Source: Elioraea sp. Yellowstone (lineage in GTDB: Bacteria; Pseudomonadota; Alphaproteobacteria; Acetobacterales; Acetobacteraceae). From it: a DNA stretch of 45,426 bases. The stretch is from NCBI RefSeq assembly GCF_006704265.1, contig NZ_VIKA01000011.1, positions 1 to 45,426 on the forward strand, given 5' to 3'. The notes under the pieces are model-generated. The model saw only the letters and a list, made by a program, of their open reading frames with translations. It did no database searches and had not been told where the DNA came from. The position numbers were made by a program, and so were the translations under genes. Positions 1-45,426 of the stretch are shown piece by piece (the first letter of the stretch is position 1; every line of letters begins with the position of its first letter).

Positions 1-255
1 GCTTCCCCCGCCCCGCCGCCGCCGCCCGCCGCCGCGCCGCCGCCGGTGCCGCAGCGGCAGTGGTTCCTGGCCTTCGGCGGCACCGCGCACGGGCCGCTCG
101 CCGAGAGCGCGCTGCCCGGCGAGGCCCGCGCCGGACACCTGAGGCCCGACACCCTCGTCTGGCGCGAGGGCATGGCCGACTGGAAGCCTGCCGGCGAGGT
201 GCCGGAGCTCGCCTTTGCCCTGGTCCCCGTCCCGCCGCCGCTCCCCGGAGCCTGA
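1..255 (+). CDS. C-terminal end of a Pro/Ala-rich linker plus GYF_2 (DUF4339) domain protein (5' truncated)
   Basis: The reading frame is open from base 1 and ends at TGA 253-255. The first 15 codons are almost only Pro and Ala, a flexible linker. The last ~69 residues match the GYF_2/DUF4339 pattern: an aromatic start (QWFLAFGG), a GPL motif, a D-T-L-V-W-R-E-G-M core and a W-K-P-A end. Such domains often sit at the C-terminus of SPFH-type or other membrane proteins and probably bind proline-rich partners; the N-terminal part lies outside the window. It overlaps the next gene by 41 bp in another frame, so the two are probably co-expressed. The domain call is fairly secure. The identity of the full protein is not known. 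Confidence 0.65.
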   Translation, partial: ASPAPPPPPAAAPPPVPQRQWFLAFGGTAHGPLAESALPGEARAGHLRPDTLVWREGMADWKPAGEVPELAFALVPVPPPLPGA

Positions 256-1366
256 TCCCGCGCCGGACGCGGCGGAGGAGCGGCTCGACCGCATCCCCTG
301 CTCGCAGTGCGGGGCGGAGCTCACCTATGCGCCGGGCACGCGGATGGTGCGCTGCGCCTATTGTGGCCACGAACAGCCGATCACCGGCTCGCCGTGGCAG
401 GTGGTGGTCGAGCGCGACCTCGCCGCCGCGCTGGCCAAGGCCGCCGACGAGCACCTCACCGAGGACCGGCGCATCCTCAAATGCCAGACCTGCGCGGCGA
501 GCTTCGACGCGGCGGAAGGGCAGGGGGCCGGGCACTGCCCGTTCTGCGGCAGCGCGATCGTCGCCGATCCCGCGCGCACGCGCCGCATCCGTCCCGACGG
601 CGTGGTGCCGTTCGCGATCCCGCGCGACAAGGCCCAGGACGCGCTGCGGCAGTGGCTCGCCGGGCTCTGGTTCGCGCCCTCGGACCTGTCGCGCAGGGCG
701 GAGGCCGAGGCGCGGATCGAGGGGCTCTACCTGCCGTTCTGGACCTATGACTGCGACACCACGACCGAGTACCAGGGCGCCCGCGGCCTCCGCGTGGTGC
801 GCCACGTCCCGGTGACGCGCCAGGTGCAGGGCAGGCTCGTGACGCGGATGCAGCCAGTGACCGAGCTGCGCTGGACGCCTGTTGCCGGCCGGGTGGCGCG
901 GCACTTCGACGACGTGCTGGTGCCGGCGGCCCGCGCCCTGCCGCTCCAGGATCTCGGCCGCGCCGGCGCGTGGAACACGCAGTCGGTCCGCGCTTACGCG
1001 CCGGACTGGCTCGCCGGGTTCCGCTCCGCCCTCTATGACGTGCCGCTCGCGGACGGATTCGCCGCCGCGCAGGCGATCATGCGCGGCGTGATCGAGTCCG
1101 ACATCCGCCACGACATCGGCGGCGACGCGCAGCGCATCACCGCCTCACGCACCACCTGGCGCGGGGCGAGCTTCAAGCACGTGCTGCTGCCGGTCTGGGT
1201 CGCCGCCTATCGCTACCGCGGGCGGACCTTCCGCTTCGTCGTCAACGGCCAGACCGGCCAGGCGCATGGCGAACGGCCCTGGAGCGTGGGCAAGATCGCG
1301 TTTGCGGTGCTGGCGGCCTTCCTGGTCGCCGCTGCGCTGGCGTTGGCCGCCGCCCGGATCGGTTGA
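215..1366 (+). CDS. Zinc-ribbon membrane protein, function unknown
   Basis: A 383-aa protein. Two four-cysteine zinc ribbons lie near the N-terminus: CSQC...CAYC at about residues 29-50 and CQTC...CPFC at about residues 91-112. A long soluble middle follows, and a single C-terminal membrane helix of about 20 residues (VLAAFLVAAALALAAA) ends the protein. Automated pipelines often label this architecture 'primosomal protein N' / superfamily II helicase-like', but no helicase motif is present. The only start I can place before the first zinc ribbon is TTG 215, inside the end of the preceding GYF gene, so the start is uncertain. The overlap suggests translational coupling with the GYF-domain protein. 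The biochemical role is unknown. Confidence 0.7.
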   Translation: MPWSPSRRRSPEPDPAPDAAEERLDRIPCSQCGAELTYAPGTRMVRCAYCGHEQPITGSPWQVVVERDLAAALAKAADEHLTEDRRILKCQTCAASFDAAEGQGAGHCPFCGSAIVADPARTRRIRPDGVVPFAIPRDKAQDALRQWLAGLWFAPSDLSRRAEAEARIEGLYLPFWTYDCDTTTEYQGARGLRVVRHVPVTRQVQGRLVTRMQPVTELRWTPVAGRVARHFDDVLVPAARALPLQDLGRAGAWNTQSVRAYAPDWLAGFRSALYDVPLADGFAAAQAIMRGVIESDIRHDIGGDAQRITASRTTWRGASFKHVLLPVWVAAYRYRGRTFRFVVNGQTGQAHGERPWSVGKIAFAVLAAFLVAAALALAAARIG

Positions 1367-1411
1367 CCTGGGGCAAGCCCCGCCCTTGCCGTGACGTGCT
1401 AGAGAGCCGCC

Positions 1412-2428
1412 GTGCGCCGCCTCTTCCGCCTTCTCGTCATGCTCGCCCTGTTCGGCGGCGTCGGAGCCGCCGCGTGGTGGTGGCTCGCGCGGCCGCCGCT
1501 GGTGCGGGCGGACGTGGTCACGCTCGGTCCGGCGGTGGATGCGGTCTATGCCACCGGCACGGTCGAGCCGGTGCTCTGGGCGCGCATCGGGCCGCTGGTG
1601 AAGGGGCGGCTGATCGCGCTCGAGGCCGAGGAGGGCGAGCGCGTGCGGGCCGGGCAGGTGCTGGCGCGGCTGGACGATTCGGTCGCGCGCGCCCAGCTCG
1701 CCGAGGCCGAGGCGCGGGCGAGCTTCCTGCGCGAGGAGGCGGGGCGGCTGCGCGCCCTGGCCGCGCGCGAGATCGTCGCCCAGGCGGCCCTCGACCGGGC
1801 CGAGAGCGAGGCGCGCGCGGCGGCGGCGGTCGTTGCGGCGGCGCGGCAGCGGCTGGACGACTTCGTGATGCGCGCGCCGATGGAGGGCCTGGTGCTGCGC
1901 CGCGATGGCGAGATCGGCGAGGTGGTCGACACCGGCAACACCGTGTTCGTGGTTGGCGAACGGCGCCCGCTGCGCGTCACCGCCGAGGTTGACGAGGAGG
2001 ACATCCTGCGCGTCGAGCCCGGCCAGCGCGTGCTGCTGAAGGCCGACGCGCTCCCGGGCCGCGTGCTCGAGGGGCGGCTTGCCGAGATCACACCCAAGGG
2101 CGATCCGCGGCTGAAGGTCTATCGCGTGCGCATCGCCCTGCCGGACGACACGCCGCTGCTGGTCGGCATGACGGTGGAGGCGAACATCATCGTGCGCGAG
2201 GAGCCGCAGGCGGTGCTCGCTCCGGCGGCGAGCGTGCGCGACGGCGCGGTCTTCGTGGTCGAGGGCGATGTCGTGCGGCGCGTGCCGGTCAGGCTCGGCG
2301 TGCAGGGGCCGCTGAAGGTGGAGGCGCTGTCCGGGCTCGCGCCGGGGATGCGCGTGGTGACCGATCCGCCCGCCACGCTTGCCGACGACATGCGCGTGCG
2401 CCTGCCCGCCAACGCATTGGCGCACTGA
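1412..2428 (+). CDS. HlyD/MacA-type periplasmic adaptor of an ABC exporter
   Basis: A 338-aa membrane-fusion protein. One N-terminal membrane anchor (residues ~5-25, ending in a WWW cluster) is followed by a lipoyl/barrel-sandwich half, an alpha-helical hairpin rich in Ala, Glu and Arg (~95-150), the second lipoyl half (LVLRRDGEIGEVV) and a beta-barrel and membrane-proximal domain. It starts at GTG 1412, and a TAGAGA box lies only 6 bases upstream. It is followed after one base by an FtsX-type permease and then an ATPase, so it should bridge that inner-membrane exporter to the periplasm or outer membrane. The arrangement resembles DevBCA and MacAB systems. The exported substrate cannot be read from the sequence. 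Confidence 0.85.
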   Translation: MRRLFRLLVMLALFGGVGAAAWWWLARPPLVRADVVTLGPAVDAVYATGTVEPVLWARIGPLVKGRLIALEAEEGERVRAGQVLARLDDSVARAQLAEAEARASFLREEAGRLRALAAREIVAQAALDRAESEARAAAAVVAAARQRLDDFVMRAPMEGLVLRRDGEIGEVVDTGNTVFVVGERRPLRVTAEVDEEDILRVEPGQRVLLKADALPGRVLEGRLAEITPKGDPRLKVYRVRIALPDDTPLLVGMTVEANIIVREEPQAVLAPAASVRDGAVFVVEGDVVRRVPVRLGVQGPLKVEALSGLAPGMRVVTDPPATLADDMRVRLPANALAH

Positions 2429-2429
2429 G

Positions 2430-3680
2430 ATGCCGCTCGCGCTCGACATCGCGCTCGGCCATCTCGGGCGACGCAAGCGGCAGACGCTGGTCTCGGTGCT
2501 TGGGGTTGCGCTCGGTGTCGGCTTCTTCATCGGCATCACCGCGCTGATGCGCGGCTTCCAGACCTATTTCGTGCGGCAGGTGATCGACGTAGCCCCGCAT
2601 GTCGTCATGAAGGACGAGTTCCGGCTGCCCGACGTGCAGCCGGCCGCGATCGCCTTCGCCGGCGGCGCGGTCGAGGTGCGCGGGGTGAAGCCGCGCGACA
2701 CCGTGCGCGGCATCAAGGAGGCGGGGGCGAAGATCGCCGCCGTCGAGGTGATCCCCGGCGTCGCCGTGGCACCGATGCTGCGCGGCCCGGCACTGCTGCG
2801 CTACGGCCCGCGCGACACCTCGGTCTCGATCGGCGGCATCGAACCCGAGCGCGAACGGCGGGTGACGAATATCGAGAAGGACATGACCGAGGGGCGGCTC
2901 GAGGATCTGCGCGCGACCGCGAACGGCATGATCGTGGGCATCGGCGTTGCCCAGCGGCTCGGCGCCGAGGTGGGCGACACGGTCACCGCCGTCTCGCCGG
3001 CCGGGGTGGCGCAGTCCTTCCGGATCGTCGGCATCATCTCCACGGGCGTGACCGCGATCGACAACAGCGAGGCCTATGTGCTGCTGCGCCTCGCCCAGGT
3101 GCTGCTCGACCGGCCGAACGTGGTCAACGCGATCCGCATGCGCCTTGCCGATGTGCGCCAGGCCGAGCCGCTCGCGCGCCGGCTGGAGACCGTGTTCGGC
3201 TACCGCACGGAGTCCTGGGAGGAGAGCAACCGCAACATCCTCGGCCTGTTCGTGATCCAGAACGCGATCATGTACAGCGTGGTGGGCGCGATCCTGCTGG
3301 TCGCCGCCTTCGGCATCTACAACATCATCTCGACCGTGGTGCACGAGAAGGCGCGCGACATCGCGATCCTGAAGTCGCTCGGCTTCCGGGCTGCCGACAT
3401 CCAGCGGATCTTCCTGCTCGAAGGCGCGATGGTCGGCATCGCCGGCGCCTTCGCCGGCTGGGCGGTCGGGCTCGGGCTGATCGAGCTCCTCGCCCAGGTG
3501 CGGTTCGAGCAGATGGGACCGGTGATCCAGGGGCGGGACCGGTTCCTGCTCGCCCGCGAATGGTGGCCCTACCTCGCCGGCGGGGGCTTCGCGCTCGCCG
3601 CCGCCTCCGTCGCCGCGTTCATCCCCGCCCGCCGCGCCTCGCGGCTCAACCCGGTGGAGATCGTGCGGGGGGCGGCGTGA
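2430..3680 (+). CDS. FtsX/LolCE-type ABC transporter permease
   Basis: 416 aa from ATG 2430, one base after the adaptor's TGA. The topology is that of FtsX/MacB/LolCE permeases: an N-terminal membrane segment (SVLGVALGVGFFIGITAL, ~19-36), a large periplasmic MacB_PCD-like domain (~45-270) and three C-terminal helices (about 285-310, 335-355 and 382-405). The start just before 'LALDIALGHLGRRK' fits the family's usual short cytoplasmic N-terminus. It works with the adaptor before it and the ATPase after it, whose GTG start overlaps this stop codon (GTGA). Mechanotransmission-type export of a lipid, lipoprotein or small molecule is likely by family, but the substrate is unknown. Confidence 0.87.
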   Translation: MPLALDIALGHLGRRKRQTLVSVLGVALGVGFFIGITALMRGFQTYFVRQVIDVAPHVVMKDEFRLPDVQPAAIAFAGGAVEVRGVKPRDTVRGIKEAGAKIAAVEVIPGVAVAPMLRGPALLRYGPRDTSVSIGGIEPERERRVTNIEKDMTEGRLEDLRATANGMIVGIGVAQRLGAEVGDTVTAVSPAGVAQSFRIVGIISTGVTAIDNSEAYVLLRLAQVLLDRPNVVNAIRMRLADVRQAEPLARRLETVFGYRTESWEESNRNILGLFVIQNAIMYSVVGAILLVAAFGIYNIISTVVHEKARDIAILKSLGFRAADIQRIFLLEGAMVGIAGAFAGWAVGLGLIELLAQVRFEQMGPVIQGRDRFLLAREWWPYLAGGGFALAAASVAAFIPARRASRLNPVEIVRGAA

Positions 3681-4363
3681 CTGCCCTGCTCCGCGCCGAA
3701 GGCGTGAGCCGCGTGCTGCCCGGCCCCCAACCCGTGACGCTGGTGCGCGACATCGACTTCGCCCTCGGCGCCGGCGAGTTCGTCGCCGTCACCGGCCCCT
3801 CGGGCTCGGGCAAGTCCTCGCTCCTCTACCTGCTCGGCCTGCTCGACCGGCCGACGGTCGGGCGCGTTGCGATCGAGGGGCGCGACACGGCCGGGATGAG
3901 CGACGACGAGCTCGCCGGCCTGCGGCTCGCACGGCTCGGCTTCGTCTTCCAGTTCCACTTCCTGCTGCCCGAGTTCACGACGCTCGACAACCTGCTGATC
4001 CCGATGCGGCGGCTCGGCCGCTGGGGCGAGGCGGAGCGCGAGGAGCGGGCGCGGGCGCTGCTGGCCTCGCTCGGCATGGCCGAGGCGGCCGACAAGCTGC
4101 CGGAGCAGCTCTCGGGGGGCATGCGCCAGCGCGCCGCGATCGCCCGGGCGCTCGCCAATGACCCCGCTCTGCTGCTGGCCGACGAGCCGACCGGCAATCT
4201 CGACACCCGCAACGCGCGGATCGTGTTCGACATCTTCGAGCGGCTCGTGGCCGAGCAGGGACGGAGCGTGGTCGTGGTGACGCATGACCAGGAGCAGGCG
4301 GCGCGGGCGCCGCGTCAGGTGCGGCTGGTGGACGGGCGGATCGTGCACGACAGCGGCGCCTGA
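3677..4363 (+). CDS. LolD/MacB-type ABC transporter ATP-binding protein
   Basis: 228 aa from GTG 3677, overlapping the permease stop by four bases. All nucleotide-binding motifs are present: Walker A GPSGSGKS (~40-47), Q-loop VFQFHFLLPEF, signature LSGGM, Walker B LLLADEPTGNLD and switch His in VVTHDQ. The 'ADEPTGNLD' form is typical of the LolD/FtsE/MacB class that partners with FtsX-type permeases. It powers the exporter encoded by the two genes upstream. It ends the operon; 84 bp separate it from the next start. A longer reading frame exists upstream, but it lies wholly inside the permease and lacks family similarity. Confidence 0.9.
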   Translation: MTALLRAEGVSRVLPGPQPVTLVRDIDFALGAGEFVAVTGPSGSGKSSLLYLLGLLDRPTVGRVAIEGRDTAGMSDDELAGLRLARLGFVFQFHFLLPEFTTLDNLLIPMRRLGRWGEAEREERARALLASLGMAEAADKLPEQLSGGMRQRAAIARALANDPALLLADEPTGNLDTRNARIVFDIFERLVAEQGRSVVVVTHDQEQAARAPRQVRLVDGRIVHDSGA

Positions 4364-4447
4364 TCCACCCCTTGCGCAAACGGCGTCGTGCCGGCATCTG
4401 CCCGGCATGGACCGGATGGGCCGGGGAGCGGCGCGCGGGGCGGGGCG

Positions 4448-5248
4448 GTGAGGGCGGAGACGCCGTTCGTCGCGCTCGAGCGCGTCAGCCTGACCTACGC
4501 CGGCGAGGGCGGGGGCACGCTCGCGGTCGAGGGGCTGGATCTCGCGATCGCCCGCGGCGAGTTCGCTGCCGTGGTCGGACCCTCGGGCTGCGGCAAATCG
4601 ACGCTGATGAAGCTGGTGACCGGCCTTGCCCCGGCGAGTGCGGGCAGCGTGTCGGTCGGCGGACATCGCGTGGCGGGGCCGCTGAAGATCGTCGGCATGG
4701 CGTTCCAGAACCCCACCCTGCTCCCCTGGCGCACCACGCTCGACAACGTGCTGCTGCCGCTGGAGATCGTCGCGCCCCACCGGGCGAGCTTCCGGCGCGA
4801 GCGCGCGCGTCATGTCGAGCGGGCGCGGGCGCTGCTCGCGACGGTCGGTCTCGCCGGGTTCGAGGACAAATACCCCTGGCAGCTCTCGGGCGGGATGCAG
4901 CAGCGCGCGAGCCTCTGCCGCGCGCTGATCCACGAGCCGGAGCTCCTGATGCTGGACGAGCCCTTCGCCGCGCTCGACGCCTTCACGCGCGAGGAGCTGT
5001 GGGGCGTCTTGCAGGAGCTCTGGCTCGCCCGCCGTTTCACCTGCATCCTGGTGACACACGACCTGCGCGAGGCGGTCTATCTCGCCGACACGGTGCATGT
5101 GATGAGCGCGCGGCCCGGGCGGATCATCGCCACGCGCGCGATCGACCTGCCGCGCCCGCGCACGCTCGAGGGCAGTTTCGGGCCGCACTTCGTCGATCTG
5201 GTGCATGAGCTGCGCGGCCGCATCGCCGCGGCGCGGTCGGAGGGGTGA
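4448..5248 (+). CDS. Orphan ABC ATPase of the nitrate/sulfonate/taurine importer class (TauB/SsuB-like)
   Basis: About 266 aa from GTG 4448, which directly precedes the conserved domain; GTG 4388 would add 20 low-complexity residues. Motifs: Walker A GPSGCGKST, Q-loop AFQNPTLLPWRT, signature LSGGM, Walker B LLMLDEPFAALD and H-loop VTHDLREA. The 'FQxPxLLPW' and 'DEPFxALDxxTRxxL' forms mark the TauB/SsuB/ThiZ class, which usually works with one permease and a periplasmic binding protein. Neither is encoded next to it in this window. It abuts the creatininase-family gene with no gap (TGA 5246-5248, ATG 5249), so the product may supply that enzyme's substrate together with membrane components encoded elsewhere. 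Confidence 0.82.
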   Translation: MRAETPFVALERVSLTYAGEGGGTLAVEGLDLAIARGEFAAVVGPSGCGKSTLMKLVTGLAPASAGSVSVGGHRVAGPLKIVGMAFQNPTLLPWRTTLDNVLLPLEIVAPHRASFRRERARHVERARALLATVGLAGFEDKYPWQLSGGMQQRASLCRALIHEPELLMLDEPFAALDAFTREELWGVLQELWLARRFTCILVTHDLREAVYLADTVHVMSARPGRIIATRAIDLPRPRTLEGSFGPHFVDLVHELRGRIAAARSEG

Positions 5249-6052
5249 ATGCCGGCGCGGTTCTGGCATGATCTGACCTGGCCGGAGTTCGCCGCGCTCG
5301 ATACGTCGCGCGCGGTGGCGCTGCTGCCGATCGCCGCGACCGAGCAGCACGGCCCGCATCTGACCGTCGCCGTGGACACCACGATCAACGAGGGGGTGGT
5401 ACGGGGCGCGATGGCGCTGATCCCGGACGAGGTGACGCTGCTCGTGCTGCCGACCCAGGCGATCGGCGTCTCGGTCGAGCACGGGCGCTTCCCCGGCAGC
5501 CTCACGGTCGCGCCCGAGACCGCGATCGCGGCATGGACGGAGATCGGCGCCTCGGTCGCACGCGCCGGCATCCGGCGACTCCTGCTGCTGAACAGCCATG
5601 GCGGCCAGCCCCAGGTGGCGGAGATCGTCTGCCGCCGGCTGCGCATCGTGCATCGCCTGTTCGCCGCCACTGCGATGTGGGACCGCATCACCGCGCTCGC
5701 CGACCTGATCCCGCCCGACGAGCGGCGATTCGGCATCCATGCCGGGCAGATGGAGACCGCGCTCATGCTGGCGCTGGCGCCGGAGCGCGTGCGCGCCGAT
5801 CGGGTGCGTGACTTCGCCAATGCGACCGCCTCCCTGGACGGCAACACAGTGCTGCGCGCGGGCGGCGCGGTGGCGTTCGGCTGGCAGGCGCAGGACCTGA
5901 ACGCGTCCGGCGCGGTCGGCAACGCCGCCGCCGCCACCGCGGAGCTCGGCGCCGCGGTGCTGGCGCGCGCCGCCCAGGCGGTGGCGCGGCTTGTCGCCGA
6001 GATCGCGGCGATCGATGTCGAGGCCTGGCTGAAGGAGGACACGCGTGCGTGA
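5249..6052 (+). CDS. Creatininase-family amidohydrolase
   Basis: 267 aa. The metal-binding signature of the family is intact: Glu32, His34 and Asp43 in EQHGPHL...D, with the same spacing as in creatininase, plus NSHGG (His117) and a later GIHAGQMET segment carrying the C-terminal Glu. Family members hydrolyse small cyclic amides such as creatinine, or act on formamides in cofactor biosynthesis. The motif NSHGG rather than the creatininase NGHYE means creatinine itself is not a safe substrate call. ATG 5249 follows the ATPase stop directly. The stop overlaps the following FAD oxidase start by 8 bases. It is soluble, with no signal peptide. Confidence 0.85.
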   Translation: MPARFWHDLTWPEFAALDTSRAVALLPIAATEQHGPHLTVAVDTTINEGVVRGAMALIPDEVTLLVLPTQAIGVSVEHGRFPGSLTVAPETAIAAWTEIGASVARAGIRRLLLLNSHGGQPQVAEIVCRRLRIVHRLFAATAMWDRITALADLIPPDERRFGIHAGQMETALMLALAPERVRADRVRDFANATASLDGNTVLRAGGAVAFGWQAQDLNASGAVGNAAAATAELGAAVLARAAQAVARLVAEIAAIDVEAWLKEDTRA

Positions 6053-7421
6053 CCTTGCCGCATTCCTCGCCGCGCTCGACGGCATCCCCCTCGAGACCGA
6101 CCGCGCGCTGGTGCGCCAGAAGAGCCGCGACTTCTTCTGGTACTCGCCGGTGCTGAAGCGTCAGCTCGACCGGGTCTGCGGCGATGCGGTGGTGATGCCG
6201 CGGAGCGAGGCCGAGGTCGCGCGCGTGCTCGCCGCCGCGGTGCGGCACCGCGTCCCCGTCACGCCGCGCGGCGCGGGCACCGGCAACTACGGCCAGGCGA
6301 TGCCGATCCGCGGCGGCATCGTGCTCGACCTCTCGGCGCTCGACCGCGTGCTCTGGACCCGCCCCGGCGCGGTGCGCGCGCAGTGCGGTGCGAAGCTGCT
6401 CGACATCGATGCCGAGGCCCGTACCGCCGTGCGCGGCGAGCTCCGCTTCCATCCCTCGACCCGCCGCACCGCGACGATCGGCGGCTTCATCGCCGGCGGA
6501 TCGTCGGGGATCGGCTCCTGCACCTGGGGCATCCTGCGCGAGCCGGGCAACATCCTTGGACTCAGGCTGCTGACGATGGAGGAGCACCCGCGCGCGATCG
6601 AGCTGCGCGGCCCGGACATCCAGAAGGCGAACCACGCCTATGGCACGAACGGCGTGATCACCGAGGTGGAGATGCCGCTCGCGCCCGCCTGGAAGTGGGT
6701 GGACGCCGTCGCCGCCTTCCCCACCCTGATGGACGCCGCGCGCTTCGCCGACGCGTTCACGCGCCAGGACGGGATCGCGAAGAAGCTCGTGAGCGTGCTC
6801 GCTTCCGGGATCGCGCAGAGGCATTTCCGCGCGCTCGCGCCCGTGCTGCCGGAGGGACGGGCGATCGTGCTGCTGATGGTCGCCGCCCCGTTCCTCGAGT
6901 TCCTGCCCGGTCTGCTCGCCCCGCATGGCGGGGTGGAGATGCACCGGCAGCCGAGCGATGAGGCCGAGGTGCCGCTCTACGAGTATTCCTGGAACCACAC
7001 CACGCTTCAGGCGCTGAAGACCGACAGGTCGGTGACCTATCTGCAGACGCTGTTCCCCCCGCCCGGTCATCTCGCCAAGGTGGCTGAGCTGGAGGCGGCG
7101 TTCGGCGACGAGGTGCCGATCCATCTGGAGTTCGTGAAGTTCGGCGGCGAGGTGGCGTGTTTCGGCCTGCAGCTCGTGCGCTTCACCACCGAGGCGCGGC
7201 TTGCCGAGATCATCGCCGCGCACGAGGCCGCCGGTTGCCCGATCTTCAACCCCCACGCCTACACGCTGGAGGAGGGGGGCATGAAGAGGGTCGATCACGC
7301 GCAACTGGCGTTCAAGCGCGAGACCGACCCGCTGGGCCTGCTGAATCCCGGCAAGATGCTGGCGTGGGAGAACCCCGACTGGCGGCCCTCGCAGTCGCGG
7401 TATCTCTACGGGGCGGCATAG
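6045..7421 (+). CDS. FAD-binding oxidase/dehydrogenase (FAD_binding_4, GlcD-like)
   Basis: 458 aa from GTG 6045, preceded by a strong AAGGAGGA ribosome-binding site inside the previous gene. The N-terminal PCMH-type FAD domain is clear: MPRSEAEVARVL, then VTPRGAGTGNYGQ (~81-93), and a second loop near FIAGGSSGIGS. The C-terminal end LGLLNPGKML is the usual terminus of GlcD/vanillyl-alcohol-oxidase-type enzymes. These oxidise hydroxy acids, alcohols or amines to the keto or aldehyde form. Overlap with the creatininase-family gene suggests consecutive steps on one small molecule, for example ring opening followed by oxidation. The actual substrate is unknown. It lacks the Cys-rich iron-sulfur extension of some GlcD relatives. 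Confidence 0.85.
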   Translation: MRDLAAFLAALDGIPLETDRALVRQKSRDFFWYSPVLKRQLDRVCGDAVVMPRSEAEVARVLAAAVRHRVPVTPRGAGTGNYGQAMPIRGGIVLDLSALDRVLWTRPGAVRAQCGAKLLDIDAEARTAVRGELRFHPSTRRTATIGGFIAGGSSGIGSCTWGILREPGNILGLRLLTMEEHPRAIELRGPDIQKANHAYGTNGVITEVEMPLAPAWKWVDAVAAFPTLMDAARFADAFTRQDGIAKKLVSVLASGIAQRHFRALAPVLPEGRAIVLLMVAAPFLEFLPGLLAPHGGVEMHRQPSDEAEVPLYEYSWNHTTLQALKTDRSVTYLQTLFPPPGHLAKVAELEAAFGDEVPIHLEFVKFGGEVACFGLQLVRFTTEARLAEIIAAHEAAGCPIFNPHAYTLEEGGMKRVDHAQLAFKRETDPLGLLNPGKMLAWENPDWRPSQSRYLYGAA

Positions 7422-7441
7422 GACGATCGCGGCCAGCGCGG

Positions 7442-7471
7442 TTGCCCCTCCGTTCGCCCCCGCGCTAGAAC
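7442..7471 (+). promoter_or_regulatory. Likely housekeeping promoter of ettA
   Basis: TTGCCC at 7442-7447 and TAGAAC at 7466-7471, with an 18-bp spacer. This shape fits sigma-70-type promoters in GC-rich alphaproteobacteria. Transcription would start near 7478, about 34 bases before the ATG. The same box pair recurs at 25875-25904. Confidence 0.45.
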
Positions 7472-7511
7472 CCGCCCGACCCCCGACACCCAAGTTCCGA
7501 AGGCCGAGCCC

Positions 7512-9191
<1,680 letters not shown>

Positions 9192-9194
<3 letters not shown>

Positions 9195-9236
9195 TACCCG
9201 GCCGACAAAGGTTCGACCTTTGCCGGCCGGGCATCA
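9192..9236. repeat. Palindromic repeat, C-position hairpin of an inverted BIME-like unit
   Basis: A 45-base near-perfect palindrome: left arm 9192-9212, loop TCG 9213-9215, right arm 9216-9236, 19 of 21 positions pairing. It shares the inner core CAAAGGT/ACCTTTG and the outer TGATACC-type end with the copies at 9279 and 20666, but the middle of the stem is different (GGCCG). The stop codon of ettA forms its first three bases. It sits between convergent genes, so it may also end both transcripts, although there is no U-tract. Confidence 0.75.
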
Positions 9237-9278
9237 GGCCTTGGTTTTGCGCGCGGCCGCCCCTTGAGCCCCGCGCGC

Positions 9279-9321
9279 CATACCCTCCGCACAAAGGTCA
9301 AACCCTTGTGCTCCGGGTATG
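9279..9321. repeat. Palindromic repeat, hairpin B of the inverted unit
   Basis: An imperfect palindrome starting CATACCC and ending GGGTATG, with the inner CACAAAGG/CCCTTGTG core. Its stem matches the perfect copy at 20666-20708. Between it and the hairpin at 9192-9236 lies a spacer (about 9247-9278) that resembles the reverse complement of the spacer at 20709-20750. The whole 9192-9321 block is therefore an inverted, diverged copy of the 20666-20793 unit. Confidence 0.75.
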
Positions 9322-9515
9322 AGCGGCGCTCGCCTGGGCGAAGGGGGGGCGCGACGCGGCCGGGCCTCCCTGGCCGCCCACGCGGAGGCGCTGCGACATC
9401 GGGTCGGCGCGTGATCCCGGGATGACGCCGCTTCGGCGGAGCGTCCCTTGGACGTGACCGCCGCGCCCCGAGACGGGGCGATGCCGACGTCGCAGGTCTA
9501 ACCCCGGCGGCGGAT

Positions 9516-10187
9516 CTACAGTGCGCCGGCCTGTTCCATCGCCGCCACGTCGAGCAGCCGCTCCAGCACCTCGGGCTCCTGCGCTCCGGCGATCGCGTGC
9601 CGGCCGGCGACGACGAAACAGGGCACGCCGTTGATGCCCAGACGGTGCGAGCGCAGGTTCTCCACCAGCACCGCCTCGGTGTCCTCGCCCGAGGCGAGAA
9701 ACGCCGCCGCGCCGTGCGCATCGAGCCCGGTCTCGACCGCGATCTGCACCAGGGTCACGCGGTCGCCGATGTCGCGCGCCTCGGCGAAGTGGGCCGTGAA
9801 GAGGGCCTCCACCACCTGCGCCGCCCGATCGTCGCGCGCGGCGAAGCGCACCAGGCGGTGCGCATCCACGGTCGGCGGGGTGCGCAGGATGCGCTCGAAC
9901 CGGAAGGTGAGCCCCTCGGCCCGCCCCACCTCGGCGATCGCGGCGTGCAGCCGGCGCGCGCGGTCTTCGCCGCCGAACTTGCGCTGGATGTAGTCGGCAT
10001 GCGCCATGCCGCGGGCCGGCATGTCGGGGTTCAGCAGGAAGGGCTGGAAGACGAGATCGACCGCGAGATCCGGGCGCAGCGCGAGCGTGCGCGTCAGCCG
10101 TCGCAGCCCGATCCAGCACCATGGGCAGACCACGTCGAACACCATCTCGACGGCGAGCCGCTCCGGCGGCCGGGCCAGCATGTTCAT
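9516..10187 (-). CDS. DsbA-family oxidoreductase, FrnE-like
   Basis: 223 aa with a thioredoxin fold plus helical insertion. The redox motif is CPWC (Cys21-Cys24) in DVVCPWCWIG, the cis-proline loop is GVPCFVV, and the family pattern RSHRLGINGVPCF precedes it. No signal peptide precedes the active site, so it is cytoplasmic, like FrnE and 2-hydroxychromene-2-carboxylate isomerase relatives, rather than a periplasmic DsbA. FrnE-type proteins handle disulfides under oxidative stress. The start is the ATG at 10187; a second Met two codons later is possible. It is convergent with ettA and divergent from the caspase-like gene, with palindromic repeats on both sides. Confidence 0.87.
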   Translation of the reverse strand: MNMLARPPERLAVEMVFDVVCPWCWIGLRRLTRTLALRPDLAVDLVFQPFLLNPDMPARGMAHADYIQRKFGGEDRARRLHAAIAEVGRAEGLTFRFERILRTPPTVDAHRLVRFAARDDRAAQVVEALFTAHFAEARDIGDRVTLVQIAVETGLDAHGAAAFLASGEDTEAVLVENLRSHRLGINGVPCFVVAGRHAIAGAQEPEVLERLLDVAAMEQAGAL

Positions 10188-10258
10188 GGGCGGACGATAG
10201 CGGAACGCCGACCGCGGCACCATGCCGCGGCCACCGCGCTGGCACGCGGCGGCGACGC

Positions 10259-10346
10259 ATCGCGCGCGGGGCTGGTGGGGCGGCCGCGCGCGAACATGAC
10301 CCCGTACCAGCCCGCCGAAGGTCAAGCCTTCAGCGGGCTGGTATGA
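10259..10346. repeat. Partial BIME-like unit (spacer plus hairpin C)
   Basis: These 88 bases match 20706-20793 at 86 positions by eye, in the same orientation. They hold the GC-rich spacer (10261-10302) and hairpin C: arms 10305-10321 and 10327-10343 with a 5-base loop. Hairpin B is missing, so the unit is truncated at its left side. It lies in the divergent gap between the DsbA-family gene and the caspase-like gene, just upstream of an AT-rich promoter region. Confidence 0.85.
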
Positions 10347-10358
10347 AAACATCGTAGA

Positions 10359-10387
10359 TTGATTTATTTTATAAATTTTGACATAGT
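10359..10387 (+). promoter_or_regulatory. AT-rich promoter region of the caspase-like gene
   Basis: TTGATT at 10359-10364 and CATAGT at 10382-10387 with a 17-bp spacer. The surrounding stretch 10345-10395 is the most AT-rich segment I see in the window (for example GATTTATTTTATAAATTTTG), in sharp contrast to its neighbours. A TTGACA at 10378 has no good -10 partner. The exact boxes are uncertain; the AT-rich island is plain. Confidence 0.45.
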
Positions 10388-10409
10388 AAGCATAGCAGTC
10401 GGGGAGAGA

Positions 10410-11087
10410 ATGAAACCGATGACCGACAAGGTGTTCTTCATGCCGTTCGATCCGCGCCGCCCGGAATTCGTGTATGCACAGTTCGAGTATGGCGCGACGA
10501 AAGGAGGTATAGACAAGAACCAGATCCAGATCGACCACGAACTGGCCAAGGGACACCGCGCGATTTCGGTCTGGTGGCAGCCTGGCAAGAAGAACCCGTT
10601 CCTCGCGGGCCTGTCGGACGGCCAGATCTACATTCGCGGCCATGGCATGCCCGGCTACAAGTCCATCGAGGGGGGGCGCGGGGGCGAGCGGGTGGACTAC
10701 GACGAGGTCGTGGACCGGCTGCTCCAGAGCGGCCTGCGCAAGACCTTCGCCGGCAAGATCAAGTGCTACAGCTGCCACAGCGCCGAGTTCGGCGATACGG
10801 CCGGCAGCATGGATCGCGAGCAGGTCGGCACGCCGTTCGCGCAGCTCGTCGCCGATGAGCTCTATGCGCGCGGCGTCCGGAACTGCACCGTTTTCGGCTA
10901 CTGGGGCGCGATCGACAGCTTCGTGAAGGATGGTTCCGAAGGCCGGCACAAATACGTGCGGGTGAAGAAGGTCGTCGACGGCAGGATGCAGCAGGTGGAG
11001 TACGGCCGGGCGAGCGAGGCGCGCTACCAGTTCGTCGGGCGGCCGAGGCCGAAGAAGCCGGGCCTCCTCCAGCGCCTCTTCCGCTGA
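10410..11087 (+). CDS. Small stand-alone caspase-fold (clan CD)-like protein, uncharacterised
   Basis: 225 aa from ATG 10410; ATG 10419 is an alternative, and a GGGGAGAG sequence at 10401-10408 lies upstream of both. I do not recognise a named family. The pattern fits the caspase/C80/CHAT fold: a beta-strand ending in GHG (QIYIRGHG, His78), then a helix, then a strand leading to CYSCHS (KIKCYSCHS, Cys119 and Cys122, compare the A-C-x-S-G box). Next come a helix with FAQLVADELYARG and a strand, TVFGYWGAI. His78 and most likely Cys122 would be the catalytic dyad. There is no signal peptide, repeat region or partner domain; the C-terminus is basic. It is lower in GC than its neighbours, has its own AT-rich promoter and sits beside a repeat, which hints at transfer. 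The fold call is inference. Confidence 0.6.
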   Translation: MKPMTDKVFFMPFDPRRPEFVYAQFEYGATKGGIDKNQIQIDHELAKGHRAISVWWQPGKKNPFLAGLSDGQIYIRGHGMPGYKSIEGGRGGERVDYDEVVDRLLQSGLRKTFAGKIKCYSCHSAEFGDTAGSMDREQVGTPFAQLVADELYARGVRNCTVFGYWGAIDSFVKDGSEGRHKYVRVKKVVDGRMQQVEYGRASEARYQFVGRPRPKKPGLLQRLFR

Positions 11088-11215
11088 CCGGCATCTCTGT
11101 GGCCGCACTGCCCGGCCCGGCCCGCCGCGCGCCGGACCGGCGCGGTGAACGCAACGGTCTGTTAAGTGGCTTCGGCGATGGTACAGCCCTGGGTTGAACC
11201 TTCCGGAGAGCCACG

Positions 11216-12904
11216 ATGTCGTTCCTGATCGGCCTGCGCATCGGGCCGCGCCTCTACCTCGCGCTCGCGTTCCTGGGCCTCGTCGCCGTGGGCGGCCTCG
11301 CCGCCAGCCTGACGGCGCTCGCCACCTACGACCGTACGGTGCAGGCTCTGCAGAACGCGGCCGAGCGCACCCAGATCGCCGAACGAATCAATGGCCTCGT
11401 CTATGCCGTGGTGATGGACAGCCGGGGCATCTACATGTCCCCCGACACCGCGAAGGCGAAACAGTTCGCAGACGGCATCCGCCGCTTCCTGCCTGTGATC
11501 GAACGCGACGTGGCGCGCTGGGAGACGCTGATCCCCGAGGATCAGCGCCCAGCCTTCGCGGCCGTGAAGGCCTCGGCCGCCGAGTTCGTGCGGTTCCGCG
11601 CCGAGACGGCGCGGCTCGGCACCGAGGAGAGTCCGGCGGCCGCCAATGCCCAGGGCAACAACGAGGAGAACCGGCGCAACCGCAAGGCCTTCAACGACGC
11701 GCTGAAGGCGATCGCCGACGCCACTGCCGCGGAGGTCGAGGCGCGCGCAGCCGAAGTCGCCGGGCTCTTCGAGCGGCTCGCGCTCTGGCTCACGCTCGGC
11801 ACCGCGGCCGGGCTCGGCGTCGTCGGCCTGCTTGCCTGGCTGCTCGTCAGCCGCACCGTGGTGCGCCCGCTGGAGGCGGTGACGGGCGCGCTCGGGAGCC
11901 TGTCCGAGGGCCGCACCGACGTCGCCGTGCCGGGGGCGGAGCGGCGCGACGAGCTCGGCCGGCTTGCGCAGACCGCCGAGCGGTTCCGCGCCGCGCTGGT
12001 CGAACGGGCGGCGATGGAGCAGGCGCGGCTCGCCGAGGCGAAGGCGAAGGAGGCGCGCGCGGCGGCCATGGCCGAGGAGGTCACCCGCTTCGACGGCTCC
12101 GCCTCCGGCCTGCTCGCCCGGCTCTCGGAGTCCGCCGCGCGGCTGGATGCGGCGGTCGTGGCGATGCGCCATATCGCGGAGGTCTCGGCCCAGGGCTCGA
12201 CCGCGGCGGCCGGTGCGGCGGAAGAGGCCTCGGCGAACGTCCAGACGGTCGCCGCCGCGGCCGAGGAGCTCGCCGCCTCGATCGCCGAGATCACCCGCCA
12301 GGTGAGCGAGGCGGCGCGAATCGCCGGCCGTGCCGTCACCGAGGCGCGCAGCACCGATGCCACCGTCCAGAGCCTGGCCGAGGGCGCGCGCAAGATCGGC
12401 GAGGTGGTGCGGCTGATCAACGACATCGCCGGGCAGACCAACCTGCTCGCGCTGAACGCGACGATCGAGGCGGCGCGCGCGGGCGAGGCGGGCAAGGGCT
12501 TCGCCGTGGTCGCGTCCGAGGTGAAGAACCTCGCCAGCCAGACCGCCAAGGCGACCGAGGAGATCGGCGCGCAGATCGAGGGGATCCAGGGGGCGACCGA
12601 TCAGGCCGTGGTGGCGATCAAGGGGATCGGCGCGGTGATCGAGGAGGTCGACCGGATCGCCGCCGCGATCGCCGCCGCGGTCGAGGAGCAGGGCGCGGCG
12701 ACGCGCGAGATCGCACGCAACGTCCAGCAGGCCGCCTCCGGCACGGCCCTGGTGTCGGCGCGGGTCTCCGATGTCGGGCAGGCAGGGCGGGAGGCCGAGG
12801 CTCAGGCGGCGACCGTGGGGGAGGCCGCCGCGGCGGTTGCCGCCTCGGCCGGTGGCCTCAGGAGCGAGATCGACGCCTTCCTCGGCCGGATCAAGGCCGC
12901 CTGA
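11216..12904 (+). CDS. Methyl-accepting chemotaxis protein
   Basis: 562 aa. TM1 at about 13-36, a helical periplasmic sensor domain (~37-184, four-helix-bundle style), TM2 at about 185-206, a HAMP domain (~207-260, starting [11 protein letters not shown]) and a long coiled-coil signalling domain. The hairpin tip is [20 protein letters not shown] at about residues 401-420, followed by [12 protein letters not shown], which is the CheA/CheW contact. There is no CheR-tethering pentapeptide at the C-terminus. ATG 11216 follows a GGAGAG site. No che genes lie nearby, so this is a scattered receptor. The ligand cannot be inferred. Confidence 0.93.
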
Positions 12905-12919
12905 GCAGCAGGGCCGGCC

Positions 12920-13156
12920 TCAGCGCCAGGCGGGCCGGCCCAGGTTCACCTGGTCGCTGCGGGTGAGCGCGCCGGCCGCCGCGCCGACGGCACCGCCGAT
13001 CAGCGCGCCCTCCAGCAGCGTCGCGCCGGTGACCGCGCCGATCGCAAGGCCGGCACCGGCGCCGATCGCACCGCCGGAGAGGGCACGGTCGCCGACGGTG
13101 TTGCCGCAGCCGGCAAGCGCCAGGGCCGCAAGGGTCAGGGCCACGAAGCGAGTCAT
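12920..13156 (-). CDS. Small glycine-zipper lipoprotein
   Basis: 78 aa from the ATG at 13156, preceded by GGAGA on the coding strand. A lipoprotein signal with lipobox LAGC (cleavage before Cys17 or so) is followed by a Gly/Ala-rich double glycine zipper (GAIGAGAGLAIGAVTGA, then GALIGGAVGAAAGAL) that should insert in or pack against a membrane. This resembles the 17-kDa antigen/OsmB glycine-zipper group. An upstream in-frame ATG at 13183 would spoil the signal peptide and is rejected. It is convergent with the chemoreceptor gene and probably transcribed alone. Confidence 0.8.
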   Translation of the reverse strand: MTRFVALTLAALALAGCGNTVGDRALSGGAIGAGAGLAIGAVTGATLLEGALIGGAVGAAAGALTRSDQVNLGRPAWR

Positions 13157-13308
13157 CGGGGGTCTCCGCTGCGAATCGGACATGGCTACACTCTACCCGA
13201 AGCTGTGGCGGGAAGACGGCGCCTTCGCGGCAGCGTCCCGCCGCGGCATCGCCGACCGGGGGCGCCACGAGGGCGCGGCCGCCATGGCGATGCAGCTCCA
13301 CATCGCAC

Positions 13309-13389
13309 CTACAGCACGCCCAGCAGGTAGAGCAGCAGGATCACCGGCAGGGGTACGCCCAGAAGCCAGAGCAGCACGCCGCGCATCAT
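13309..13389 (-). CDS. Very short membrane peptide (25-26 aa)
   Basis: This frame reads MMRGVLLWLLGVPLPVILLL and then YLLGVL, ending in TAG. It is almost entirely one hydrophobic helix with a central V-P-L-P kink. A GGAGG sits five bases before the second ATG (13386) and two before the first, so Met2 is probably the true start (25 aa). From memory, very similar peptides occur downstream of other genes in proteobacteria, usually without a name. It lies 54 bp after the COQ9 stop and may be the last gene of that operon. Function unknown; small single-pass peptides often stabilise membrane complexes. Confidence 0.6.
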   Translation of the reverse strand: MMRGVLLWLLGVPLPVILLLYLLGVL

Positions 13390-13443
13390 GTCCTCCGTTC
13401 CGGCCTCGCTGCGGCGTGAACGCCGGCCCGAGCGGCTGGTTCC

Positions 13444-14088
13444 TCAGGCGCGGCGCAGCCGTGCGAGCAGGCCGAACGGGTCGGGCAGGCGGGCGGCGAT
13501 CTCTCCCAGGCGCCGCTGCGCCTTCGGGATCAGCATCAGCGCCTCGATCCGGCGGTCGAGGAAGCGCAGCGTCTCCTCCGCGCCCTCGCTGTCGTCGCGC
13601 AGCCAGTAGAGCATGGTCGCGCCGTAGATCGCCGCCAGGCTCGCGCGCTTCGTGTACCAGGAGAAGTCGGCCGAGCGGTCGCCGATCGCACGCCAGATCG
13701 CATCGACCGTGCGCGCGGTGATCCGCGCCGCGGCCGGCGCGTTGTGCGGCAGGGCGAGCAGCGCGGTCGCGCGCGCCGCGGCCTCGCGGGCCCCGGCGTT
13801 CTGCTCGAGTCGGATGCGGATCGCCGCCGCCACGCGGTCGCGCACCCGCATGGCGGCGAGATCGAGTCCGCCCACCGCTTCGGCCATGCGGCGGTCGGCC
13901 AGGTCGCACCAGACCTCGATCGCCTCGACCGGGCCGCCGGGGAAGAGCAGGGGGAGGTCGGCCGGATCGAAGCCGGCATCCGCCAGCCCTGCGCGCAGCG
14001 CCTTGCGCGTCCAGCCGTCCAGCGGCACGTGCGGCAAGGCGGCCTCGACGGCCCTGTCGCGCTCCTCGCTCCGTTCGATTCCGCCCAT
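13444..14088 (-). CDS. COQ9-family ubiquinone biosynthesis protein
   Basis: 214 aa from the ATG at 14088 with a GAGGAG site. The COQ9 pattern is visible: an N-terminal helical part with a tryptophan-containing HVPLDGWTRKALRAG segment, and the C-terminal lipid-binding region including TVDAIWRAIGDRSADFSWYT and RASLAAIYGAT. COQ9 is a lipid-binding, TetR-fold-derived protein that presents quinone intermediates to the hydroxylase Coq7; its presence in bacteria is typical of alphaproteobacteria. It lies 13 bp downstream of peptide deformylase on the same strand and is likely co-transcribed with it. Confidence 0.88.
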   Translation of the reverse strand: MGGIERSEERDRAVEAALPHVPLDGWTRKALRAGLADAGFDPADLPLLFPGGPVEAIEVWCDLADRRMAEAVGGLDLAAMRVRDRVAAAIRIRLEQNAGAREAAARATALLALPHNAPAAARITARTVDAIWRAIGDRSADFSWYTKRASLAAIYGATMLYWLRDDSEGAEETLRFLDRRIEALMLIPKAQRRLGEIAARLPDPFGLLARLRRA

Positions 14089-14101
14089 GGCTGCTCCTCG
14101 T

Positions 14102-14674
14102 TCAGCCGTCGCGTCCGCCCGCCCTGGGCGCCTGCGCCGCTGCCTGGGCGGCGCGCGCGATCTCGTCGGTGAAGCCGAACAGCGCGAAGTCGTCCATCCG
14201 CATCGGGTAGAGGATGCCGTCGAGATGGTCGTATTCGTGCTGCACCACCCGCGCATGGAACCCCGCGACCGTGCGCTCGATCGGGGTCCCCTCGAGGTCG
14301 ACGCCGCGGTAGCGCACGCGCGCCGGCCGCGGCACCGCGCCGCGCAGGCCGGGGATCGACAGGCAGCCCTCCCAGGCCACGTCCACCTCCTCGCCGGCGG
14401 GCTCGACCTCCGGGTTGATCAGCACCTGCACGCCGGGGCCGGTCGGGATGTCGTCCGGCGCGCCGGTCAGCCGCTCGGGGCGGCAGCGGAAGACGAAGAG
14501 CCGCAGCGGCACGTGCACCTGCGGCGCGGCGAGGCCGGCGCCGTCGGCATCGAGCAGCGTCTCGACCATGTCGGCGACGAGCCGCCGGATCTCGGCCGCG
14601 CCCGGATCATCGACGGGGCTGGCGCGCGCCAGCAGAACAGGGTTGCCCATGCGGGCGATCTTGAGGATGGCCAT
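14102..14674 (-). CDS. def: Peptide deformylase
   Basis: 190 aa from the ATG at 14674. All three motifs are present: GAGLAAPQ (45-52, oxyanion Gln52), EGCLS (102-106, metal ligand Cys104) and HEYDH (146-150, metal ligands His146 and His150, catalytic Glu147). It removes the formyl group from the N-terminal Met of nascent proteins. The start [15 protein letters not shown] is standard for the family; the frame extends upstream without similarity. The gene is divergent from rpsU, another translation gene, and is followed by COQ9. A formyltransferase gene is not adjacent, as it is in many genomes. Confidence 0.94.
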
Positions 14675-14697
14675 GCGGGATCCGCGCTGTTTGCCGA

Positions 14698-14726
14698 GAG
14701 ATAGGACGGATCGCCGCGCCGGCAAA
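14698..14726 (-). promoter_or_regulatory. Likely promoter of def (minus strand)
   Basis: On the minus strand, TTTGCC (14726-14721) and TATCTC (14703-14698) are separated by 17 bases. Transcription would begin near 14691, giving a leader of about 17 bases before the def start. The boxes are imperfect, but position and spacing are good. Confidence 0.4.
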
Positions 14727-14868
14727 GCCGGGGGCCGGCCTTCCGCGCCGCGCGCCCGTGTGCTATCCACGCCCCTCCCGAGCCGGCCTCCGTCTCGGGC
14801 CTGTTTTTGCGCCCGCAGGTGACCCCGATCCCGGGGAGGGCGTGAGAGACGATGGAGGGTGTCTGCAC

Positions 14869-15072
14869 GTGCAGGTTCTGGTTCGCGACAACAACGTCGA
14901 CCAGGCGCTGAAGGCGCTGAAGAAGAAGATGCAGCGGGAGGGGATCTTCCGCGAGATGAAGCTCCGCCGCCACTACGAGAAGCCGTCCGAGCGCCGCGCG
15001 CGCGAGGAGGCCGAGGCCGTGCGCCGCGCCCGCAAGCTGGAGCGCAAGCGGCTGGAGCGCGAGGGGTTCTGA
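14869..15072 (+). CDS. rpsU: 30S ribosomal protein S21
   Basis: 67 aa from GTG 14869, with GGAGGG eight bases upstream. The sequence [20 protein letters not shown], then a Met-Gln-Arg-Glu-Gly segment and a very basic [16 protein letters not shown] tail, is S21. It joins the 30S platform near the anti-Shine-Dalgarno end of 16S rRNA and helps initiation. The extended basic C-terminal tail is usual in alphaproteobacteria. A longer frame from 14758 has no family match upstream of the GTG. Possible promoter boxes TTCCGC (14741) and TATCCA (14764) would leave a leader of about 90 bases. Confidence 0.94.
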
Positions 15073-15083
15073 CCCGATGTCCG

Positions 15084-15101
15084 GGGGCGCGCCTGCGCCC
15101 C
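15084..15101 (+). terminator. Hairpin after rpsU
   Basis: GGGGCGC (15084-15090), loop GCCT, GCGCCCC (15095-15101): a perfect 7-bp stem 12 bases after the rpsU stop. No U-run follows, so it may end transcription weakly or protect the 3' end of the mRNA. Confidence 0.4.
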
Positions 15102-15192
15102 GTCGAGGCGATCAGACCGCGGTTCGGGCCCGCCCGGAGCCGCGGTTCGGTTTTCCAGGGCAGGCGAATCGCCGATCGGTGATGCAGCCACG

Positions 15193-15744
15193 ATGGGCCT
15201 GATGCGCGCGATCATCGGCACGATCCTGGGGCTGGTGCGCTGGCTTGGCGCGCTGGCGCTCCGGCTGCTGACGCCCTGGCGCTGGTTCCGCCGCCGCCAG
15301 CCGGCTGCGGTGCCCGCGCCCGCCGGCGCGCAGGCCGAGGAGGACTGGCCCGAGATGCCCCGGATCGGCAAGCCGGGCAGCGCGACCGACGAGCAGGTCG
15401 AGGCGCTGATGGAGCTGCGGGTCGTTCCGGCCCCGCCCTGCCGCGACCTGCACGACTATTCGGCCGAGGAGGCGCAGGCGATCCTGGACGCGATCGCCTT
15501 CGCCCGTGCCGTGACGGCGCAGGTGACCGGCGGCGAGGACGAGGACGCGCCCCCCGAGGCACTGACCGCGCTGCTGAACGAACTCCTGGCCGAAACGCTC
15601 GCCGATGCCGAGCTCCGCGCCTTCGCGCTGCGCTGGGCGAAGAGCGGCGCGTCGATGCCGATCCGCGAGAACACCACCTTCGAGAAGGCGCGCGCGGTGG
15701 TGCTGCGCCACTGGCAGCCGCACGAGGCGCCGGCCTCTACCTGA
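15193..15744 (+). CDS. Hypothetical membrane-anchored protein
   Basis: 183 aa. One N-terminal hydrophobic segment (~5-27) is followed by a basic stop-transfer cluster (WRWFRRRQ), an Ala/Pro linker and a soluble, acidic helical domain (~45-183). I recognise no family. A cytoplasmic helical domain tethered to the inner membrane is the simplest topology. The first 50 residues look like an anchor of variable sequence. The 3' end overlaps the convergent DUF3293 gene by 8 bases. No ribosome-binding site is evident before ATG 15193. Confidence 0.65.
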   Translation: MGLMRAIIGTILGLVRWLGALALRLLTPWRWFRRRQPAAVPAPAGAQAEEDWPEMPRIGKPGSATDEQVEALMELRVVPAPPCRDLHDYSAEEAQAILDAIAFARAVTAQVTGGEDEDAPPEALTALLNELLAETLADAELRAFALRWAKSGASMPIRENTTFEKARAVVLRHWQPHEAPAST

Positions 15745-16216
15745 GCAGCACCAGCTGCGCCGGGCCCTCTGCCGGCACCCAGACCACGGCGTTCTGCTCG
15801 AACATCCGGCCGAGTTCGGCCGCCCGCGCCACTCCGTCGAGGGCGACCAGGAACGAGGGTTCCGGCGCCCACCCGCCGGCATCGTCTCCGCCCGCGCCGG
15901 CCAGGAACGGCCAGCCCTGCGCCTCGATGTGCGCGCGCAGCCGCGCCATCGCCGCCGCGTTCGCGGCCTCGTCCTGGCGCTGCCCGCGCGGGTTGCAGGC
16001 CGTGACGAACGCCGCGCCGGCGCAGCCCCGGGCGCCCAGCCAGGCCTGGGTGCGCGGTGCCGGCGCGCCGATCCTGAGCGTCTCGGCGCCTTCCGGCAGC
16101 TCCACCCGGTACCAGGCCGCGCGGTAGGCGGCGATCAGCGCCGCCGACAGGCGTGACCGCCCTGCCGGCTCGCGGCCCGCGCTGGCCTTGCCCTCGTTCG
16201 CGTCGTTCTCGCCCAC
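15737..16216 (-). CDS. DUF3293-family protein
   Basis: 159 aa from GTG 16216. The DUF3293 landmarks are visible: LIAAYRAAWY near the N-terminus, AFVTACNPRG in the middle, a tryptophan-plus-Glu segment near GGWAPEPSFLV, and a C-terminal FEQNAVVWVP. The family is small, soluble and of unknown function. The frame runs on upstream to 16528 with low-complexity Arg-rich sequence, which I reject. The start is uncertain, because the conserved part begins only at LSAALIAAYR. It converges on and slightly overlaps the preceding hypothetical gene. Confidence 0.7.
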   Translation of the reverse strand: MGENDANEGKASAGREPAGRSRLSAALIAAYRAAWYRVELPEGAETLRIGAPAPRTQAWLGARGCAGAAFVTACNPRGQRQDEAANAAAMARLRAHIEAQGWPFLAGAGGDDAGGWAPEPSFLVALDGVARAAELGRMFEQNAVVWVPAEGPAQLVLLR

Positions 16217-16565
16217 TGGGTCAGTCGCCGCTCGCTGGTCGCTCTCGGCTTGGCGCGTGTGCCGCTTGCGCTCGCCCTGCCGTTCGTTTCCGCGCAGGGG
16301 CGTGCCTCTCCGGTGGTCGGGCTTCTGCATCGGCCCCGACGCGGGTGTGCACTCCGTGCGGCTGTCTTTGCCGGCTTGGGGGACGACGCGGAGTGGTTTG
16401 GCATCGCAACGTCCTGCCTCCTCCGTTCGCGCGCACGCCGCGGCCGTTCGTCCATCGGACGCGCGCATGCCAGCCGAGGTGCGCAGCCCCGGGCGACCCC
16501 GGTTGCCCCGGGCGCCCGGCCGCCGCATGATCGCGTTCCGGTGAGGCCACGACAGGGAGACGATC
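16217..16565. other. 349-bp intergenic region before the TAXI-TRAP operon
   Basis: I see no convincing gene. A plus-strand frame at 16188-16544 is Arg/Ser/Pro-rich with no similarity. Near the end, two copies of CCCCGGGCG occur about 19 bases apart. An AGGGAGA sequence nine bases before 16566 serves as the ribosome-binding site of the TAXI gene. The promoter of the transporter operon is presumably here, but no clear boxes stand out. Confidence 0.4.
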
Positions 16566-17537
16566 GTGACGACACGACGGATGATTCTCGCGGCCGCGGC
16601 GGCGCTGGCGGCGGCCGGCCCGGCGCAGGCGCAGACCTATGAGATGGTGGCCGGCGCGCTCGGCGGCGGCTGGTATACCATGGCGACGGGGCTGTCGCAG
16701 ATCCTGCAGGAGAACGTGCCCGGGCTGACCATCCGCGTCGTGCCGGGCGGTGGGCTCGGCAATCCGACGCGGGTGCAGAACGGTGTCAGCCAGATCGGCT
16801 TCGGCCTCGACTTCCTCGTCTCCTCGGCGATCAAGGGCGAGGAGCCGTATCGCGCGCCGCACGACAAGATCAGCCATATCGGCGTGGGCTGGAGCCCGAC
16901 CGAGCATCACATGCTCCGCCGCACCGACGAGGGGCCGGCCGACATGAAGGCGATCCTGACCATGCGCGGACTGCGCATCGGCACGCCGCAATCGACCTCG
17001 TCCGACACGCTGACGCTGATCCATATCCTCAAGCATCTCGGTTCGAGCTTCGACAAGATCCGGGCGGATGGCGGTCGCGTGGTGCAGGGCAGCTACACCG
17101 ACATCGCCAACGCCTTCATGGACGGACAGGTGGACTACCTGTACGTGGCGCTCGCCCGCCCCGCGGCGATGGTGAACGAGATCGTGCGCGGCCGTCGACC
17201 CGCCACGCTGGTCGCCTTCCCGCAGGACATCCGCGACCACCTCTCGCGCACCTACGGATTCAGCCAGGGTGTGATCCCGGCCGGTACCTATCCCGCGCCG
17301 ATGCAGACCGGCGAGGTGCCGGTCACCACCATGGACACCGTGCTGGTCGTGCCGACGGCGATGCCCGAGGACGTCGTCTACCGGATGCTCAAGGCCGTGA
17401 TCGCCAACCGCGCGCGGCTGAAGGACATCCATCCCTCGATGGCCGCGTTCGACCCGGCGGTGGCATGCAAGTATCCCGGCGCGCCGCTCCACCCAGGCGC
17501 AAGGCGCGCCTACGCCGAAGCCGGCTGCACGCCCTGA
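16566..17537 (+). CDS. TAXI-family TRAP transporter solute-binding protein
   Basis: 323 aa from GTG 16566. A signal peptide (MTTRRMILAAAAALAAAGPA, cleavage after AQA) is followed by the TAXI-type binding domain: GALGGGWYTMATGLSQIL, VVPGGGLGNPTRV and QNGVSQIGFG. The C-terminal part contains the membrane-side partner contacts typical of these proteins. It captures a substrate in the periplasm and delivers it to the fused TRAP permease encoded next. TAXI proteins usually bind dicarboxylates or amino acids; the neighbouring cycloisomerase suggests an organic acid. A strong hairpin lies after the stop and could keep this mRNA more abundant than the permease message. Confidence 0.9.
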   Translation: MTTRRMILAAAAALAAAGPAQAQTYEMVAGALGGGWYTMATGLSQILQENVPGLTIRVVPGGGLGNPTRVQNGVSQIGFGLDFLVSSAIKGEEPYRAPHDKISHIGVGWSPTEHHMLRRTDEGPADMKAILTMRGLRIGTPQSTSSDTLTLIHILKHLGSSFDKIRADGGRVVQGSYTDIANAFMDGQVDYLYVALARPAAMVNEIVRGRRPATLVAFPQDIRDHLSRTYGFSQGVIPAGTYPAPMQTGEVPVTTMDTVLVVPTAMPEDVVYRMLKAVIANRARLKDIHPSMAAFDPAVACKYPGAPLHPGARRAYAEAGCTP

Positions 17538-17556
17538 CGCTCGTCGCCCTGCTCGC

Positions 17557-17580
17557 CGGGCCGGGATCCTTCCCGGCCCG
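17557..17580 (+). terminator. Intra-operon hairpin after the TAXI binding-protein gene
   Basis: CGGGCCGGGA, loop TCCT, TCCCGGCCCG: a perfect 10-bp stem 20 bases after the stop, with no U-tract. Such structures between binding-protein and permease genes commonly stabilise the upstream message or lower read-through. Confidence 0.5.
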
Positions 17581-17603
17581 CCCGTATTCGTAACGGCCCG
17601 CGC

Positions 17604-19565
17604 ATGCGCGAGCTTGCCGGTCCGTGGCGTGCGATCGTCTGGTTCTATGCCGCGCTGGTCGGGCTGGGGCATTTCTGGCTCGGCGGCGCGGGGCTGATGG
17701 AGCTGGTCGCGCGCGAGGGCTTCGGCGCCGGCCGCTGGACGCAGGACGTCTTCCCGGTGCTCGAGCCGCTGCAGCTGCGCGGCTTCCATCTGACCGCGCT
17801 CCTGCCGCTGATCTTCCTCCTCTATCCGGCGCTGCCGGGGCGCAGCCCGCAGGGTCGGCCGAGCCTGCCCGATCTCGTGCTGGCCGCGCTCTCGGCCGCG
17901 CCGAGCCTCTCCTTCCTCGTCCATGCGCAGCAGATCAACGCGCGGATGGAGTTCATCGATCCGCTGACGCCGGTCGAGTGGTGGCTCGGCCTCGCCGCGA
18001 TCCTGACGCTGCTCGAGGCGATCCGCCGCGCGGTCGCACCGATCCTGGCCGGCATCGTCGTCGTGTCGCTGATCTACATGTATGTCGGCCACTGGATGCC
18101 GGGCGTGCTCAACACGCGGCCGTTCGATGTCGCGATGATCATCGAGACCGCCTACATCGTGCCGATCGTCGGCGGTATCTTCGGCCCGCTCACCGGCATC
18201 GTCGCCGGCACGATCGCGATGTTCATCCTCTTCGGCGCCTTCGTGCAGGGCTCGGGCACGGGACGGCTGTTCTCCAATTTCGGTGCGGCCGTCGCCGGAC
18301 GCTTCGCCGGCGGGCCGGCCAAGGTCGCGGTGATCACCTCGGGCCTGTTCGGCACGATGAGCGGCTCGACCGTCTCGAACGTCGCGACCACGGGCTCGAT
18401 CACTATCCCGATGATGAAACGTCTCGGCTACCCGGCCGCGGTCGCGGGCGGGATCGAGGCGGCGGCGAGCACCGGAGGCGCGATCATGCCGCCGGTGATG
18501 GGCGCGGCCGCGTTCGTGATGGCCGAGATCACCTCGATCCCCTATGGCGACATCATCCTCGCCGCGGCGATCGGCGCGGTGCTCTACTTCTTCGCGATCT
18601 TCGTCTCGGTGCATTTCGAGGCGAGGCGGCTCGGCCTCGCGGCGATGGAGCCGGAAACGATCCCCGGCTGGCGGGTGGTCGCGCGCGATGCGCATCTGGT
18701 CGTGCCGATCGCGGTGCTGGTGTGGCTGCTGGTGGCGCGCTGGTCCGGCAACTTCGCCGCCTTCGCCGCGACCGTGCTGATGATGGTCTGCGCCGCGCTG
18801 CGTCCGCACACGCGCATGGGGCCGCGCGCGATCGGCGACGCCTTCGCAAGCGCCACGCAGACCATGGCCGTGCTCGCCGCCGCCGTGGCGGGGGCCGGAA
18901 TCATCACCTCGGCGCTGACGGTGACCGGCTTGGTCGTCGCCTTCGGCGGCATCGTCAAGGGATTGGCTGGCGGCAGCCTTGCCCTGCTCTGCGTATTGCT
19001 GATGCTGACCGCGCTGATCCTGGGCATGGGCGTGCCGACGACGCCGGCCTACATCATCACCGCGGCCCTCGGCAGCCCGGTGCTGCAGGAATATGGCGTC
19101 GATCTGCTCGCCGCGCACCTCTTCATGTTCTATTTCGCGGTGCTGGCGGACGCGACGCCGCCCGTGGCAGTGGCGTCCTACGCCGCGGCGGCAATCGCGG
19201 GGGCGAACCCGATGGCGACGGGCGTGCAGGCGCTGCGCTTCGCGCTCGCTGGCTTCGTGGTCGGCTACGCCTTCATCTACGACCAGGGAATCCTGCTGCG
19301 CGGAGGCCTCGTCACGATCGTCGAGGACACGGTGACGCTGATCGCCGCGCTCACGCTCGCCGGCGCCGCGTTCGGCGGTTTCTTCCGTGCCCGACTGTCG
19401 ACATGGGCGCGTGCGGTCGCGCTTGCCTGCGGCCTGGGCGCGGCCTTCGGCCACATGGTCTCCGACCATGCGCGGCTCGGCTTCGTGCTGGTTGTGCTCG
19501 CGGTCTTCTGGCTGATGCCGGGACCGTTCTCCGCGCGGGAGGTGCGCCATGCCGGACCTGGTTGA
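17604..19565 (+). CDS. Fused TRAP transporter permease (4TM + 12TM type)
   Basis: 653 aa with about 16-18 hydrophobic segments. The N-terminal third corresponds to the small DctQ-like part and the rest to DctM. Landmarks include GPLTGIVAGTIAMFILFGA, SGSTVSNVATTG (SGS motif region), GGIEAAASTGGAIMPPVMGA and LGMGVPTTPAYI, all characteristic of the fused 'TRAP-T 4TM/12TM' family that pairs with TAXI binding proteins. Transport is driven by a sodium or proton gradient. The stop overlaps the following enzyme gene by 17 bases, linking uptake to metabolism. Confidence 0.93.
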   Translation: MRELAGPWRAIVWFYAALVGLGHFWLGGAGLMELVAREGFGAGRWTQDVFPVLEPLQLRGFHLTALLPLIFLLYPALPGRSPQGRPSLPDLVLAALSAAPSLSFLVHAQQINARMEFIDPLTPVEWWLGLAAILTLLEAIRRAVAPILAGIVVVSLIYMYVGHWMPGVLNTRPFDVAMIIETAYIVPIVGGIFGPLTGIVAGTIAMFILFGAFVQGSGTGRLFSNFGAAVAGRFAGGPAKVAVITSGLFGTMSGSTVSNVATTGSITIPMMKRLGYPAAVAGGIEAAASTGGAIMPPVMGAAAFVMAEITSIPYGDIILAAAIGAVLYFFAIFVSVHFEARRLGLAAMEPETIPGWRVVARDAHLVVPIAVLVWLLVARWSGNFAAFAATVLMMVCAALRPHTRMGPRAIGDAFASATQTMAVLAAAVAGAGIITSALTVTGLVVAFGGIVKGLAGGSLALLCVLLMLTALILGMGVPTTPAYIITAALGSPVLQEYGVDLLAAHLFMFYFAVLADATPPVAVASYAAAAIAGANPMATGVQALRFALAGFVVGYAFIYDQGILLRGGLVTIVEDTVTLIAALTLAGAAFGGFFRARLSTWARAVALACGLGAAFGHMVSDHARLGFVLVVLAVFWLMPGPFSAREVRHAGPG

Positions 19566-20667
19566 ACGGATGGAGGTGCTCCGGATCGACAGCGAGATCG
19601 CGATGCGCCGGGCGCACGGTTCCGGCGCGATCGCGCGCCGCGTGGGGCGGGTGATCCTGCGCCTGCTGACCGCCGACGGCATCGAGGGGCTCGGCGAAGC
19701 CGCGCCCTGGGCCCCGTTCGGCAACACCGCCGACACCACGGCGGCCGCGATCGACGGGCCCCTGCGCGCGGTCGTGGAGGGCGCGGACGCGACCCGCATC
19801 GCCGCGCTCGTCGAGGCGATGGACCATGCGCTGATCGGCCATCCGGAGGCGAAGGCCGCGGTCGAGATGGCGCTCTGGGACATCGCCGGGAAGCGGCTCG
19901 GCGTGCCGGTGCACGCGCTGCTCGGGGGCGCGGTGCGCGAGACGATCCCGCTCTCGTTCTCGATCGCCGACCCCGATTTCGCCGCAGATCTCGACCGGGC
20001 GCGCGCGATGGCCGGGCAGGGGATCGGCATCTTCAAGGTCAAGACCGGCTTCCTCACCCATGCCGACGATCTCGACCGGCTCTCGGCGCTGCGCGAGACC
20101 TGCCCGGCCGCCGACATCCGTGCGGACTACAACCAGGGCTTGGCACCCGAGGAGGCGCTGCGCCTCTGCCGCGATCTCGATCCCCTCGGCCTCGGCTTCA
20201 TCGAGCAGCCGGTCCGCCGCGGCCAGGAGCGGGTGCTGGCGCTGATCGCCGCTGCGCTGGACACGCCGGTGATGGCGGATGAGAGCGTCTACTCCGCGCG
20301 CGAGATGCTGGACTGCGCGCAGGCGGGCTGGGCGGACTGCGTCTCGATCAAGCTGATGAAGGCGGGAGGGATCCTGCGCGCGCGCGAGGCCGACGCGGTG
20401 GCGACCGCCGCCGGCATCCCGACCTATGGCGGCACGCTGTGGGAGGGCGGGATCGCTCTTGCCGCCGCCGCGCACCTGATCGCGGCCTCGCCCAACATCC
20501 GGCTCGGCTGCGAGTTCTACATGCCGCGCTACGTGCTGGCGCGCGACGTCACGGCCGAACCGTTCCCCTACGAGGGGGGGGCGGTGCGCGTGCCGGACGG
20601 GCCCGGCCTCGGTGTGACGCTCGACGAGGAGACGTTGAGGGCCGATCTGGTCGCCGCGCGCGGCTGA
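19549..20667 (+). CDS. Enolase-superfamily enzyme of the muconate cycloisomerase/racemase subgroup
   Basis: 372 aa from ATG 19549, with GGGAGGT upstream. Catalytic KxK (Lys163 and Lys165, FKVKTG), metal ligands Asp193 (RADYN), Glu219 (FIEQP) and Asp244 (ADES), and the opposite-face Lys268 (SIKLMKAGG) are intact. The C-terminal GTLWEGGIALAAAAHL and LGCEFYMP match muconate lactonising enzymes, not dipeptide epimerases, which carry a D-x-D there. It could be a cycloisomerase, a racemase or an N-acylamino acid racemase-like enzyme. Overlap with the TRAP permease suggests that it acts on the imported acid. The TGA stop is part of a palindromic repeat. Confidence 0.85.
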   Translation: MPDLVERMEVLRIDSEIAMRRAHGSGAIARRVGRVILRLLTADGIEGLGEAAPWAPFGNTADTTAAAIDGPLRAVVEGADATRIAALVEAMDHALIGHPEAKAAVEMALWDIAGKRLGVPVHALLGGAVRETIPLSFSIADPDFAADLDRARAMAGQGIGIFKVKTGFLTHADDLDRLSALRETCPAADIRADYNQGLAPEEALRLCRDLDPLGLGFIEQPVRRGQERVLALIAAALDTPVMADESVYSAREMLDCAQAGWADCVSIKLMKAGGILRAREADAVATAAGIPTYGGTLWEGGIALAAAAHLIAASPNIRLGCEFYMPRYVLARDVTAEPFPYEGGAVRVPDGPGLGVTLDEETLRADLVAARG

Positions 20668-20708
20668 TACCCTCCGCACAAAGGCTCGACCTTTGTGCGG
20701 AGGGTATC
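20666..20708. repeat. Palindromic repeat, perfect hairpin B
   Basis: GATACCCTCCGCACAAAGG (20666-20684), loop CTCGA, and its exact complement (20690-20708): a perfect 19-bp stem. It begins inside the TGA stop codon of the cycloisomerase-type gene. A 43-bp spacer separates it from hairpin C at 20752; the two form one compound unit in a convergent gene junction. Confidence 0.9.
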
Positions 20709-20751
20709 GCGCGCGGGGCTGGTGGGGCGGCCGCGCGCGAACATGACCCCG

Positions 20752-20790
20752 TACCAGCCCGCCGAAGGTCAAACCTTCGGCGGGCTGGTA
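20752..20790. repeat. Palindromic repeat, perfect hairpin C
   Basis: TACCAGCCCGCCGAAGG (20752-20768), loop TCAAA, and its exact complement (20774-20790): a perfect 17-bp stem. With the spacer it matches 10259-10346 at 86 of 88 positions. It ends 7 bases before the csaA stop codon, so the full unit fills the gap between two convergent genes. Confidence 0.9.
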
Positions 20791-20797
20791 TGACCCC

Positions 20798-21139
20798 TCA
20801 GAACAGCCGTCCGCCGTCCGGCACCGGGAAGTCGGGGCGCACCAGCACCACACCGCCGTTCTCGTCGGGGAAGCCCAGCACCAGGAACTGGCTCTCGAAC
20901 CCGGCGATGCGCTTGGGCGGGAAGTTCACCACGCCGGCGACCTGGCGGCCGATCAGCGCGTCGGGCTTGTAGTGCACCGTGAGCTGCGCCGAGGTCTGGC
21001 GCGTGCCGATCTCCGGGCCGAAATCGACCCAGAGCTTGAGCGAGGGCTTGCGCGCCTCCGGGAAGGGCTGCGCGTCGATGACCGTGCCGACGCGGATCTC
21101 CACCCGCTCGAAATCCTCCCAGGCGATCGTCTCGGCCAT
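20798..21139 (-). CDS. csaA: CsaA-like tRNA-binding protein
   Basis: 113 aa from the ATG at 21139, with GGAGGAG upstream. This is a single OB-fold EMAP/Trbp111 domain: FERVEIRVGTVIDAQPFPEA, LKLWVDFG, ...IGRQVAGVVNFPPKRI and the C-terminal DENGGVVLVRPD. CsaA binds tRNA and has reported chaperone-like activity in protein export. The length is normal. It is divergent from the SDR gene and convergent with the cycloisomerase gene across a palindromic repeat. Confidence 0.9.
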   Translation of the reverse strand: MAETIAWEDFERVEIRVGTVIDAQPFPEARKPSLKLWVDFGPEIGTRQTSAQLTVHYKPDALIGRQVAGVVNFPPKRIAGFESQFLVLGFPDENGGVVLVRPDFPVPDGGRLF

Positions 21140-21458
21140 GTGCTCCTCCCGGTTCGCGTCGATCATCCACAGCGCGCGCCGCATGTCACGTCTCGACGCG
21201 CGTGGCGTTCGCGTGCGCCGCGGACGGAGCCGGCGCAGGGGAGGATGGCGGTCGCCGGGTCCCGGCGGGGAGCCGTCCCGCATCTCCCGCCGCCGCGTGC
21301 GGCCGCCCCGGCCCTCCTGGCGGCGGCCGCGGCGGTACAGCCCCGTTCGCCGGCGGCGGGCACGATCAGCCCCACCCGCTTCAGGGTGGACGGTGGCTGG
21401 ACCACCCGGCAGCCCCGTGGCATCACGATCCCATCACCGCAGGGGAGCAAGTCCAGCC
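21140..21458. other. 319-bp intergenic region between csaA and the SDR gene
   Basis: No gene is supported here. The region must hold the divergent promoters of csaA and the SDR-led cluster, but I see no convincing boxes. The only clear structure is the pair of competing hairpins at 21372-21407. An AGGGGAG ribosome-binding site precedes the SDR start. Confidence 0.4.
21372..21407 (+). promoter_or_regulatory. Two mutually exclusive small hairpins in the SDR leader
   Basis: CCACCC (21372-21377) can pair with GGGTGG (21384-21389), and GGTGG (21392-21396) with CCACC (21402-21406). The middle GGGTGG can instead pair with CCACCC 21402-21407. This gives two alternative folds 52 bases before the start. 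It may be attenuator-like, or chance in GC-rich DNA. Confidence 0.25.
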
Positions 21459-22247
21459 ATGGCCGTTGCCTCGTCCGAGACCCGGGTTCCGACCACGCCC
21501 AGCTTCCGGCTGGACGGCAAGCGGGCGCTCGTGACCGGGGCCTCGCGCGGGCTCGGCCGGGCGATCGCGATCGCCTTCGCCGAGGCCGGGGCCGAGGTGG
21601 TGCTGGCGGCGCGCGCGAAGGACGAGATGGACGCGACGGTCGCGGCGATCGCCGGCCGCGGGCTGCCGAGGGCGGTCGCGGTCGCGCTGGACGTGACGGA
21701 TCGCGCCGCGGTGCGCCGCGTCGTCGCCGGGGCGGGACCCTTCGACATCCTGCTCAACAACGCCGGCACGAATATCCGCGAGCCCTTCCTCGAAGCCCAG
21801 GACGCCTCCATCGATGCGCTGCTCGACCTGAACGTGCGCGCCGCCGTGACGGTGGCGCAGGCGGTGGCGCAGGGCATGGTCGCGGCCGGCAAGGCAGGTG
21901 CGATCATCAACCTCTCCTCCGTGAACGGTCATGTTGCGGGTGTGAACCGATCCGTCTACACCGCCACCAAGCACGCGATCGAGGGGCTGACCAAGGCGAT
22001 GGCGGTGGAGCTCGGCCCGCACGGCATCCGCGTCAACGCGATCTGTCCCACCTTCATCGAGACGCCGCTGACCGCCGGGCTGCTCGGCGATGAGGCGTTC
22101 CTGACCCGGATGGTGCGTGCGATCCCGCTCGGCCGGATCGGCCAGGTGGAGGACGTGATGGGCGCCGCCGTGTTCCTCGCCTCGCCGGCGGCGGCGCTGA
22201 TCAACGGCGCCAGCCTGCTGATCGACGGCGGGATGACCTGCCTCTGA
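21459..22247 (+). CDS. Short-chain dehydrogenase/reductase (SDR)
   Basis: 262 aa. Classical SDR motifs: TGASRGLG cofactor loop (26-33), NNAG, the catalytic Ser in INLSS, and Tyr167-x-x-x-Lys171 (YTATK). The C-terminal GASLLIDGGMTCL is the standard end. The cofactor loop with Arg after TGAS suggests NADP(H) preference, by family rule. The gene is the first of a run on the plus strand that continues with GGT, macro-domain, amidase and nitrile hydratase genes; 23 bp separate it from GGT. It probably reduces a carbonyl or oxidises an alcohol, but the substrate is unknown. Confidence 0.92.
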   Translation: MAVASSETRVPTTPSFRLDGKRALVTGASRGLGRAIAIAFAEAGAEVVLAARAKDEMDATVAAIAGRGLPRAVAVALDVTDRAAVRRVVAGAGPFDILLNNAGTNIREPFLEAQDASIDALLDLNVRAAVTVAQAVAQGMVAAGKAGAIINLSSVNGHVAGVNRSVYTATKHAIEGLTKAMAVELGPHGIRVNAICPTFIETPLTAGLLGDEAFLTRMVRAIPLGRIGQVEDVMGAAVFLASPAAALINGASLLIDGGMTCL

Positions 22248-22270
22248 ACGCGGCCGCGAAGGAGAGGACG

Positions 22271-23869
22271 ATGCGCGACTTCCACCTTCCCGGCCGCAGC
22301 CCCGCGCGGGGGGTGAACGGCATGGCCGCGACCTCGATGCCGGTAGCGACGCTCGCCGCGCTCGACATCCTGCGCTCGGGCGGCAATGCGCTCGACGCCG
22401 CGGTCGCTGCCTGCGCGGTGCTCTGCGTGGTCGAACCGCAATCCACCGGCATCGGCGGCGACTGCTTCTGCCTCTACGCGCCCGCGGGCTCGAACGAGGT
22501 GATCGCCATGAACGGCTCGGGCAAGGCGCCGGCCGCGGCGACGATCGACTGGTTCGAGGCGCAGGGCATCACCGCGCTCGATCCCCGCAGCGCCCATGCG
22601 GTGACGATCCCCGGCGCGGTGCGGGCCTGGGAGGCGCTGCTCGCGAGGCACGGCCGCAAGGGCCTCGACGCCGTGCTGCAACCGGCGATCCGGCTCGCCG
22701 AGGAGGGCCACCCGGTGCATGACCGCGTGGCGTGGGACTGGGCGGCGGCACGCGACAAGCTCGCGGCCGACCCCGACAGCCGCGCGCGGTTCCTGCACGA
22801 CGGCGCGGCGCCGAAGCCGGGCGAGGTGTTCCGCCAGCCGGAGCTCGCCGCAACCTTGCGCGCGATCGCCAAGGACGGGGCGAAGGCGTTCTACGAGGGT
22901 GCGATCGCCGCGGACATGGTGGCGAAGCTGCGCAGCCTCGGCGGGCTGCACACCGAGGAGGACTTCGCCGACGCCACCGCCGAGTTCGTCACCCCGATCC
23001 GAGGCACGTTCCGCGGCTACGAGGTGGTGCAGTGCCCGCCCAACGGCTCCGGCCTGATCGCGCTGATGCTCATGGGCGTGCTCGACCGGCTGGAGCCGGC
23101 CGCGGAGGCGATGTCGGCCGAGCGCTGGCACGCCGCGATCGAGGCCGGGCGGCTGGTCTACCGCGACCGCGATGCGTTCCTCGCCGATCCGGCGCAGGAG
23201 AAGGTCGAGGTCGAGCGGCTGCTGTCGCCCGACTATCTCGCGGCACTCGCGCGCACGATCGACCCCGAGCGGGCGATGCGCGAGCTCCCCCCCGCCGGCA
23301 TGGCGGAGATCCTGCCCGCCCACGCGGACACCGTGTATCTCTGCGTGGTCGATGGCGAAGGCAACGCGTGCAGCTTCATCAACTCGCTGTTCGAGGGGTT
23401 CGGCTCGGGCATCCTGGCGCCGAAGTCCGGCGTGATGCTGCACAACCGCGGCTTCGGCTTCCGGCTCGAGCGCGGCCATCCGAACTGCATCGCGCCCGGC
23501 AAGCGGCCGATGCACACGATCATTCCTGGCATGGTGATGCAGGACGGCCGCGCGGTGATGCCCTATGGCGTGATGGGCGGGCACTACCAGCCCTTCGGCC
23601 ATGCGAGCGTGCTCGCCAACCTGTTCGACCACGGCATGGACGTGCAGGAGGCCCTCGATGCGCCGCGCCTGTTCCCGCGCTCGGGCGCGGTGGAGGTGGA
23701 GCGCGGCATCCCGCCGGCGACCGTGGATCGGCTCGCGCGCCTGGGCCACACGCCGAGGCTCGCCGAGAAGCCGCATGGCGGCGGCCAGGCGATCTGGATC
23801 GACCACAGGAACGGCTCGCTCGTGGGCGCGTCCGATCCGCGCAAGGATGGCTGCGCGATGGGGTTCTGA
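22271..23869 (+). CDS. Gamma-glutamyltransferase-family protein (YwrD-like, divergent)
   Basis: 532 aa Ntn-hydrolase precursor. The self-cleavage/nucleophile Thr is Thr354, in ADTVYLCVVDGEGN, which aligns with the TTHYSVVD segment of E. coli GGT. The small-subunit region contains FGSG and a PMHTIIPGM loop. No export signal is evident, unlike periplasmic GGTs. The substrate-carboxylate motif R-E-x-AP of glutathione-active GGTs is replaced by NGSGKAP, as in the YwrD/acylase-like branch, so glutathione hydrolysis is doubtful. The next gene starts directly after its stop. Hydrolysis of a gamma-glutamyl or other amide compound is the best general guess. Confidence 0.85.
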   Translation: MRDFHLPGRSPARGVNGMAATSMPVATLAALDILRSGGNALDAAVAACAVLCVVEPQSTGIGGDCFCLYAPAGSNEVIAMNGSGKAPAAATIDWFEAQGITALDPRSAHAVTIPGAVRAWEALLARHGRKGLDAVLQPAIRLAEEGHPVHDRVAWDWAAARDKLAADPDSRARFLHDGAAPKPGEVFRQPELAATLRAIAKDGAKAFYEGAIAADMVAKLRSLGGLHTEEDFADATAEFVTPIRGTFRGYEVVQCPPNGSGLIALMLMGVLDRLEPAAEAMSAERWHAAIEAGRLVYRDRDAFLADPAQEKVEVERLLSPDYLAALARTIDPERAMRELPPAGMAEILPAHADTVYLCVVDGEGNACSFINSLFEGFGSGILAPKSGVMLHNRGFGFRLERGHPNCIAPGKRPMHTIIPGMVMQDGRAVMPYGVMGGHYQPFGHASVLANLFDHGMDVQEALDAPRLFPRSGAVEVERGIPPATVDRLARLGHTPRLAEKPHGGGQAIWIDHRNGSLVGASDPRKDGCAMGF

Positions 23870-24376
23870 ATGCCGCTGCGCGCCTGGCAGGGCGACATCA
23901 CCACGCTCGACCTCGACGCGATCGTCAACGCGGCGAACGAGCACCTGCTGCCGGGCGGCGGAGTGTGCGGCGCGATCCACCGCGCCGCCGGGCCGGAGCT
24001 CTGGGAGGCCTGCCGCCCCCTTGCGCCGGTGCGCACAGGGCAGGCCGTGATCACGCCCGGATTCCGGCTCAAGGCGCGGCACGTGATCCATGCGGTCGGC
24101 CCGGTGTGGCACGGCGGCGGGGCAGGGGAACCCGGGCTCCTCGCCTCCTGCTACCGCGCGAGCCTCGCGCGGCTGCGCGCGGCGGGGCTCCGCTCGATCG
24201 CCTTCCCCGCGATCTCCACCGGCATCTACGGCTATCCACCCGACCAGGCGGTGCGCGTCGCCGTGCGCGCCGTGCGCGAGGACCTCGCCGCGCAGGGCGA
24301 GGTCGACGTCACCTTCGCCTGCTTCGACCGCACGACGTACGATCTCTACCGGACCGAACTCGGGGAAACGCCATGA
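23870..24376 (+). CDS. Macro-domain ADP-ribose deacylase (MacroD/YmdB-type)
   Basis: 168 aa, one complete macro domain. Landmarks: WQGDITTLDLDAIVNAAN (ADP-ribose-binding Asp and Asn), LPGGGVCGAIHRAAGP, CRPLAPVRTGQAVITPGF, VIHAVGPVW and SIAFPAISTGIYGYP. These are all features of the MacroD group that removes ADP-ribose from acidic residues or deacetylates O-acetyl-ADP-ribose. The start directly follows the GGT stop, and its own stop overlaps the amidase start (ATGA). It is therefore tightly built into an amide-catabolism operon, an odd place for an ADP-ribose enzyme. The coupled frame argues against accidental neighbours. Confidence 0.92.
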   Translation: MPLRAWQGDITTLDLDAIVNAANEHLLPGGGVCGAIHRAAGPELWEACRPLAPVRTGQAVITPGFRLKARHVIHAVGPVWHGGGAGEPGLLASCYRASLARLRAAGLRSIAFPAISTGIYGYPPDQAVRVAVRAVREDLAAQGEVDVTFACFDRTTYDLYRTELGETP

Positions 24377-25872
24377 CGGATACCGCGCTCTGCGACCTCA
24401 CCGCGATCGAGCTCCGCCGCCTGATCGGGCGCAAGGCGATCAGCCCGGTCGATCTGCTCGATGCCTGCCTGAAGCGGATCGAGGCGGTGAACCCTGCCAT
24501 CAACGCGATCGTGGCGATGGACGAGAAGGCCGCGCGCGAAGCCGCACAGGCGGCGGAGAAGGCGGTGATGGCCGGGGCGACGCTCGGCCCGCTGCACGGC
24601 CTGCCGCTCGGCGTGAAGGATCTCGACGAGACGAAGGGACTGCGCACCACCTATGGCAGCCGCCAGTTCGAGACCTTCGTCCCCGAGGCCGATTGCGGCA
24701 TGGTCGCCAATCTGCGCGCCGCCGGCGCGGTGGTGCTCGGCAAGACCAATGTGCCGGAGTTCGGTCTCGGCGCGAACTCGGTGAACCCGGTCTACGGGCC
24801 GACCGGCAATCCGTTCCGCCCGACGCACAACGCCGCCGGCTCCTCGGGCGGTTCGGCCGCAGCACTCGCCACCGGCATGGTACCGATCGCTACCGGCTCC
24901 GACACGGGCGGCAGCTTGCGCAACCCGGCCGCCTATTGCGGCATCGTCGGCTACCGCCCGACGCCCGGGCTCGTGCCCTCGGAGAAGCGCGGGCTCGGCT
25001 GGACGCCGCTCTCGGTGCTCGGGCCGATGGCGCGCACCGTGCCCGATCTCGCGCTGATGCTCTCGGCGATGGCGGCGGACGATCCGCGCGATCCGCTCTC
25101 CGGCCCAGTCGACCCGACATCGTTCCATCCTCTCAGGGAGATCGACCCGGGCACACTGCGCGTCGCGGTGACGGAGGATTTCGGCTTCTGCCCGACCTCG
25201 CAGGAGGTGCGCGGCCTGTTCCGGGATCGGATCGGCCGCATCCGCCACGTGTTCGGCACCGTGGCCGAGGCGAGCCCCGACATGACCGGCGCCGATGACG
25301 CCTTCGCCGTGCTGCGCGCGGAAGGCGTGCTCGCCAGGCATCTGCCGGCCTATCGCAGCAGGCGGCATGTGCTCGGCCCCAATGTCATCGCCAATGTCGA
25401 GGAGGGGCTCAGATACACGCTCGAGGATCACGCCCGCGCCCATGCCGCGCAGACCGCGATCGCGCGGCGCTTCCACGCCTTCTTCAAGGACTTCGACCTG
25501 ATCATCACCCCCGGCATGACGGTCCAGCCCAGGCCCTGGACCGAGCTCGCGCCGATGGAGATCGACGGAGTGAAGCTCCGCTCCTACTACCACTGGCTGG
25601 CCCTGCCCTACGCCGTCACCCTCGCCGGCCATCCGGCGATCATCCTGCCCTGCGGGGTGGATGCGAACGGCCTGCCCTTCGGCCTGCAGATCGTCGGGCC
25701 GCGCCGGGGAGATGCGTTCCTGCTCGCCGCGGCAGCCGCGATCGAGCGGGCGACGGCGCGGATCGAGCGCTGCGGCCGGCCGATCCCCGATCTCGAGGCG
25801 CTCGCCAAGGCGCCGCCGATCCACACCCTTCCCGGGGCGGACATGCTGGCGCATGTCGGGCGGGCGGCCTGA
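24373..25872 (+). CDS. Amidase (amidase-signature family)
   Basis: 499 aa. The Ser-cisSer-Lys triad is complete: Lys82 (LGVKD), cis-Ser157 (AGSSGGS) and nucleophile Ser181 (GSDTGGSLRNP). The gene overlaps the macro-domain gene by four bases and lies 38 bp before the nitrile hydratase-like genes. It would hydrolyse an amide to the acid and ammonia, the second step of the nitrile hydratase/amidase route. Other amidase-signature enzymes (Glu-tRNA amidotransferase A, allophanate hydrolase) are less likely because no gatB/gatC or urea genes are present. Cytoplasmic. Confidence 0.92.
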   Translation: MTDTALCDLTAIELRRLIGRKAISPVDLLDACLKRIEAVNPAINAIVAMDEKAAREAAQAAEKAVMAGATLGPLHGLPLGVKDLDETKGLRTTYGSRQFETFVPEADCGMVANLRAAGAVVLGKTNVPEFGLGANSVNPVYGPTGNPFRPTHNAAGSSGGSAAALATGMVPIATGSDTGGSLRNPAAYCGIVGYRPTPGLVPSEKRGLGWTPLSVLGPMARTVPDLALMLSAMAADDPRDPLSGPVDPTSFHPLREIDPGTLRVAVTEDFGFCPTSQEVRGLFRDRIGRIRHVFGTVAEASPDMTGADDAFAVLRAEGVLARHLPAYRSRRHVLGPNVIANVEEGLRYTLEDHARAHAAQTAIARRFHAFFKDFDLIITPGMTVQPRPWTELAPMEIDGVKLRSYYHWLALPYAVTLAGHPAIILPCGVDANGLPFGLQIVGPRRGDAFLLAAAAAIERATARIERCGRPIPDLEALAKAPPIHTLPGADMLAHVGRAA

Positions 25873-25874
25873 CA

Positions 25875-25904
25875 TTGCCCGGACCGCACGCCACCCCCTA
25901 GAGT
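25875..25904 (+). promoter_or_regulatory. Likely leaderless promoter of the nitrile hydratase-type genes
   Basis: TTGCCC (25875-25880), 18-bp spacer, TAGAGT (25899-25904). The ATG at 25911 starts only six bases after the -10 box, about where transcription should begin. No Shine-Dalgarno sequence precedes it, which fits a leaderless mRNA. The box pair mirrors the ettA promoter. Confidence 0.5.
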
Positions 25905-25910
25905 CGTGCC

Positions 25911-26219
25911 ATGAGCGAGACCGATCGAGGCCATCACGACATCGGCGGCGATCCCGCCGGCCCGGTGCCGCGCGCGGAGCACGTGCTCGCGCCGTGGGAG
26001 AAGGAGGTGGACGCGATCCGCACCGTGCTCGGCCAGAAGGGGCTGATGTCGGCGGACAAGCTGCGGCTCGGCATCGAGCAGCTGCCGGCCGAGGACTACC
26101 GCCGCCTGAGCTACTACGAGCGCTGGCTCGCCAGCATCGCCTGGACCATGGAGAAGGACGGGGTGATCCCGCCCGGTTCCTTCGCCGCGCGCGTCGCGGC
26201 CCTCGAGGCGAAGCGGTGA
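25911..26219 (+). CDS. Nitrile hydratase/thiocyanate hydrolase-type subunit equal to the N-terminal half of NHase beta
   Basis: 102 aa. The sequence matches the N-terminal half of nitrile hydratase beta: an HDIGG start, VLAPWEKEV, then LRLGIEQLP with Arg52 (an active-site Arg in NHase beta) and YRRLSYYERWLASI. The protein then stops, whereas ordinary beta subunits run on to about 220 aa. The second half is the next gene, overlapping by four bases (GTGA). Thiocyanate hydrolase and toyocamycin nitrile hydratase are known three-subunit enzymes with this split. It contains the PWE motif shared with activator proteins, but the R-x-G-I-E and SYYERW segments place it with the catalytic subunit. Confidence 0.82.
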   Translation: MSETDRGHHDIGGDPAGPVPRAEHVLAPWEKEVDAIRTVLGQKGLMSADKLRLGIEQLPAEDYRRLSYYERWLASIAWTMEKDGVIPPGSFAARVAALEAKR

Positions 26220-26524
26220 GCGCGCGCTACGCGCCCGGCGCGACGGTGCGCGTCGCGCGCGACCGCCCCGCGATCAGCCTCGGCCGGCAGCACATCCGCA
26301 CGCCGCACTACGTGCGCGGGCTCGCCGGCACGGTCGCCGAGGTGATGGGGCCGTTCCGCAACCCCGAGGGGCTCGCGGTCGGCGAGGACGGGCTGCCGGA
26401 GCAGGTGCTCTATCGCGTGCGCTTCCCGCTCCGTTCGGTCTGGGACCAGTACGACGGCGATCCCTCGGACACCGTCGATGTCGAGCTGTACGAGCACTGG
26501 CTGGAGCCGGCCCATGCCGCATGA
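26216..26524 (+). CDS. Nitrile hydratase/thiocyanate hydrolase-type subunit equal to the C-terminal half of NHase beta (SH3-like)
   Basis: 102 aa from GTG 26216. It carries the SH3-like C-terminal domain of NHase beta: FAPGATV-like opening (RYAPGATVRVA), RTPHYVRGLAGTV with the conserved Arg near the metal site, and VDVELYEHWLEP at the end, matching the usual 'idLWE.YLEP'. It begins inside the previous stop codon and overlaps the following metal-subunit gene by 11 bases. The three products should assemble as one complex, with this part covering the cobalt site. Equal length of the two halves (102 aa each) suggests a stable split, not a recent nonsense mutation. Confidence 0.82.
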   Translation: MSARYAPGATVRVARDRPAISLGRQHIRTPHYVRGLAGTVAEVMGPFRNPEGLAVGEDGLPEQVLYRVRFPLRSVWDQYDGDPSDTVDVELYEHWLEPAHAA

Positions 26525-27137
26525 CGGGCCGCACCATCACGGGCACGACCACGCGCCCGACGATCCGTCCTTCGGGTCGCGGGCCGCCCTGGGCGCGCGG
26601 GCGCTGCGCGAGCTGCTGGAGGAGGCGGGCGTGCTCGCGCCGGGCGAGGTCGCGCGCCAGGTCGAACGGATGGACACGATCACGCCTGCGCTCGGCGCCA
26701 AGGTGGTGGCGCGCGCCTGGACCGATCCGGACTTCAAGGCGCGGCTGCTCGCCGACGGCAGCGCCGCGGTGCGCGAGTTCGGCGTGGAGATGGGGACGAC
26801 CCCGCTCTACGTCGTCGAGAACACCGAGTCCGTGCACAACATGATCGTCTGCACGCTGTGCAGCTGCTACCCGAAGCCGCTGCTCGGCATCCCGCCCGAC
26901 TGGTACAAGAGCTTCGAGTACCGCTCGCGCGCCGTGCGCGAGCCGCGCGCGGTGCTCGCCGAGTTCGGCGTGCGCCTGCCGGACGGCGTGGCGGTGCGCG
27001 TGCACGACAGCACGGCCGATCTGCGCTATCTCGTGCTGCCGCGCCGTCCGGAGGGGACCGAGGGATGGGACGAGGCGCGGCTGGCCGGACTGGTCACGCG
27101 CGACTGCATGATCGGCACGGCCGTTCCGTCGGCCTGA
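26514..27137 (+). CDS. Cobalt-type nitrile hydratase alpha / thiocyanate hydrolase gamma subunit
   Basis: 207 aa from ATG 26514. The metal-binding claw is VCTLCSC (Cys113, Cys116, Cys118); Thr114 marks the cobalt-type, and two of the Cys are oxidised in known enzymes. Other family landmarks: GAKVVARAWTDPDFKARLL, VVENTESVHNM and GIPPDWYKS. The first 15 residues are His-rich (PHDGPHHHGHDHAP), able to bind metal. The enzyme hydrates nitriles to amides; thiocyanate is an alternative substrate for this three-subunit form. An amidase gene lies upstream. No activator/metallochaperone gene is adjacent. Nitrile versus thiocyanate cannot be decided from sequence alone. Confidence 0.88.
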   Translation: MPHDGPHHHGHDHAPDDPSFGSRAALGARALRELLEEAGVLAPGEVARQVERMDTITPALGAKVVARAWTDPDFKARLLADGSAAVREFGVEMGTTPLYVVENTESVHNMIVCTLCSCYPKPLLGIPPDWYKSFEYRSRAVREPRAVLAEFGVRLPDGVAVRVHDSTADLRYLVLPRRPEGTEGWDEARLAGLVTRDCMIGTAVPSA

Positions 27138-27168
27138 GACGCCGATCGACGAGAGGGGGAGGTTCACC

Positions 27169-28350
27169 ATGTCATGCACCCGACGGGATCTGCTCGGCGC
27201 TTCGGCCGCCGTGCCATTGGCGCTTGCGACACCGGCGCTCGCGCAGTCCGGACCGATCCGGATCGGCATGATCACCACGTTGTCAGGCCCTGGGGCAGCG
27301 CTCGGCAACGACATCCGCGACGGGTTCAACCTGGTGGTCAAGAACGCCGGCGGGCGGCTGGGCGGGCTGCCGGTCGAGGTGGTGATCGCGGACGACGCGC
27401 TGCGTCCCGAGAACGGCCGCGCGATCGCGGAACGCATGGTGCGGCGCGAGCGCATCCAGGTGCTGACGGGAATCGTGTTCTCGAACGTGATGCTGGCGGT
27501 CGCGCCGGTGGTTCTGCCGGCCGCCACCTACATCAGCGCCAATGCCGGGCCGAGCCAGCTCGCCGGCGAGGCATGCCACGCGAACTACTTCAACGTCGCC
27601 TGGCAGAACGACAACCTGCACGAGGCGGTGGGCCAGTACGTCACGCAGCAGGGCAAGCGGCGCGCCTATCTCGTGGCGCCGAACTACCCCGCCGGACGGG
27701 ATGCGCTGACCGGATTCAAGCGCTTCTTCAGGGGCGAGGTGGTCGCCGAGCAGTACACGCGGCTCGATCAGCTCGACTACGCGGCCGAACTCGCGGCGAT
27801 CCGCACTGCGGGTCCCGAGGCCGTCTACATCTTCCTGCCCGGGGGCCTGGGCATCAACTTCATCAAGCAATACGCAGCCGCAGGCTTGCGCGAGCGGGTG
27901 CCGCTCTACGGGCCGGGCTTCAGCTTCGACCAGGACGTGTTCCCGGCGGTGGGCGAGGATGCGCTCGGCTGCTTCAACTCCTCGCAATGGGCGCTCGACC
28001 TGCCGGTGCCGGCGAACCGCCAGTTCGTCGATACCTTCGAGCGCGAGTACGGCCGGCTGCCGAGCCTCTACGCCAGCCAGGGCTACGACGCGGCGCTGCT
28101 GATCGGCTCGGCGATCGCGGCCACGCGCGGGCGCGTGGGCGACCGGGCGGCGTTCGCGGCGGCGCTGAAGAGGGCCGATTTCCAGTCGGTGCGCGGCAGG
28201 TTCCGGTTCGGCAACAACAACCACCCGATCCAGACCATCTACATGCGGGAGGTGGTGAAGGACGAGAAGGGCCGGATCGTGAACAGGACGATCGGCACGG
28301 CGTTCGAGGACCACCAGGACGCGTATGCGGCGCAGTGCAAGCTGACGTGA
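27169..28350 (+). CDS. Branched-chain amino acid/amide-type ABC transporter substrate-binding protein
   Basis: 393 aa with a twin-arginine-type signal (TRRDLLGASAAVPLALATP, cleavage near AQS) and a type-I periplasmic binding fold: IRIGMITTLSGPGAALGNDI, ISANAGPSQLAG and YDAALLIGSAI. Ligand class: Liv-type proteins bind branched amino acids, urea, amides or aromatic acids. A GAGGGGGA site precedes ATG 27169. Placed 31 bp after the nitrile hydratase alpha-type gene, it probably captures that enzyme's substrate or a related amide. A perfect hairpin follows its stop. Confidence 0.9.
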   Translation: MSCTRRDLLGASAAVPLALATPALAQSGPIRIGMITTLSGPGAALGNDIRDGFNLVVKNAGGRLGGLPVEVVIADDALRPENGRAIAERMVRRERIQVLTGIVFSNVMLAVAPVVLPAATYISANAGPSQLAGEACHANYFNVAWQNDNLHEAVGQYVTQQGKRRAYLVAPNYPAGRDALTGFKRFFRGEVVAEQYTRLDQLDYAAELAAIRTAGPEAVYIFLPGGLGINFIKQYAAAGLRERVPLYGPGFSFDQDVFPAVGEDALGCFNSSQWALDLPVPANRQFVDTFEREYGRLPSLYASQGYDAALLIGSAIAATRGRVGDRAAFAAALKRADFQSVRGRFRFGNNNHPIQTIYMREVVKDEKGRIVNRTIGTAFEDHQDAYAAQCKLT

Positions 28351-28354
28351 GAGC

Positions 28355-28379
28355 CCGGGGGACCGCGCCGGTCCCCCGG
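28355..28379 (+). terminator. Intra-operon hairpin after the Liv-type binding-protein gene
   Basis: CCGGGGGACC, loop GCGCC, GGTCCCCCGG: a perfect 10-bp stem starting four bases after the stop. No U-run. The position matches the hairpin after the TAXI binding-protein gene. A second, shorter dyad, GGACTA-GCG-TAGTCC (28467-28481), lies just before the permease start. Confidence 0.5.
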
Positions 28380-28494
28380 CCTCCCTGCGGAGGGGCCATC
28401 TCCCGTTGGCCGGGAGCCGCGGGTCGCGGCCAAGGGGAGCGGCGCTCCGTGCAGGGGGGAGCGGGGGGACTAGCGTAGTCCTACCGGTTTCTTC

Positions 28495-29415
28495 ATGGAT
28501 TCCCTTCTCCTCCTCGAACAGGCGCTCAACGGCCTCACCCTCGGGGTGATGCTGTTCCTGATGGCGGCCGGCCTCACGCTGATCTTCGGCGTGATGGGTG
28601 TGATCAACCTGGCGCACGGCTCGCTCTACATGATCGGCGCCTTCGCGGGCGCGACCGTCACGGCACGCACGGGCTCCTTCGCGCTCGGCATGCTGGCCGG
28701 CATGGCCGCGAGCGCGCTCGTTGCACTCGCGCTCGAATTGACCCTGATCCGCCGCCTCTACGCGCGCGACCATCTCGATCAGGTGCTCGCCACCTACGCG
28801 CTGATCCTGATCGCCAACGAATCGGTGAAGATCGTCTGGGGGCCGCAGCCGATCTTCCTCGGCACGCCCGAGGCATTCGGCGGCAGCGTCGAGATCATCC
28901 CCGGCGTTCCGTACCCCGCCTACCGGCTCGCGATCATCGGCACCGGCCTCGCGGCGGCGGCGTTCCTCTGGTGGCTGATCGCGCGCACGCGGCTCGGCAT
29001 GCTGATCCGCGCAGGCACCACGCATCGCGCGATCGTCCAGGCGCTCGGCGTGAACATCCAGGCGCTGTTCGCGCTGGTGTTCGCGATCGGCGGCGCGCTC
29101 GCGGGGCTCGCCGGCATGATGGCGGGGCCGCTGCTGGCGGTTCAGGTGGGCATGGGCGAGCAGATCCTGATCCTGACCTTCGTCGTCGTGGTGGTCGGCG
29201 GGCTCGGCTCGGTGCGCGGGGCGATGGCGGGCGCCGTGCTGGTGGGGCTGGTCGATACGCTCTCGCGCGCCGTGCTGCCGGTGGCGGTGCGCGAGGTGCT
29301 GCCGCCCTCGGCGGCCGACCAGGTGGCGGCGAATCTCGGGGCGGTCGCGGTCTATCTGCTGATGGCCGTGGTGCTGGCGATCCGGCCCCAGGGACTGGTG
29401 CCGCGCCATGCGTGA
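28495..29415 (+). CDS. livH: Liv-type ABC transporter permease (LivH-like)
   Basis: 306 aa with about eight membrane segments. Conserved family segments: LTLIFGVMGVINLAHGSLYM near the N-terminus and the cytoplasmic EAA-like loop near ALGVNIQALFALVF; the C-terminal IRPQGLVPR is standard. It pairs with the LivM-like permease, whose start overlaps its stop by eight bases. The hairpin region between the binding-protein gene and this start may set a lower expression level. Confidence 0.9.
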   Translation: MDSLLLLEQALNGLTLGVMLFLMAAGLTLIFGVMGVINLAHGSLYMIGAFAGATVTARTGSFALGMLAGMAASALVALALELTLIRRLYARDHLDQVLATYALILIANESVKIVWGPQPIFLGTPEAFGGSVEIIPGVPYPAYRLAIIGTGLAAAAFLWWLIARTRLGMLIRAGTTHRAIVQALGVNIQALFALVFAIGGALAGLAGMMAGPLLAVQVGMGEQILILTFVVVVVGGLGSVRGAMAGAVLVGLVDTLSRAVLPVAVREVLPPSAADQVAANLGAVAVYLLMAVVLAIRPQGLVPRHA

Positions 29416-30412
29416 GCCGGCGCCGCCGCATGTGCGCCGCGGCTGGATCGCGGCGCAGGCGGGACTTGCCGTCCTGGTGGCCGCCCCGTTCGTCCTGACC
29501 GCCCTCGACCGCGCCTGGCTCCTGCCGACGCTGACGCGCATGCTCGCCTACGGGCTCGGCGCGGCGGCGCTCGATGTCGTGCTGGGCTATGGCGGGCTCG
29601 TGAGCTTCGGCCATGGCGCGTTCCTCGGCACTGGCGCGTATGTCGCCGGGGCGCTGATCCATCATGCCGGCGCGGCCACGCCGCTCCTACGCTGGCCGGT
29701 GGAGATCGACGGCAGTCTCGACGCCCTGATCGCCTTCCCGGCGGCCGCGCTAGCCGCCGGCGCGCTCGCCTTCCTGATCGGCGCGGTGAGCCTGCGCACG
29801 CGCGGCGTGCACTTCATCATGATCACGCTCGCCTTCGCGCAGATGGTCTATTTCCTCGTCCTCGCGATCCCGGAATACGGCGGCACGGACGGGCTGATGC
29901 TGCCCGCGCGGCATCGCCTGTTCGATCTCCCGCTGGACGGCGACCAGCCGCTCTACTGGGTCGCCCTCGTGCTGCTGGTGGGTTTCCTCACGATCGCGCA
30001 GCGCAGCATGGAGGCGCGGTTCGGGCTCGCGCTCCGCGGCGCGCGGCAGAACGAGCGGCGCATGCGTGCGCTGGGCTATCCCGTGTTCCGCATCCGCCTC
30101 GTCGCCTTCACCATCTCGGGTGCTGTGGCGGGGCTCGCCGGCGCGGTGCTCGCCAACCAGGCCGGCTTCGTCTCGCCCGATCTCCTGTCGTGGCAGCGTT
30201 CGGGCGAGCTGATCATCATGGTGATCCTGGGCGGGCAGGGGACGCTGTTCGGCCCGGTGCTCGGCGCCTTCGCGCTCCTTCTGCTCGAGGAGGAGCTCTC
30301 CGCCGTCACCGAGCACTGGATGCTGGTGCTCGGGCCGCTGCTGCTCGCCTGCGTGCTGTTCTTCCGGCGCGGCCTCTGGGGCCAGGTCGTGCGGGCGCCC
30401 GCGCATGGCTGA
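29408..30412 (+). CDS. livM: Liv-type ABC transporter permease (LivM-like)
   Basis: 334 aa with about 8-10 membrane segments. Conserved motif GYGGLVSFGHGAFLGTGAYV near residues 59-78, VSLRTRGVHFIMITLAFAQM, and the cytoplasmic loop with MRALGYPVFRIRLVAF. It forms the translocation pore together with LivH. Its stop overlaps the livG start by eight bases, matching the other junctions of this operon. Confidence 0.92.
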   Translation: MREPAPPHVRRGWIAAQAGLAVLVAAPFVLTALDRAWLLPTLTRMLAYGLGAAALDVVLGYGGLVSFGHGAFLGTGAYVAGALIHHAGAATPLLRWPVEIDGSLDALIAFPAAALAAGALAFLIGAVSLRTRGVHFIMITLAFAQMVYFLVLAIPEYGGTDGLMLPARHRLFDLPLDGDQPLYWVALVLLVGFLTIAQRSMEARFGLALRGARQNERRMRALGYPVFRIRLVAFTISGAVAGLAGAVLANQAGFVSPDLLSWQRSGELIIMVILGGQGTLFGPVLGAFALLLLEEELSAVTEHWMLVLGPLLLACVLFFRRGLWGQVVRAPAHG

Positions 30413-31152
30413 GCCGCTGCTGCAGGTCGAGCGGCTGAGCAAGCGTTTCGGCGCGCTCGCTGCGGTCGCCGACGTCTCGCTCGATCTCGTCTCCGGAGAG
30501 TGCCACGCGGTGATCGGGCCGAACGGCGCCGGCAAGACGACGCTGCTCGCGCTGATCGCGGGCGAGATCCTGCCCGATGCGGGCCGCGTCGCCTTCGCCG
30601 GCGAGGATGTGACGCGGCTCAAGGTGTCGCGCCGCGCCCTGCGGGGCCTCGGCCGCACCTTCCAGCTCACCCAGCTCTGCGCCGAGTTCTCGGCGCGGCG
30701 CAACGTGATGCTGGCGGTGGAGGCGCGCGTCGGCACGCCGTTCCACTTCCTCCGCCGCGCCGACAGCCTCGCGACCCTGGCCGCGCGCGCCGACGCCGCG
30801 CTGGTGATGGCGGGGTTGGCCGAGCGCGCGCATGTCCCGGCGGGCCTGCTGAGCCACGGCGAGCAGCGCCAGCTCGAGCTCGCGGTGGCGATGGCGGCGC
30901 GCCCGCGCGCGCTGCTGCTCGACGAACCCGCCGCCGGGCTCGGCCCGGCCGAGACCGCCGAGATGGCCGCACGGCTCGCGGCGCTGAAGGGCAGGGTGGC
31001 GATGCTGCTGGTGGAGCACGACATGGACACCGTGTTCCGCCTCGCCGACCGCATCACCGTGATGGCCGAGGGGCGCGTGATCGCTTCCGGCGCGCCCGAC
31101 ACGATCCGCGCGGATGCCGCCGTGCGCGAGGCCTATCTCGGCGAGATCGCCG

Positions 31153-31160
<8 letters not shown>
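30405..31160 (+). CDS. livG: Liv-type ABC transporter ATPase (LivG-like)
   Basis: 251 aa from ATG 30405. Walker [10 protein letters not shown]-loop GRTFQLTQLC, a signature segment in LLSHGEQRQLELAVA (the usual SGG is SHG, a common variant in this class), Walker B LLLDEPAAGLGP, H-loop VEHDMD. It is one of the two ATPases of the importer and overlaps its partner by eight bases. Confidence 0.92.
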
Positions 31161-31832
<672 letters not shown>

Positions 31833-31836
<4 letters not shown>

Positions 31837-32684
31837 CGATGGGCGATCCCGGATACGGCTGGCTCGAGAAGCAGTACGCGACCGTCACGGCGGTGCCCGA
31901 CTTCCCGGCGATCGACGCGCGCTGGGCCGATGCCATGGCGGCAGCGCTCGCCGCGCATCCGCCGCGCGTCCTGCCCTATGGCGAGGGCGAGCGGCGCGCG
32001 ATCGACGTCTATCTGCCGCCGGGCGTCAGCGATCCGCCCGTGCTGGTGTTCATCCACGGCGGCTACTGGCAGCTCCGGCACCGGCGCGATGTCGCCTGGA
32101 TCGCGACACCGTGGCTTGCGCGCGGTGTCGCGGTGGCGATGCCCGGCTATCCGCTCTGCCCCGAGGTCAGCCTCGCCGCGCTGATCGAGGACGTGCGGAC
32201 CGCGATCGCCGCGCTCTGGCGGGAGGCGCCTTCGCTCGGGCTCTCGCGGCGCTGGCTGGTGGGAGGGCACTCCGCTGGCGGGCATCTCGCCGCGACGCTG
32301 GCGGCGACCGACTGGGCGACCCGCGGGCTTGCGGATCTCCGCTTCGTCGGCGTGCTGCCCTCGTCGGGGGTGTTCGAGCTGCCGCCGCTGCTCGCGACCT
32401 CGCTGAACGTCGCGTTGCGGCTCGACCTCGCCGAGGCGACGCGGCTCTCGGCGCTCTATCTCGTCCCGCCCAGGGGGCTGCGCGTGATCGCGGCGGTGGG
32501 CGGGGCGGAGAGTGCCGAGTTCCTGCGCCAGACCCACGGCTTCGCGCGCCGCTGGGCGCAGCAGGGCGCGGCGGTGGCGGCCCTCGAGCTGCCCGGCCGC
32601 AACCACTTCACCGCGCAGGACGCCTGGGCCGAGCCGGACGGGGCGCTGTTCGCCGCCGCCTGGGGGCTCCTGCACGCACGCTAG
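31833..32684 (+). CDS. Alpha/beta hydrolase, arylformamidase-like
   Basis: 283 aa. Oxyanion motif HGGYW (75-79), nucleophile elbow GHSAGG (Ser147), and the likely catalytic His258 in GRNHF. HGGYW with GHSAGGHL is typical of kynurenine formamidase and other formamide/ester hydrolases of this group. ATG 31833 overlaps the livF stop, so it is the last gene of the importer operon; a link with formamide or amide breakdown is plausible. There is no signal peptide. Its stop overlaps the end of the convergent AbrB-type gene by four bases. Confidence 0.85.
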
Positions 32685-33745
32685 GTGGGAAGGCCGAGCT
32701 TCCGTTCCACCCACGCATAGAGGCGGTAGAGCTGCTCGACGAACAGGTTGCAGAGGAAGATCCGCACCAGGTGGAAGCCGAGCACCAGCGGCACGCCGAG
32801 ATTGAGCACCTTCGCCGTGATCGCCATCTCCGGCAGTCCGCCCGGCGCGGTGCCGAGGATCGCCGCCGCCACGGGAAGGCCGAAGGTGAACGCCACGGCG
32901 ACCGCCACCAGCAGGCAGAGCAGCGCGAGCAGCCCGGTCGCCGCGATCGAGGCGAGCGCCAGATGACGCGAGCGCAGGATGATGTCGCGGTTCATGCGCG
33001 TGCCCAGCGACCAGCCCATCAGCACCTGTGCGGCGTCGATCAGCACGCCGGGCACGCCTGAGAGCGGCCGCTCCAGCAGCGCGAGCACGAGCGACACGCA
33101 GACGGGGCCGAACATCCACGCATTGGCGATGCCGAAACGCCGCAGCACGAAGGCGCCGGCGGTGGTGAGCGCGAACAGCAGCGGCAGCATCGGCCATGCC
33201 ACCGGCACGGGCACCAGGCTGAACACGTCCACCCCCGGCTCGACGAAGGCGACCAGCAGCGGCGGGAAGGTCAGCACCACGAGGACCATGCGCAGCGTCT
33301 GGATCAGCGTCACCGTCGGCACCGAGAGCCCGGCGCGTGCGGCCAGCATCACCATCAGGATGATCCCGCCCGGGACGGAGGCGTAATAGGCGGTCTTGGT
33401 GTCGATCCGCGCGATTCGTGCGGTCATGCGGCTCGCCGCCGCGCCGGCGAGGATCGAGCCCACGCCGGCGAGGATCAGCGCCGGCAGGCTGCTTGCGAGT
33501 GCCCGCAGCACGGGCGGCGTGTAGGTCTGGCCGAGCCCCGTGCCGAGCACCAGCATCGCCACGGGCCTGGCGAGCGTGGCCGCCGCGACCTCGCGCCCGG
33601 CGAAGGCGACCGCCGCCACCGCCACCATCGCGCCGATCATCCAGGCCAGCGGCACGTGCAGCAGATGCGCGACATACCCCCCGGCGATCGCGACCGCGAG
33701 CGTGCGTGCCTGGATCGCGACCAGGCGTGCCGACGGAACAGGCAC
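32681..33745 (-). CDS. AbrB-type (AmoA-like) membrane protein
   Basis: 354 aa with about ten membrane segments in two repeats. The family pattern is visible: PLAWMIGAMVAVAAVAF, SVPGGIILMVMLAARAG, NAWMFGPVCVSLVLAL, GWSLGTRMNRD and the C-terminal GTAPGGLPEMAITAKVL. This family is often labelled 'AbrB family transcriptional regulator' or 'ammonia monooxygenase', both misleading names; it is a membrane protein of unknown transport function. It starts at GTG 33745, two bases after the upstream Lrp-domain stop. Convergent with the hydrolase gene. Confidence 0.88.
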   Translation of the reverse strand: MPVPSARLVAIQARTLAVAIAGGYVAHLLHVPLAWMIGAMVAVAAVAFAGREVAAATLARPVAMLVLGTGLGQTYTPPVLRALASSLPALILAGVGSILAGAAASRMTARIARIDTKTAYYASVPGGIILMVMLAARAGLSVPTVTLIQTLRMVLVVLTFPPLLVAFVEPGVDVFSLVPVPVAWPMLPLLFALTTAGAFVLRRFGIANAWMFGPVCVSLVLALLERPLSGVPGVLIDAAQVLMGWSLGTRMNRDIILRSRHLALASIAATGLLALLCLLVAVAVAFTFGLPVAAAILGTAPGGLPEMAITAKVLNLGVPLVLGFHLVRIFLCNLFVEQLYRLYAWVERKLGLPT

Positions 33746-33747
33746 GC

Positions 33748-34008
33748 TCAGCGTGCCGCGCCGGCCCCCGAGAAGGCGTTGAAGGTGATCAGGGTGAAGG
33801 TGTCCTTCACCCCCGGCAGGCGCTGCACGGTCTCGGTGACGAACAGCCCGGGGTCCTGGTCGGGGGCGAGGTAGAACTTCCCGAGCAGGTCGTACTGGCC
33901 GGAGATCGAGTAGATCTCGCTCACCTCCTCGATCCGGTCCACGGCCTCGCGCGCGGTCTCGTAGGCGCGGCCCATCTCGCATTTGATGAGGACGAACAGC
34001 GGTCGCAT
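33748..34008 (-). CDS. Stand-alone Lrp/AsnC ligand-binding (RAM) domain protein
   Basis: 86 aa from the ATG at 34008, with AAGGAGT seven bases upstream on the coding strand. The whole protein is one alpha/beta RAM domain: FVLIKCEMGRAYETA, VSEIYSISGQYDLLGKFYL, a VQRLPGVKDTFTLITF end. There is no helix-turn-helix, so it cannot bind DNA by itself; such proteins can bind amino acids or join with full Lrp proteins. The AbrB-type membrane gene follows within two bases, suggesting a sensor plus membrane partner. Confidence 0.88.
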   Translation of the reverse strand: MRPLFVLIKCEMGRAYETAREAVDRIEEVSEIYSISGQYDLLGKFYLAPDQDPGLFVTETVQRLPGVKDTFTLITFNAFSGAGAAR

Positions 34009-34114
34009 CGGGCACTCCTTCGCCGGGCGGATGCTAGGTGGAGGCGGGGCACCAGACAACCCGATCCTTGGCACGTCGCTTGCCTCGCTGCGCGGGACCG
34101 GAGAGACTTGTTCC

Positions 34115-35170
34115 ATGGCCACCGACACCGCCTCCGCCGACGCGCGCGATCGCGGCGGCCCAGCCCAGCCTCTGCTGATCGTGCGCGGGCTCAGGCGCTA
34201 CTTCCCGCTCAAGGGCGGGCTGTTCGGTCGCGCCGTCGGCACGGTGCAGGCGGTGGACGGGATCGGCTTCGCGGTGATGAAGGGCGAGACCCTCGGCATC
34301 GTCGGCGAGTCGGGCTGCGGCAAGTCCACCACGGCGCGCTTGCTGATGCGGCTGATGGAGCCGGATGCCGGCGAGGTGATCTTCGATGGCGAGCCGGTGG
34401 GGCCGGGCGGGATGTCGCTGCGCGAGATGCGCCGGCAGATCCAGATGGTGTTCCAGGACAGCTACGCCTCGCTGAACCCGCGCCTGCCGATCGAGGACAC
34501 GATCGCCTTCGCTCCCACCGTGCACGGCGTGCCGAAGGCGAAGGCGCGGGCCCGGGCGCGCGAGCTGCTCGCCGCGGTGGGGCTGGCGCCGGACCAGTTC
34601 GCCCGGCGCTATCCGCACGAGCTCTCGGGCGGGCAGCGTCAGCGGGTGAACATCGCCCGCGCGCTCGCGCTCGAGCCGCGCGTGATCGTGCTCGACGAGC
34701 CCGTGAGCGCGCTCGACAAGTCGGTCGAGGCGCAGGTGCTGAACCTGCTGGTCGACCTCAAGCGCGAGTTCGGCCTCACCTACGTCTTCATCAGCCACGA
34801 CCTGAACGTGGTGCAGTTCATCTCCGACCGCGTGCTGGTGATGTATCTCGGCCAGGTGGTGGAGATCGGGCCGGTCGAGAGCATCTACGGCGCGCCGCGC
34901 CACCCCTACACCCGGGCGCTGCTCGCCTCGCGCCCGTCGATGGACCCCGCGCGGCGCATGACCGAGCCGCCGCTCACCGGCGATCCGCCGAACCCGATCA
35001 ACCCGCCCTCCGGCTGCCGCTTCCGCACGCGCTGCGCATGGGCCGAGCCGGTGTGCGCCGCGGTGACGCCGACGCTTGCGGCGAACGCGGCGGGCGAGAC
35101 GCATCTCGCCGCCTGCCACATGACCGTGCCGGGCTCGGGCCACAGCCGCGCCGCGGCGTGCGCCGCGTGA
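34115..35170 (+). CDS. Oligopeptide-type ABC transporter ATPase (OppF/DppF-like)
   Basis: 351 aa from ATG 34115, with GGAGAGA upstream. Walker [11 protein letters not shown]-loop [13 protein letters not shown], signature LSGGQRQRV, Walker [16 protein letters not shown]-loop ISHDLN, and the C-terminal oligopeptide-transporter extension with a four-Cys-type segment [14 protein letters not shown]. The '[10 protein letters not shown]' form points to OppF/DppF. It overlaps or nearly touches the OppD-like gene. No binding protein or permease of this class is in the window, so the rest of the importer must be elsewhere. It is divergent from the Lrp-domain gene. Confidence 0.9.
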
Positions 35171-35181
35171 CGGAGGTCGCG

Positions 35182-36180
35182 ATGCAGGCGACGGCGCTCG
35201 ACCGCCCGGCCGTGACCGACACGCTGGTCGCGGTGCGCGACCTCTCCGTGCGCTTCGTCTCGAAGGAGGCGACGGTGCATGCGGTGAACGGCGTCTCCTT
35301 CGACCTCGCCGCCGGCGAGGTGCTGGTGATCCTGGGCGAGTCCGGCTCAGGCAAGTCGGTAACGCTGCGCGCGCTGATGCGGCTGCTGCCGCCGCGCAAG
35401 GCGGTGATCGAGGGCGCGATCCGCATCGCCGGCCACGACGTGCTCGCGCTTCCCCCGCGCGCGCTCGAGGATTTCCGCGGCGGCGTGGCGTCGATGATCT
35501 TCCAGGAGCCGATGACCGCGCTCGATCCGGTGTTCACCATCGGCACCCAGATCGCCGAGACCATCATCCGCCACGAGGGCACATCCCGCGCCGAGGCCGA
35601 CCGGCGCGCGCTCGAACTGCTCGAACTGGTGCAGATCCCGTCGGCGAAGCGGCGGCTCGGCAACTACCCGCACGAGCTCTCGGGGGGGCTGCGCCAGCGG
35701 GCGATGATCGCGATCGCGCTCGCCTGCCGGCCGCGGCTGCTGCTCGCCGACGAGCCCACCACCGCGCTTGATGCCACCGTGCAGATCCAGATCCTGCTGC
35801 TCCTGCGCAGGCTGCAGCGCGAGCTCGGCATGGGCGTGATCCTCGTCACCCACGATCTCGGCGTGGCCGGCGAGATCGCCGACCGGGTGGCGGTGATGTA
35901 TGCCGGCCGCTTCGTCGAGTCCGGCATGGTCGAGGAGGTGATGAAGCGTCCTCTGCATCCCTATACCCAGGGGCTGATGGGCAGCACCGTGCACGCCGGT
36001 CTGCGCGGGGTGCGGCTCGCCGCGATCCCGGGCGCGCCGCCCGATCTCGCGCGGCTGCCCCCCGGCTGCGCCTTCGCCCCGCGCTGTCCCCACGCCGAGG
36101 ATGCCTGCCGCGCCGCCGTGCCTGCCGAGAAGCGGCCGGTACCGGAGCACATGGCGCGCTGCATCCGCATCGCCGCCTGA
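35182..36180 (+). CDS. Oligopeptide-type ABC transporter ATPase (OppD/DppD-like)
   Basis: 332 aa from ATG 35182, with GGAGG at the proper distance; the GTG at 35167, which overlaps the previous stop, is an alternative start five codons upstream. Walker A GESGSGKSV, Q-loop MIFQEPMTALDP, signature LSGGLRQR, Walker B LLLADEPTTALD, H-loop VTHDLG and the C-terminal CAFAPRCPHAEDAC extension. It should heterodimerise with the OppF-like ATPase before it. The next gene, a molybdenum-enzyme subunit, starts one base after the stop. Confidence 0.9.
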   Translation: MQATALDRPAVTDTLVAVRDLSVRFVSKEATVHAVNGVSFDLAAGEVLVILGESGSGKSVTLRALMRLLPPRKAVIEGAIRIAGHDVLALPPRALEDFRGGVASMIFQEPMTALDPVFTIGTQIAETIIRHEGTSRAEADRRALELLELVQIPSAKRRLGNYPHELSGGLRQRAMIAIALACRPRLLLADEPTTALDATVQIQILLLLRRLQRELGMGVILVTHDLGVAGEIADRVAVMYAGRFVESGMVEEVMKRPLHPYTQGLMGSTVHAGLRGVRLAAIPGAPPDLARLPPGCAFAPRCPHAEDACRAAVPAEKRPVPEHMARCIRIAA

Positions 36181-36181
36181 C

Positions 36182-38551
36182 ATGCACGAGGGGGTTCCGC
36201 GTCGTTTCGGCATCGGCCAGCCGGTGCGCCGCACCGAGGACCCGCGCCTCCTGCGCGGCCGGGGCCGGTACGTGGACGACCTCGCCCCGCCCGATGCGCT
36301 GCATGCGGTGTTCGTCCGCTCGCCGCACGCCCATGCCCGGATCGTCGCGATCGACGCGGCGGCGGCGCGTGCCGTGCCCGGTGTCGTCGCCGTCGTCACC
36401 GGCGCTGACCTGCGCGCCGCCGGGCGCGGCGCCCTGCCGTGCGACCTGCCTCTCACCGGCGACGATGGCCGTCCCGCGCGCTATCCGCCGCGCCTCGCCC
36501 TGCCGCACGATCGTGCGCGTTTCGTCGGCGAGGCGGTGGCGATGGTGGTGGCCGAGACGCTCGCGGCGGCGCGCGACGGCGCCGAGGCCGTGACGGTGGA
36601 ATGGGGGCCGCTCGATCCCGTGATCGGCATCGGGCAGGCACGGACGGCGCCCGCGATCCACGACGAGGTGCCGGGCAACCGCGCCTATCGCTGGCAGGCC
36701 GGCGACGCCGCCGCCGTCGAGCGCGCCTTCGCGACGGCGGCGCATGCCGTCTCGGTGCCGGTGCGGATCAACCGCGTCGCGGTCGCCCCGCTCGAGACGC
36801 GCGGCGCGGTGGCCTCCTGGGATGCCGCGCTCGGCCGCTGGACCCTGCTCGCCGCCACCCAGGGCACCACCGAGGCGCACGGCGAACTGACGCGCGGCGC
36901 GCTCGGTGTCGCACCGCAGGCGCTCAGGATCGTCACTCCCGATGTCGGCGGCGGGTTCGGCATGAAGAACCATGCCTATCCCGAGCATGTCGCGCTCCTG
37001 CACGCGGCGCAGGCGCTCGGCCGTCCGGTGCGCTGGCAGGCCGAGCGCACGGAGGCCTTCGTCAGCGACAGCGCCGGGCGCGACCACGAGATCACGGTCG
37101 CGCTCGCGCTCGATGCCGAGGCGCGCATCACCGCCGTGCGCTGGACCTGGGCCGCCGATCTCGGCGCCTACTGCGTCGGCTTCGGCCCCGGTGTGGGCAC
37201 GATCGGCGGCCCGCGCATCGCCGTCGGGCCCTACGCGATCCCGGCCTTCCACGTGCTGAGCGAGGGGTTCCTGACCACCACCGCGCCGGTCGATGCCTAT
37301 CGCGGCGCCGGCAAGCCGGAGGCGGCCTGTGCGCTGGAGGTGGCGATGGACGCGGCGGCCGCGGCGATCGGCCTGGACCCGGCCGAACTGCGCCGGCGCA
37401 ACCTCGTGCCCGCCTCGGCCATGCCCTGGCGCACGGCGACGGGGCAGACCTACGACAGCGGCGATTTCGCGGCCGTGATGGAGCGTGCGCTCGCGCTCGC
37501 CGACCGCGCGGGCTTCGCCGCCCGTCGCCGCGCGGCGGAGGCGCGCGGGCTCCTGCGCGGCCTCGGCTTCGGCGTCTATGTCGAGCCCTCCGGCTTCCGC
37601 GACAACCGCGTGCAGGTGGCGTTCGACCGTCAGGGCGGCGTGACCGTGACGCTGAGCGCGGTCTCGAACGGCCAGCCGCACGAGACGGTATTCGCGCAGA
37701 TCCTGCACGACCGGCTCGGCGTGCCCTTCGAGCGCATCCGCGTGGTTCAGGGCGATTCGGACGTCACCGGCTATGCCTCGGGCACGGCCGGGTCGCGCAC
37801 GCTGACGGTCACGGGGGTGGGGCTCTATCGCTGCGCCGAGGCGATCGAGGCGAAGGGACGCCGGATCGCGGCCAACCTGCTCGAGGCGGCGGCCGAGGAC
37901 ATCGTCGCCGAGCGCGGCGTCTTCCGCATCGCCGGCACCGACCGCGCGGTCGGCATCGCCGAGGTCGCGGCCGCCGCGTGGAACCCCGCCATGGTGCCCG
38001 AGGACGAGAGCCTCGGGCTGGAGGCCTCCGCCCACCCGGTCCAGCGCGTGCCGAACTACCCGAACGGCTGCCACGTCGCCGAGGTGGAGATCGATCCGGC
38101 GACCGGGGTGGTCCGGCTCGAGCGCTACACGGCGGTGAACGATTTCGGCGTCGTGGTGAACCCGCTGACCCTGCGCGGCCAGGTGACGGGCGGGATCGCC
38201 CAGGGTGTCGGCCAGGCGCTGCTCGAGGACATGCGCTACGACCCCGAGACCGGCCAGACCGCGACCGCCTCCTTCATGGACTACGCCGTCCCGCGCGCCG
38301 ACGACCTGCCCGCGATCGACTGGGAGACGGTGGAGATTCCCTGCCGGACCAATCCCCTGGGCGTGAAGGGGTGCGGCGAGGCGGGCTGCGCCGGCAGCCT
38401 GCCGGCAGCGATGAACGCGGTCGCGGACGCGCTCCGTTCCGCCGGCGTGCCGGAGGCGGCGCTGCCACTGCCGATGCCCGCCACGCCCGAACGCGTGTGG
38501 CGGGCGCTCCGGTGCGGCAACACTTCGTCACACCCCGCCGCGGCTTCGTGA
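36182..38551 (+). CDS. Xanthine dehydrogenase-family molybdopterin-binding subunit (CoxL-like, form II)
   Basis: 789 aa from ATG 36182. N-terminal a/b hammerhead domain (GRGRYVDDL ... RFVGEAVAMVVAE), then the Mo-pterin part with GGGFGMKNHAYPEH, the form-II active-site loop AYRGAGKPEA (a Lys where AYRGAGR is usual), and the catalytic Glu733 in GCGEAG. It hydroxylates an aromatic, heterocyclic or aldehyde substrate. Form I CO dehydrogenase would read AYRCSFR, so CO oxidation is excluded. No FeS or FAD subunit gene is adjacent. It could be an isolated large subunit that shares small subunits from elsewhere. Confidence 0.9.
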   Translation: MHEGVPRRFGIGQPVRRTEDPRLLRGRGRYVDDLAPPDALHAVFVRSPHAHARIVAIDAAAARAVPGVVAVVTGADLRAAGRGALPCDLPLTGDDGRPARYPPRLALPHDRARFVGEAVAMVVAETLAAARDGAEAVTVEWGPLDPVIGIGQARTAPAIHDEVPGNRAYRWQAGDAAAVERAFATAAHAVSVPVRINRVAVAPLETRGAVASWDAALGRWTLLAATQGTTEAHGELTRGALGVAPQALRIVTPDVGGGFGMKNHAYPEHVALLHAAQALGRPVRWQAERTEAFVSDSAGRDHEITVALALDAEARITAVRWTWAADLGAYCVGFGPGVGTIGGPRIAVGPYAIPAFHVLSEGFLTTTAPVDAYRGAGKPEAACALEVAMDAAAAAIGLDPAELRRRNLVPASAMPWRTATGQTYDSGDFAAVMERALALADRAGFAARRRAAEARGLLRGLGFGVYVEPSGFRDNRVQVAFDRQGGVTVTLSAVSNGQPHETVFAQILHDRLGVPFERIRVVQGDSDVTGYASGTAGSRTLTVTGVGLYRCAEAIEAKGRRIAANLLEAAAEDIVAERGVFRIAGTDRAVGIAEVAAAAWNPAMVPEDESLGLEASAHPVQRVPNYPNGCHVAEVEIDPATGVVRLERYTAVNDFGVVVNPLTLRGQVTGGIAQGVGQALLEDMRYDPETGQTATASFMDYAVPRADDLPAIDWETVEIPCRTNPLGVKGCGEAGCAGSLPAAMNAVADALRSAGVPEAALPLPMPATPERVWRALRCGNTSSHPAAAS

Positions 38552-38621
38552 CCGGAAAGGAGATTGTTCCCAACCGGCCGCGGTGCCATCTTCCCCGCGG
38601 ATCCAGGGGAGTCTGGCGTCG

Positions 38622-39737
38622 ATGCGAAGCGCATCGCAGATCGCGGTCGTCGCGGTGGTGGCCGGCCTGGGCGCCGGCTGGTACCTCTACGGCGCCCGTC
38701 TGGGGCTGCCCGACCCGCTGGTGCTGGTCGGGCTTCGGCCGGTCGCGGAGGCGAACGCGAACCGCCCGGCGGGGGGCGCGCGCGTGCAGGTGGTCACCGC
38801 GCCGGTGCGCCAAGCCGCCGTGGTCGAGCGGATCGAGAGCATCGGCACCGCGCGCGCGCGCGAGGCCGTGACCGTCACCAGCCGCGTCTCGGGCATCGTC
38901 GCCGCCATCCGCTTCGAGGAGGGCCAGAAGGTCGCTGCCGGCGACATCCTGGTGGAGCTCGACCGCAGCCAGCAGGTCGCCGCGCTCGATCGGGCGCGCG
39001 CGGCCGCCGACGATGCGCGCACCAAGCTCGACCGGGCCCGCAGGCTGCGCGCCACCCAGGCGGTGGCGGAGGCGCAGATCGACCAGCTCGAGGCGGCGCT
39101 GCGCCAGGCCGAGGCCCAGGTGCGCGAGGCCGCGGCAAGGGTCGAGGAGATGAAGATCATCGCCCCCTTCTCGGGCCGCGTCGGGCTGCGCCAGGTGAGC
39201 CTCGGCGCGCTGATCCAGCCGGGCACGGCGGTGACCACGCTCGACGACCTCGCGCGGCTGCGCGTCGAGTTCGCGGTGCCCGAGGTGCATGTCGCCCGCC
39301 TCGCGGTCGGCCAGCGCGTGGTCGCGACCTCGAGCGCGTACGACGACCGGCGCTTCGAGGGCGAGGTGACCGTGGTCGATACGCGCATCGATCCCGCGAC
39401 GCGGACGGTGCGCGCGGTCGCCGAGTTCCCCAATCCGGACGAGACCCTGAAGCCCGGCCTGTTCCTCAACATCGCCCTCACCCTTGCCGAGCGCCCGGTG
39501 GCGCTGCTGGTGCCGGAGGAGGCGATCGACCCGGTGGGTGACCGCACCTTCGTCTTCGCCGTGCGCGACGGCCGCGCGGTGCGCCAGGAGGTGCGGCTCG
39601 GCATGCGCACGCAGGGAGAGGTCGAGGTGCTGAGCGGCATCGCCGCCGACGACCAGGTGGTGGTCCGCGGTCTGCAGCGGCTGCGCAACGGTATGCCGGT
39701 GCACGTCACCGAGGTGTTGCGCCGGCCGATGAGCTGA
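38622..39737 (+). CDS. RND efflux periplasmic adaptor (MFP)
   Basis: 371 aa from ATG 38622, with AGGGGAG upstream; the frame opens 13 codons earlier without family similarity. One N-terminal anchor (~5-25), lipoyl halves around VTSRVSGIVAAIRFEEGQKV and IIAPFSGRVGLRQVS, helical hairpin (~115-175), a beta-barrel (DLARLRVEFAVPE) and membrane-proximal domain near the end. It links the RND pump encoded 31 bp downstream to an outer-membrane channel, which is not in the window. Confidence 0.92.
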   Translation: MRSASQIAVVAVVAGLGAGWYLYGARLGLPDPLVLVGLRPVAEANANRPAGGARVQVVTAPVRQAAVVERIESIGTARAREAVTVTSRVSGIVAAIRFEEGQKVAAGDILVELDRSQQVAALDRARAAADDARTKLDRARRLRATQAVAEAQIDQLEAALRQAEAQVREAAARVEEMKIIAPFSGRVGLRQVSLGALIQPGTAVTTLDDLARLRVEFAVPEVHVARLAVGQRVVATSSAYDDRRFEGEVTVVDTRIDPATRTVRAVAEFPNPDETLKPGLFLNIALTLAERPVALLVPEEAIDPVGDRTFVFAVRDGRAVRQEVRLGMRTQGEVEVLSGIAADDQVVVRGLQRLRNGMPVHVTEVLRRPMS

Positions 39738-39768
39738 TCCTTCGCGCGGGCAGGCACGGGACGGGGCG

Positions 39769-42700
39769 ATGGTCCTCTCCGACGTTTCGATCAAGCGGCC
39801 GGTCTTCGCCACCGTCATGAGCCTGCTCGTGGTGGTGCTGGGGCTCGCCGCCTTCACCAAGCTGCCGGTGCGCGAGCTGCCGCAGATCGATCCGCCGATC
39901 GTCTCGATCACCACCCAGTACCGCGGCGCCGCCGCCCCCGTGGTCGAGACCCAGGTGACCGAGATCATCGAGGGCGCGATCGCGGGCATCGAGGGGATCA
40001 ACATCATTTCCTCGGAGTCGCGCGACGAGCGCAGCCGGGTGGTGATCGAGTTCCGCCTGACGCGCGACATCGACGCCGCAGCGAACGATGTGCGCGACCG
40101 TGTCGCGCGCGCGCTGACCAGGCTGCCCGACACGGCCGATGCGCCGGTGGTCGCCAAGCAGGACGCCGATGCGCGCGCCATCCTGTGGGTCACGCTGGTC
40201 TCCGACCGCCACACCGGCATGGAGCTGACCGACATCGCGCGCACGCTGATGGTCGATCGGCTCTCCACCGTGGACGGGGTGGCGAACGTCGTCATCAGCG
40301 GCGAACGGCGCTTCGCCATGCGCATCTGGCTCGACCGCCGCACGCTTGCCGCGCGCGGGCTGACGGTCGAGGACGTCGAGAACGCGATCCGGCGCGAGAA
40401 TGTCGAGCTGCCCGGGGGACGGCTCGAGAGCAGCGCGCGCGAGTTCAGCGTGCGCACGGACACGCGGCTTGCCACGCCGCAGCAGTTCCGCTCGATCGTC
40501 GTCGCGCAGCGGGGAGGCACGCAGGTGCTGCTCGGCGACGTCGCACGGGTCGAGATCGCGCCGGAGGACGACCGCGGCGAACTCCGCGTGATGCGCCAGA
40601 CCGGCGTCGGACTGGGCATCCAGCGCCAGTCCACCGCGAACACGCTCTCGGTCGCGAACGGGGTGAAGGCGGAGGTCGAACGGCTCAGGCCCGCCCTGCC
40701 CGAGGGCATCAGGATCGTCTACGGCTACGACGAGAGCCTGTTCATCGCCCAGTCGATCTACGAGGTGTTCCACGCGCTGATGATCGCGCTCTCGCTGGTG
40801 ATCGGCGTGATCTTCCTGTTCCTCCGGTCCTGGCGCGCCACGATCATCCCGGCGGTCGCGATCCCGGTCTCGATCATCGGCTCGTTCATCGCGCTCGCGG
40901 CGCTCGGCTTCTCGCTCAACGTGCTGACGCTGCTCGGCATGGTGCTGGCGATCGGCATCGTCGTCGACGACGCGATCGTCGTGCTCGAGAACATCCACCG
41001 CCGCATCGAGGAGGGCGAACAGCCGCTGGTCGCCGCCTTCCGTGGCGCGCGGCAGATCGCCTTCGCGGTGGTCGCGACCACGCTGGTGCTGGTCTCGGTG
41101 TTCCTGCCGATCTCCTACCTGGAGGGCCAGACGGGGCGGCTGTTCAGCGAGTTCGGCTTCGCGCTCGCCGCCTCGGTTCTGGTCTCGGGCTTCGTCGCGC
41201 TCAGCCTGACGCCGATGATGTGCTCGAAGCTCCTGCGCCCGCACGCGGCCGACGGGCGGCTCGTGCGCTGGACCGAGCCCGCCTTCGTCGGGCTGAACCG
41301 CGGCTTCCGCTGGGCGCTCGAGCGCAGCCTGCGGGCGCCGATCCTGGTGCTGGCCGGGTCGGTCGGCGTGTCGCTGGTGGCGGTGGCGCTGTTCGTGGCA
41401 CTGCCCAAGGAGTTCGCCCCGGTCGAGGATCGCGGCGTCGTCGTCGTGCCGATCACGGCGCCCGAGGGCGCCTCCTTCGCCTACACCCGCGAGCACGTGG
41501 CGAAGGTCGAGGACATCCTCCTTCCCTATGTCGAGCGTGGGGACGGCGTGATCGTGTTCGCCTCGATCGGCGGCTTCGGCCGGCCGGCGATCTCGAACAC
41601 CGCCAACGTGTTCCTGCGCCTCGCGCCGTGGCAGAGCCGCACCGTCAAGCAGCAGGACCTGACCGCCGAGATCTTCCCCAAGGTCGCGGCCATCCCGGGC
41701 GTTCGCGCCTTCGCCGTCAATCCCGGCTCGCTCGGAAGCCGCGGCTTCCAGGCGCCGATCCAGTTCGTCCTGCAGGGCCCCGACTACGATACGCTGGTGC
41801 AGTGGCGCGATGCGGTGATGGAGCGGCTGCGCGAGAGCCCCCTGCTGGTGAACATCGACAGCAACTTCAAGGAGACCAAGCCCGAGATGCGCGTCGGCAT
41901 CGATCGCCGGCGCGCGGCCGATCTCGGCATCTCGATCGAGACCATCGGGCGCACGATCGAGACCATGCTGGGGGCGCGCGAGGTGGGCACCTATGTCGAG
42001 CGCGGCAACGAATACAAGGTGATCCTGCAGGCGGAGCCGGCCGACCGGGCGACGCCGCACGACCTGCAGAACATCTTCGTGCGCACCCGGTCGGGCGAGC
42101 TCGTGCCGCTTGCGAACCTGATCACGCTCGCCGAACGCGCCCGCCCGCAGTCGCTCAACCGCGAGGACCGTCTGCGCTCGATCACGGTGACCGCGAGCCT
42201 CGCGCCGGGCGCCAGCCTTGGCGAGGCGCTCGAGGCGGTGGAGGCGGCGGCGATCGACGTGCTGCCGCCCGAGGCGCGCTTCACCTGGCGCGGCCAGAGC
42301 CGCGAGTTCAAGGAGAGCTCCTCGGCGCTCTACGTCACCTTCGGCCTCGCCCTGCTGATCGTCTTCCTGGTGCTCGCCGCGCAGTTCGAGAGCTTCGTCC
42401 ATCCCTTCATCATCCTGCTCTCGACGCCGCTCGCGGTGACGGGCGGTCTCGCCGCCCTCTACGTGCTCGGCCTCTCGCTCAACATCTTCAGCCAGATCGG
42501 GCTGATCCTGCTGATCGGGCTGATGGCGAAGAACGGCATCCTGGTCGTCGAGTTCGCCAACCAGCTCCGCGACCAGGGCCGCGCCGTGCGCGAGGCGGTG
42601 CTCGAGGCCTCGGTGGCGCGGCTCCGGCCGATCCTGATGACGACGATCGCCACCATCCTGGGCGCTTGGCCGCTCGCCGCCGCGACCGGCGCGGGAGCGG

Positions 42701-42882
42701 AGAGCCGGCAGGCGCTCGGGGTGGTGGTGATCGGCGGCATGGGGCTCTCGACGCTGATCACGCTGTTCGCGATCCCGGCCCTCTACCTGCTGCTCGCCCC
42801 GCTGACCCGCCCCTCGGGCGAGATCGCGCGCCGGCTCGCCGCGATCGAACGGGGTGCGGCTTCGCCCCAGCCCGCCGAATAG
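39769..42882 (+). CDS. RND multidrug efflux permease (AcrB/MexB class)
   Basis: 1037 aa with 12 membrane segments and two large periplasmic loops. Proton-relay residues are conserved: Asp400-Asp401 in GIVVDDAIVV (TM4) and Lys921 in GLMAKNGILV (TM10). N-terminal SIKRPVFATVMSLLVVVLG is typical. The hydrophobe/amphiphile (HAE1) group fits by length and pattern. It exports drugs, detergents or metabolites as a trimer. Together with the adaptor it forms a two-gene operon; no regulator or outer-membrane factor is next to it. Confidence 0.95.
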   Translation: MVLSDVSIKRPVFATVMSLLVVVLGLAAFTKLPVRELPQIDPPIVSITTQYRGAAAPVVETQVTEIIEGAIAGIEGINIISSESRDERSRVVIEFRLTRDIDAAANDVRDRVARALTRLPDTADAPVVAKQDADARAILWVTLVSDRHTGMELTDIARTLMVDRLSTVDGVANVVISGERRFAMRIWLDRRTLAARGLTVEDVENAIRRENVELPGGRLESSAREFSVRTDTRLATPQQFRSIVVAQRGGTQVLLGDVARVEIAPEDDRGELRVMRQTGVGLGIQRQSTANTLSVANGVKAEVERLRPALPEGIRIVYGYDESLFIAQSIYEVFHALMIALSLVIGVIFLFLRSWRATIIPAVAIPVSIIGSFIALAALGFSLNVLTLLGMVLAIGIVVDDAIVVLENIHRRIEEGEQPLVAAFRGARQIAFAVVATTLVLVSVFLPISYLEGQTGRLFSEFGFALAASVLVSGFVALSLTPMMCSKLLRPHAADGRLVRWTEPAFVGLNRGFRWALERSLRAPILVLAGSVGVSLVAVALFVALPKEFAPVEDRGVVVVPITAPEGASFAYTREHVAKVEDILLPYVERGDGVIVFASIGGFGRPAISNTANVFLRLAPWQSRTVKQQDLTAEIFPKVAAIPGVRAFAVNPGSLGSRGFQAPIQFVLQGPDYDTLVQWRDAVMERLRESPLLVNIDSNFKETKPEMRVGIDRRRAADLGISIETIGRTIETMLGAREVGTYVERGNEYKVILQAEPADRATPHDLQNIFVRTRSGELVPLANLITLAERARPQSLNREDRLRSITVTASLAPGASLGEALEAVEAAAIDVLPPEARFTWRGQSREFKESSSALYVTFGLALLIVFLVLAAQFESFVHPFIILLSTPLAVTGGLAALYVLGLSLNIFSQIGLILLIGLMAKNGILVVEFANQLRDQGRAVREAVLEASVARLRPILMTTIATILGAWPLAAATGAGAESRQALGVVVIGGMGLSTLITLFAIPALYLLLAPLTRPSGEIARRLAAIERGAASPQPAE

Positions 42883-42953
42883 TCGGGCTGCATCGGCGCG
42901 GGTTCCGCGGACCGTCCCGCCGGCGCAGGATGGTGGCGGAGAGGGGAGGACGC

Positions 42954-43754
42954 ATGGACGCGACGGCACCGGTGCTGACGGAGATCGGGGGGAACGGCGT
43001 GGCGTGGGTCACGCTGAACCGGCCGAAGGTCAACAACGCCTACGACGAGGAGATGCTCGCCGCGCTGCAGGAGGGGCTCGCGCGGCTCGCCGCCGACGCC
43101 GCCGTGCGCGTCGTCGTGATCGCGGGGCAGGGGAGGCACTTCCAGGCGGGGGCGGATCTCGCCTGGCTCGCGCGCGCGGCCGAGTATCCGCCGGAGCGTG
43201 CCTATCGCGCCTCGATGGCGACCACGCGCACGATGCGGATGCTGAACGAGCTGCCCAAGATCACCGTCGCCAAGGTGCGCGGCGGCTGCTTCGGCGGCGG
43301 CGCGGGCGTGGTCTGCTGCTGCGACATCGCGATCGCCGAGGAGGGAGCGATCTTCGGCCTGACCGAGGTGCGCGTGGGTGTGGCGCCGACGCCGATCAGC
43401 ACGCACATGGTGCATGCGCTCGGCCTCAGGCAGGCGCGCCGCTATGCGCTCACCGGCGAGCGCTTCGGCGCGGCCGAGGCGCTGCGCATCGGCCTCGTGC
43501 ACGAGGTGGTGCCGGCCGACCGGCTCGATGCGCGCGTGGACGAGATCGTGGCGGAGGCGCTGATGGCGGCTCCCGGCGCGGTCGCGCGCGCGAAGGCGTC
43601 CATGCTCGGCGCTACCGGCTGGGCGCTCGACGAGGCGACGATGTCCTGGCTCGCGCATGACAGCGCGATGCAGCGCGCCTCGGCCGAGGGGAAGGAGGGG
43701 CTTGCCGCCTTCCGCGAGAAACGCCGCCCCGCCTGGGCGCCCGCGCAGGGCTGA
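42954..43754 (+). CDS. Enoyl-CoA hydratase/isomerase (methylglutaconyl-CoA hydratase LiuC-like)
   Basis: 266 aa from ATG 42954, with GAGGGGAGG upstream. Crotonase motifs: LNRPKVNNAYDEEM, GRHFQAGADL, the oxyanion GGCFGGGAGVV and the catalytic Glu138 in FGLTEVRVGVAP. The first of the two usual Glu residues is a Gly (GGGAG), as in LiuC/AtuE-type hydratases. It hydrates an enoyl-CoA in leucine, isoprenoid or fatty-acid breakdown. No other liu genes are nearby; the Ldh-family gene starts 4 bp downstream and is probably co-transcribed. Confidence 0.9.
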   Translation: MDATAPVLTEIGGNGVAWVTLNRPKVNNAYDEEMLAALQEGLARLAADAAVRVVVIAGQGRHFQAGADLAWLARAAEYPPERAYRASMATTRTMRMLNELPKITVAKVRGGCFGGGAGVVCCCDIAIAEEGAIFGLTEVRVGVAPTPISTHMVHALGLRQARRYALTGERFGAAEALRIGLVHEVVPADRLDARVDEIVAEALMAAPGAVARAKASMLGATGWALDEATMSWLAHDSAMQRASAEGKEGLAAFREKRRPAWAPAQG

Positions 43755-43758
43755 GCCG

Positions 43759-44832
43759 ATGACCGAGATCCTCGCGGAGGCGCAGCTGTACGACGTGGCG
43801 CGGCTGCGCGCGGCGGCCGAGGCGGTGTTTCGCGCCGTCGGCTGCCCGGCCGACGAGGCCGCTGCCGTCGCCGAGCATCTGGCCGAGGCCAATCTCTGCG
43901 GCCACGACAGCCATGGCGTGATCCGCGTGCTGCCCTACGTGAAGGCGCTGCGGCGCGGCTACTTCCACGCCGGACGCACGCCCGAGGTGGTGCGCGAGGC
44001 GCCGGCGCTCGCGGTGCTGGACGGGGCGATGGGGCTCGGCCAGCCGCTCGCCAACGCCGCGACCGACCGCGCCTGTGCGATGGCTGCGGCCGCCGGCTCG
44101 GCGACCGTGCTGCTGCGCCGCGCGGGCCATGTCGGCCGGCTCGGCGCCTATGCCGAGCGCGCCGCCGCGCGCGGCATGGCGACCGTGATCTTCTGCAACG
44201 CGCCCCGCCCGGGCGGCGGCGTGATCGCGCCCTGGGGCGGCATCGGTCGCCGCCTCGGCGCGAGCCCGATCGCGATGGGCATGCCGCGTCCGCCCGCGCC
44301 CCCGGTGGTGCTCGACTTCTCCACCTCCTACTACGCGGTCGGCAAGCTGCGGGTGGCGCGCAACAGGGGCGAACTGCTGCCCGACCCGGCGGTGATCGCT
44401 GCCGACGGAACGCCGACGCGGGACCCGAACGCCTATTTCGGCCCGCCCGAGGGGGCGATGATCCCGTTCGGCGGCCACAAGGGCTATGCGCTCAATGTGT
44501 TCACCGACCTGCTCGCCGGCATGCTCTCGGGCGGCGGCGCCGACTACCCCCCGCCGGGCTCGGACGAGCAGGGCGGCAACAACCTGATGATCGTCGCCGT
44601 GGCGGTCGAGCAGGCGGCCGAGCCGGCCTGGCTTGCGCGCGCGATCGCCGATTATGCCGCCTGGGTGACCTCCGCCCCGCCGGTCGATCCGGCCCGGCCG
44701 GTGATGCTGCCGGGCGAGCCGGAGGCCGCGACCCGCCGCCGCCGCGCCGTCGAGGGCGTGCCGCTCGACCCGCGCACCGTGGCGCAGGTGAACGAGGCGG
44801 CGGCGCTGGTCGGGCTGGCAGCACCCCTGTAG
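43759..44832 (+). CDS. Ldh-family (malate/L-sulfolactate-type) NAD(P)-dependent dehydrogenase
   Basis: 357 aa from ATG 43759. Family motifs: CGHDSHGVIRV with His52, GAMGLGQPLANAA, RRAGHVGRLGAYAERAA, PIAMGMPRP and PFGGHKGYALNVFTDLLAG near the C-terminus. The Ldh_2 family includes malate, ureidoglycolate, L-sulfolactate and 2,3-diketogulonate dehydrogenases; the substrate is open. Ureidoglycolate dehydrogenase would fit the nitrogen-compound theme, but no other allantoin genes are seen. It probably forms a two-gene operon with the hydratase before it. Confidence 0.9.
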   Translation: MTEILAEAQLYDVARLRAAAEAVFRAVGCPADEAAAVAEHLAEANLCGHDSHGVIRVLPYVKALRRGYFHAGRTPEVVREAPALAVLDGAMGLGQPLANAATDRACAMAAAAGSATVLLRRAGHVGRLGAYAERAAARGMATVIFCNAPRPGGGVIAPWGGIGRRLGASPIAMGMPRPPAPPVVLDFSTSYYAVGKLRVARNRGELLPDPAVIAADGTPTRDPNAYFGPPEGAMIPFGGHKGYALNVFTDLLAGMLSGGGADYPPPGSDEQGGNNLMIVAVAVEQAAEPAWLARAIADYAAWVTSAPPVDPARPVMLPGEPEAATRRRRAVEGVPLDPRTVAQVNEAAALVGLAAPL

Positions 44833-44891
44833 CCGCCACAGGCCGCCCCGTCGCCACGCCGGGGTTGCGGTGGCGAGACCGCACGCCTAAA

Positions 44892-44909
44892 CTGAACCGT
44901 ATAGTTCAG
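44892..44909 (+). promoter_or_regulatory. TetR-type palindromic operator with embedded -10 box
   Basis: CTGAACCGTATAGTTCAG: six-base perfect arms (CTGAAC/GTTCAG) around CGTATA. TATAGT (44900-44905) inside the palindrome is a good -10 box, so a bound repressor would block transcription of the RND adaptor starting at 44982. Dyads of this shape are usual before TetR-controlled efflux operons. No clear -35 box is visible. Confidence 0.6.
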
Positions 44910-44981
44910 CGGGGGCGGGTCGGGGTCATCCCGGCCCGCCTTTCGTGACCCGACCCGCCTTGCGTGACCGGAGACATCACC

Positions 44982-45426
44982 ATGCGTCGCTTCATCGTCG
45001 CCGTGCTGGCGGCCGCGATCCTCGCGGGCGGCGGGTTCGGGCTGTGGCAGTTCCGCCAGCAGCTCCACCAGGCGGCGAACGCCTCGCGCGCCGGCGGCGG
45101 CCCGCCGGCCGGGCTCGCCGTCCCCGTCCTCGCCGAGCCCGTCTCGGTCGAGCGCATCGCCGAGGAGGTGACGGCGATCGGCACGCTGCGCGCCAACGAG
45201 AGCGTGGCCTTGCGCCCGGAGGTGGCCGGCCGGGTGGCCGAGATCGCCTTCGCGGAGGGCAGCGTCGTCACCGCGGGCACGGTGCTGGTGCGGCTCGACG
45301 ATCAGATCCCGCGGGCCGAGCTCGCCCAGGCCGAGGCCGAGCTCGCGCTCGCCCAGGCGACCGCGCGCCGCGCCCAGGAGCTCTACGCCCGCGGCGCCGG
45401 CTCGGCGGCCGCGCGCGACCAGGCGG
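44982..45426 (+). CDS. RND efflux periplasmic adaptor (3' truncated by the window)
   Basis: 148 codons are visible, beginning at ATG 44982. A signal/anchor segment (RRFIVAVLAAAILAGGGFGL) is followed by a Gly/Pro linker, the first lipoyl half (VTAIGTLRANESVALRPEVA, then GRVAEIAFAEGSVV) and the start of the helical hairpin (LAQAEAELALAQATARRAQE). An RND permease gene probably follows outside the window. It is the third HlyD/MFP-type protein of the window and differs from the one at 38622 in its N-terminus. The palindrome at 44892 likely controls it. Confidence 0.88.
   Translation, partial: MRRFIVAVLAAAILAGGGFGLWQFRQQLHQAANASRAGGGPPAGLAVPVLAEPVSVERIAEEVTAIGTLRANESVALRPEVAGRVAEIAFAEGSVVTAGTVLVRLDDQIPRAELAQAEAELALAQATARRAQELYARGAGSAAARDQA

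Follow-up and report, generated by a model that had tools for sequence, protein, structure and literature searches.

Positions 25911-27137 of the window (here the whole stretch of 45,426 nucleotides analysed, from the alphaproteobacterium Elioraea sp. Yellowstone) hold three overlapping, co-directional genes which, by open reading frames and Pfam matches, encode the N-terminal half of a nitrile hydratase (NHase) beta subunit (beta-N), its C-terminal half (beta-C) and an alpha subunit. With a probability of about 0.7, we read them as an activator-free, three-subunit cobalt NHase that feeds the adjacent amidase. Beta-N, beta-C and alpha would form one Co(III) enzyme in which alpha holds the metal in the motif C-T-L-C-S-C, and maturation would need no dedicated activator, beta-N probably acting as the chaperone as well, like AnhD in Streptomyces canus. 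The hydratase would convert a nitrile to its amide, which the amidase would then hydrolyse, while a Liv-type importer may bring the nitrile or the amide into the cell. The three-gene, activator-free layout is known from S. canus AnhDEA, a published and active nitrile hydratase (PMC7329996, available text), so that the split itself is not new. What sets the window enzyme apart from AnhDEA, judged from sequence, is its own branch, a lysine in the pocket and a conserved amide/nitrile cassette. No paper bringing Elioraea and nitrile hydratase together was found in the literature searched around this architecture.

All three proteins exceed their Pfam cut-offs and are encoded side by side on one strand, which places them in the NHase family (Table 1). 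The beta-N and beta-C genes overlap by 4 nt, and beta-C and alpha by 11 nt; the alpha start at 26514 is a chosen one, the longest ATG open reading frame beginning at 26478. Beta-N matches positions 2-95 of the full beta model TIGR03888 and beta-C positions 136-226, so the break falls in the interdomain linker and the linker is absent; fused betas have 25-44 residues between the two domain matches (53 pairs). In place of a single beta protein above 152.2 bits, as the TIGR03888 equivalog calls for, the window gives half-matches of 53.2 and 53.0 bits, which is what a split beta should give. Alpha, the one NHase alpha in the host genome, scores above the NHase equivalog TIGR01323 (263.6 bits against a cut-off of 249.85) and carries CTLCSC at residues 113-118. 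Beta-C contains the motif HIRTPHYVRG, and the conserved arginine of beta-N is R52.

Table 1. Genes of the one-strand cassette run in the window
Feature	Position	Strand	Basis
SDR oxidoreductase, first conserved cassette gene	21459..22247	+	named from sequence; start not fixed, open reading frame 20979-22247
GGT-family Ntn hydrolase	22271..23869	+	PF01019, 497 bits; TIGR00066, 371.6 bits, above cut-off
Macrodomain protein, between GGT-like gene and amidase	23870..24376	+	PF01661, 151 bits; NF001664, above cut-off
Amidase-signature amidase	24373..25872	+	PF01425, 331 bits
Beta-N, N-terminal half of NHase beta subunit, 102 aa	25911..26219	+	ATG start; PF21006 (NHase_beta_N), 63.5 bits, above cut-off; TIGR03888
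Beta-C, C-terminal half of NHase beta subunit, 102 aa	26216..26524	+	GTG start; PF02211 (NHase_beta_C), 62.5 bits, above cut-off; TIGR03888
Alpha subunit, Co-type, 207 aa, CTLCSC	26514..27137	+	PF02979 (NHase_alpha), 267 bits, above cut-off; TIGR01323
Liv-type periplasmic substrate-binding protein (LivK)	27169..28350	+	PF13458, 267.5 bits; best PDB sequence match 4evq
Liv-type permease (LivH-like)	28495..29415	+	PF02653, 127 bits
Liv-type permease (LivM-like)	29408..30412	+	position and translation; homologue beside LivH in L032, L033, L113, L114
Liv/Urt-type ATPase (LivG-like)	30405..31160	+	best NCBIfam model UrtD, 215.7 bits, below cut-off
Liv/Urt-type ATPase (LivF-like)	31150..31836	+	UrtE, 201.6 bits, below cut-off; start chosen, open reading frame from 31114
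Alpha/beta hydrolase, last conserved cassette gene	31833..32684	+	PF20434 / PF07859, above cut-off

A frameshift artefact was rejected as the origin of the split, because relatives keep it and selection acts on both halves. The same arrangement occurs in E. tepidiphila (locus L032), the nearest named relative, whose alpha is 88-89% identical to the window alpha, and in an Elioraea metagenome-assembled genome (MAG; L033). Against these two, dN/dS is 0.12-0.17 for beta-N, 0.13-0.26 for beta-C and 0.16-0.24 for alpha. The three genes give higher values (0.33-0.57) against a pair of genomes from another genus with 70-75% identity, and dN/dS is below 1 in all comparisons made. An earlier note on this DNA had described beta as two 102-aa genes with overlapping junctions beside a cobalt-type alpha with CTLCSC, and had named a beta gene that is really one frame as the observation that would overturn it. 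The open reading frames, the Pfam matches and the TIGR03888 halves agree with its description, and the split is kept not only in the relatives but in 76 of 150 loci surveyed.

For this survey, profiles were used to assign layouts at 173 loci; 24 locus ids (repeat entries for one place, and the truncated L050, L090 and L173) were dropped and the window was added, giving 150 de-duplicated rows. Because loci were collected for their similarity to the window alpha, the layout counts are not natural frequencies: beta-N/beta-C/alpha in 76 rows (window included), alpha/beta/activator in 40, the rotated order beta-C/alpha/beta-N in seven, beta/alpha/activator in seven, beta-N/beta-C/alpha/activator in seven, alpha/beta in six, a beta-N–alpha fusion in four, alpha/beta-N/beta-C/activator in two and alpha/beta-N/beta-C in one. 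Layout tracks the tree, with nine changes for nine states against a shuffled mean of 66.9. The rotated loci (L008, L011, L012, L013, L046, L049 and L061), found in the host's family, Rhizobiales and Paraburkholderia, form one clade (100/99). Two loci (L029 and L135) keep the classical order but with beta split (alpha, beta-N, beta-C, activator); in the alpha tree they fall on the side of the fused betas, and perhaps represent a separate re-splitting at the same linker.

A PF21006 profile search found no activator gene in the host genome, which has a single match to PF02979 and a single one to PF21006, namely beta-N. This absence is informative because the same profile caught eight of eight activator-like neighbouring genes used as a control. 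Six further three-gene genomes gave nine PF21006 matches, each to a beta-N gene or within a beta-N–alpha fusion. The idea that beta-N is itself the activator was rejected, as it matches TIGR03888 and not the activator model TIGR03889. The latter model is matched above cut-off by two activators beside classical NHases; the activator-like gene of L109, a locus resembling thiocyanate hydrolase (SCNase), does not match it. A second candidate, a histidine-rich alpha N-terminus that offsets the missing activator, was likewise rejected: the median number of histidines is 5 in alpha/beta/activator rows versus 1 in beta-N/beta-C/alpha rows. As for metal supply, a search with PF03824 (NicO) found no Co/Ni importer of that family in the host genome, a point against the cobalt reading. 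Separately, the three-gene NHase of the Streptomyces L051-like type is followed at a short distance by a NicO-like metal transporter (HX4DH-type by eye; L174 11380-12510, L175 11521-12639). In S. canus, the AnhDEA enzyme is described in the available text as having no activator gene, with AnhD acting as the chaperone (PMC7329996).

The position of the enzyme within the family was examined with a concatenated alpha, beta-N and beta-C tree (406 columns) of 71 of the 150 rows, hand-picked to cover the groups. A branch with 100/100 support divides 48 rows from 23. On the larger side are the window clade (6 rows), SCNase-like (4), rotated (7), beta-N–alpha fusion (4), Rubrobacter (5), Streptomyces L051-like (3) and other split-beta rows (19); on the smaller are 17 fused-beta forms and six AnhDEA-like Streptomyces split rows. 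A quick tree of alpha only, with all 150 rows, gives a matching division of 74 versus 76 (SH-aLRT 97). The window clade comprises the window, L032, L033, L004, L005 and L006 with support of 100/99, and its attachment point within the 48-row side is less sure (89/91). All six of its rows carry VCTLCSC, the conserved beta-N arginine and the beta-C motif HIRTPxYxRG in the motif table. A union of all split forms was not rejected (p 0.198) and the tree is unrooted, so the data leave room for one split or one fusion event. The window's side (48 of the 71 rows) includes the SCNases and no identifiable characterised nitrile hydratase, so the assignment to nitriles rests on the family models and on context.

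Among known systems, AnhD-AnhE-AnhA of S. canus CGMCC 13662 has the same architecture, with beta in two short pieces, the order beta-N, beta-C, alpha, no activator gene and the cobalt motif (PMC7329996, available text). AnhD-Glu56 and AnhE-His21, reported as important in AnhDEA in the part of the source available (PMC13243292), have counterparts in E56 and H26 of the window by a reading of the motifs. That the window enzyme is an AnhDEA orthologue, simply the three-subunit NHase of Streptomyces carried by an alphaproteobacterium, would account for the same gene order without an activator gene and agrees with the union of split forms not being rejected, but we regard it as quite unlikely, since the AnhDEA-like clade lies across the 100/100 branch, together with the fused-beta NHases. 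This clade was identified through the published anhD forward primer, S. canus itself not being among the data. The primer sequence matches 18 of the 20 AnhDEA-like rows with three or fewer mismatches, five of them exactly; a stray match with three mismatches in E. tepidiphila (minus strand of L032 and of its copy L112, outside the NHase genes) is taken as chance. Further, the AnhDEA-like rows have leucine, isoleucine or valine at the pocket position in 20 of 20 cases instead of lysine or arginine, and phenylalanine before the conserved beta-N arginine, where the window has leucine. The amidase/Liv cassette is likewise the window's and distinguishes it from AnhDEA. ToyJKL, the toyocamycin nitrile hydratase, is another three-subunit NHase according to the text available (PMC7329996, PMC12648386). 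At one Streptomyces locus examined as a possible toyocamycin site, L185, no toy genes were recognised by eye; it holds an alpha with a pocket tryptophan, cut by the contig end, and then one beta-N-like gene.

The earlier note had pointed to the likeness to thiocyanate hydrolase and three-subunit NHases, rightly so; the SCNase chains and AnhDEA show the same split. The beta, alpha and gamma chains of SCNase (PDB 2dd4) correspond to beta-N, beta-C and alpha of the window. A window enzyme that is itself an SCNase, a three-subunit cobalt enzyme converting SCN- to COS and NH3, would fit this three-way split, the shared side of the 100/100 branch, the cationic Lys121 at the position of Arg136, and the second-best TIGR03887 (SCNase gamma) score among the 58 phylum genomes with a match. 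That score, however, is about 211-212.1 bits, below the cut-off of 291.45, whereas the Mycobacterium locus L077 reaches 394.9 bits; no genome among the 398 of the phylum is over the cut-off. In the PDB, alpha matches NHases best by sequence (240-209 bits), with the SCNase gamma chain at 176. A single clade of the window and the SCNase-like rows was rejected (AU p 0.0015), and the latter group with the rotated and L051-like rows instead (100/99). The seven SCNase-like loci (L077, L079, L080, L082-L084 and L109) come from Mycobacterium and Nocardia; L077 was scored with TIGR03887 and the other six were assigned by clade, with support of 100 for all seven rows in the alpha tree and 100/100 for four rows in the concatenated tree. 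They have a fourth, activator-like gene in seven of seven cases, while none was found in the window's genome, and the context of the window is an amidase and a Liv importer. Finally, both pocket arginines are replaced in all six window-clade rows, by leucine and lysine. Membership of the SCNases was therefore rejected, and thiocyanate hydrolysis is an unlikely function of this enzyme. The phylogeny against NHases and SCNases that the earlier note had proposed as a check thus bears out its suggestion of a separate branch.

The two pocket positions deserve a closer description. Beta-Arg90 and gamma-Arg136 of SCNase play a role in selectivity. The window has L51, which precedes R52, at the position of beta-Arg90 (alignment-based SCNase numbering), and leucine is found there in six of six window-clade rows; SCNase-like rows have arginine at both positions (7/7). 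Lys121 of the window alpha, directly after CSCYP, occupies the position of SCNase gamma-Arg136 and of the NHase tryptophan. The residue is lysine throughout the window clade (6/6) and arginine in all SCNase-like (7/7), Rubrobacter (9/9), rotated (7/7), fusion (4/4) and L051-like (3/3) rows and in 36 of 38 other split rows, the exceptions being lysine (L037) and threonine (L068). Tryptophan occupies it in 34 of 40 alpha/beta/activator rows (the rest being four phenylalanines, one histidine and one valine), in all alpha/beta (6/6, there after CSCTA) and beta/alpha/activator (7/7) rows, and in the three remaining rows. The PDB holds exchanges of this residue, with arginine in SCNase 2dd4 and tryptophan in 3vyg, and with tryptophan in the P. 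thermophila NHase 1ugp and arginine in 3vyh; these exchanges were reportedly made to study selectivity. The classical two-subunit Co-NHases (PDB 1ire, 3qxe) share with the window the alpha domain, CTLCSC, both beta domains and a passing TIGR01323 score; unlike them, the window has a split beta that has lost its linker, no activator, and lysine for tryptophan in the pocket. Taken from the charge of Lys121 only, an anionic (carboxylate-bearing) nitrile is a speculative candidate for the substrate; this lysine is the one hint at the new substrate that the earlier note had suggested.

The three genes form part of a one-strand run of SDR, GGT-like, macrodomain, amidase, beta-N, beta-C, alpha, LivKHMGF and alpha/beta hydrolase genes (Table 1). 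The amidase, which lies 38 nt upstream of beta-N and adjoins it in relatives too, is predicted to catalyse the next step, amide to acid and NH3; among the best 25 of its 26 NCBIfam matches, no model is over cut-off. The order amidase, beta-N, beta-C, alpha, Liv is common to the window, the Elioraea loci L032 and L033 (whose contig ends in LivG) and two loci of a second genus (L113, L114), and a locus of a third genus (L115) keeps the cassette without Liv. The amidase upstream and the Liv importer downstream that the earlier note had named are both real (PF01425, PF13458, PF02653), and the conserved cassette supports the nitrile or amide catabolic context that it had proposed. SDR and GGT-like homologues are present in the relatives' cassettes, and the alpha/beta hydrolase occurs in L032, L113, L114 and L115. 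The macrodomain gene is also in L033 and L115, and is not listed in L113 and L114 (second genus) or in L032/L112 of E. tepidiphila. In the one aligned piece at ~8000-9229 of L112, the amidase is covered only from residue 178 on, and a frameshift in the amidase/macrodomain region of that assembly is possible. The cassette was found in three (L032, L113 and L115) of 41 neighbour-clustered split-beta loci, several of them short contigs; the context is thus clade-specific, as the other 38 are without it. Parts of it recur elsewhere: an SDR gene stands in L066 together with an opposite-strand amidase and in L120 together with a GGT-like gene, and L116 carries a GGT-like gene. Among PDB sequences, LivK is closest to 4evq, 4zpj, 4ey3, 4evs and 4f06, some of which are binders of aromatic acids. 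Just upstream of the run, at 16566-20667, lie a TAXI-type TRAP transporter and a muconate-cycloisomerase-like enzyme of the enolase superfamily, with homologues in E. tepidiphila (L112).

The cassette adds three hydrolases (GGT-like, amidase, alpha/beta hydrolase) and a macrodomain to the hydratase, as might be expected if the enzyme acted on a non-nitrile cassette substrate and nitriles were not physiological. Genome G045 could be read in the same way: its cassette survives, but at 8931-9666 of L194 has an intact orphan beta-C open reading frame and only remnants of beta-N (~25 codons, weak, E 0.005) and alpha (~50 codons, E 1e-5, 38-43% identity), so that a cassette can persist without hydratase activity from its own locus. 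To our knowledge, however, no member of the NHase fold acts on non-nitrile substrates other than SCN-, and we consider such a substrate very improbable. The GGT-family protein (22271-23869) reads GKRPMHT at the site where GGTs carry a Ser-Ser pair, and may be an amidohydrolase instead of a gamma-glutamyltransferase; the host genome has five PF01019 matches. Gamma-glutamyl-cyanoalanine, suggested by the GGT-like gene, is a weak candidate substrate. The macrodomain protein, matched by NF001664, a model of O-acetyl-ADP-ribose deacetylase, sits in what otherwise looks like a catabolic cassette.

A chimeric query over 397 genomes of the host's family matched 224, and 20 of the 397 encode beta-N and alpha in one open reading frame (L199-L218); the host genome has no such fusion. 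No beta-C was found beside the fusions in the 2.4-4.0 kb loci L199-L218, nor in 20-kb neighbourhoods of L123, L124 and L125 at a relaxed threshold. The fusion at L123 spans 9348-10322. Another, outside the 20, spans 6845-7843 of L062, from a Rubritepida MAG whose genome has two PF02211 matches. The fusions may thus represent either a beta-C-less NHase or one that borrows its beta-C. Nineteen of the 20 genomes have four or five matches each and so, by match counts, NHase genes beyond the fusion; in 17 of them a second alpha was seen, and G964 and G976 rest on the counts. A separate beta-C is shown directly in six of the 20, by one PF02211 match each in G095, G045, G154, G176 and G125 and by a beta-C match of the chimeric query in G860. 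The twentieth fusion genome is G045, in which the dN/dS of the orphan beta-C against G125 is 0.19 (5-95% 0.11-0.31), similar to that of the amidase (0.20). Tentatively, and with rather more doubt than belief, one may propose that the split made beta-C exchangeable and that the fusions borrow the beta-C of three-gene loci, the window clade being one donor lineage with its lysine pocket and perhaps an anionic nitrile as substrate. The 20 genomes are not independent, as they are confined to four genera, and chance company is common, since 204 of the 377 non-fusion genomes also have NHase matches. Further, beta-C would look equally constrained if the loss in G045 were recent; yet the alpha remnant is much decayed.

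The requirement for an activator is a practical obstacle for NHases as industrial catalysts. An apparently activator-free group that comes in three small, separable pieces would offer a simpler platform and a test of metal insertion. The two sides of the family differ in the residue that follows CSCYP, and exchange structures exist in both directions (3vyg, 3vyh), so the lysine enzyme makes the choice between nitrile and thiocyanate directly testable. If beta-C is indeed shared in trans, subunit exchange in NHases would be a natural process.
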